From IMG/VR virus record IMGVR_UViG_3300008117_002553, positions 1 to 40,610 of that record: 40,610 bases of DNA; one strand, written 5' to 3'. Positions 1 to 40,610 of this stretch are shown here, piece by piece; position 1 is the stretch's first letter, and each line of letters starts with the position of its first letter. The notes beneath the pieces were generated by a model. The model was not told the DNA's origin. It was given only the letters and a program-made list of their open reading frames with translations, and ran no database searches. The DNA comes from a virus. The translations under genes were made by a program, and so were the position numbers.

Positions 1-2
1 TA

Positions 3-611
3 GCAAGACCAGGATTCAAGATGGTAAGCTGTGACTTTGCAGGTCAGGAGCTACGTCTATGTGCAGAAGGTAGTCAGGAACCACTGTGGCTTGATGCATT
101 TAACAATGGTAAAGACTTACATTCTGAGGTAGCATCTATGGTATTCAAAGTATCATTAGATCAAGTCAGGGACAAACCAGACTTTCTCAGAGGTAAATCT
201 TATCGTGATGCAGCTAAAACTGTAAACTTCGGACTAATCTATGGTATGTCTAAATTCAAGCTATCTGATACTCTCAGCATTGAGGTAAAAGATGCAGACA
301 AGATTATCAAGGATTATTTCAGAGCAACAGAAAAGCTCAACAAGTATCTTGAAAGATGCAGAAAGTATGGTATGAGGAATGGGTTTATCAGATCATTTAA
401 ACCTTATTCTATTATACGACACTTTCCTAAATGGCAAGATATACGAGATAAGGAAGACTTTAAAGTAGTAGGTGAGATTGAGCGTGCCAGTATGAATACT
501 CCTATTCAAGGCTCAGGTGCTCAAATGACTAAACGTGCATTATATCTCATACGTAAGTACATTAAAACAAACTTACTGCATGATAAAGTCTACCTTGTAA
601 TGACTAAGTAG
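3..611 (+). CDS. polA: DNA polymerase I family (family A) palm/fingers fragment, 5' partial and lacking motif C
   Basis: Replicative family A DNA polymerase of the phage. The reading frame is open to the left edge, so the N-terminal part lies outside the window; the first internal ATG is at 21. Seen in the sequence: motif A (SCDFAGQELRL, the DYSQIELR equivalent) immediately after the edge, then motif B with RDAAKTVNFGLIYG (the O-helix Lys and Tyr-Gly), then the conserved NTPIQGSGAQM segment. The protein should next read VMT followed by the motif C His-Asp-Glu, but it ends VYLVMTK-stop (TAG). About 60 C-terminal residues, including a catalytic Asp, are therefore missing, and I did not find them downstream in this window. 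Explanations are an intron or split gene whose 3' exon is elsewhere, a broken gene, or a sequence error. Family assignment is confident; functionality is not. Confidence 0.9.
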   Translation, partial: ARPGFKMVSCDFAGQELRLCAEGSQEPLWLDAFNNGKDLHSEVASMVFKVSLDQVRDKPDFLRGKSYRDAAKTVNFGLIYGMSKFKLSDTLSIEVKDADKIIKDYFRATEKLNKYLERCRKYGMRNGFIRSFKPYSIIRHFPKWQDIRDKEDFKVVGEIERASMNTPIQGSGAQMTKRALYLIRKYIKTNLLHDKVYLVMTK

Positions 612-662
612 TTCTTATCCTATGATAAGAATTGCACTTACTCATACTCCTATGATAGGAGT
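612..662 (+). repeat. Two tandem perfect hairpins just after the polymerase stop
   Basis: The first inverted repeat is TTCTTATC-CTAT-GATAAGAA at 612-631 (8-bp stem, 4-base loop). The second is ACTCCTA-TGA-TAGGAGT at 646-662 (7-bp stem, 3-base loop). Both share the core CCTATGATA, so they also look like diverged direct copies about 30 bases apart. Neither has a following T-run, so they are not ordinary terminators. They lie exactly where the polymerase frame breaks, and they cover the two candidate start codons (622 and 652) of the next small ORF. Confidence 0.6.
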
Positions 663-828
663 TACAAAGATTGATAATGATAATGTTCTTAATGTATTAA
701 AAGAATCTACAGATCCTTACGCACAGTATTATATCAAAGGATTGACAGAAGGTTCTATGGTTACTATTGTAGAGAATACTGATAGAGATAGATACTTTGC
801 AGTAGGTGAATTATATTTTAGATCTTAA
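622..828 (+). CDS. Small hypothetical protein (68 aa)
   Basis: I do not recognise this protein. It is a 68-residue acidic ORF with no membrane segment or cysteine pair; its middle is KESTDPYAQYYIKGLTEG and it ends in short strand-like segments (VTIVENT, YFAVGELYF). It lies between the truncated polymerase and the radical SAM gene in the same direction, with 10 bases to the former and 3 to the latter, which fits operon coding. Its start region is the double-hairpin sequence, and ATG 652 is an equally possible start. It does not resemble the missing polymerase C-terminus: no His-Asp-Glu is present. It could be a real small gene or a remnant left by an insertion event. Confidence 0.5.
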   Translation: MIRIALTHTPMIGVTKIDNDNVLNVLKESTDPYAQYYIKGLTEGSMVTIVENTDRDRYFAVGELYFRS

Positions 829-831
829 TGC

Positions 832-1686
832 ATGTTGAAAGAAGTAAGACGCAAGACATTCACAATACGTGAAAGTGGACGTAGTACTGACTTTATTTCT
901 CCAAGCTTCGGGCATGGTTGTCTCTATAATTGTACGTATTGTTACATGAAGAGACATAAGCCCGAAGGCTTGGATATAGCTACAAATCCTGAGAATATTC
1001 TTACAGAGATTGACTCTCATGCATGGTTTGCTGTGGTAGATAAGCCTAATCAAACTCATGAGAAATATGTAACTTATGACATATCATGCAATGAGGACTT
1101 TGCGCTCCATGCAAAGTTCCACAAATGGGAACAGATATTTGATTTCTTCAAGTATCATCCTATTGCTATGGGTTCATTTGCTACAAAGTATGTAAACCCT
1201 TTGCTACTTAGCTATAATGCTGAGAGTAAAATCAGGATTAGATTTAGCTTGATGCCTCAAGACTATTCAGATAAACTGGAGCCAAATACCAGTAAAATCA
1301 TAGATAGGATTAAGGCTATTGACAAATTCATTGAAGCAGGATATGATGTACACATAAACTTCAGTCCTGTAATAGTACAGCCTGATTGGATTGCACAATA
1401 TAGACAATTGTTTGAGCTAGTAGAGGAACATGTCACTAATAAGCACATAGTAAAAGCTGAGGTGATATTCTTAACTCATAACAAGCACAAGCATGCATAT
1501 AATGTAGCACACAATCTACCAGGCGAAGAGTTACTATGGAATCCCAAGATACAAGAAGGTAAGATCTCTCAGTATGGAGGGGAGAACATAAGATATGAGC
1601 ATAATCTAAAAGCAGGCTTTATCTATCAATTCAAACAATTGCACAATGAAATCATACCTTGGAATAAAATCAGGTATATATTCTAA
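832..1686 (+). CDS. Radical SAM protein related to spore photoproduct lyase
   Basis: The 284-residue protein has the radical SAM 4Fe-4S motif CxxxCxxC (C30, C34, C37 in GHGCLYNCTYCYMK). Further matches to the spore photoproduct lyase family are a DISCNEDFALH segment, IRIRFSLMP followed by a helix beginning IDRIKAID, and GYDVHINFSPVIV before a tryptophan. Known family members open a methylene-bridged thymine dimer using a 5'-deoxyadenosyl radical, but many phage and Bacteroidota homologues have no established substrate. It sits between the polymerase and an rIIA-like gene in the early/replication operon, which suggests a DNA-related role such as repair or base modification; that is inference. 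It begins at ATG 832, 3 bases after the preceding stop. The family call is good; the exact reaction is unknown. Confidence 0.75.
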   Translation: MLKEVRRKTFTIRESGRSTDFISPSFGHGCLYNCTYCYMKRHKPEGLDIATNPENILTEIDSHAWFAVVDKPNQTHEKYVTYDISCNEDFALHAKFHKWEQIFDFFKYHPIAMGSFATKYVNPLLLSYNAESKIRIRFSLMPQDYSDKLEPNTSKIIDRIKAIDKFIEAGYDVHINFSPVIVQPDWIAQYRQLFELVEEHVTNKHIVKAEVIFLTHNKHKHAYNVAHNLPGEELLWNPKIQEGKISQYGGENIRYEHNLKAGFIYQFKQLHNEIIPWNKIRYIF

Positions 1687-1689
1687 ACT

Positions 1690-3996
1690 ATGAAAGAGGA
1701 TATATTACATTCCGCATTAAAAGAAGTCCAGCTGTATGGTAATTTTGAATCCCATAAAGCAGAGATTGATGCGGAAGATCTTAGTTGGATTTTACAAATC
1801 TTATCTACTAATCTATATTCTGATCCTATTGGCTCACTCATTCGTGAGTATAGCTCTAATGCATGGGATGCTAATGTAGAGGCTGGTAATAGAAGTAAAC
1901 CTATTGAGGTAGGTATTCAGACATCTGCTGATACAGGCAGTTATTGGTATGTGACAGACTTAGGTCCTGGTTTGTCACCACAAAGAATCAATGAGGTATA
2001 CCGTAAGTTCGGTAAATCCACTAAAAGGACAAGTAATGAAGCCATAGGTATGATGGGCTTAGGTAAATTCTCTGGCCTGAGTTATACCAATGAGGTATTC
2101 ATTTCTACTCGTGTTGATGGTATGCAGTATGAGTATCTTATGCATAAATCTGAAGGTGTTCCTCAGATTGACTTGCTTGTGACTAAACTCACTGACTTAC
2201 CTAATGGTACTACAATAAGAATTAACATCAAGTCATGGTCTGATAAACTAGACTTTATAACTAAGACCAAACAACAGCTTGCATTCTTTGAAAATGTATA
2301 CTTTAATATTGATTCAGAAAATGTAAATGAGAAATTCAAGATTGTAAAAGCAAATACATTTACTTACTCAAGCATAGAATCAAGAGGCTTACGTCTTAAG
2401 ATTGGTCCTGTATCTTATCCTATTGATTGGACTAGTATTAAGAATGATTTTAAACTACAGAATGTAGCAAGTGATTGTACAGGTATAGCTATTAACTTTA
2501 ATATAGGTGACATAGCTATTACTCCTAACAGGGAATCTATACTTTATAACAAACAGACTTTAGAAAACGTAGAGGCTAAGCTTGTAGAATTTCGTAATGA
2601 ACTTCTCATGCTCTATGAAAACCAAAGTCATGAGTATGAAGATTTAGAAGACTTTGTATATGCTCTTAAGTTTCCTATAGTTACTGTAGATACTAGACGT
2701 ATAAACATCAACAGTCTTATAAATCCCCATACTAATAAAGTATATCCTAAAATCAAAGACTTGCCTATTGAGTTTAAACTTGATTCAGTCGGTGATCTAT
2801 TCTTTGGTTATGCTGTTACGCAGCATATTAGAAATGGTAGAAAGTCAGACTCAAACTATTCAAGAGCTATTCCTGATCTTAAGAAAGCCTTAAACAATAG
2901 TGTTAAGTATTTATTTGCTAAAACACTTCTTGATCCTAAGCACAATAAGTTCATAGCAAACAAGTTTAAGCAAGACTCATGGTATGTAATACGTAAAACA
3001 AGGTATATCAGGTTATATCCTAGCAAGGATGCTCGTGGAGTACTTAACTATTATGAATTACTTTCACTTAGTAAAGTACCTAAAAAGCAATGGCGTGAGA
3101 CTATCAAGACATTCCAAGCATGGCAAGATAAGTATGTCACAGAAAATTCTGTAATATACGAGGATCATCCTCCTACAAAGGAATGGTTACTTGCACAGAA
3201 ACAAAACAAGGTACAAACTAATGATGCAAAGAGCCTTCGTAAGAACGCAGGTAAAATACTTGTAGAGTTTCCTGAGAATAGAGGTACTTGGACTTATGCT
3301 GCTCCTATATTCAGGAGTGCTGATATGTTGATAGCTAAGCTTTCTTCACAAAAGTATTTTACAATTTATGGTACTAAGGATGACAAGACTGCTCTAGGCT
3401 ATTTATATTTCTTTACACGGTTAGCACATCCTAAAGTCAAGGTAATGATAACTGCTAAAGCAAATCATAAATACTTATCTCTTCTTCCTTCTTATATCCA
3501 TATAGATGAGTTTCTGAAAGGTAAAACTAAGCTATTCAGGTATTATGCAAGTCTGCTGAAGTTCACTCAATTCTATGGTAGTAAATACAAACGATTGTAT
3601 GAATGTAGAGAATTGCTAAAACAGCTACATACTCCTAGCCATGAAATAGTAAAGCAAGCTGGTGAATTGAACGCTACTATTGATGAACGTATACCATTCT
3701 TTAGAAAGTCATGGAATGCTGATGAGCGTGACCAATTTGCAGAAAAGCTGCTTACTACAGCTAGTGAAAATAATGCTTATGACTCTAACATAGAAACTTT
3801 GATTAGTCAATTAGAAAAGATAAATAAATATGATTTTATCACTTTAATTGAGCCCTCAAGTAAATATGGTACTAACAGTTATGAGAAAAAGCCTGCTGAA
3901 TTTGCAAGGTTTGTAGCTAAAGCAAAAAAGTGTAAACTAGATCTAAAATATTATCAAAATGACAGAACAGCTGAAGAAAATACTGGAGAATTATAA
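1690..3996 (+). CDS. rIIA-like GHKL-fold ATPase
   Basis: This 768-residue protein carries a GHKL (HSP90/MutL/histidine-kinase type) ATP-binding domain at the N-terminus. The N-box EYSSNAWDAN (E53, N57, D60), the G1 box DLGPGLS (D90-G94) and the G2 box GMMGLGKFSG (120-129) are all visible. Its length is close to T4 rIIA (725 aa), and it is followed two genes later by an rIIB-like gene, so the pair matches the rIIAB arrangement of T4-like phages, where it acts at the host membrane in lysis timing and superinfection phenotypes. The C-terminal half is charged, Lys/Tyr-rich and unrecognised. It starts 3 bases after the radical SAM stop. A MutL- or MORC-like role on DNA is the main alternative. Confidence 0.78.
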   Translation: MKEDILHSALKEVQLYGNFESHKAEIDAEDLSWILQILSTNLYSDPIGSLIREYSSNAWDANVEAGNRSKPIEVGIQTSADTGSYWYVTDLGPGLSPQRINEVYRKFGKSTKRTSNEAIGMMGLGKFSGLSYTNEVFISTRVDGMQYEYLMHKSEGVPQIDLLVTKLTDLPNGTTIRINIKSWSDKLDFITKTKQQLAFFENVYFNIDSENVNEKFKIVKANTFTYSSIESRGLRLKIGPVSYPIDWTSIKNDFKLQNVASDCTGIAINFNIGDIAITPNRESILYNKQTLENVEAKLVEFRNELLMLYENQSHEYEDLEDFVYALKFPIVTVDTRRININSLINPHTNKVYPKIKDLPIEFKLDSVGDLFFGYAVTQHIRNGRKSDSNYSRAIPDLKKALNNSVKYLFAKTLLDPKHNKFIANKFKQDSWYVIRKTRYIRLYPSKDARGVLNYYELLSLSKVPKKQWRETIKTFQAWQDKYVTENSVIYEDHPPTKEWLLAQKQNKVQTNDAKSLRKNAGKILVEFPENRGTWTYAAPIFRSADMLIAKLSSQKYFTIYGTKDDKTALGYLYFFTRLAHPKVKVMITAKANHKYLSLLPSYIHIDEFLKGKTKLFRYYASLLKFTQFYGSKYKRLYECRELLKQLHTPSHEIVKQAGELNATIDERIPFFRKSWNADERDQFAEKLLTTASENNAYDSNIETLISQLEKINKYDFITLIEPSSKYGTNSYEKKPAEFARFVAKAKKCKLDLKYYQNDRTAEENTGEL

Positions 3997-4318
3997 GGCA
4001 AAGAATATAGTTTATTCTGAAGATTTCTTTGGTAATGAGATTGTACCAGGTGATGTAGTATTAGTAAATTGTAATACTATTTTTATTCCTGGATATGTAA
4101 TAAGCATATCTGAAAAATCAATCTGTGTAACCTGTAGCAGAGGAACACATAAACAAGTAACGCTTATTACTAATTTCAGGGAAAGAGCTGGTAAAGAGTA
4201 TCTTGATGCAGAACTAAAAAATCAAACTTCAACAAAGCGTATATTTGTATATAGACAAAAGAACAAAATTCCATTTATCTTAAATCTCACTAAACTCAAC
4301 CTATATGAAAATTCTTAA
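3959..4318 (+). CDS. Small hypothetical protein between rIIA-like and rIIB-like genes
   Basis: This 119-residue ORF overlaps the 3' end of the rIIA-like gene by 38 bases in another frame and overlaps the start of the rIIB-like gene by 14 bases, so translation is probably coupled along the three genes. I do not recognise a family. The middle segment GDVVLVNCNTIFIPGYVISI looks like a small SH3/KOW-type beta-barrel, preceded by a charged helix (TEQLKKILENYKAKN); the C-terminus is Lys/Asn-rich. A barrel of this kind would fit a nucleic-acid-binding or adaptor role, but that is inference only. Confidence 0.65.
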   Translation: MTEQLKKILENYKAKNIVYSEDFFGNEIVPGDVVLVNCNTIFIPGYVISISEKSICVTCSRGTHKQVTLITNFRERAGKEYLDAELKNQTSTKRIFVYRQKNKIPFILNLTKLNLYENS

Positions 4319-5555
4319 AATCGACTCAACTGTAACTGTGATTACAGATGATGGTCAAGTTATCAGTGCTCAATGTACTGATGAACAGTTTAAAGAAGTT
4401 TATGCTTTTGTCAGGGCCAATGATGTGGAAGCTGTGAAAAACATGCTGGTACCTGAACTATGTGCAGAGGAGAAAAAGTTTGTACAGAAGAAACACATTG
4501 TTGAGAATATCTTTACTATGACTAAAGATATGCCTCACTTATTCAGTGTTACAGACAATGCTTTGTACAGACAAGGAATTGTTTTGAGCGTGCCAGAAGA
4601 GTTGGCTCTGGCTTATGTAGAAGCTTATCAGGAATATCTGGAAAGTATTGAAGATGGTATTCCTTTGGCTGACTTTGAAGACAGAGAAGACTTTCAAGCT
4701 ATTGACAGATTCTGGATGTGGTGCAGTCTTAATCCTAATGCAGAGAGTCGTGAGGATCTGTTCAGGTTCTTACAGCATCATGAAATGCAGATTACCAATC
4801 AAGGTATGTTCCTGGCTTATCGTAGAGTAGTTTCTAGGAATGCTGAGAACAAAGGTCTTGTAGGATTTGTATCAAGCAATTATGTCAAGGTAAAAGCTAA
4901 CTGGAAGAAGAGTCCAAAGTCTTATTATGTGTATGAGAAAGACGGTATGCTTCAACTTGTACATATGGATAGTGTATCAGATGTAGTAGGTGATGATTAT
5001 ACCTATACGTACAAAGGTACTCTTGAGCAGCTCTATCTTGACTTACCTAATCTTATGCAAGAACAATTTACAGATGCCCATACTAAAACTATGGACTATC
5101 GTATTGGTGTAGAGGCTAGGATTCAACGTCACCAAGGTAACCAATCCAATCAGGTAAGCTGTTCTAAAGGTTTGCACGTAGCAAGTAAAGCTTATGATTA
5201 TTCAGGCTTTGGTGATACAGCAATCCTTGTAGCAGTAAATCCTATGGATGTATTGGCTGTACCTCGTGGTGAGGATGGTAAACTGCGTACCTGTGCATTT
5301 ACTCCTGTCGCAGTGCTGGAAGTAGATGAAGAGAATAATATCCTGCAAGATGAGAATCTTGACTTCTCTGACATCTTATTTACGCATTACGAAGAGCAAG
5401 TAGATAACCTGCGTAGCATGCTTGAGAATAACTCAGCTTATGAGCTGAATGTAAACCACATTCTTAACGCACCTAATCAATTCATGCTTGATACAATCTT
5501 AGGCAATCTAGAATCAGCACAAGAAACAATTAACAACAGAACAAGCTACTTATAA
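4305..5555 (+). CDS. rIIB-like protein
   Basis: The 416-residue protein resembles phage rIIB. The diagnostic block is DRFWMWCSLNPNAESREDLF (134-153), followed by an FRFL helix, ITNQGMFLAYRRVV (163-176), a central CSKGLHVASKAYDY segment and VNPMDVLAVP before the KLRTCAF strand; these follow the order found in T4 rIIB. It is about 100 residues longer than the T4 protein (312 aa), with an acidic C-terminal tail. In T4, rIIA and rIIB act together near the inner membrane and their loss causes rapid lysis and exclusion by lambda lysogens; the biochemical role is still unclear. The start at 4305 overlaps the upstream small gene and is supported by a conserved-looking N-terminal strand region. Confidence 0.75.
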   Translation: MKILKIDSTVTVITDDGQVISAQCTDEQFKEVYAFVRANDVEAVKNMLVPELCAEEKKFVQKKHIVENIFTMTKDMPHLFSVTDNALYRQGIVLSVPEELALAYVEAYQEYLESIEDGIPLADFEDREDFQAIDRFWMWCSLNPNAESREDLFRFLQHHEMQITNQGMFLAYRRVVSRNAENKGLVGFVSSNYVKVKANWKKSPKSYYVYEKDGMLQLVHMDSVSDVVGDDYTYTYKGTLEQLYLDLPNLMQEQFTDAHTKTMDYRIGVEARIQRHQGNQSNQVSCSKGLHVASKAYDYSGFGDTAILVAVNPMDVLAVPRGEDGKLRTCAFTPVAVLEVDEENNILQDENLDFSDILFTHYEEQVDNLRSMLENNSAYELNVNHILNAPNQFMLDTILGNLESAQETINNRTSYL

Positions 5556-5557
5556 CC

Positions 5558-6133
5558 ATGCAAGTAAAAGTCTATAGAGAACCAGAAAATGAGCATTTAA
5601 TCTTAGATGAAAATGCATTAGCTGAGTATCACAGATTAACTGAAGAATTAGGTATTCCTGCAGTTAAACCTGAAAAAGTACCTAATGTATATCAACCAAT
5701 AAACTTAGCACAAGCTAGGATTCTTGGTGCATTATGTCCTATGTCTGTAAAGATTACAGCTTACACTAAATCAACTATTCCTGTTGAAGTATTGCAGAGT
5801 ATCAAGTTTGCTCAAAACATGGAAATGTTTGATTGGATGGAAGTATGGTATGATGATAAAGCTCCAGATCCTATGATTATTGGTAAGTCTTACCAAAGTG
5901 AAGAGGATCGTGTTAAAGGTTATAACTGGAGAATGCATCATACTCTTGTAGCAAGATGGGGTGATTGTGCTTATGAGTTTCTTGAGTTACTTGAATTAGG
6001 ACGTCAAAGGATTATACAAAATCTTACTAATGAAGCTAAAGAAATAAAGCAATTAGTAGATATGTTCTTGGCAGAACCTGAAGTTCATACAGAAAAGTTT
6101 ATTCAAACTGGTACAACAATCTACAAAAAATAA
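5558..6133 (+). CDS. Hypothetical protein (191 aa)
   Basis: I do not recognise this protein. It is soluble-looking, with 191 residues and no membrane segment or cysteine cluster. Notable parts are a central MFDWMEVWYDDK segment, a WRMHHTLVARWGDCAYEFLE helix and a C-terminal helix rich in Lys/Glu/Asn (RIIQNLTNEAKEIKQLVDMF). It begins 2 bases after the rIIB-like stop, and the next gene (SF2 helicase) starts 1 base after its own stop, so it is certainly co-transcribed with both. Context suggests an accessory role in early infection or replication, nothing more specific. Confidence 0.75.
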   Translation: MQVKVYREPENEHLILDENALAEYHRLTEELGIPAVKPEKVPNVYQPINLAQARILGALCPMSVKITAYTKSTIPVEVLQSIKFAQNMEMFDWMEVWYDDKAPDPMIIGKSYQSEEDRVKGYNWRMHHTLVARWGDCAYEFLELLELGRQRIIQNLTNEAKEIKQLVDMFLAEPEVHTEKFIQTGTTIYKK

Positions 6134-6134
6134 T

Positions 6135-7391
6135 ATGCTAGACAGCAAAAGGGATGAAATCCAAAATGCTGCGGTAGATACCTGGGTACAAGCGGGTAAA
6201 AAAGGTACTCTTAATCTGAGTACAGGTATTGGTAAGACATTCTGTTTTATCAAAGCCACTCGCTTGTTACCTAAAGGTTCCAAGATTCTATTCTTAGCAG
6301 AGACTACTCAACGTGAGATTGATTTAGAGAAAGACTTAGCCTTCTTCAAGAAGCTGTTTAAGTATGATCTAAAGAAGACTCATCAGTTGACTTTTCTTTG
6401 TTATCAGTCAGCTTATAAACTGGTTGATCAAGAATGGGATTTTGTATGTGCAGATGAGATTCACTCTTCTCTCACACCGCAATACGTACAATTCTATAAG
6501 AATAATACGTATAAACATATCATGGGGCTGTCTGCAACTGTAGACAGGAATACAGCTTATCTTGATGAAGAGGGTAACCAACTGACTAAGGGGCTATGGG
6601 TAGACCAGATTGCTCCTGTCTGCTTCAAGTATAACCTCAATCAAGCTGTAGAAGATGGGACTACTAAGAAACTCAGGATGTTTATTATTAATCATGGTCT
6701 AGACCTTGTAAATAAGAATGTACCTGCAGGAACTAAAGCTGCTCCATTCATGACTACAGAGAAAGAGAGTTATGATTACTGGGATAACCAGTTCAAAAAA
6801 GCTCTGTTCTTACCCGATGGTAACATGAAGACCTTTAAAATTAGGACTACCTCTGCAGCTAGGGCTAAAGTATTGTATACTTTACCTAGTAAAATCAGAG
6901 AAGTCTTAAAGCTTTTACAAGCTGTTAAAGGTAAAACCCTAGTATTTGGTAATAGTATAGAAGCATTATCTCTGGTAACTCCTAATGTAATTAGTAACAA
7001 GAACTCTGAAAAGGCAAATGCTCAGCTTAGGCAAGACTTTGACGCAGGGAAGGTTGATACTATAGCTTCATTCAAAATGCTAAAGCAGGGTGCTAATCTC
7101 AAGGATTTGGACAATACCATTCTCATGTCTTATTATTCTAAAGAATTAGATATGATTCAAGCTATTGGCCGTCAAAGAGTTAACAATAAGACGGGTAATA
7201 TCTTTATTTATGTCACTTCTGGAACTCAGGAGATAAAATGGTATAGGAAAGCTATGGAGAATATTAACAATTATGAAGAGATCCACTGTAATTCCACGGA
7301 CGACTGTATTACAAAATACAGGGCAATCATTGAAGAAGAAACTCAAAAAAGCAAACCAGTTGGGAAAGCTTCAAAAGTTCAATCAGCTTAG
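6135..7391 (+). CDS. Superfamily 2 DNA/RNA helicase
   Basis: This is a 418-residue SF2 helicase with both RecA-like lobes. Seen: motif I STGIGKT (29-35), motif II DEIH (107-110), motif III SAT (133-135, in GLSATVDR), LVFGNSIEAL (269-278, motif IV region), a QGANLKDLDNTIL segment (318-330, motif V region) and motif VI QAIGRQR (342-348). These indicate ATP-dependent translocation or unwinding of nucleic acid, in the general style of the phage UvsW/RapA-like helicases used in replication and recombination. It lies upstream of a DnaB-like helicase gene, so it is probably an accessory rather than the replicative helicase. The start ATG at 6135 follows the previous stop directly. Family assignment is confident; the specific substrate is not known. 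Confidence 0.9.
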   Translation: MLDSKRDEIQNAAVDTWVQAGKKGTLNLSTGIGKTFCFIKATRLLPKGSKILFLAETTQREIDLEKDLAFFKKLFKYDLKKTHQLTFLCYQSAYKLVDQEWDFVCADEIHSSLTPQYVQFYKNNTYKHIMGLSATVDRNTAYLDEEGNQLTKGLWVDQIAPVCFKYNLNQAVEDGTTKKLRMFIINHGLDLVNKNVPAGTKAAPFMTTEKESYDYWDNQFKKALFLPDGNMKTFKIRTTSAARAKVLYTLPSKIREVLKLLQAVKGKTLVFGNSIEALSLVTPNVISNKNSEKANAQLRQDFDAGKVDTIASFKMLKQGANLKDLDNTILMSYYSKELDMIQAIGRQRVNNKTGNIFIYVTSGTQEIKWYRKAMENINNYEEIHCNSTDDCITKYRAIIEEETQKSKPVGKASKVQSA

Positions 7392-7438
7392 TAAAATGGA
7401 GTCTGAAGATAGGTTCTTGATGTACAAAAATCTTGGAT

Positions 7439-7645
7439 ATGTTTGAACTAGTTATTATCTTTACCTTGCTATACATATTGTGTAAACTACATAATGTGCA
7501 TATCATCAAACACAAGTTTCAGGGCATTTATCTATATTACGAGGTCAAGAAATTTGACATGTGGTATAAGGAATTTAAACCTATTGTAAAGAAGATAAGG
7601 CTTTGGGACTTAGACTCCAAAGATGAAGAACCACCAATCTTCTGA
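7439..7645 (+). CDS. Small single-pass membrane protein
   Basis: This short protein opens with a hydrophobic segment (MFELVIIFTLLYILC) long enough to span the membrane, followed by a basic and aromatic cytoplasmic-type tail (KKFDMWYKEFKPIVKKIRLW) and an acidic end. I chose ATG 7439; an in-frame TTG at 7433 would add two residues. It overlaps the next small gene by 23 bases. No family is recognised. Small membrane proteins in early phage operons often act on the host envelope, but nothing in the sequence shows a specific role. Confidence 0.55.
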   Translation: MFELVIIFTLLYILCKLHNVHIIKHKFQGIYLYYEVKKFDMWYKEFKPIVKKIRLWDLDSKDEEPPIF

Positions 7646-7805
7646 GACCTGTTTATATTGCTTTGGCGCAAAGGAGCTTACTAGAGATGGTAAGCTTCCT
7701 GTGCCTTGCCCCTTATGTCAAGGGGGTAAGCTATCTGAGAAGGAATTGAAGAAAGCCAATAAAAAGCTTAAAATGTACACTAGATTCTTGGAAGATGATA
7801 ATTAA
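7623..7805 (+). CDS. Small zinc-ribbon-like protein with two CxxC pairs
   Basis: This 60-residue ORF contains CLYC and CPLC pairs separated by about 16 residues, with a CQGG turn after the second pair, followed by a Lys/Glu-rich helix. The pattern is that of a minimal zinc ribbon or of the DnaJ-type cysteine-rich module. It overlaps the upstream membrane-protein gene by 23 bases and the downstream gene by 11, consistent with translational coupling. It may bind DNA, RNA or a partner protein; the sequence does not decide. It is small, but the spaced cysteines argue against a random ORF. Confidence 0.6.
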   Translation: MKNHQSSETCLYCFGAKELTRDGKLPVPCPLCQGGKLSEKELKKANKKLKMYTRFLEDDN

Positions 7806-8352
7806 CATAGACTTGGAAAGTCTGTGCACTTCAGACCTTAGCCCTAATGAGTATGCAATCTTGTATTGTATATATCAGGCTAAAAATCCAAAAGATCATT
7901 TATGTATTCCTGATACTGACTATTATCAAATAGCTAGTTCAGGATATTTGAGAGAAAACCCTCATTCAGAATCTAACTTTCCTTACTCTCTTACAGGAGA
8001 TGGGCTTGCACTCTTTGAAAGAACAGACAGTTTCTCTAGTTTTGCAGAAGAATATCGCAACTTATTTCCTAAAGGAGTAAAATCTGGTAATGGTACTCCA
8101 ATAAGGGGTGATAAACAAGGTGTAATAAAGAAGATGGAGTGGTTTCTTCGTATGTACCCCGAGTTTTCCAAAACTACTATTCTTAATGCTACTAAGGTTT
8201 ACATTGATCAGATGAGACAGAAAGGCTATGTCTATATGACACAAGCTGATTATCTCATACAAAAAGACAATGGTTCAAAGCTAGCTGCATTATGTGAAGA
8301 CTTTGACAATAAAACAGCACATATTGTAAAGTCAGGAGAACGTAGGATATGA
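7795..8352 (+). CDS. Hypothetical replication-associated protein upstream of the DnaB-like helicase
   Basis: The 185-residue protein has an N-terminal region suggestive of a winged helix (LSPNEYAILYCIYQA), a central conserved-looking block EYRNLFPKGVKSGNGTPIRG, and a C-terminal helical part (WFLRMYPEF, then ATKVYIDQMRQKGYVYMTQA). Its stop overlaps the start of the DnaB-like helicase gene by 4 bases (ATGA), so the two are coupled. That position and the fold impression would suit a helicase loader or origin-associated factor, but no loader motif (such as an AAA+ Walker A) is present, so this remains inference. Confidence 0.7.
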   Translation: MIINIDLESLCTSDLSPNEYAILYCIYQAKNPKDHLCIPDTDYYQIASSGYLRENPHSESNFPYSLTGDGLALFERTDSFSSFAEEYRNLFPKGVKSGNGTPIRGDKQGVIKKMEWFLRMYPEFSKTTILNATKVYIDQMRQKGYVYMTQADYLIQKDNGSKLAALCEDFDNKTAHIVKSGERRI

Positions 8353-9494
8353 GGATATACCAGAAGGTAAAGCAAGAAATTAAGAAGAACAAACAGCTGA
8401 GATTGGATGGAGGATACACCTGCATCCCTTTTGTTCTGTTGCCTAAACTGGGGCAAGTAGTACCAGGTATTGAGCAGGAAAAGTATTATCTTGTAACTGC
8501 TAACAGTAAAGTAGGTAAGACTAAGCTTGCTGACTTTTTGTTTGTTTACAATCCTTATGAGTTTGTAACAAACAAGCACAGTGATGTAAAGCTTAAGATA
8601 TTCTACTTCTCATTAGAGGTAAGCAAAGAAGAGAAGCTTAGCCAATTCTACAGCTATCTGCTGTATAAGAATCACAACATTGTAATATCTCCAGAGAAAC
8701 TTAAGTCACGCTTTGAGAACTATATTCTTGAAGATGATATAGAGAAAATCTTGGATACTTATGATGCTGAGATGGATAAGTTTGAGTCTATGGTAACTAT
8801 TATAGACAATGTGAAAAATCCCTTTGGTATTTACAAACACATGAGGGATTATGCATATAGTAATGGCGTACATTATGATAAAGATGGTAATGTCATTCCT
8901 GTAGAAGCATTGTTAAGTGATAACCCACAGACTAAAGAGAAGGCTAATCTTGCTATAGCTGACTATAAGGCTAATGATCCTAATGAATATGTGATTATTG
9001 TAGTAGACCACTTGAGTCTGTTGCATACTGAGAAAGGCCAGGATTTATGGACTACCATCTTTAACTTTAGTAGTAAGTATTGTCTTGCTATGCGTGACAG
9101 ATGGAGATATATTCCTGTAGTTATTCAGCAGCAAGCTGCAGATCAAGAGAAACAACAATTCACTTTCAGAGGTGATAGTATTATTGCAAAGCTTAGACCA
9201 AGTCCTGACGGTCTAGCCGATTGTAAACTTACACAGCGTGATGTAAATGTAATGTTTGGTTTGTTTGCTCCTCATAGGTACAAGATTGAGAACTATGAAG
9301 GGTATGATATAGACAAACTAGGAGACAATTACAGAGAGTTCAATGTAATGTTAAATCGTAATGGTTCAGGATTTATCAATATAGACTTATACTTTAATGG
9401 GGCTTCTAACTTCTTTAAAGAACTTCTTCCAGCTGAAAAAATGGAAGAAAAGCACTACAAATCAATCGCAGCAATCAACGCAACAGCTAAGTAG
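8349..9494 (+). CDS. DnaB-like replicative helicase (RecA-fold ATPase)
   Basis: This 381-residue RecA-fold ATPase matches the DnaB/Gp4 helicase C-terminal domain. Walker A is ANSKVGKTK (51-59), the next strand KIFYFSLEVSKEE (83-95) carries the glutamate seen in DnaB motif 1a, and Walker B is IIVVDHLSLL with D220. A later strand, IPVVIQQQAADQEK, is the glutamine-rich motif 3 region, and an FRGDSI segment follows. It has no room for a full DnaB N-terminal domain, as in several phage helicases. It should unwind DNA at the fork with the primase and polymerase encoded in the same operon. The start is the ATG overlapping the upstream stop. Confidence 0.85.
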   Translation: MRIYQKVKQEIKKNKQLRLDGGYTCIPFVLLPKLGQVVPGIEQEKYYLVTANSKVGKTKLADFLFVYNPYEFVTNKHSDVKLKIFYFSLEVSKEEKLSQFYSYLLYKNHNIVISPEKLKSRFENYILEDDIEKILDTYDAEMDKFESMVTIIDNVKNPFGIYKHMRDYAYSNGVHYDKDGNVIPVEALLSDNPQTKEKANLAIADYKANDPNEYVIIVVDHLSLLHTEKGQDLWTTIFNFSSKYCLAMRDRWRYIPVVIQQQAADQEKQQFTFRGDSIIAKLRPSPDGLADCKLTQRDVNVMFGLFAPHRYKIENYEGYDIDKLGDNYREFNVMLNRNGSGFINIDLYFNGASNFFKELLPAEKMEEKHYKSIAAINATAK

Positions 9495-9984
9495 CCTTAA
9501 TCCTGAATTTACAGAAGAAGAAGTTACTCAAATGCTTGCAGACTTACGTAGAGACTTAGATGCTTATAAAAACAGCATAATTAAGTTTAAAGAAGAAGTA
9601 GAAGACATTACTGAAAGTTTCAAGAATAACATTAGTACTACTATAGACATGGTAGATACTTTTGAACCTACAGCTCCTGTCTTTATTACTCGTAAGATGG
9701 ACAGTATTCTTGACTTTATTAATTCTTGCGATCCTTTGACTAAGGATAGAGTACTAGATGCATTGAAGAGTTCTTCTGCAGATAAAGCTTTATTCCTGAC
9801 TGCTGTAAAAGATGATGTAAAGACTTATGTAATTCTCATGAACATAACCAGTCTTCCTGAAGAAGAAGGATTAGCCTTGGCTTATTCTACTGATCTGGAC
9901 ACTCTGAGTTATTTTCTTGCAGAGCTGACTACTCTTAGCGAAGATGACGTAAAAAATGAATTTAAAGATGGCAAAGAAGAGTAA
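9397..9984 (+). CDS. Hypothetical coiled-coil-containing protein
   Basis: I do not recognise this protein. Its longest reading frame overlaps the end of the helicase gene by 98 bases, which is unusually long; the next in-frame ATG is at 9532, after the helicase stop, so the true start is uncertain. From about residue 36 the sequence is acidic and helical (LADLRRDLDAYKNSIIKFKE and on), compatible with a coiled coil, followed by a second helical part (MDSILDFINSCDPLTKDRVL). The C-terminus, DDVKNEFKDGKEE, overlaps the following gene by 29 bases. It probably acts with the replication proteins around it. Confidence 0.6.
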   Translation: MGLLTSLKNFFQLKKWKKSTTNQSQQSTQQLSSLNPEFTEEEVTQMLADLRRDLDAYKNSIIKFKEEVEDITESFKNNISTTIDMVDTFEPTAPVFITRKMDSILDFINSCDPLTKDRVLDALKSSSADKALFLTAVKDDVKTYVILMNITSLPEEEGLALAYSTDLDTLSYFLAELTTLSEDDVKNEFKDGKEE

Positions 9985-10264
9985 ACTTGAACTACTAGAC
10001 TGTGAACGAGTAAATGACCTGCTTATAGATGAATGTAACAGGATTAAAGAGTTACTTGTAAAGAAGAACACAGATTATAACAATTCCTTGTATGCTAAAG
10101 CTCCTTTATTTGAGATTGACCCAAGAGTAGGGTTGATGGCTAGAATAAATGATAAGCTTAACAGAATAAAGCAAGTAGGATTGACTGATGCTACTGAAGA
10201 CAGTCTAGATGATCTTATAGGTTACCTTATCCATTTAAAGATTACTAACAACCTAAATAAATAA
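9956..10264 (+). CDS. DUF1599-like protein (nucleotide-modification-associated type)
   Basis: This 102-residue all-helical protein has a pattern typical of DUF1599 and related nucleotide-modification-associated proteins: KKNTDYNNSL (37-45), RINDKLNRIKQ (63-73) and EDSLDDLIGYLIHLK (81-95). The family is found in phage genomes close to nucleotide metabolism genes, and its acidic Asp/Glu positions resemble the all-alpha NTP pyrophosphohydrolases. I infer a role on the nucleotide pool or on a modified base. The first ATG overlaps the upstream gene by 29 bases; ATG 9968 is a plausible alternative start. The family call is moderate. Confidence 0.6.
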   Translation: MNLKMAKKSKLELLDCERVNDLLIDECNRIKELLVKKNTDYNNSLYAKAPLFEIDPRVGLMARINDKLNRIKQVGLTDATEDSLDDLIGYLIHLKITNNLNK

Positions 10265-10266
10265 TC

Positions 10267-10536
10267 ATGATTACAATTAAAGACAAGTCACTGGGCAAGT
10301 ACAGTGTGGTAGAAGACTTTCAAGGCCTTAAGGTTCTTGATGAAACTGGTAAATCTCTGGTAAAAGTAGGTGCATTTGAAGAAGCTCTGAGGTATATTGC
10401 CTCTAGACTTATCCTAGACAATGATGCTACTTATACTTTATGCGAATATACTCGTAAGAAGAAAGAAGTGTATGATGCTATTGTAGCAGCTCAAGAGGCT
10501 GATCAACAGGTAATTCCTTTTGAAGAAGTACAATAA
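10267..10536 (+). CDS. Small hypothetical protein (89 aa)
   Basis: I do not recognise this protein. It is an 89-residue soluble ORF with strand-like N-terminal segments (KYSVVEDFQGLKVLDETGKS), then a helix (FEEALRYIASRLIL) and an acidic C-terminal helix (DAIVAAQEADQQVIPFEEV). It starts 2 bases after the DUF1599-like gene and ends 17 bases before recT, so it belongs to the same operon. The position directly ahead of a recT-type gene hints at a recombination accessory role, but no motif supports this. Confidence 0.65.
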   Translation: MITIKDKSLGKYSVVEDFQGLKVLDETGKSLVKVGAFEEALRYIASRLILDNDATYTLCEYTRKKKEVYDAIVAAQEADQQVIPFEEVQ

Positions 10537-10553
10537 TCTTAAAATGTGTATAG

Positions 10554-11936
10554 ATGTCTGACAAAATTGTAAAACACGAACAAGACACAGCTGTAATGCC
10601 CCGCAACGAGATGGAGCAATTACAGTTACTTATTGACTCTAAAGTCTTGCCTGCAAATGTCAAGACTATAGAACAGGCCTTTGCTATTGCTCAGTTCGGT
10701 AAGGACTTAGGCATGAAGCCTATGCAGGCTTTTCATCAAGTATATTCTATTCAAGGTCGTCTTGCTCTTAGTTCTAAAGGTCTGGGTGCTATGTTGTGGG
10801 CCAATGGCATCCAATATAAAACTTTACAGGACTTTGAGAAAGTTGACAAAGGAGACGGTAAGAGTGATTTTATTACTACGATTGAGTTTTATCGTGGTAA
10901 AGTCACAGATCGTGCTTCATTTTATTGGTCTGATGCAGTCCGTGCAGGATGGACTACAAAGGATAACTGGGTTAAAATGCCTGAATAGTTTGGGCATTTA
11001 AAATTGGGTGAATTGCTGGAAAGCTAAGTCAGAAATGATATGCCAATCAGCAGCCAAGCTACTGAAAGTCAATTAGTAAGTAGAAGGTTCAACGCATAGA
11101 CAGTGAGTAGACTAAACAATAATCTGTCCACGAGTGCCCAACATTGAATATATTCTATTATCTTTGCATTATGGATAATATCTTATGCATAGAAGAGGTT
11201 TGGAAACCAGTTGTAGGTTATGAAGGTTTATATGAAGTATCTAATTTAGGAAAAGTTAAATCTTTACCTAAAAAAGGTTTTAAAAAAGAGGTGATTAGAA
11301 AAACAGGCATGGATGTAAGGAATGGGTATGTAACAGTAATGCTACGTAAAAATAATATTCCTTATACAAAAAGAGTTCATTCTCTTGTAGTAGAAGCATT
11401 CTTAGGAATAAAAACTACTAAAAAATTAGTCGCTAATCATATAAACGGTATAAAAACAGATAATAGGTTAGAAAATTTAGAAGTAATTTCTCAAAAAGAA
11501 AATATCAAACATGCTTTTAAAGTAGGATTAGTTAAAGTACCTACTAAAGATGCACGATATAATTCTGTAATAAAGGAAAAAGATTTCCCTAAATTATTAG
11601 AGTTATTTAAGACTGATATGACTTCTAAAGATATAGCTAAATTATTTGGAGTAAATCCTACAACAATTAGTAGAATAAGAACAGGTAAGAGACGCTCTTA
11701 CTTATTCAATGGTGATATATGCTGAACTTATAGGAAACTATAAGAACTAAAGGATAAAAAACCTTTAGGGTAACAAATTGAAACATATGTTATACGCAAG
11801 ATGTCTTGCTCTAGGTGCTCAGCGTATTGCACCAGACAAGATCCTTGGTCTGTATACTGTAGAAGAAATGGTAGATGTAACCAATGCCCCTGGTGTATCT
11901 ATCAATGATGAAGGGGAAGTAACAATTAATCAGTAA
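10554..11936 (+). CDS. RecT-like single-strand annealing protein, split by a group I intron
   Basis: Exon 1 (10554-10982, 143 codons) and exon 2 (11781-11936, 51 codons plus stop) join in phase to give 194 residues. Seen: an N-terminal helix with IEQAFAIAQFGKDLGMKPMQ, then VYSIQGRLALSSKGLGAML, then WTTKDNWVKMP from exon 1 continuing as KHMLYARCLALGAQR and GLYTVEEMVD from exon 2. This is the order found in RecT-type proteins, whose NW..yPk.ML and GlyT.EEM segments straddle the junction. Such proteins anneal complementary single strands and work with an exonuclease; a RecE-like gene lies downstream. Without splicing the product would end after 144 residues at an intron-encoded TAG. The family call rests on motif order; other annealing-protein families are possible. 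Confidence 0.7.
11159..11167 (+). promoter_or_regulatory. Possible Bacteroidota-type -7 promoter box before the intron endonuclease
   Basis: TATCTTTGC matches the Bacteroidota -7 element TAnnTTTG exactly. Transcription would start about 5-7 bases downstream, at or next to ATG 11171, giving a leaderless or nearly leaderless message for the endonuclease. No good -33 TTTG element is visible at the usual distance, so the call is weak. Confidence 0.25.
11171..11725 (+). CDS. HNH homing endonuclease (NUMOD4-HNH type) inside the group I intron
   Basis: The 184-residue protein has a NUMOD4-like N-terminus (EEVWKPVVGYEGLYEVSNLG, 8-27), the HNH core VANHINGIKTDNRLENLEVI (87-106) followed by SQKENIKHA, and a C-terminal helix-turn-helix (TSKDIAKLFGVNPTTISRIR, 151-170) that probably recognises DNA. 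This architecture is standard for intron-borne homing endonucleases, which cut intron-less alleles to spread the intron. I chose ATG 11171 rather than an in-frame TTG at 11144 because the family sequence begins just after it. Its composition is more AT-rich than the surrounding exons, as expected for a mobile insert. Confidence 0.88.
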   Translation: MDNILCIEEVWKPVVGYEGLYEVSNLGKVKSLPKKGFKKEVIRKTGMDVRNGYVTVMLRKNNIPYTKRVHSLVVEAFLGIKTTKKLVANHINGIKTDNRLENLEVISQKENIKHAFKVGLVKVPTKDARYNSVIKEKDFPKLLELFKTDMTSKDIAKLFGVNPTTISRIRTGKRRSYLFNGDIC

Positions 11937-11942
11937 GCTATC

Positions 11943-12137
11943 ATGGCACAGAAAGAAGTATCAATGGGTGCATTTATTGCAGCCCGCAAAGAAGGAAAGA
12001 CTGTAAAAGAACTTTCAGATCAGTTTGGCATCTCAGCAGCTAGTTGCAAAAGCATTATCAAGCAATTAGATCTGCCTAAGCGTGCAACTAAACCTGGGTT
12101 CGTACTTGTGAACGACGTAAATCAAACTTCTATCTAA
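11943..12137 (+). CDS. Small helix-turn-helix protein
   Basis: The 64-residue protein contains a clear helix-turn-helix pattern: KEGKTVKELSDQFGISAASC followed by KSIIKQLDL, similar to the sigma-70 region 4 or resolvase-type HTH. It is short, has no other domain, and ends with a strand-like VLVNDVNQTSI tail. It begins 6 bases after the recT exon 2 stop and ends 2 bases before the SSB gene. It may be a small transcription regulator or a DNA-binding accessory of the recombination module; the sequence does not decide. Confidence 0.65.
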   Translation: MAQKEVSMGAFIAARKEGKTVKELSDQFGISAASCKSIIKQLDLPKRATKPGFVLVNDVNQTSI

Positions 12138-12139
12138 TT

Positions 12140-12685
12140 ATGGCATACGGTAGTAAAACAACCTCAGACGGCAAACAAATTTCAGCTGATGAGACACGTA
12201 CAAGTCCTCTAGTAGGCATTGTTAATGACTGCACCATTAAAGGTGTATTTGAATTGAATGAAGATAAGTCTGTGGCTAGTATCACTTTTGTGCAGCCTAA
12301 TGGTACAGAGATTACTCACAAAGAGTGGTCTAGTACTGACCCTGCAGGTATTGATGATACTAATCGTCGTGTAAAGCACATCTGCACTAAATTCATCGGA
12401 GAAGCAATGTACAATGCTATTCCTGAGGCTACTAGCTTTGAAGATTTCTTCAGTAAAGTAAATGAAGCTATTGCAGGAAAAACTGATGGTAAATACCGTG
12501 TATTGTTTCACTATAACAATAAAGGTTATGTGACTATACCAAGGTATCCTAACTTTATTGAGTCTATGACTACCAACCCTACCCGCATCACAGTCAGCAA
12601 GTATGTAGCTGATAGGCTTGTAAAGCCTACAGCTCCTAAGCCTGATCCAGAAATGGACATGTCTGCTGATGCACTTCCTTTCTAA
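12140..12685 (+). CDS. Single-stranded DNA-binding protein-like, with acidic tail
   Basis: This 181-residue protein has a beta-rich N-terminal part (GIVNDCTIKGVFELN, VASITFVQPNGTEITHKEW) followed by helical and strand segments, and ends in a Pro-rich linker leading to the acidic tail DPEMDMSADALPF. The tail ends in Pro-Phe, like the C-terminal tip of bacterial SSB (DDDIPF), which docks onto replication and recombination partners. Location between RecT and the primase supports an ssDNA-binding role. I do not see a textbook OB-fold signature, so this could be one of the divergent phage SSBs. It is followed by a strong hairpin before the primase gene. Confidence 0.6.
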   Translation: MAYGSKTTSDGKQISADETRTSPLVGIVNDCTIKGVFELNEDKSVASITFVQPNGTEITHKEWSSTDPAGIDDTNRRVKHICTKFIGEAMYNAIPEATSFEDFFSKVNEAIAGKTDGKYRVLFHYNNKGYVTIPRYPNFIESMTTNPTRITVSKYVADRLVKPTAPKPDPEMDMSADALPF

Positions 12686-12711
12686 GTGTCTTTGTGTTTC
12701 TATTATTAGTT

Positions 12712-12744
12712 AGATTAGGGGCGGGTAAAACCGCCCCTTAATCT
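12712..12744 (+). terminator. GC-rich hairpin between SSB-like and primase genes
   Basis: AGATTAGGGGCGG (12712-12724), loop GTAAAA, and CCGCCCCTTAATCT (12731-12744) form a stem of about 13 base pairs with a single T bulge, followed by only a short TTTA. It is the one strongly GC-rich spot in its neighbourhood. It may be a partial terminator or attenuator between two same-strand genes, or an RNA processing/stability element; the primase ATG begins 7 bases after it. Confidence 0.55.
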
Positions 12745-12751
12745 TTATACT

Positions 12752-13771
12752 ATGTACGGCAAACCAGTAAAAGAACTTACAATAGATGAGATTCTATCTA
12801 GAGTCTCAGAATGGGACTTATGGTCTTATTATATCCCTGGTGTACAGCTCAAGAAGAAATTCAAGAGTCCACTACGTAAGGATGAAGAGCCATCTGCTTC
12901 CTTGTTTGTAAACAGACAAAACTCTATACTTTTTAAAGACTTTGGTACAGGTCAAACAATGAATATCTGGTCTTTCCTGCAGGCTAGATACAATGTTACC
13001 TTTAGAGAAGTTTTGTTACTGGTTAACAATGACTTCAATCTAAAACTAGGTAGTAAAACCCTGAAGATAAAGCCTTCTATGGAACTCTTTGGAGTAGTTA
13101 CTAACCATGTAATAGAGCAAAAGGAACCTAGTACCATTAAAATAAAGAGTAGACCTTGGTCTTTAAAGGACAAAGAGTACTGGGGACAGTATGGACTTAC
13201 CGTATCATTCCTAGACTCTCATAATGTAAAACCTTTACAGAACTATTGGGTCAATGATTATTTAGTATACTGGCATTCAGACAGTAACCCTGCATACAGC
13301 TATGAGTTTGGACGAGGTAAGAGGAAAGTGTACAGTCCTTTTGCTAAAAAGTTCAAGTTCCTTACTAACGCAGGAGATAAGACAATCCAAGGCCTGGATT
13401 ATCTTCCTAAGACTGGAGAATGTTTAGTAATTACAAAGAGTTATAAAGACGTCCTTGTGTTACAAAGTCTTGGTTATCACTCAATTGCCCCACAAAGTGA
13501 GTCTATGACCATATCATCTGAGATGATAGATAATCTTAAAAGTAGGTTTAAGCACATATATCTGTTGTATGATAATGATGCTACAGGTAAAAAGTACAGT
13601 AAAAAACTTTGCGAGCAATATAGGCTTATGTCTATATTTGTTCCAGAGCCTATTAAAGATATATCAGACTATAGAAAAACATACGGTATAGTCAAAACAG
13701 TAGGTTTGCTAAAAGCCCTTCTAGATGAAGACAGAGAAAGAGAAGAAGTCACAAAAGGTAATTCGTTCTAG
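12752..13771 (+). CDS. DNA primase with TOPRIM domain
   Basis: This 339-residue DnaG-type phage primase makes RNA primers at the fork. An N-terminal part with SPLRKDEEPSASLFV (39-53), ILFKDFGTGQ (59-68) and IWSFLQARYNVTFREVL (72-88) matches the CHC2-type start of phage primases, although the zinc cysteines are absent. The TOPRIM domain shows LVITKSYKDVL (225-235) and YLLYDNDATGKKY (270-282). The DxD pair is intact (D274, D276), but the usual catalytic glutamate of the first TOPRIM motif (TEG in T7 gp4) is Lys229. It lies between SSB-like and resolvase-like genes. The start follows the 12712-12744 hairpin; its 3' end overlaps the next gene by 47 bases. Confidence 0.82.
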   Translation: MYGKPVKELTIDEILSRVSEWDLWSYYIPGVQLKKKFKSPLRKDEEPSASLFVNRQNSILFKDFGTGQTMNIWSFLQARYNVTFREVLLLVNNDFNLKLGSKTLKIKPSMELFGVVTNHVIEQKEPSTIKIKSRPWSLKDKEYWGQYGLTVSFLDSHNVKPLQNYWVNDYLVYWHSDSNPAYSYEFGRGKRKVYSPFAKKFKFLTNAGDKTIQGLDYLPKTGECLVITKSYKDVLVLQSLGYHSIAPQSESMTISSEMIDNLKSRFKHIYLLYDNDATGKKYSKKLCEQYRLMSIFVPEPIKDISDYRKTYGIVKTVGLLKALLDEDREREEVTKGNSF

Positions 13772-14165
13772 GCCTAAGCCTAAGTCTCCTAACTCAGGAG
13801 CAAAGGCAAGAAGAAAAGGACATACGTATGAGCGTAATATTGTCAAGTTCTTTAAGGATCTAGGATTTGAGCAAGCCAAAACTAGTAGACTAGGAAGCAG
13901 ATTGCTTGATGCTGCAAAGGTGGATATATGTGATATACCATTCAATGTACAATGCAAGGCAGTCGAAGCGCACATAGATTATTACAAATTGACTGAAGAA
14001 ATTACAGCTGAGGTCAATAAACTTGTGCCTAAGAGAGCAGAGTATCCTGTAATAATCTTTCACAAAAAGAACAAGAAGACTAACATAGTAATGACTATGG
14101 AAGAGTTTAAGAAGTTCTTTAACACAATGTGGAGTAACAAATTAATTTATGACCATTACGTTTAG
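13725..14165 (+). CDS. PD-(D/E)xK nuclease, Holliday junction resolvase-like
   Basis: The 146-residue protein has the layout of a small Hjc/RecB-type nuclease. After a basic N-terminus (KVIRSRPKPKSPNSGAKARR) come GHTYERNIVKFFKDLGF with Glu36, RLGSRLLDAAKVDICDIP with Asp67, and FNVQCKA with Gln76 and Lys78. The order Glu-Asp-QxK corresponds to the PD-(D/E)xK active site, with Gln replacing the usual acidic residue, as in some resolvases. It could resolve branched DNA made by RecE/RecT recombination or trim replication intermediates. It overlaps the primase 3' end by 47 bases; some later ATG could be the true start. Confidence 0.65.
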   Translation: MKTEKEKKSQKVIRSRPKPKSPNSGAKARRKGHTYERNIVKFFKDLGFEQAKTSRLGSRLLDAAKVDICDIPFNVQCKAVEAHIDYYKLTEEITAEVNKLVPKRAEYPVIIFHKKNKKTNIVMTMEEFKKFFNTMWSNKLIYDHYV

Positions 14166-14457
14166 TAGTCAGTACAAAAGAGAATGCTACGATGCATTCA
14201 GATATTCTCCATATATTAATAAAGTCATGGAGTCTCTGGATAGTGGTAATTCTCCTAATCTTAGGTCTTACATGGATGCATCTATTGATGATTTACAGAA
14301 TGAGATAAATCAGCCAATAGGTAATGGTGAGCATAGTATCCATAATAGCAGAGTACAACAACTTAGATTGATGTACTCTAGCTGGTATAAGTTATTTGAA
14401 TTATTGGAAAGTCAAGACACAACAGAATATGAACTACTTCCAAATACCAGCAATTAG
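14149..14457 (+). CDS. Hypothetical protein (102 aa)
   Basis: I do not recognise this protein. It is a helical 102-residue ORF with segments such as YDAFRYSPYINKVMESLD and QLRLMYSSWYKLFELLESQD, and no metal-binding or catalytic motif. It overlaps the upstream nuclease gene by 17 bases and the downstream RecE-like gene by 29, so it is translated within the recombination cluster and may be a partner of one of those enzymes; this is inference from position only. Confidence 0.6.
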   Translation: MTITFSSQYKRECYDAFRYSPYINKVMESLDSGNSPNLRSYMDASIDDLQNEINQPIGNGEHSIHNSRVQQLRLMYSSWYKLFELLESQDTTEYELLPNTSN

Positions 14458-15436
14458 TAATTCTTCACTCAGTACATTTAATTACGACCCTTCGTATTAT
14501 TACAAGGTACATGTAACCAAGGAGCTTGTAGATAGAAAAGAAAGCTCTTCTCTTACCTTTGGTTCATTGGTACATTGCCTTATACTAGAGCCTGAAGAAA
14601 TACCTAACAGGTATGTAGTATCCACGTTAAATCCAGAGGACAAACCTGCTGGTATGATGCTGGACTTTATTAATGCCCTTCTTCAATTTGATATTGTAGA
14701 TGATATTAGCATAGATGCAGCCTATGCAAAGTCAGGCTATAAGATCAGTAAAGAGAAGGTGCTTGAGTCATTTAATAAGTCTGCTAATCAACTCTACTAC
14801 AATGAGATGTTTAACAGCAAAGGCAAAAGCCTTGTTTTAAAGAATGAGTTTGATCTTGCTACACAATGTGCAAACATTGCTATGCATAATCCTCAATGGC
14901 CTGAAATCTTAGGTGAGTATACTTGGATTACACACAAAGAACTTGAGATACTGTGGGAAGAAAATGGCCTGCAGTTTAAGTCAAAGCTAGACCATCTTTA
15001 TATAAGAAGGACTGGTGATACTTTGTTTGTCAAGTACTTTGACTATAAGACAGACAGCCAAAAACCTGTATATAAATACATAGAAACATTTGAGTATTGG
15101 AAGACCTACAGACAGATGGCTTTTTATGAGAAAGCTATTAGGCAGTGGGTCAAACAAGAATATGTAGATATTCCTCATGTACACATTGTAATGTACCTTG
15201 TACCTATTGATGTGATAAGGTGTAAATCCCTTATCTATAACGTAGATAAAAGTTACATTGAGAAAGGTACTAAGGAAATAAACGAAGACCTCAATAACTT
15301 GTTATGGCATATAGAGACAGGTAAGTGGGAATATCCAAGAGCTACATATAAGCAATTGGAAAGTTCTTCTAGTCTGACTTTGTTTGACAAGGAATATTAT
15401 CTACATTTAGGACTCAATAAGCTGAACATAGCATGA
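14429..15436 (+). CDS. RecE/exonuclease VIII-like PD-(D/E)xK exonuclease
   Basis: This protein is about 335 residues from the chosen ATG 14429 (an ATG at 14396 would add 11 residues that do not look like family sequence). Seen: PAISNSSLSTFNYDPSYYYK (7-26), then LTFGSLVHCLILEPEEI (42-58), the FGs.vH.l.LePe block typical of RecE-like and Cas4-like nucleases; then LQFKSKLDHLYI with Asp188 and FDYKTDSQKP with Asp205-Tyr-Lys207, giving the PD-(D/E)xK active-site order. Such exonucleases resect double-stranded ends to produce single strands for a RecT annealer, and a RecT-like gene is upstream, so the pair probably forms the phage recombination system. Confidence 0.8.
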   Translation: MNYFQIPAISNSSLSTFNYDPSYYYKVHVTKELVDRKESSSLTFGSLVHCLILEPEEIPNRYVVSTLNPEDKPAGMMLDFINALLQFDIVDDISIDAAYAKSGYKISKEKVLESFNKSANQLYYNEMFNSKGKSLVLKNEFDLATQCANIAMHNPQWPEILGEYTWITHKELEILWEENGLQFKSKLDHLYIRRTGDTLFVKYFDYKTDSQKPVYKYIETFEYWKTYRQMAFYEKAIRQWVKQEYVDIPHVHIVMYLVPIDVIRCKSLIYNVDKSYIEKGTKEINEDLNNLLWHIETGKWEYPRATYKQLESSSSLTLFDKEYYLHLGLNKLNIA

Positions 15437-15828
15437 AAGAGTGTATAAAGAAAATAGATGAGTTTCATAAAGCATTCAAGATTCATTCTGAGAGTGTTCC
15501 TACTATACCTGATACAGCTACAGTACAGCTCAGGTATAAACTGGCACTAGAAGAACTCCAAGAATTCATGGATGCATGTCAAGTTGAGGATCCAGTAAAG
15601 GTATTTGATGCACTTGTAGACCAATTATACATTCTTTTAGGTACTGCTCATGTCTTTGGCATGGCAGATGCATTGAAAGAAGGTTTTAAGGAAGTCCATA
15701 GGTCCAATATGACTAAACTGGATGAGAATGGCAAGCCAGTATATCGTGAAGATGGAAAAGTAATTAAGTCACATCTTTATGAAAAGCCTGACCTTGCTAC
15801 AGTTTTAGGCGAAATATATTCAGTATAG
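15433..15828 (+). CDS. MazG-like nucleotide pyrophosphohydrolase
   Basis: This 131-residue all-alpha NTP pyrophosphohydrolase has the metal-binding ExxE...DxxD pattern: LALEELQEFMDAC (E41, E44) and VFDALVDQLYILLGTAH (D59, D63). The family hydrolyses (d)NTPs or related nucleotides to monophosphates; phage members help adjust the nucleotide pool or alarmone levels during infection. The C-terminal part, with EVHRSNMTKLDENGKPVYRE, matches the phage phosphoribosyl-ATP pyrophosphohydrolase-like subgroup. It overlaps the RecE-like stop by 4 bases (ATGA), indicating coupled translation. Confidence 0.82.
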   Translation: MKECIKKIDEFHKAFKIHSESVPTIPDTATVQLRYKLALEELQEFMDACQVEDPVKVFDALVDQLYILLGTAHVFGMADALKEGFKEVHRSNMTKLDENGKPVYREDGKVIKSHLYEKPDLATVLGEIYSV

Positions 15829-15833
15829 TAAGT

Positions 15834-16409
15834 ATGAGGAAGACCAGGTTTGAACCAAAAGAAAGGAACAAAGCCTACATCTTTCTTCCTCCTATGCTTG
15901 ATATAGACCCTGTATTTATGCAATTGCATCTGTTGCTAAATGTATATTTATCTTCAGATGATCTCCCGGATGTAAAGAATTCCATATTCTTACATTATGA
16001 GTATCAAGATTTAGAGGGGTCCTTTGCAAGATTAGAAAATAATCTTAAGAAGAACTTGCATTTCAGAGGTATGTATGAACCTGATAAGTACACTACCATA
16101 TTCTATTTTCATGTCCCCAAACACTGGTTTGATGATTATCTCCTGTTCTTAGATAGTAAGTACAGTAAGATTTCTGAGACATTGAAAAAGAAGATTCTGA
16201 GATTCTACAATCTTGGTTCACACTCCCAAGTGTACAAAGTGCTTTACAGAGATATAGAAAGACGTAGAGAGCTAGAAGAAGAATTAGATGTAGAGCTACC
16301 AGCTGAAGCAGAGGTAGCAAGTGCATTAGACTTTAGACAAGAGAGCTACACAGAAGCACACAAAATAATCCACTTGAATAAATCCAATAAAGAACTCTGG
16401 GAAATTTAA
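15834..16409 (+). CDS. Hypothetical protein (191 aa)
   Basis: I do not recognise this protein. It is soluble, aromatic and rich in Leu/Asp in its first half (AYIFLPPMLDIDPVFMQLHL, TTIFYFHVPKHWFDDYLLFL), with a later helical part (LKKKILRFYNLGSHSQVYKV) and an acidic stretch (ERRRELEEELDVELPAEAEV). It begins 5 bases after the MazG-like gene and ends 8 bases before the DnaA-like gene, near the end of the replication operon. The charged C-terminal half suggests a protein-interaction role. Confidence 0.7.
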   Translation: MRKTRFEPKERNKAYIFLPPMLDIDPVFMQLHLLLNVYLSSDDLPDVKNSIFLHYEYQDLEGSFARLENNLKKNLHFRGMYEPDKYTTIFYFHVPKHWFDDYLLFLDSKYSKISETLKKKILRFYNLGSHSQVYKVLYRDIERRRELEEELDVELPAEAEVASALDFRQESYTEAHKIIHLNKSNKELWEI

Positions 16410-16417
16410 ATTAAGTA

Positions 16418-16948
16418 ATGCGGAATATCATAGTACCTGAAAGTGCCCTAGAAACTTCCGATAAATTCAAGCAATGGTTCTCTATGATGTACGCTGAGTT
16501 ATTTGGCGACCCTTTAGTAATGAAGCTCCAAAGAACGGGCTTTCCTAAAGATCCAGAGAGAGCAACAGCATTGCTTGAAATGATGCTAAAACATGTAAAT
16601 TTGATATTGTTTGGTGATCCTAACTTACCGTACTTTAAGACAAAAACTAAAAGATTCTCTGGTAGAATATCTGATGTATTAGCTGTAACTGCTCATCTTA
16701 TCTTAGAGCAGTACGCAATACAGCTTGTAGAGCTAGGGAACCATCTTAGTGTAAACCATGCCACTGTTATTTACTACCGAAAGAAAGTAAATGACAGGCT
16801 ATGTGTAGACAAGAAGTTTGCATCTGCGTATATAAGAATCCTTCTTAGTATGCAAAGAGCAGGTCTTATTGATACAATAAAGATTGCTCACCCTGAGCTA
16901 TCCAAGTTGTTAAAAGTACATGGTGGAGTACTTGCTGAACTAAAATAG
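16418..16948 (+). CDS. DnaA domain IV-like DNA-binding protein
   Basis: The 176-residue last gene of the plus-strand operon ends in a region resembling the DnaA C-terminal DNA-binding domain: VELGNHLSVNHATVIYYRKK (104-123) corresponds to the DnaA signature in which a short basic/His loop (RDHTTV) precedes a recognition helix. There is no AAA+ domain, so it is not a full initiator. It may bind DnaA boxes or a phage origin, or act as a regulator that competes with host DnaA; this is inference. The stop at 16948 lies 9 bases before the bidirectional terminator. Confidence 0.6.
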   Translation: MRNIIVPESALETSDKFKQWFSMMYAELFGDPLVMKLQRTGFPKDPERATALLEMMLKHVNLILFGDPNLPYFKTKTKRFSGRISDVLAVTAHLILEQYAIQLVELGNHLSVNHATVIYYRKKVNDRLCVDKKFASAYIRILLSMQRAGLIDTIKIAHPELSKLLKVHGGVLAELK

Positions 16949-16956
16949 TGTGTGTG

Positions 16957-16993
16957 AAAAGAGAAGGAGGCCCGTAAGCCTCCTTTCTCTTTT
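16957..16993. terminator. Bidirectional intrinsic terminator between the converging gene blocks
   Basis: AAAAGAGAAGGAGGC (16957-16971), loop CCGTAA, and GCCTCCTTTCTCTTTT (16978-16993) form a long stem with one bulged T. Its A-rich left foot and T-rich right foot give a terminator-like hairpin in both directions. It lies between the stop of the last plus-strand gene (16948) and the stop of the last minus-strand gene (17028), exactly where converging transcripts must end. Confidence 0.9.
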
Positions 16994-17027
16994 ATTAGTA
17001 GCCCTTCTGGCCTCTTATTTTTAGACG

Positions 17028-20000
17028 TTATCTATTATAAATATTCAACTGTTCTTGAGGCATTAAGGTTCTTTGTACTGAGGCAAGGATAGGCATAGCA
17101 TCATAAAACTTCTTTTCAATCTTATAATCTCCCTTCTCGTAAATACCAGATTTTCTTTCGTATTGTTCTGAGTAATTAGGCAGCTGGCCAAGAAGTTCAA
17201 TCATATTTTCTACACTAGTCTGAGCTACTGTAGGGCTTTTAGTAATACGCCACATTTCAGGAGGCCATACGTAGAACATAATATCTCCAGCCATTCTACG
17301 TGTAGTCAGCATAAGCATATTAGTAGTCCAAGAATTTTCCTCATCATCATCATTAGCAGCATTACTAATCATTAAGAACACAGTCATAAGTCCAGACCAT
17401 GCAAGAAGATCAGTATATGCTCTGTACATATTCTGTTTTTCATCTAAAGACATTCCTTGGCCCATCAGCATTTTAAACTGCATGTTCTTTACGTCTGAAG
17501 TAATAGCACGAATAAAAGTATTAAAGTATCCTTGATAAATATCTCCTCCTTCTATATCCAAGTATCTACTACTAAATCTACGCTGCATACCAGTATAGAT
17601 CCACTTTCTGAAAAGCATCATAAGTTTACCATACCATTTTCTTTGGATTGTAGGACTATCAAATTTATTGTAGATACCATGTAGATCTTTATTCATCTTA
17701 TGCAGTTTTTGCATAAAAGCAAATTGATCTTTCTGTGTCCACTTTATACTAGGTTTTAATTTACCATTTTCATCATAAGCATCCCAAAGACTAATCTCAT
17801 TACCCTCAGCATTTTTAACTTTAGTAGCCTTCATCATAGCAATCATACCACTTACTTGGATATAATGTTCGCCTGACTTTTGTAAAAAGAATAAGCTCTT
17901 AGTACTAAAAGCTCTTCTCAATGCAGAACCTGATACTCTTTCACCAAACTCATCTACAAACTCTCCTTGAATAGCATCGTACAGCATTGCCAGTACTCCT
18001 ACTTTACTAGTAGGTACACCATTAGCTAAGTCTCCTAATAATCCAGGGATAGCTCCCATGTATGTAGCTTGAGCATCAGCATAATTAGCAATGTTAAAAT
18101 ACTTACCTGCTATAGCTTCTACAGCTGTAGAGTATTGACCAAATAGTGTGTTGTTTATACCAGCACTCAAGTTGATAGCTAAGCTAGTGAGAGCTTGCCA
18201 ATTTGCAAGTTTTGCTCCTACTTTATTCAAAGAAACATTTCTGCCGATAAGTTCCATACTAGCAGCAATCTCTCTTTCATCATAAATAACTTTATCTAGG
18301 AACTCTAGCAATGTTCTGTTTACACGAGTCTCTAAAGGTCTTTTCACACTAATATTATTTGTAATAGCCCGTAAAATGGGAACTCCAGATGCTGTAGTTT
18401 CTTGCACTCTTCTAGCATCTATATCAAGTGTAGGATTACCTTGAATCATGTCAGTAAGTAAAGCCACAACAGGTTGTATCTCATTCATCTTTTGATAGTT
18501 GTTAGCCATCTGGCTAAACATCAATGTAGACCTTAACAAGTCTTGGCTTAACTCATCAGTAGGCAACATATAATCTGTAAACATAGTAGGTACAAACTTT
18601 ACAGGAGCCCCTGAAGGAGTTTGTAAACCATAAGCAGAGTCATATGCTGTTACATTTACACTGTCTTTAATATCATTCTTTACATTTTCCCAAGTAAGCT
18701 GATTAGCAGCGTATACCTTCTCAGCACCTGTAATTCTTATCTGAGGTAGTAGGCCAAACTTAAGCTGCTTTGTAATAGGGAGCTTATCATTAGCATCAGT
18801 ATAAGCATTGTACAAGGTCATATAATAAGAATCATTCTTCAGTTTTTCAAACTTAGGATTCTTATACTTTTCATTAGGCCTGATAAACTCTCCTGTATAA
18901 AGAATGATTTTACCATTCTTTACAGAATGTACCCTTGAAGGATCAAAAAACTTTAGATTACTAGATCCTCCTGGATATTCTTCTAATACAATCTGTTTAG
19001 TATTTAGCTGAAACCATTTATTATACTCTGATATAGACATACTTCTTTTCTTTCTGTCCATAAGTTCTTGAGCATCTACAAGAGTAGTATTTTCTTCATA
19101 CCATTCTTGTGTCTTTTTAGCAGCAGCCTTTCGAGATTCTAAGTCTATACCTTTAGTAACAGTCTTACCAAAAGTTCTACGGTCCTTTTCAAATTGATCG
19201 TATAAATACTCTTGATGAAATGCCTTACGTTTTACATAATCCCACACGTAAATAAGATTACCATTTGCGTCAATAAGAGGTTTTCCATTTTTATCTAGCT
19301 TAGGTATCCTTTCATATACTTCTACATCTGTTACATACTCTGCATTAAATGCTGCAGGATTGTCCTTAGGACCACCTTTAGCATTATATTTTTCCATAAC
19401 AGTATTGTAAAACTCTATGTCTTCTTGCTGTGCTATAAACGCTTGTTCTTTTACAGCAGCTGCTACTAGACCTGTAATAGGGTCTTTACTATTTGCTTGA
19501 GCTCCAAAAGTTTCTTCCCAAAAAGATATGTCAGCAGTAGCTGTAAAAAGCATTCTTTTTATAGCATCTTTACTAAGCTTCCATTCAGATTTATTACTAG
19601 CTTCAAGCTGTGAATTGACACGTTCTGCTGCATTAGTAAGCCAGTGTGATACAATTTCTTCGTGTACTTTTTTAAAGCTGCGTATCAAATCCCTACGTCT
19701 AGCCATTACATTACTAATTATAGCCTGACTAGGATCATTCTTATCAAAGAGCTGTTCCGCACTTTCTAGGATAGTGTATACACTAACAAGGTCTTTAATC
19801 TCATTAGTTTCTGTAGCTAGGTAAGCAATTTCTTGCTGAGTCATATTGTCAAGACCTCCTTGGATCTTTTTCAATATGCTTATCATTTTAATTTGTGCTT
19901 CAGTAGTATAGTCATTAGCCTCACTAAGCATATCCACTACTACACCAACAGTATAGTTACTCTCCATTTTTTCAATAAGAAAGTTTATACGTTCTACACG

Positions 20001-20258
20001 AGCTTCATTACCTTTGGTACTGCTGTAAATAGCTTTCTGGATTTTTAAACTATCCAGCAAAGACTTACGAATACCAGTAATAATAGTCTGTTTTTCAGAA
20101 CCTTTCTTTACCTGAGGTGTAGCGAGAATTTTCTTAGCCTCTTCTACGCTATTCGGGATTTCTTGCCCGTTTCTATAATATACTTCATCAGCAATCTGCT
20201 CATTATATTCTGCTACGATTGCTTTATATACAGGATGTGATTTGTTTGGACAAGACAT
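17028..20258 (-). CDS. Large virion (cargo-type) protein with C-terminal membrane segment
   Basis: This is a 1076-residue protein, the last gene of the minus-strand late block. Its start codon overlaps the stop of the giant RNA polymerase gene by one base (TAATG), so the two are translationally coupled. Most of it is helical, with no recognised enzyme motif; the first part (after a SCPNKSHPVYKAIVAEYNEQ start) is charged and coiled. Near the C-terminus a hydrophobic stretch LLAWSGLMTVFLMISNAAND (about 951-970) could cross a membrane, followed by a DDDEEN acidic patch. In crAss-like phages the gene next to the virion RNA polymerase encodes one of the large internal cargo proteins, so I infer a packaged, ejected protein; the exact role is unknown. 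Confidence 0.7.
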   Translation of the reverse strand: MSCPNKSHPVYKAIVAEYNEQIADEVYYRNGQEIPNSVEEAKKILATPQVKKGSEKQTIITGIRKSLLDSLKIQKAIYSSTKGNEARVERINFLIEKMESNYTVGVVVDMLSEANDYTTEAQIKMISILKKIQGGLDNMTQQEIAYLATETNEIKDLVSVYTILESAEQLFDKNDPSQAIISNVMARRRDLIRSFKKVHEEIVSHWLTNAAERVNSQLEASNKSEWKLSKDAIKRMLFTATADISFWEETFGAQANSKDPITGLVAAAVKEQAFIAQQEDIEFYNTVMEKYNAKGGPKDNPAAFNAEYVTDVEVYERIPKLDKNGKPLIDANGNLIYVWDYVKRKAFHQEYLYDQFEKDRRTFGKTVTKGIDLESRKAAAKKTQEWYEENTTLVDAQELMDRKKRSMSISEYNKWFQLNTKQIVLEEYPGGSSNLKFFDPSRVHSVKNGKIILYTGEFIRPNEKYKNPKFEKLKNDSYYMTLYNAYTDANDKLPITKQLKFGLLPQIRITGAEKVYAANQLTWENVKNDIKDSVNVTAYDSAYGLQTPSGAPVKFVPTMFTDYMLPTDELSQDLLRSTLMFSQMANNYQKMNEIQPVVALLTDMIQGNPTLDIDARRVQETTASGVPILRAITNNISVKRPLETRVNRTLLEFLDKVIYDEREIAASMELIGRNVSLNKVGAKLANWQALTSLAINLSAGINNTLFGQYSTAVEAIAGKYFNIANYADAQATYMGAIPGLLGDLANGVPTSKVGVLAMLYDAIQGEFVDEFGERVSGSALRRAFSTKSLFFLQKSGEHYIQVSGMIAMMKATKVKNAEGNEISLWDAYDENGKLKPSIKWTQKDQFAFMQKLHKMNKDLHGIYNKFDSPTIQRKWYGKLMMLFRKWIYTGMQRRFSSRYLDIEGGDIYQGYFNTFIRAITSDVKNMQFKMLMGQGMSLDEKQNMYRAYTDLLAWSGLMTVFLMISNAANDDDEENSWTTNMLMLTTRRMAGDIMFYVWPPEMWRITKSPTVAQTSVENMIELLGQLPNYSEQYERKSGIYEKGDYKIEKKFYDAMPILASVQRTLMPQEQLNIYNR

Positions 20259-23200
20259 TATTTACACATTTTATTATATTCTTCTACTAATAATTCAAAT
20301 GACATGCGTGGAGCAAGACTTATTTTTAACCCAGCTTTAGCTTTAGTGGTCTCATCAACTGTAGGATTATTGTATATCTGCATGTAATATTCAGCAAGTT
20401 GTTGCCTCATCTGAGCCTCGTTAAGAACTGCTTTATTTTCAGGTGAAGGATTAGCTTTAATAGAAGCAGGTAAAGGTGCAGGATTAAACATAGACATAGA
20501 ACCAGTCTCACCTGGAATAGTACCTAACTCACTTTGATCGAAAGGTTTTAACAATCCGCCTAATCCTGTTGTAGGCATTTTTACAGCAGACTCTGCAGCT
20601 TGTTGGGCTATTTGTAAAGCTTTAAGATCATTTGTTATATCCTCAGATCCTGTAGGTACAGACATAGCAGCATTAGCATCCTCATTTATCTGAGCTGCAT
20701 TTACTTGTTTAGCTGCAAGCTTTCTTTGTAAGTGCTCAGTAACTCGTTCCTTTTCTTCCTTAGTCATAGAATAAGTTATAAAGTTATCTACATTACTACC
20801 AGAATAAGTCACTGGTTCATAGACAGCAGAAGCTCCATTAAAATTACCAAGTTCTGCAGTACCTGTAAGAAAATCAATATTTTCTATAGCTACACCGTTG
20901 ATACTTTTTAGTCTATATAAAGTTCTGGTTTTTCTAGGACCGTACTTTAAATATAAAGGAAAGGAAGTACTTCTATTACCATCTTTAGTATCTATGGCTC
21001 CTAAGTCATCATGCCTAGAATTACGTACTATACGTGCTTCGTCTTCTGTATAACCTCTTATTTTATCTACTACTGGAAAGTGTAATTCATTTGTAGTAGA
21101 ATCTACAAACGCATATGCAGAAGTACGTTTATTAACAGGTAATGCAAATACTGCACGACTATTGTTAATATCAGTAAAGAACCTATCCATAAAATCTAAC
21201 ATAATCTGTTGCTTAGTAGCACCAAATCTATCATTAAATTTAGTAGGATCCATAGTGTTTAGAGCATCCATAGAAAGCTGGATATTATCAGAGATAATCT
21301 TAAACCTATGATTAGGGATGTAGCTTACAAAAGAGTTATTCTTAAACTGCAGACTATTTCTAGCCATCTCATAGAAGAACAACTCGTTTGCTAAAGCTCT
21401 ACCTTCAGCGCTATGATTAAATAGAGTATCAAAAGCATCCAATACTTTACCAGCAAACTCTTTCTGGTTCCTAGTATTAATGTTGATAGCCATAAAACCT
21501 GTAGTCTCTGACTCTTTGTAATTGATTAACTTAAAGAATAAGTTATTACGCATCTCTGGATACGTAGTTACAAAATTATCTATTTTATCCTTTAACGTGT
21601 TACCTTTTTCTGCCAGCTCTTTATACAGCAATCCTCCAAAGTCAGGCATAGGGCTAGTCATGTTAGTTGCCCACCATTTTCTAAATGCTAGACTGTTTAA
21701 ATAACTTTCAAGGTTACGTCTAAAACTTCTAAGAGCTTTTCTACGTACAGCTGTTTGTACCTTACGTATATTGTTATTTACAATAGTCTTTGCTTTTTCT
21801 ACAAACTCTGTTTTAGATACAAAGACTTTCTTAGCTATGTCTTGCTTCTCAAAGAATTCTGTAAGATTAGCTCTTAAGAGTGGATCATTTTGGATAATAG
21901 GTAACAAGTCAAAAGGTACTGTACTTACTCCAGCAGCTGCAGCCTTCTTAGCATCTACTCTTCTTGGGTCTATGTGGGTAAAGTAAAGCTTGTTATCTTG
22001 CTTTACTACCTTAATATTCATATCTTCTAAGTTTTGAAGTAGCTGATCATCAGCTGAGAAAGATCTATCATTCTCTGCACCACTAATACCCTTAGTCATT
22101 TTAATAAGAGCATTAGTTTTATTCAAGAAGATTTGCTGGTCATTAAGTTTAATATAAGCCATCAGCATTTTGTACTGCGCTTTATAATAATCAATGATAG
22201 AAAATCCTGGAATAACTGCACTTTCCAATCTACTATAGTAAGTCTCTTTATTAGAATCTAAAGAATATGCTTTACCTAAAGAACTATATGGTAAGTACTT
22301 TGTAAGTTCTTCATAAGTAAGCTCTTCTTGCAGTAAATCATTAAGCTTAACTTCAGGGTCATACTCTTTAATCTTTTGAATTAGCTCTTCTATAAGACCA
22401 TCCTGTGTAGCTTTGACGCTCTTATCCTGCTCATCCAATGTCTGAATATTATAAGACTTAGTTTGTTTTAATAGTCTTACTACATATTCATTGTTGATTA
22501 AAAGGACCATTTGCTTCAAAGGAACACCCTGCTGTACTCCATAACTTACTACACCTAATGTTTCAAGACCTAAGTTAAGTAGCTTGTTAAACAGGTACTT
22601 ACTGTTATCTGTCATAGAAGAAGTAGCAGTAGACAAAGTATCCATGATACGTACTGTGCCTCCTTCTTTTGATTTAGTCTCAGAAGCTTTAAACTTATCT
22701 TTAACAATACCAGCAGTAGTCAGTCCATCTATTTTTACACCTTCTCCAATTAATGGTAATCCGAATTTAGAGAAAGTAGCATACTGTTGAGTAGCATTTA
22801 CTGCTGCACCAATAGCAATAGAGCCTGCTTTATTTGCACTGAAAGCTTTAATCAATCCGCTTATAGAAAAAGTAACTTTCTTTTTACCATAGTCTAAGCC
22901 ATCCTTTTGATAACCTAACAACTGCATTATTTCTGGTAATACTTCATCTTTAATCTGACGAAGGGTAGCTGGAGTTAGACCAATCTCTTTTCTAATATGC
23001 TCATTTGTAAGAAGGGCTGTTTTATAATCAAGCAGCTCATTATTTAAAGCACCTATATTAGCAGGCTTTTCTTTATTGAAAGCTTCTTCTGTTGTAGGCA
23101 TATCCAGTTCTTGCATAGCATACTTTACAAACCGCTCTTCAATTTGCTCTACAAGCTTTGTAATAGGCTCTAGCTCTTTTCTAACTGCCTTTATGTCTTC

Positions 23201-26200
23201 TAAAATTTCTTTCTCAGCAGCCCTACCAGTAAGTATAGGTAATACAGAATCTTCAGGATTATCCAGGTAATCTAGAATTTCTTGTCTTTCTTTATACCTT
23301 TCTCTAAGCTCAGTTTTCTTTTGCTTCTCTAGCTTCTTAGCCTCTTTAAAAGTTTGAGCTAAGGAAGAATTAGATTTCTTTTCTGCTTTTACAATACTAG
23401 CTACAAAAGGATTATTCTTTGTGTGCCATAATACATATTGCTGGAAAGCACTGTCTTCTGTATTACCATAAGCCATGAACTTAGGTCTTCCATTTGCATC
23501 TTTCTTTACATAATGATCCACTCTATGAATATAGAATGAGTCAATATCAAAGTCAGATCCTGTAAGAATGATAAGCTCTTTAGGGAAGATTGCATTAGAA
23601 CCCATCTCAGCAGGAAGAATGTCTACAATCTTTAAGGCCATAGCAGAATGCTTATCCTGTGTAGGAATTCTCACACCTAACATATAAGCAATTTCTTCGG
23701 GAATTTCATCACCAGGTCTAAGACCAAACTGCTCTGCAAAATGGAATGGTAAGATAATTTCTGCATAGCGTCCTATAATATTACCTGCAGCATCATACCT
23801 AGGTTGATCAAATGCTAACTCTCTAGTACCATATTCAGCCGTCTCGTATTTATCAGGGTCTGCTAAGTATTGCCTATTAGTAATTATTTTACCAGTGCTT
23901 TTATCAAAGATTATATTATGTCCAAAGCCTGATTGTAATGTAGTCTTGTAGCCAGCAATCTTTTGACTAAAAATCTTATTAAAGTGAGCATTAAACATCT
24001 CCTCAAACTTACTGACTACATCTGGTAAGTTGATATTATAAATAGGAGTACCACTAGGAGTAGTCTCTAAAATACTTAGCAACTTGTCAGAAGCTCCTGA
24101 TTGTTCAAGAGTCTCTTTAAAAATAGAAACAAGCCTTTTAAGCTTAGGAGTTACAACTCCTTGCTTTACTTCTGATATAAAACTCTTAGTAAACTTTGCA
24201 AACTCTGTGACACGCATTCCTAAAACTTGGGAATACATTTCATTGATTTGCCCTATAGTCATTTTCTTACCATTAGGTAAAATCACTTCTACTGAAGGGT
24301 CTTGCTCTACTGATAAAACTTTTAAAAGCTGTGTAGGATCTTTTATGTTTAGTTTGTTACTAGGATTTTCTTGCTGTAACCTAAAGTAGTCCCTGTTTAT
24401 AACTTGAATCTCTTCTTTATAAATGTTAGGTAAGCTGTTATCTTTATTAAGCATAACAGGGTTTTTGATCATCTTCTTACTCATAGAAGGAGGACCCATT
24501 AAATGGATTTTAGTAGGACCATCTTCCATTTTAGAACGCATGTCATGTAACCACTCTTTACCTTTCTGCGCTACCCAAGTATCAATACTATAAGACTTAC
24601 CGTCTTTAGTAGTATAAGTAACTTTCTTACGACGAGAGGTCTGTGACTTTTGTAGAGGTGCTATAGATAACTTAAGGTACACATTACCATCATAATAAAC
24701 CATCTTAAGAGAGTTCATCATGATTTGGTTCTCTGCTAAATACCTTTGATCACCTGCAGTTATTTCTTTACCTTCTGCAATCTTATCGTAAATTGTATGA
24801 CCTCTTTCAGTCATTCTTCCTAATGAAGAATAAATCTCACGGAACAGCTCTGTAGATCCATAGCCTTGTGCATCAGCTACTGCAATCTTACCGTCCTTTA
24901 AAGCTTTCTTAAGTTGGTCCTCAGTCAGCTCATTCTTAAGCTCAAGAAACTCTTCACTAAATTCTGTACTGTTTTTCTTATATACAGGAACTATTTTAGT
25001 TGGTCCTAATGCATAAGCATCACTCTTAATCTCATCAAAATCAGGAGTAATGTATGTAGCAAAATTAAAGCTAGTTTTCTTTACACCTCTGAATGTAACT
25101 AATGAAGTATTTCTACCAGAAGCATTCCTACCTTTATCACGCTTAAACTTATCAATAAAATCTTTTAAGGTAAGCGCAGGATCTCCTTCTAACATTTGGT
25201 TAGCTGCTAAATTATTCAGCATGTTAGACAAGTAAGTCTGCTTGATGTTAGTCCTAAGATTATCTGTTACAAAAAGCTGATTAGGATTATCCTTTTCAAA
25301 TGTATTAGAATAACCTGCAGGTAGCAAGATGTTTTGTAAAGCCCCGTTAGGACCTTTTCTTAAAATACCTAGCTCTACAAGTTCATCAATATGATCATCT
25401 ATTTCTTGTTCTAACCAAGCATTTAGACCTGTCTTAAGTTCTTCTTTAAAGCTTGATAAATCTTGAGCTTCAATCATCTCTTCCATCTTAGCTTGAGCCA
25501 TATCACCATAGATGCTTTCAAGAATTACTTGATTGTCAGCCCAGAACTTAGCAGCTCTGTGTTTATCTACAGGACCATAGTTGTAGTTAAGAATTCTAAC
25601 ACCGTTAAACTTACCATTTTGGTAACTCTTAATCCTTCTGTGTTCACGTTCTAACTCTTTATACAATGACTCTAAATAAGAATCATTAATAGTCCCAGTC
25701 TCTGGATCTACAGCATTGATAATCTCTAAAGATACTGTGTCTGCTGTATTACCAGACTCCATTACAGTAAGAAGAACTGGGCGTTTAGAAATTACTTTTC
25801 CATTAGCATAAACTGTCTCTTTAGTTGATGCATATAAAATGTACTGCAGCAAAGCAAACTCTCGGTCTGTCATACGTCCATATGTCACACCTTCAGTTAC
25901 ACGAGCTTCTATGTTTATCTTATTTTCTTTTGTGTCTGCTTTATAGTCAATAGATCTTTCACGTAAACCATCAATACGAGTTACTTTAAGAGTGCTTCTA
26001 ATAGCATCCCAATTCTTAGAAGTAAGCAAGTAATTGTCTAGTAGATACTCAAACATAGGATCTTGCTCAGCCTTCTTTTGAAGTTCTTCATAAGTCCAAT
26101 CTTCAGAAGTAGCAATTTCAAACATTTTCCTGATAGTGAAAGTATCAGTTTGCAAGCCGTAAATCATCTTACCCTCTGCGTTTATAAACGTAGAAGGTTC

Positions 26201-29200
26201 TACTGATTCATCAAAAATAGCATTATCTCTAGCTATGTCTTTAGCTCTAGTTACAGCTCCTTTAATACCAGCATCTTTCTTTTCTTCTCGTCTAAAAGGA
26301 TTAGCCTTGTCCATTTCATAAGACAAAGCTTGTAAATGCTCAAGAGTCTGAGTAAAATCAGTACCTAACTTATAAAGGTTTAGCCTACTCAATTGTCTTT
26401 CTGACTTTACCTGGAGATTAGGATTAGCTAGTAAAAGGTATTTAATGTACCCTACAGATAAATCTAAACCTGCTATCCTAGCCTGGCTTTTAATTTTTAG
26501 AGCTTTATCTACTAACTCTTGTTCTGTAAATGAAACAACGTCTTCTGATAAAAGAGTAATTACATTTTGAATAGCAGTCTTCTTAGCAGTTTTATCATTA
26601 GGAGACATATCGTAGTTATTAGCCCAAGACTCTACTTGGACTGTATCTACGTCTCTTACATTTGATTTAATAGGCTCTATTAATGAGCCTCTAGGATCAT
26701 CTTTTTTCTTATTAGGTCCTGCAGGATCTACAGAAGCAAAGTAATAATCTACATTCCAAAGGTTAAAAGCTGTAGCAACCATTTGTACCTCAGCTTCATC
26801 CTTCAGTTTTACTCCACTAAGATCTGCTTTACCTGTAACAGGGTCACGTTTAATACCCACAGACTCAAAGAATCTTGCAATAAACTGGCTCATTTCACCT
26901 GGAGTATCCAGTTGATCAGCCATAATATCCAATACTTTGTTCTTATCTGCTTGGTTAGCAGTTATCTTAGATAGGCCATTATATACCTTTTTAGGATCAA
27001 CTGCTACTCTAACTGGTATACCTTCAAACTCTTCAATGTTAGTACCTAAGTACTGATTTAGAGTAACCTCATATACAGTAAGAGCAATCTTCTTTTTTAG
27101 TTTTTTAGATAAGCTACCAAAGCCTCCTATCTGTTCCTGATTTTTATCATAGTTTCTTTCAGGACTATCATCAGAAAACTCAGTATCTGTTACATCTAAA
27201 GTAGTCTCATCTACATTATACTTGTTTAGAGTCTTCATTACTTCAGACGCTAACTCTTCAATAGATGCTTGGTTAGTGTACAAGTATATGAGATCTTGAT
27301 ACCTTTTAATACCTGCTACATCTTTAGATGCAAGAAGAGTTTGAGCAACAGAACTTTGAGGATTAAACTTCAACCCTTCTTTTTCTATTACTTTTAGGAT
27401 AACCTCTTCTACATTATCATTATCATAAGCTCCAGTTTCATCAGCAGCAGTTTTATTCAGCTGTTCTTCTATAATATCCAGTACTAAAGAAGCAATTTTA
27501 TTTACTTCTACTGTCTGTGTAGCACTATCTAAATACCTGTGATTGCCTGTAGTAGGATCAGTATGAAGGAATATATTGTTATACGCAGGAGCATGACCAT
27601 AAGCTGAAGTATCAAACCTATTGTTTACTTTAACTGCATTCTTGAACTTACCTTTTTCAATCTGTGCAAATAAAGTATCTAGTTCACTAGTCTGTGTAAA
27701 ACGGAATAAGTTCTTGATCTTTTCAAACAATCTTTGTAAGAAAGTCTTCTTACCTTTATTGTTCATATAATCCTTGAACTTTTCAGCCATGTACTCTTCA
27801 AGGATAAGCATGTCTACTACTTCAGGTAAAAGTGTAGCAGCCTCTGGTGTAAGTTTTAAGTACTCCTGCTTATGCTTTACATAGCTTTTACCTTCTTTAG
27901 CTAACTGCTCACGAAGCTCTTTTTTAGCTATAGCATAGTAATTATTCTGCTCTGTGTTAGTAAGCATAGTTCTAAACACAGCGTGGAACGCCTCATGGTA
28001 CTCAGTACCTACAGTAGCTGCAGCAAAAAGCTTAATTATGTTATTATTAAAATAGCCAAGGGTAGTTACACCATTAATAATATTAGCTTCTAATGCATCA
28101 AGTTCTTCTGCTGTAATCCAGCTAGGAAGGATCTTACGTAGATTAGCAAAAGCTGTAGCAAGATTAATACGTTCTTCTTCTGTTAATGTGCTACGCTCTA
28201 CTCTTGAAAAAGCAGCAGGAGGTCCTGGTCTACTTGATTGTGTATTGTCAAATTGTACAGGAATATCTCCAGCTGTATTATCTGGACTAAACTGTGTACC
28301 TGTAGGAATAGGCGTAGAAGTAATAGTATTTAAAACACCTGTTAAATTAGTTTGAGGTCCTGTAGCACTATCAATAGGGTTTACTCCTGGACTAGATTGT
28401 GCTTTTTGAGCAGCAATAAGAGCCTCTAAATCTCTTTTAGCTTGCTCAATCTCTTCAGTAGAACTAGTTCCTTTAGCTGCTGACTGAACAGGAGCAGCAG
28501 TAACAGTAGTTGCTAACTTAGTACGTACTGCCTCTATATCAGAAGCTTTAGCTTGGTAGATTAAAACTTCTCTTGGGGTAAGCTGTACACCTTGCTTAAT
28601 CTTACTAGCTATTGAGTTAATAATACTATCATTTACATTACCTGTATTTATAAACTCATTATATGCAGCATCTCCAATAACTTCTTTTACCACATTACCT
28701 GTCACAACAGCAGGAGCTGTTGGTTTTAAAGCAGTTAGTTCTGCATCATATTTAGCATTAATAACATCTTCTACGTTTATATCTAAAATAGAAGTATCTC
28801 CACCAAGTACAGTAACTGAAGCAGGTATTTTAAGCTCAGTTCCCAAGTAATCAAGTGTAAGATTACCATTAGAAAATCCAATAGGCATTCTTTCCCATCC
28901 TAATACATCTGTTAAATACTCTCTAAATTTTTTAAGTAGATCTTTTTCATTACCTCTAACTTTAATATAATTAGAAGGAGGAATAGTTTTTAATTGTTCT
29001 AAATCTGCTTTTATATTTCTTTCTATCTCTGCTTTCTTATTAGCAACAGGAGCAGGTTGAGTAGCTGCAGGAGGAGGTGAGCCTGCAGGTTTATAATCAG
29101 GAATAAGCACTGCTTCATTGAACCTGAATATAAGCTTCTGGTCTGAATTTTTAGGCTCTGTAGTAGAAGCAAGTTTAGATTCTAGATCTTGCACACTACT

Positions 29201-32200
29201 TAAAGATTGGGTACTGGTACTTGGATTAGTCTTAAATGCATTTACAGTAAGAGCTGTAGTACCTACAAGTGGACCTCCTGCTCTAGATAGAACAGCACGT
29301 CTATTTTCAAACTCTTCAATTAATTGATCGAATGTTCCTACCATACCTTCTATGTTCAAGAACATGGTAGTTTTATCTTCATTAAGTTGCCACCTTACTC
29401 CTTGGATAGTGCCTTCTTGAGGCTTATTTTTAAAGAAGGTAGGTGAACTAATACTTAATGAATACCCAGCTTTTCTTTCTTTACCTTGCTTGTCTTTACT
29501 CTTATAGTTAGGTAAAATCTTTAATCTAAAGTCTGAAGCATAAGAACCATTATCACCAAATGCTATGAACAACTTATTATTTATAGCATCGCTGATAGCC
29601 TTTCTTCCTTCTTTAGTACCAGGATCAGCTCCTGGAACAAGAGCTTCATTAAGTTGTTTCATCAACTCTACTCCATCTGTAAAAGAAGTAGAAGGAGTTA
29701 AAGCGGTCCATCTATAAGATACACCATTAATTTTAATAGGACCTCCAGGTTGTTCTACTAAAGCCCAGTATCTTGAGTAAGCACGGGTTTCAGTTTTAAT
29801 CCTGTGTAGATCTTTAAATGCATCTACAAGCTCAGGCTTTACTACTCTTTGTCCAAGAGTTCCTTCAGGAGCACCTGCAGGAATTTCTACAGAGTAAGCA
29901 TCTGTTTGACTTGTATTGTATGTGTTTATTTTCTCATTTTGAGAAAGATCAGTCTCTTCTTTACGAGCAGTATCTACAATTAAACTTTTACCTGCAGCAT
30001 TTCTATATAAAGTAAATTCAGAAAGGGGTACAAAGTCTTGACCTACTTGTACATATTTAAACCTACCAGTAGTCAAGTGAGGTACTACTAATCCTAGCAA
30101 CTCAGCATTACTGACTGTACCAAAATTACCACCTTTTAAAAACTTATCTGATGTTACATAATCATGAAAAGCTTTTGCTGCACTGTATGCTTTTTTAAAC
30201 TCAGCTAAAGGATACTCAGGGTTATTACCAAAGTAAGACTGGTACTGCTGTTGAGTCATAGTCTCAATAGGAATAGGAGCACCTGTAACTTTATCTATGA
30301 ATGTATCATAGAAAGTTATAAACCCTAAAGGCTTTCCTTTAAAAGTTACTACAAGACTAAACTCTGAAGCTTGCTTAGCTAACTTAGGATGCTCAGTTCC
30401 TTTTTCTGCAGAACCAAAAGGTATCCTACGTTTCTCTTGAAACCTGTCTACATCTAGAGCAAGGTAATCATAGAAATTTTCAGTAGCTAGAAGTTCTTCA
30501 AACAACGCAGGATCCTCAGTCCTAGTGACAACCTCTTGGAATTCTCTAGGTCCTTTGAACATGCTTTGGAAAAAAGCATCTAGAGTACTTACAGCTTCTT
30601 GCTCCTTAGCTTGACTTACTTGTGCAGAAAGTTTGTCTAGATCACGTTGAAACTTCTCTTCATTAATAGGAAACCCTAAAGCTCTAGCTTCTGCAATAAC
30701 CTTAGCTTTTTCTGCAGCAGTATTAGCATTCCTATACTTAGTCTGCAAATCTTTTAAAATACTTTGCTTCTCTTCTCTAAACTTAATCTCTTCATTAAGA
30801 GCAGAAGCATACTCAAGTTTAGTTGCATACTCAGGACTTTGAGGGTCAAGATTTGACAGCTCTTTTTGAGTTTCATTGTAAAGATCTACTAAATCTTGAT
30901 CTTCAATTTTAGCAATATCTAATTCCTCTCCTCCAGGAGTAACTGTAGGTTTAGACCTATCTTGAGTACCTACATTATTAATAATCTCTGCAGCTTCTTG
31001 CTCTGTTGTAACAAGTGGGCCTTCTTTAGCAGCATCTCTTTTGGCCTTTTCATTAGACATAATAGACTTAAGCATTTCCTTTTGGAAATTCCTAGTAGCA
31101 CCTCTAGCTTTAGGATTTCTTAAATCATTTATGTAAGAAATTACTTGTTCTCTTTTTTCAGCTAACTTATTTAAATCTGCAAGAGTTTCAAGTATTTCAT
31201 CAGAGACTAAAGGGTACTTATCAGTTAATTGCTGTACAGCATTATTATATTCTTTTCTGTACTCATCTAATAGCAAATCTCTGTATTCTTGGTAATCAAT
31301 TCTTTCTGTAGGAGTAGCCTTTAATCCAAGAACCTTCTCAAGCTTTTTATTATAATCTTCAGCAGCCTTATCATACTCTTCATAACGCTCTTCCATGTTT
31401 TCACTGGTAAGCATTTTATGAGCAAGTATCATTCTCTTACGAGCTGAATCTAATTCAGCAGAACCTGTAAGTTGGGTAAGGGCTTTACCCATAGAAGTTT
31501 CCCTTTCTTCTATATTATCAAGTGTAAAAGATGCCTCATATAAAGCATTCTTTAACCATTGATTTTCTGCAATCTGTTCAGGAGTACCTTGAGAGAGTCC
31601 ATACATGCGCTGGATATTCTCATGCATCTTTTCAAATCTATTGATCCTGGTTAAGATTTTATCTATTGCTGCATTCTTATCTCCAAGTTTAGTTTCTTCA
31701 AATCCAAAAAATTGTGCAGCATCTGTATCAGGAGCTTGTTTAAGGCTTTCTAATCTAGCCTTTAGAATATCTGTCTGGTCAGTTTCAATATAAGCCTGTA
31801 CATATTTACCAAGCGCAAAAGATTCTTTATTATTAGCTTCAAATAAATCTTTATTCTTCTTAGCTTCTTCTGATGCATTTAGTGCATTGTTAGCTAATAA
31901 GAAATTAGCCATTTTAGACCCACCTGTAACAAACTCTGGGTCACTCATTTGGACTTCAATACGTTTCTTAGTATTTGCTTCACGAGCAATACGTTCAGAC
32001 TTAGCACCTTTTAAACCAAAAGGTCCACCCACAATACCACCAATAAGAATAGACTGAAGACCTTCTTTGCTACTTAAAGATTCATCTATACCTTCGGCCA
32101 TACCTCCAACTACTGCTTCTAACCAATCTTGTTTTCCAAGCACATAGTTATTTACAAATTGTTGAGAAGCTATGTTAGATGCAAACTGCCCACCTTCTTG

Positions 32201-33238
32201 TAAAGCTTCAGGAAAAGCACCTTTCAAGAAAGCTTCTCCACCATTTACTAAGGCACGTCTAGAGTTATCTAGAGTAGCATCTTTAAGGATTAATTTACCA
32301 GCATCATCTACTGTTCTAGTAATCCTGTTATATTCTCTAATAGAAGCTTTAGTACCAGGGTTAATAAATCTACCTAACAATATCATGTCTGTAGGACCTG
32401 TAATTGCTAGATTCATTATGTAGTTACTATTAGCCGCATCTTTAGCTAAACTCTGTATCTCTTCATCTGTCTTTCCTATAAAGGCAGGATCTCCAGCTTC
32501 TCTTAATCTTTCAGCTTGTAAAATATATCCTTCATAAGTCTCTCTAGATTCTAAAGCAGACTCTCCATGCGCCATAACCATACCTATACCAAACTGCTTA
32601 GCCATAGGTAAAGTCTCTTTAAATAGTTGGCTTGCTGTAACGCCTTTTTGTAAAACTTGTTCTGCAGAAGCTGCATCAGAAATAAGTCTTCCTGAAGCTG
32701 CAGCTTTACTTAAACCAAATAATTTTCCTAAGCCATAACCTGCAGCTAAAGAACCTATAGTATACCCTGCTCCATTAAATACTTTATCAAACCAAAAATT
32801 TGCAGAACCTGCAGTACCTGGAAGAGCACCTTGATACCAAGCTGCATCTTTTTCAGCTTGACTGTAATAAAAAGGAGCTACTTCTCTAGTCCAGTCTGTA
32901 AGAGGAGTTATAATATTATCAGTAAAATCATTCTTCCATATCTTCTCACTATCTTGATTTATAGCCGCTGCTGTAATACCATACGCAAATCCTACTGTAG
33001 CTTCTAATGCACCAGTAGTAGCACTAGATGCCATACCTGCTAAACCATTACCAAACTTATCTAACGAAGATTGTCTTCCAGCTCTAAGCTCTTCAATATC
33101 CATATTAGGTAATAACCCTTTATCATATTGAGAAGGCTCAGAATAAATACTTACGCTAGGTATAGCTAGGTTCTCATAATACCTCTTAAGAGCTGGATTG
33201 TCAGGAGAGATATTATTTATAATAGGAGGTCTAGACAT
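20258..33238 (-). CDS. Giant virion RNA polymerase fused to a zincin-like metallopeptidase
   Basis: This is a 4326-residue protein. The catalytic loop DFDID (D3229, D3231, D3233, within LTGSDFDIDSFYIHR) is that of the crAss-like single-chain RNA polymerase (phi14:2 gp66 type), which is packaged, ejected and transcribes early genes. Further upstream lies HEAFH (1748-1752, in EYHEAFHAVF) with a later LILEEYMAEKF (1811-1821), the HExxH plus glutamate pattern of a gluzincin-type metallopeptidase. A Pro/Thr-rich linker (about 1620-1720) precedes it. The N-terminus carries Gly/Ala-rich hydrophobic stretches (about 62-93 and 155-182) suited to membrane insertion during ejection. In other crAss-like phages these functions are often on separate proteins, so this form is notably large. 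Confidence 0.88.
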   Translation of the reverse strand: MSRPPIINNISPDNPALKRYYENLAIPSVSIYSEPSQYDKGLLPNMDIEELRAGRQSSLDKFGNGLAGMASSATTGALEATVGFAYGITAAAINQDSEKIWKNDFTDNIITPLTDWTREVAPFYYSQAEKDAAWYQGALPGTAGSANFWFDKVFNGAGYTIGSLAAGYGLGKLFGLSKAAASGRLISDAASAEQVLQKGVTASQLFKETLPMAKQFGIGMVMAHGESALESRETYEGYILQAERLREAGDPAFIGKTDEEIQSLAKDAANSNYIMNLAITGPTDMILLGRFINPGTKASIREYNRITRTVDDAGKLILKDATLDNSRRALVNGGEAFLKGAFPEALQEGGQFASNIASQQFVNNYVLGKQDWLEAVVGGMAEGIDESLSSKEGLQSILIGGIVGGPFGLKGAKSERIAREANTKKRIEVQMSDPEFVTGGSKMANFLLANNALNASEEAKKNKDLFEANNKESFALGKYVQAYIETDQTDILKARLESLKQAPDTDAAQFFGFEETKLGDKNAAIDKILTRINRFEKMHENIQRMYGLSQGTPEQIAENQWLKNALYEASFTLDNIEERETSMGKALTQLTGSAELDSARKRMILAHKMLTSENMEERYEEYDKAAEDYNKKLEKVLGLKATPTERIDYQEYRDLLLDEYRKEYNNAVQQLTDKYPLVSDEILETLADLNKLAEKREQVISYINDLRNPKARGATRNFQKEMLKSIMSNEKAKRDAAKEGPLVTTEQEAAEIINNVGTQDRSKPTVTPGGEELDIAKIEDQDLVDLYNETQKELSNLDPQSPEYATKLEYASALNEEIKFREEKQSILKDLQTKYRNANTAAEKAKVIAEARALGFPINEEKFQRDLDKLSAQVSQAKEQEAVSTLDAFFQSMFKGPREFQEVVTRTEDPALFEELLATENFYDYLALDVDRFQEKRRIPFGSAEKGTEHPKLAKQASEFSLVVTFKGKPLGFITFYDTFIDKVTGAPIPIETMTQQQYQSYFGNNPEYPLAEFKKAYSAAKAFHDYVTSDKFLKGGNFGTVSNAELLGLVVPHLTTGRFKYVQVGQDFVPLSEFTLYRNAAGKSLIVDTARKEETDLSQNEKINTYNTSQTDAYSVEIPAGAPEGTLGQRVVKPELVDAFKDLHRIKTETRAYSRYWALVEQPGGPIKINGVSYRWTALTPSTSFTDGVELMKQLNEALVPGADPGTKEGRKAISDAINNKLFIAFGDNGSYASDFRLKILPNYKSKDKQGKERKAGYSLSISSPTFFKNKPQEGTIQGVRWQLNEDKTTMFLNIEGMVGTFDQLIEEFENRRAVLSRAGGPLVGTTALTVNAFKTNPSTSTQSLSSVQDLESKLASTTEPKNSDQKLIFRFNEAVLIPDYKPAGSPPPAATQPAPVANKKAEIERNIKADLEQLKTIPPSNYIKVRGNEKDLLKKFREYLTDVLGWERMPIGFSNGNLTLDYLGTELKIPASVTVLGGDTSILDINVEDVINAKYDAELTALKPTAPAVVTGNVVKEVIGDAAYNEFINTGNVNDSIINSIASKIKQGVQLTPREVLIYQAKASDIEAVRTKLATTVTAAPVQSAAKGTSSTEEIEQAKRDLEALIAAQKAQSSPGVNPIDSATGPQTNLTGVLNTITSTPIPTGTQFSPDNTAGDIPVQFDNTQSSRPGPPAAFSRVERSTLTEEERINLATAFANLRKILPSWITAEELDALEANIINGVTTLGYFNNNIIKLFAAATVGTEYHEAFHAVFRTMLTNTEQNNYYAIAKKELREQLAKEGKSYVKHKQEYLKLTPEAATLLPEVVDMLILEEYMAEKFKDYMNNKGKKTFLQRLFEKIKNLFRFTQTSELDTLFAQIEKGKFKNAVKVNNRFDTSAYGHAPAYNNIFLHTDPTTGNHRYLDSATQTVEVNKIASLVLDIIEEQLNKTAADETGAYDNDNVEEVILKVIEKEGLKFNPQSSVAQTLLASKDVAGIKRYQDLIYLYTNQASIEELASEVMKTLNKYNVDETTLDVTDTEFSDDSPERNYDKNQEQIGGFGSLSKKLKKKIALTVYEVTLNQYLGTNIEEFEGIPVRVAVDPKKVYNGLSKITANQADKNKVLDIMADQLDTPGEMSQFIARFFESVGIKRDPVTGKADLSGVKLKDEAEVQMVATAFNLWNVDYYFASVDPAGPNKKKDDPRGSLIEPIKSNVRDVDTVQVESWANNYDMSPNDKTAKKTAIQNVITLLSEDVVSFTEQELVDKALKIKSQARIAGLDLSVGYIKYLLLANPNLQVKSERQLSRLNLYKLGTDFTQTLEHLQALSYEMDKANPFRREEKKDAGIKGAVTRAKDIARDNAIFDESVEPSTFINAEGKMIYGLQTDTFTIRKMFEIATSEDWTYEELQKKAEQDPMFEYLLDNYLLTSKNWDAIRSTLKVTRIDGLRERSIDYKADTKENKINIEARVTEGVTYGRMTDREFALLQYILYASTKETVYANGKVISKRPVLLTVMESGNTADTVSLEIINAVDPETGTINDSYLESLYKELEREHRRIKSYQNGKFNGVRILNYNYGPVDKHRAAKFWADNQVILESIYGDMAQAKMEEMIEAQDLSSFKEELKTGLNAWLEQEIDDHIDELVELGILRKGPNGALQNILLPAGYSNTFEKDNPNQLFVTDNLRTNIKQTYLSNMLNNLAANQMLEGDPALTLKDFIDKFKRDKGRNASGRNTSLVTFRGVKKTSFNFATYITPDFDEIKSDAYALGPTKIVPVYKKNSTEFSEEFLELKNELTEDQLKKALKDGKIAVADAQGYGSTELFREIYSSLGRMTERGHTIYDKIAEGKEITAGDQRYLAENQIMMNSLKMVYYDGNVYLKLSIAPLQKSQTSRRKKVTYTTKDGKSYSIDTWVAQKGKEWLHDMRSKMEDGPTKIHLMGPPSMSKKMIKNPVMLNKDNSLPNIYKEEIQVINRDYFRLQQENPSNKLNIKDPTQLLKVLSVEQDPSVEVILPNGKKMTIGQINEMYSQVLGMRVTEFAKFTKSFISEVKQGVVTPKLKRLVSIFKETLEQSGASDKLLSILETTPSGTPIYNINLPDVVSKFEEMFNAHFNKIFSQKIAGYKTTLQSGFGHNIIFDKSTGKIITNRQYLADPDKYETAEYGTRELAFDQPRYDAAGNIIGRYAEIILPFHFAEQFGLRPGDEIPEEIAYMLGVRIPTQDKHSAMALKIVDILPAEMGSNAIFPKELIILTGSDFDIDSFYIHRVDHYVKKDANGRPKFMAYGNTEDSAFQQYVLWHTKNNPFVASIVKAEKKSNSSLAQTFKEAKKLEKQKKTELRERYKERQEILDYLDNPEDSVLPILTGRAAEKEILEDIKAVRKELEPITKLVEQIEERFVKYAMQELDMPTTEEAFNKEKPANIGALNNELLDYKTALLTNEHIRKEIGLTPATLRQIKDEVLPEIMQLLGYQKDGLDYGKKKVTFSISGLIKAFSANKAGSIAIGAAVNATQQYATFSKFGLPLIGEGVKIDGLTTAGIVKDKFKASETKSKEGGTVRIMDTLSTATSSMTDNSKYLFNKLLNLGLETLGVVSYGVQQGVPLKQMVLLINNEYVVRLLKQTKSYNIQTLDEQDKSVKATQDGLIEELIQKIKEYDPEVKLNDLLQEELTYEELTKYLPYSSLGKAYSLDSNKETYYSRLESAVIPGFSIIDYYKAQYKMLMAYIKLNDQQIFLNKTNALIKMTKGISGAENDRSFSADDQLLQNLEDMNIKVVKQDNKLYFTHIDPRRVDAKKAAAAGVSTVPFDLLPIIQNDPLLRANLTEFFEKQDIAKKVFVSKTEFVEKAKTIVNNNIRKVQTAVRRKALRSFRRNLESYLNSLAFRKWWATNMTSPMPDFGGLLYKELAEKGNTLKDKIDNFVTTYPEMRNNLFFKLINYKESETTGFMAININTRNQKEFAGKVLDAFDTLFNHSAEGRALANELFFYEMARNSLQFKNNSFVSYIPNHRFKIISDNIQLSMDALNTMDPTKFNDRFGATKQQIMLDFMDRFFTDINNSRAVFALPVNKRTSAYAFVDSTTNELHFPVVDKIRGYTEDEARIVRNSRHDDLGAIDTKDGNRSTSFPLYLKYGPRKTRTLYRLKSINGVAIENIDFLTGTAELGNFNGASAVYEPVTYSGSNVDNFITYSMTKEEKERVTEHLQRKLAAKQVNAAQINEDANAAMSVPTGSEDITNDLKALQIAQQAAESAVKMPTTGLGGLLKPFDQSELGTIPGETGSMSMFNPAPLPASIKANPSPENKAVLNEAQMRQQLAEYYMQIYNNPTVDETTKAKAGLKISLAPRMSFELLVEEYNKMCK

Positions 33239-33239
33239 C

Positions 33240-35153
33240 TTATTGATTTTGGAATAATTTACTTAAAATGATGTTTCTTAAAGGTTCAGATTGTGAGTAC
33301 AAAGTAAGTACTGAAGTCCTTAAGTCTGCAGGAGTAGTATTTTCAAACTGGAAAACTTCTCCATTTTCTCTAATAATTCTAAAACTAAGTTTAGGATTAG
33401 CTTTAGAGTCTGCGGATAATACAGCTGGAGCTATAATAATATTAGCCTCATCCATAAACTTGATAGGCATCTTCATACTATTTGCAGACAATACCATATT
33501 CTCAATTAAAGGGCCTATATAAGTACTAAAGTCTTGTTTAAGCTCAGCATCATTTTTACCTACATATAAAGTTTGCGTTGTACCATCTTTACTTTTTACT
33601 AAAACAGATTCAGGAATAGCAAAGCTATATTTCTGAGCTCCTGGAATGTTTAAAGGTACAGTATTATCAGAACTTAAAGTTCCTTGAGCAGCTATAACTT
33701 CCCAACCTTCATCTCTTAATTGAGTACCAGGGATTACATTTTTAGTTTTAGGACTGTAGAATGTATAATTTTCCATTTGTACATTATACATATCCCCTAT
33801 TTGTTTGGCCTTAGTAGCATTTTTATAACCATTTACTACAGAAGAAACCTTGACATTTTTACGTTTAGCAATATTATCATTAATAATTTTCCAATCATTG
33901 CTAGTTAAATTATTTATAGGAGTGCTTGCAAGTGTAGGAATTTCACTTTTTACATAGTTAACTACTTCTCTATCATAAACAGGAAGAGCATCATAAATTT
34001 GCTGAGAGCTTCTGTCTACTTTAATACGTTTAGGAACTTCTATTGTTTGACCTGTCTCATCTACTACTTCATAATCTACTTCTCCAGTCATTGTAGTATA
34101 AGGAAGAGACGCATTTTGAATGTTCTTTAAAACATTATCTATATCATTAGCTTCTTGTTGATAGCTCATAGCTAAAGGAGCAGTTGCAGCTTCTTCTTCT
34201 TTCTTGCGTTGGTCTGCAGCATATTGGTCATACACATAGTCATAATCATATTTCTCATATGATTCTCGTTGAGCTAAGTTTTGACCTATACCTGCATAAA
34301 AATCATGTAGAGCAGCTGCAGGTCCTGTTAAAGTTTCATATACAATATTACCTTGTTTGTCTTTACCTTTTGCAACTTGTTTTGTATAGCTAGGATCAAC
34401 AGAACTTGCTACTAACTTATTTACAGTTCTTAACTCAGGTATGTTTAATCCCATAGAATATACACCTTTTGCTACTTCATCAAAGGATACAAACTCTTTT
34501 GTACCATGTACTAAATAACCTGTATAAGCACCAGTCTTAGGATCATAATAAGGAGTTAATCCCATAGGATATTTAGTAGCCTTCCATTTAGAAGTTGCTT
34601 CATCTAGTATTTTAAATACTTCAGGTAATTTAGGCATAGCACCTAAACTAAGATTTGTGGTAAGACCTTTTTCATCCCTACCATGACCACCCATTGCAGC
34701 GTATTGTTCAAGAGGTTGTGCAATTGCAGCTTTGTATACAAAGTCATCTAGCCCTGAAAATTTACCATCCATAGAGCTCTTTTTATAATCTTCTTGAGCT
34801 TGTTCTAAAGCTACAGCTTTTTGATGCATTTGTCCTAAATCTCCATAGGTAGCATCTTGCATAAACTTAGATTTAACTTGTCTAAGTCCTGACATCATAG
34901 CTGCAGGATTTCCTCTAGTCTCATCATATAAAGTAGATACCATATTCCTATAAAGATTAAGACGTTCATCTCTTTTAGGAGTATCTATATCTTTGATAGC
35001 TTTTAGCTTACTAAACTCTGCCTCAAGATCTGTATATAATTTATCAGCTTCTTCTTCTTTCTTAGCTCTTTTCTCATACCCATATGCTAATGCCTCAAAA
35101 GGTAATGGTGCGATTTTTACATCTAGCCATTTAGTCCACGGTGATATTGCCAT
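33240..35153 (-). CDS. Virion-type structural or cargo protein (637 aa)
   Basis: I do not recognise a named family. The protein begins AISPWTKWLDVKIAPLPFEA and has a charged, coiled-coil-like N-terminal third (YEKRAKKEEEADKLYTDLEA), then a mixed region with Gly/Tyr-rich loops and a C-terminal beta-rich part (FRIIRENGEVFQFENTTPAD). There are no cysteine clusters or membrane segments. It lies between the double-glycine protein (11 bases from that gene) and the giant RNA polymerase (1 base), in the block that in crAss-like phages encodes capsid cargo and ejection proteins. A scaffold or linker for packaged RNA polymerase is a reasonable but unproven inference. Confidence 0.65.
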   Translation of the reverse strand: MAISPWTKWLDVKIAPLPFEALAYGYEKRAKKEEEADKLYTDLEAEFSKLKAIKDIDTPKRDERLNLYRNMVSTLYDETRGNPAAMMSGLRQVKSKFMQDATYGDLGQMHQKAVALEQAQEDYKKSSMDGKFSGLDDFVYKAAIAQPLEQYAAMGGHGRDEKGLTTNLSLGAMPKLPEVFKILDEATSKWKATKYPMGLTPYYDPKTGAYTGYLVHGTKEFVSFDEVAKGVYSMGLNIPELRTVNKLVASSVDPSYTKQVAKGKDKQGNIVYETLTGPAAALHDFYAGIGQNLAQRESYEKYDYDYVYDQYAADQRKKEEEAATAPLAMSYQQEANDIDNVLKNIQNASLPYTTMTGEVDYEVVDETGQTIEVPKRIKVDRSSQQIYDALPVYDREVVNYVKSEIPTLASTPINNLTSNDWKIINDNIAKRKNVKVSSVVNGYKNATKAKQIGDMYNVQMENYTFYSPKTKNVIPGTQLRDEGWEVIAAQGTLSSDNTVPLNIPGAQKYSFAIPESVLVKSKDGTTQTLYVGKNDAELKQDFSTYIGPLIENMVLSANSMKMPIKFMDEANIIIAPAVLSADSKANPKLSFRIIRENGEVFQFENTTPADLRTSVLTLYSQSEPLRNIILSKLFQNQ

Positions 35154-35164
35154 GTCTTATAGTA

Positions 35165-37732
35165 TTATTTAAATTTCCTAATTGCTCTCATTCTATTTAA
35201 TGCAGGTATAGAAGTATCTGGTGTAAACTTAAACTGTCCTATATCACCTGTAGTTCTATTACCTCCAGCTGTGTAACTGTTAATATCTATATCAGATAAA
35301 CCAGGTACAGTAGTGTTAGTAGAAGGAGGATAAGCCATACGCAAAGCATCCATCATTTGTTTGTTCTGCCAGAGTTGACCTGCACCTTGACCGATATTTT
35401 CTAAACCTTTTCCTATTCCTGCTACTTTATTTTCTCTAGCTTGTTGAGCAAGATAATCACGATTCATACGCATCTGCATGTTAGATTGCTGAATAGCTTT
35501 ATTCAATCTATCAGTTTCCATGCGACCCATTCTATTTCTATTCTCAAGAGCTTCTTCATACGCAGCTAAGTTTTGTTGATATGTATTAGTACCAGATTGT
35601 AAAGCAGCTAAAGCATTAGAGCCTCCAATCTGACGTGCATTATATTTATTAGCCATATAAGCACCAAGCATACCTTTACGTCCAGCTTCTCCAGTCATAT
35701 CTTGCCACTTCGTATCAGCAGGAGTTTCATAGCTACCAGGCTTCCAAGCTTTCTCAAAGATACCACGACCTAAGTTATAAGCAGCAGGTAAGAACTGAGC
35801 AGCCATTAAGTACTTATCCATCTGACTAGTACCCATGCCAGCACCTGTAGATTTATTAGCAGTTGTACCAGCTGTACTAGCATCGGCACTTTCATCTAAA
35901 CCAGCACCAGTCAATCTACTGTAGAAAGCAGGATAAGTACCCTCTCCACGAAGAGGTTTGTTTACATTTTTATAAGCATCACTTACTTCTGAAGCACCCA
36001 TAAGTTGATACTGAGGTTCAGCTATACTAAGAGGATTTACAGCCGCACCTATTGAATTAAGAGTACGCATTGGAGCCATAGGCATAGAGTCTTGAAACCC
36101 TTGTAAATAAGAATTTATACCTGGCATAGGATTAGTCATAGGACCATAACCATCACTATTAAAATCGTAGTAAGGGTTTAATCTAACTCCAGCTCCTCCG
36201 TCATATCTAGGAACCATACCACCTCTAGCATACATACGCTTAATTGCTCCACCATATTTAGCTACTATACGATTCATTGCTGCACCAGCTTTTTGTTCTT
36301 CAAGTGCAGCTATTTGTGCATCTTTAGCTTCTTTTTGAGCTTTCTCTCTTTCTATTGCATTAAACTTTGAAGCTAAAGCTATAAGATCACGGTTATTATA
36401 ATCTTTTAGCATTGATTCAGTTTTGGCTTTAGTTCCTATAAATTGACTATTACCTACATTCCACATACTTTCTCCTCTTTCTACATTTATATCTCCACTT
36501 TTTGTAGGTACAGTACCTGAAGGATCTATACCTATTTCAGGATGAGGAGCCATACCACCAGAAGCATATTTAGTTTTAGGTTTAGCATTAAGCCATTGAT
36601 TGTATTTATCTTTTAAAGACATTGGTTCTTTTTCAGGCATACCACCCATAGCAAAGATAGGCATTTGTAAACCTTCTGGGTAGTTTATTGCACCTCCCAT
36701 AGCCATACCCATGTTAGAATGATTCTTCATACTTATTACATGAGATAAGTCTCCTATTTTAGTAGTACCTCCCATACCATAAGCATCTACCATACCACCA
36801 TACTCTTTCTTTTCAGCAGCACGAATCTTCCTTTCTTGCTTCAGCATTTCTTTAGTAGGCTTACGACCTGATCCTTTATTAGCTCTAATATTATCCCAAA
36901 GACCACGACGAGAATAAGAACCATCTTTACGCTTAATCATACCTCCACGACCATAGTCTTCCATCATTGCATATCCACCCATCTCATACATCTCAGGAGT
37001 AGGCATACCCATAAGTTGATATACATCTACTACACCACCTTGTGCATAACTATCTATATAATCTTGTGCTTCACCTGGACTCATGTGAGATTCAAGTCTA
37101 GAGCGTAGTACATTATCTGGAATTTTACCTCCATCTTCAAAAGTTAAAGACACTCCAGCATTAGGATTTTTACCTATGTTTATAAAAGGCTTTACATTTT
37201 TCATAGGATATGAAACACGCATTCCATAATCTGCAGGAATTTTTTTAAAGTATTCATTACCTACACCTACAAGATAAGGAGACACATTTAAATTATTATC
37301 TCCCCGATAATTAAATCCTAAACCTCCTATAAACATATTACTATTAGGATCTCTAGTTAAAAAACCTTGAGGTTGAAAATTAGAAGATTCTGATTGTTTT
37401 AATTTGTTTAATTTTAAATCTATGTCAGAACCTTCTCCATACATATCTACATAACCACCTTCTTCTTTCTTCTTACGTTTAGCAGCCATCTTATGAAAAG
37501 TCTTAGCTAAAGCTAAAGCACGTCCTGTACATCCAGGTTTAGACATAGGAGTACATTTACCTTCTGTACCACGCTTTTTAATAGAAGCAGTGGCTTTTTG
37601 TATCCACCCACCTTTCTTATATTCTTCTACCATTCCACCCATAGCCATTTCAAATGCTTCTTGAGTAGGATATTGTTGATAGAACTCTTGTTCAGAGAGT
37701 CCAGTCATTTCAAGTATTTCTTGTTTAGTCAT
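35165..37732 (-). CDS. Virion-type protein with repeated double-glycine motifs and a beta-rich domain
   Basis: The 855-residue protein is built from short segments separated by [YF]-A-x-G-G-hydrophobic motifs (for example MAMGGMVEEY, YKKGGWIQ, YAQGGVVDVY, YARGGMVPRY; about fifteen between residues 31 and 512). Between GG motifs at 92 and 201 lies a strand-rich stretch (about 118-199: MFIGGLGFNYRGDN, VSPYLVGVGN, YGMRVSYPMKNVKPFINIG, AGVSLTF) resembling outer-membrane barrel strands. An early basic segment has a Cys pair (KRGTEGKCTPMSKPGCTGRA). The C-terminal third is Gln/Asn-rich and helical, with an Ala/Gly zipper near 772-785. Position in the late block suggests an ejected protein that might help cross the host envelope; the role is inferred. 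Confidence 0.65.
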   Translation of the reverse strand: MTKQEILEMTGLSEQEFYQQYPTQEAFEMAMGGMVEEYKKGGWIQKATASIKKRGTEGKCTPMSKPGCTGRALALAKTFHKMAAKRKKKEEGGYVDMYGEGSDIDLKLNKLKQSESSNFQPQGFLTRDPNSNMFIGGLGFNYRGDNNLNVSPYLVGVGNEYFKKIPADYGMRVSYPMKNVKPFINIGKNPNAGVSLTFEDGGKIPDNVLRSRLESHMSPGEAQDYIDSYAQGGVVDVYQLMGMPTPEMYEMGGYAMMEDYGRGGMIKRKDGSYSRRGLWDNIRANKGSGRKPTKEMLKQERKIRAAEKKEYGGMVDAYGMGGTTKIGDLSHVISMKNHSNMGMAMGGAINYPEGLQMPIFAMGGMPEKEPMSLKDKYNQWLNAKPKTKYASGGMAPHPEIGIDPSGTVPTKSGDINVERGESMWNVGNSQFIGTKAKTESMLKDYNNRDLIALASKFNAIEREKAQKEAKDAQIAALEEQKAGAAMNRIVAKYGGAIKRMYARGGMVPRYDGGAGVRLNPYYDFNSDGYGPMTNPMPGINSYLQGFQDSMPMAPMRTLNSIGAAVNPLSIAEPQYQLMGASEVSDAYKNVNKPLRGEGTYPAFYSRLTGAGLDESADASTAGTTANKSTGAGMGTSQMDKYLMAAQFLPAAYNLGRGIFEKAWKPGSYETPADTKWQDMTGEAGRKGMLGAYMANKYNARQIGGSNALAALQSGTNTYQQNLAAYEEALENRNRMGRMETDRLNKAIQQSNMQMRMNRDYLAQQARENKVAGIGKGLENIGQGAGQLWQNKQMMDALRMAYPPSTNTTVPGLSDIDINSYTAGGNRTTGDIGQFKFTPDTSIPALNRMRAIRKFK

Positions 37733-37733
37733 G

Positions 37734-40610
37734 TTATTTAAGATTATCTAGCCAGCCGCCAGAAGATTTTTTGTTATCAATCAAACCACCTTGTTTATGA
37801 AACCTTACTATATGGTCATATCCTCCTAAATTATTTTTAACCTTTCCTATACGTTTCATATTTAATCCTGTACCAACAACTTCTCGTTCTTTAGCAGTAG
37901 CATCAGAAAAAGCCCTTCCAAATTTTTCAATAGTTTCACGTCTTCTTATATCTTTAGGATCTACTCTATTTACCATTTCTAAAATAGTTTCTTCTGGTAA
38001 ATCTTCATATACCTGTTTTATAAAAAGAGGGTGCGCTTCTTTAAGAGATCTATTAGGTACTACAATTCTGTCTGTATCAGCTATATTTTGCATTGTACCT
38101 CCAACACCTGCAGAAAAAGAAGTAGGCCTATTACCTAAATTAAATAAATTATTTTCAAAGTTTAAAAATTCTTTTACATCAGGTCTTACTCTTCTAGTAA
38201 GAATAACTTTAGAAGAAGGCTCTTTTAAAGAAGCTGTTGCTATTATGTTATGCATAGCTCTTCTATTCTTTTTAACTGTAGAAGTTAAATCGTGTTTCTT
38301 TAACATACTATTAAACCCAGTATAAGGAGTGCTCCCAGCTGCATAGTCAGCCATAATTGCTTTTTCTTGTGGTGTAAGAACTCTATTATTTTGAAGCTCT
38401 TTAAACATTCTTTCAGATTCTTCTTGAGTTAGATTAACTGCGGGACTTTTCCAAGCAATTGGTAAAGAAGATTCTCCTGTAGCAATTTCATTATATAAAC
38501 TTTTTACTCCTTTACTAAAATCAGTTATACCTGTTGTAGCTTCACTAGCTACATTTTTACCATATTGTCCAAGTGCTTTAGCTAATGGTTGGCCAGCTTT
38601 AAACCCGCCAAAGAAAGCCATAGCTAGTGGATCATCTAGTACACTATTACCTGCACCAGGTTCTTGTATACCTTTCTTGTAGTCTTCTACAGAATATTTA
38701 CTTTGATCTTTAGCTATAACTTTTTCACGCCTCTCTTTCTCTCTAGATGCAGGAGTAGATATGACTCTACCTGTAGTAGTAGTAACGGGTTGATTAGCTT
38801 TAGCTAAACCAGATTGTACAGTAGCAGGATTAAGATAAGGTTTAGTTATATCTACATCTCCTCCTTCTTCATAAAAATCTAACCATCCTCCATTAGCTTT
38901 TTTCTGAGGAGCTCTATAACCCATCTTTAATAACTGCTCTTCAGTGTATACTGGAGGTACTTGAGGTACATTACTAAACTCTCCTCTAGTATCCATGTAT
39001 TGAGTAGGTAATGGATTACTTTCAGGTACATTTACTTTCTGAGGCATAGCTTCTATATTATCAGAAGGTAAGCCTCGCATGGGTAATAACTCTTCTAATA
39101 TTATTTTTTGTATAGGTTTTTTATATAAATCAATAGCTGATGCACCCCACTTATGCAGCATATACTCTCTACCAGTAGGTTTGATATTTTTATTAATCTT
39201 ATTAGGATTATTTACATATATTTTTTCTTCTTTAACCTCTCTTTTTTCAAATGGACTAAGTTGTTCAAATGACGCATTACCATATAATCCTTCTGGATGC
39301 CCATGTTCATCTTTACCCCAAGAGCGATCACTATCAAAGTTATATGCAGAATTAAATAAAGCTAGGCTATCACTATAAGCTTTTTTTCTCCTAGCAAATT
39401 CTTTAGGATCAGAAGTTACATAAGGAGGCACATCTCCACCATCTGCAAAAGTACGAGTAGTAGGAGTTACTTTAGGTTGTCTAGCCTTGCCTTTATATTT
39501 ATAAGGATTCTTTTCTCCTCCAAAATTAAACTGAGCTCCTACACCAAAAGTATTACTTAAAGGATCATAAGAACCTTGTACAAAAGTATCTCTACCAAAA
39601 TCTAATCCTGCTGAGATAGGAAGTCTTGTTCCATAAGGATCTTTTATAACCTCTGCAGACATATAAGGATTAAACTCATAGTTCTTAGGTAATCCTGTAT
39701 ACGCAGCTTTTACTTTAGCTTTACTAAATATGTTACCTGCAAAAGTAGGAGCAACTCTTTCTTCAGTTATTAATCCAGAGGGATCAGTAATATAATTAGA
39801 GTAACCTCTATTTACTCCTCCTGACAGACCTACTGATGCAGAAGGATTAAACATAACATTACCTACTTTAATATGAGGTGATACTCCTAATTGTCCAGCA
39901 AGCATAGCACTACGTTGAGCACCAAATCCCCCTTGAGCTGAAAGAGAAGGGTTTAGTTTACCTCCAAAATAACCTGAGATATTACCTCCCATCAATGGAA
40001 GTTCAGGAGCATTTTTTTGATAAAACGCACTAACACCTCCTGTAATAGTAGGCTTAACTTCTTTTACTTCTACATCTCCACCATTTCTAAAAGACCCCAT
40101 TCCTTGAGGTTGAAACATATTCATCATGCCCATTATGTCTCCACTCTGAAACATGTTAAGACCTTTTCCTACTTTACCAGCTTGACCTGCATATTTACCT
40201 ATATCTGTTGCATTGAATTTAGCCATCTGACCAGTATTATTCATACCACCCATAAAGCCAGAACCCATTTGAGCTAAGTTTAATCCTAAACCTCCCCATT
40301 TTTTTAAATCTTCTGAAGCATTAGGACTATATTGAAGAATATCATTTGTTCCTTCAGCTCCTTGTCCTATAGCTCCAGCTACATTACCTGATGCTATACC
40401 TCCAGCTATAGCTCCTCCAATCTTACCTGCACCGTGCAATCTTTTTAATCTTTGTCCTGCCTTATCATCATAAGTAGTATTAGCTGCTTGTGATAATGCA
40501 TCATGAGCCATATCAGTAAGAGAGTCTGTCATTCCTCCTGTTACTGTATCAAGAGTTCCTTCTAAAGCACCAAATGCAAACTCCCCAGCTTGACGTAAAA
40601 ATCCTCCAGA
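37734..40610 (-). CDS. Virion-type cargo protein with beta-rich and ADP-ribosyltransferase-like domains, open at the right edge
   Basis: The frame stays open from an internal ATG at 40532 to the window edge (26 more codons, including SGGFLRQAGEFAFGALEG), so the true start lies outside. Residue numbers count from that ATG. Residues about 158-338 form a strand-rich region (NPSASVGLSGGVNRG, FNPYMSAEV, FGVGAQFNFGG) bracketed by GG motifs FRNGGDV and FADGGDV. Further GG motifs are KKANGGWLDF, YEEGGDVDI, KQGGLID and KSSGGWLD. The C-terminal region (about 700-915) resembles an ADP-ribosyltransferase: LTPQEKAIMADY then PYTGFNSMLKK, LTRRVRPD (R780/R781), PTSFSAGVG (S805, S807) and AKEREVVGTGLNM (E882-R-E884). 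This arrangement suggests a virion-packaged enzyme delivered into the host; enzymatic activity is inferred. Confidence 0.7.
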   Translation of the reverse strand, partial: SGGFLRQAGEFAFGALEGTLDTVTGGMTDSLTDMAHDALSQAANTTYDDKAGQRLKRLHGAGKIGGAIAGGIASGNVAGAIGQGAEGTNDILQYSPNASEDLKKWGGLGLNLAQMGSGFMGGMNNTGQMAKFNATDIGKYAGQAGKVGKGLNMFQSGDIMGMMNMFQPQGMGSFRNGGDVEVKEVKPTITGGVSAFYQKNAPELPLMGGNISGYFGGKLNPSLSAQGGFGAQRSAMLAGQLGVSPHIKVGNVMFNPSASVGLSGGVNRGYSNYITDPSGLITEERVAPTFAGNIFSKAKVKAAYTGLPKNYEFNPYMSAEVIKDPYGTRLPISAGLDFGRDTFVQGSYDPLSNTFGVGAQFNFGGEKNPYKYKGKARQPKVTPTTRTFADGGDVPPYVTSDPKEFARRKKAYSDSLALFNSAYNFDSDRSWGKDEHGHPEGLYGNASFEQLSPFEKREVKEEKIYVNNPNKINKNIKPTGREYMLHKWGASAIDLYKKPIQKIILEELLPMRGLPSDNIEAMPQKVNVPESNPLPTQYMDTRGEFSNVPQVPPVYTEEQLLKMGYRAPQKKANGGWLDFYEEGGDVDITKPYLNPATVQSGLAKANQPVTTTTGRVISTPASREKERREKVIAKDQSKYSVEDYKKGIQEPGAGNSVLDDPLAMAFFGGFKAGQPLAKALGQYGKNVASEATTGITDFSKGVKSLYNEIATGESSLPIAWKSPAVNLTQEESERMFKELQNNRVLTPQEKAIMADYAAGSTPYTGFNSMLKKHDLTSTVKKNRRAMHNIIATASLKEPSSKVILTRRVRPDVKEFLNFENNLFNLGNRPTSFSAGVGGTMQNIADTDRIVVPNRSLKEAHPLFIKQVYEDLPEETILEMVNRVDPKDIRRRETIEKFGRAFSDATAKEREVVGTGLNMKRIGKVKNNLGGYDHIVRFHKQGGLIDNKKSSGGWLDNLK

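What the first reader, a model, noticed from the sequence alone, without database searches (positions are those of the whole stretch)
37788..38435. Probable ADP-ribosyltransferase domain at the C-terminus of an ejected crAss-like cargo protein
Residues about 700-915 show the ART element order: LTPQEKAIMADY with a following PYTGFNSMLKK helix, an Arg after a strand (VILTRRVRPD, R780/R781), an S-x-S loop (PTSFSAGVG, S805/S807) and an E-x-E before a Gly turn (KEREVVGTGLNMKRIGKV, E882/E884) followed by a final strand (YDHIVRF). That is the R-S-E triad with the ExE of Arg-type mono-ADP-ribosyltransferases. T4 injects comparable enzymes (Alt, with ModA/ModB made later) to reprogramme host transcription. 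Packaging one with the virion RNA polymerase would be a striking early takeover strategy for crAss-like phages.
Basis: partly seen in the sequence, partly recalled or inferred. Interest (0 to 1): 0.85.

Follow-up and report, generated by a model that had tools for sequence, protein, structure and literature searches.

The report
Swappable effector cassette in crAss-like cargo
A crAss-like phage gene for a protein probably injected with its DNA ends in a module that looks like an ADP-ribosylating enzyme, and in related phages that module is missing or replaced by other modules, as if the phages exchange the enzymes they inject into bacteria.

Summary
The element order fits the Alt/VIP2 (R-S-E) class of ADP-ribosyltransferases. 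A T4-Alt-derived N-terminal signature occurs once here, nowhere in 0.79 million decoy residues and 6 times in 47 million shuffled ones; the full ordered signature is absent from 300,000 shuffles. No family model, solved structure, profile comparison or predicted model confirms it (AlphaFold pLDDT 38), and no homologue of the module was found. So ART is likely (about 0.7), not proven. T4 ModA and ModB also lack a Pfam ART hit.

The larger result is the context. In relatives the gene lies between a crAss muzzle homologue and the cargo/virion RNA polymerase genes. Three share its scaffold: one lacks a 1.1-kb stretch holding the ART between 86% and 93% identical DNA flanks, one has an unrelated module there, one ends in a lysozyme-like domain. 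The edges lie at GGWLD-coding repeats, a motif that also caps many other phage cargo proteins. Best reading: an exchangeable injected-effector cassette, here an arginine-type ART. Virion delivery is inferred. Injected phage ARTs are known; this setting appears new.

The parts
37734..40610 (-). cargo-type protein carrying the candidate ART (932 aa from the first in-window ATG at 40532; frame open to the window edge)
   Evidence: position next to muzzle homologue in relatives
37800..38435 (-). candidate ADP-ribosyltransferase domain, residues 700-911
   Evidence: motif order and statistics; no family hit
38343..38378 (-). LTPQEKAIMADY, N-terminal ART helix motif (with PYTGFNSMLKK at 38295-38327)
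   Evidence: matches the T4 Alt-family signature
38178..38207 (-). VILTRRVRPD, candidate first strand with catalytic Arg (R780 or R781)
   Evidence: position relative to Alt LYRG; PSSM block score negative
38100..38126 (-). PTSFSAGVG, candidate S-x-S (STS-type) loop, S805/S807
   Evidence: T4 ModA has SAS at the aligned place; PSSM block score negative
37839..37892 (-). KEREVVGTGLNMKRIGKV, candidate ExE (E882, E884) and following strand
   Evidence: aligns with Alt EMEVILPRGLMVKVNKI
38493..38750 (-). pre-module (residues 595-680) shared with relatives whose C-terminal modules differ
   Evidence: 63% identity to G055 over window residues 561-679, then similarity ends; weak homologue in L078 (E 4e-4)
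37778..38886 (-). about 1.1-kb cassette (pre-module plus ART) absent from relative G002, which has about 50 bp at this place
   Evidence: blastn: gene nt 1450-1646 86% and nt 2756-2796 93% identical to G002 with nothing collinear between
38871..38903 (-). KKANGGWLDFY-coding repeat at the proximal cassette edge
   Evidence: 23 of 33 nt identical to the distal copy
37740..37772 (-). KKSSGGWLDNL-coding repeat at the distal cassette edge (C-terminal tail)
   Evidence: a GGWL-type tail is found in 48 ORFs
40362..40421 (-). Gly-rich hydrophobic stretch IGGAIAGGIASGNVAGAIGQ (residues 38-57), possible membrane-interacting segment
   Evidence: most hydrophobic 19-residue stretch of the protein, mean 1.27; role is inference
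35165..37732 (-). next cargo gene, 855 aa, with GCTGRA basic motif; candidate counterpart of crAss001 gp45 (C1)
   Evidence: weak profile match to the gp45 C-terminal region, P = 0.005
33240..35153 (-). cargo-type gene, 637 aa, in the C2 position
   Evidence: position only; no profile match to gp46
20258..33238 (-). 4326-aa fused virion RNA polymerase polyprotein (gp47-like N-terminal part, HEAFH zincin motif at 27983-27997, gp50-like DFDID at 23540-23554)
17028..20258 (-). 1076-aa gp49-like RNA polymerase-associated protein

Best explanation
The region is an effector cassette at the C-terminus of a crAss-like phage cargo protein. Its enzyme is most likely a mono-ADP-ribosyltransferase of the R-S-E (Alt/VIP2) class with an ExE, hence probably arginine-directed. 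The cargo protein, encoded between the muzzle and the other cargo and RNA-polymerase genes, would be packed in the virion, extruded partly unfolded through the tail, refold in the host cytoplasm and ADP-ribosylate host proteins (RNA polymerase, translation or defence factors) before or while the co-injected virion RNA polymerase starts early transcription. The cassette is bounded by repeats coding for GGWLD and is exchanged or lost among relatives. Shown: motif order, gene neighbourhood, replacement or loss of the module with conserved DNA flanks on both sides. Inferred: ART fold and activity, target, packaging and ejection.
For: ART: exact R/S/E placement; Alt-derived signature rates and block test; side-by-side alignment TPAQKRGIREYVGSGYVDINNAL / TPQEKAIMADYAAGSTPYTGFNSML and EMEVILPRGLMVKVNKI / EREVVGTGLNMKRIGKV. 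Absence from Pfam is weak counter-evidence because T4 ModA and ModB also lack an ART hit. Cargo: RNAP, gp47- and gp49-like genes adjacent; in G001, G002 and G055 a muzzle-family gene directly precedes the homologue (gp44 against G001 E 1e-19); crAss001 gp45-gp50 are virion cargo (PMC10172136). Cassette: G002 lacks it with 86% and 93% identical flanks; G055 shares residues 355-679 at 50%, then carries an unrelated 370-aa module and the same tail; G001 has a lysozyme-like C-terminus; G002 carries an SLT transglycosylase at its N-terminus (Pfam E 5e-10).
Against: No Pfam, PHROGs or PDB match. hhalign and the Alt HMM do not single the domain out. In the block test the Arg and S-x-S blocks score negative; only the N-terminal and ExE blocks are good. 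LPRG, typical after ExE in Alt, is GTG here, and Alt's STS is SFS. No homologue of the module, so no conservation test. AF2 unusable. Presence in the virion is unproven.
Confidence: 0.58

Rival explanations
1. The module is an exchangeable effector or enzyme of another fold, and the ART-like motifs are coincidental. It is still injected cargo.
For: No profile or structural support; Arg and S-x-S blocks do not score; other proteins of this class carry a histidine phosphatase, an M91-type peptidase, peptidoglycan-binding or -cleaving domains and unknown domains.
Against: Signature rate of about 1e-7 per shuffled residue and no full match in 300,000 shuffles; R, SxS and ExE fall in the right order and spacing.
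Confidence: 0.27
2. The domain has an ART fold but no transferase activity: a structural or binding part of the virion, or an NADase.
For: Departures from the consensus (GTG for LPRG, SFS for STS, LTRR for LYRG); ART superfamily members with other activities are known (PMC9503650).
Against: All catalytic positions of the R-S-ExE set are filled; a purely structural part would not be expected to be dispensable (G002) or replaced (G055) at the same place.
Confidence: 0.12
3. The protein is made late but not delivered to the cytoplasm: it acts in the infected cell, or is a tail or channel component whose C-terminus is an envelope module.
For: Relatives carry transglycosylase and lysozyme-like modules in the same protein, which suit passage through the envelope; no homology to gp45.
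Against: Neighbourhood of virion cargo genes on the same strand; an enzyme needing cytoplasmic NAD+ is of little use outside the cell.
Confidence: 0.2

Closest known systems
T4 Alt (and ModA, ModB)
   Same: R-S-E class motif order; Alt is head-packaged and injected; N-terminal helix motif and ExE strand align
   Different: No significant profile similarity; T4 is a myovirus; Alt is not known as a swappable cassette inside a larger cargo protein
MuF-ART and N4-like vRNAP-ART polyvalent proteins (PMC5512222, PMC9503650)
   Same: Multidomain, probably injected proteins near virion genes; ARTs next to or fused with virion RNA polymerase and zincin peptidase domains
   Different: N4-type ARTs are H-Y-[EDQ], not R-S-E; term searches for crAss in those two papers found nothing; carrier and GGWLD edges are different
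Crassvirales cargo proteins C1 (gp45) and C2 (gp46) of crAss001 (PMC10172136)
   Same: Same gene position after the muzzle gene, upstream of the virion RNA polymerase genes
   Different: No homology to gp45 (P = 0.76); no enzymatic module of gp45 is described in the passages read; the next gene (855 aa) is the better gp45 candidate
Polymorphic toxin systems (PMC3482391)
   Same: Constant carrier plus pre-module followed by replaceable C-terminal enzymatic tips
   Different: Here in a phage cargo gene with a conserved tail after the tip; immunity genes were not sought

Membership tests
ADP-ribosyltransferase, R-S-E (Alt/VIP2) class | Arg on first core strand, S-x-S/STS, ExE in order and spacing | tested here: met
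   R780/R781, S805/S807, E882/E884; full signature 0 of 300,000 shuffles; but Arg and SxS PSSM blocks negative
ADP-ribosyltransferase, R-S-E (Alt/VIP2) class | Match to the curated family profile PF03496 (a usual but not a necessary feature) | tested here: not met
   No match; T4 Alt scores 5e-35, while the proven ARTs ModA and ModB also fail, so failing it does not exclude membership of the superfamily
ADP-ribosyltransferase, R-S-E (Alt/VIP2) class | ART fold with the triad clustered at an NAD pocket | tested here: inconclusive
   AF2 without homologues: pLDDT 37.6, pTM 0.23
ADP-ribosyltransferase, R-S-E (Alt/VIP2) class | Catalytic residues conserved in homologues | tested here: inconclusive
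   No homologue of the module found
ADP-ribosyltransferase, R-S-E (Alt/VIP2) class | NAD+-dependent ADP-ribose transfer | not testable with these tools
   Needs an enzyme assay
Crassvirales-type virus | crAss virion RNA polymerase, gp47- and gp49-like proteins | tested here: met
   DFDID and gp47-like parts in the 4326-aa ORF, 1076-aa ORF against gp49 E 4e-53
Crassvirales-type virus | Muzzle (gp44 family) directly upstream of the cargo genes | tested here: met
   In relatives G001, G002, G055; in the window itself the gene would lie off the edge
crAss001 C1 cargo protein (gp45) | Sequence homology to gp45 | tested here: not met
   hhalign P = 0.76
Virion-delivered effector or polyvalent protein | Multidomain architecture with interchangeable enzymatic domains next to virion genes | tested here: met
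   Comparison with G001, G002, G055; SLT in G002
Virion-delivered effector or polyvalent protein | Presence in virions and entry into the host | not testable with these tools
   Needs proteomics and a translocation assay

The most novel reading that the evidence does not exclude
Crass-like phages carry a dedicated effector-exchange locus: a cargo protein whose enzymatic tips (ARTs, peptidases, phosphatase, murein hydrolases and unknown domains) are swapped between GGWLD-coding repeats, with the GGWLD peptide also serving as a packaging or delivery tag for cargo. This would be a phage counterpart of polymorphic toxins, diversifying what is injected with the virion RNA polymerase.
Probability: 0.35. 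Interest if true: 0.85.

Novelty: new variant of a known kind. Interest (0 to 1): 0.62.

Why it matters
crAss-like phages are the most abundant viruses of the human gut (PMC10172136), yet little is known of host takeover by their injected proteins beyond the virion RNA polymerase. A cargo gene with exchangeable enzymatic tips would give a place to look for early takeover and anti-defence enzymes in crAss-like genomes, and the GGWLD motif gives a simple handle for finding them. If the ART is active, it suggests that the T4 strategy (an ART injected with the genome) also exists in phages that bring their own RNA polymerase.

Tried and rejected
Pfam, PHROGs and PDB scans of the domain: empty. tblastn in phages and plasmids, pattern-based searches in IMG/VR and GTDB contigs: no homologue of the module. 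AF2 single-sequence model: unusable. PF03496 against 48 related records: nothing. Alt HMM and hhalign: no discrimination, also poor for the true ARTs ModA/ModB. Several high-scoring decoys in the block test were read and not taken as ARTs. A sister module (YYRGIG...) found in many related cargo proteins has an ART-like element order; its AF2 model is poor (pLDDT 49) and the fold search meaningless, so it is not claimed as ART. Identity with gp45 (C1) was considered and rejected.

Full report
Observation. Coordinates 37788-38435 are residues 700-915.

Is it an ART? Curated profiles say nothing: no Pfam, PHROGs or convincing PDB-sequence match, and PF03496 does not ring even at E 10. That silence is weak evidence, because of the three proven T4 ARTs only Alt is found by Pfam (5e-35), while ModA and ModB are not. 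I fetched T4 Alt and six relatives from other T4-like phages and used them as an independent yardstick. In the alignment the window has the Alt N-terminal element (TPAQKRGIREYVGSGYVDINNAL against TPQEKAIMADYAAGSTPYTGFNSML), a strand ending in Arg, an SxS loop and an ExE strand (EMEVILPRGLMVKVNKI against EREVVGTGLNMKRIGKV) in the right order. A signature for the N-terminal element hits six of seven Alt domains, the window, none of 790,714 decoy residues and 6 places in 47.4 million shuffled residues. The full signature occurs in none of 300,000 shuffles of this C-terminus. The regular expression was written with the window in view, so it flatters. The blunter PSSM-block test gives 0 of 3,000 own shuffles and 2 of 2,895 decoys at or above the window's score, carried by the first and last blocks only. 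hhalign against Alt does not separate it (25 of 700 decoys score as high; ModB is worse). AlphaFold without homologues fails (pLDDT 37.6). I put ART at about 0.7, and arginine specificity, which rests on ExE alone, lower.

Genome context. The window is an IMG/VR fragment with crAss-like replication genes on the plus strand and, on the minus strand, the 932-, 855-, 637-, 4326- and 1076-aa genes. The 4326-aa ORF fuses a gp47-like part, a HEAFH zincin motif and the gp50-type DFDID polymerase motif; the 1076-aa ORF matches gp49. Three relatives were found: G001 (RNAP 54%), G002 (57%) and G055. In all three the homologue of the 932-aa gene directly follows a gene of the muzzle family and is followed by counterparts of the 855-aa and 637-aa genes and, where the stretch reaches that far, the polymerase. 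In crAss001 the genes after the muzzle encode cargo found in virions, proposed to be extruded partly unfolded (PMC10172136). The 932-aa protein is not itself a detectable homologue of gp45; the 855-aa neighbour is the better candidate. Delivery is therefore inferred from position.

The cassette. Against G002, the window gene is 86% identical at the DNA level over nt 1450-1646 and 93% over the last 41 nt, while the 1.1 kb between (window 37778-38886), which encodes the pre-module and the ART, is missing. Against G055, residues 355-679 are 50% identical, with 78% DNA identity over nt 1479-1917; similarity then stops, G055 continues with an unrelated 370-aa module and rejoins in the same tail ...QSGGWLDNL. 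G001 keeps less of the scaffold and ends with a lysozyme-like domain whose homologue in G055 sits at the N-terminus; G002 has an SLT transglycosylase at its N-terminus. Both cassette edges lie at a KKxxGGWLD-coding repeat (23 of 33 nt alike). So the module is exchanged or lost between close relatives, as expected of an effector more than of a structural part.

A wider class. A DNA pattern for NGGWLD[KN] brought 120 IMG/VR stretches (scan stopped at its limit). 48 ORFs end in a GGWLD-type tail (redundant loci included), many with a second copy near residue 45. Among 47 of these proteins Pfam finds a histidine phosphatase, LysM, SLT, PG_binding_1, an M91 effector-type peptidase and DUF6973, each in one member. 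In part of the class a shared pre-module (PSEAxGIxNPxGAxAxDxxxDPxNLxGAG) is followed by different modules. Thirty-seven of the stretches also hold a crass-type gene by blastp; the rest are unassigned. GGWLD is not discussed in the open literature searched.

Verdict. The ART reading is likely but unproven. Injection is plausible by synteny. The exchangeable cassette is the firmest and most interesting result. Injected phage ARTs, polyvalent proteins and polymorphic toxins are established (PMC5512222, PMC9503650, PMC3482391), so I call this a new variant of a known kind.

Noticed in passing
38871-38903, 37740-37772 and loci L033-L152: GGWL[DN]-type motif near the N-terminus, between modules and at the extreme C-terminus of many phage cargo-type proteins; crAss001 gp45 has FGGWLNTQGG inside and the Dulem virus 41 counterpart ends in HGGFLNI. 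Function unknown; candidate packaging tag or recombination site.
   Followed up: partly
L133:2008-2367, L048:11627-11989, L084:5617-5970, L008:11536-11949 and others: Widespread YYRGIG module of about 120 aa with ART-like element order, in relatives' cargo proteins including G001. Its AF2 model is poor, so the fold is open.
   Followed up: partly
L111:2062-5430 (C-terminal part): Module with FRGSGVHNPEL...FTGDYNLARAYGNAY before a GGWLD tail; looks like another ART-type arrangement, untested.
   Followed up: no
38493-38750 and L078:8107-10926: The pre-module has a weak homologue (E 4e-4) in L078, again followed by a different C-terminal module and an SNGGWLDNLK tail.
   Followed up: partly
39490-40080 (residues about 150-348); also L008:15739-16479: Gly- and aromatic-rich beta-type repeats ending in a phenylalanine, reminiscent of outer-membrane barrel strands; possible envelope channel. 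PDB sequence searches gave only weak, implausible hits.
   Followed up: partly
20258-33238: Very large (4326 aa) fusion of gp47-like, zincin (HEAFH) and gp50-like RNA polymerase parts; gp47 and gp50 are separate genes in crAss001.
   Followed up: partly
35165-37732: 855-aa protein carries the basic EGKCTPMSKPGCTGRALALAKTF motif, which resembles a stretch of crAss001 gp45; possible DNA- or portal-binding element.
   Followed up: no
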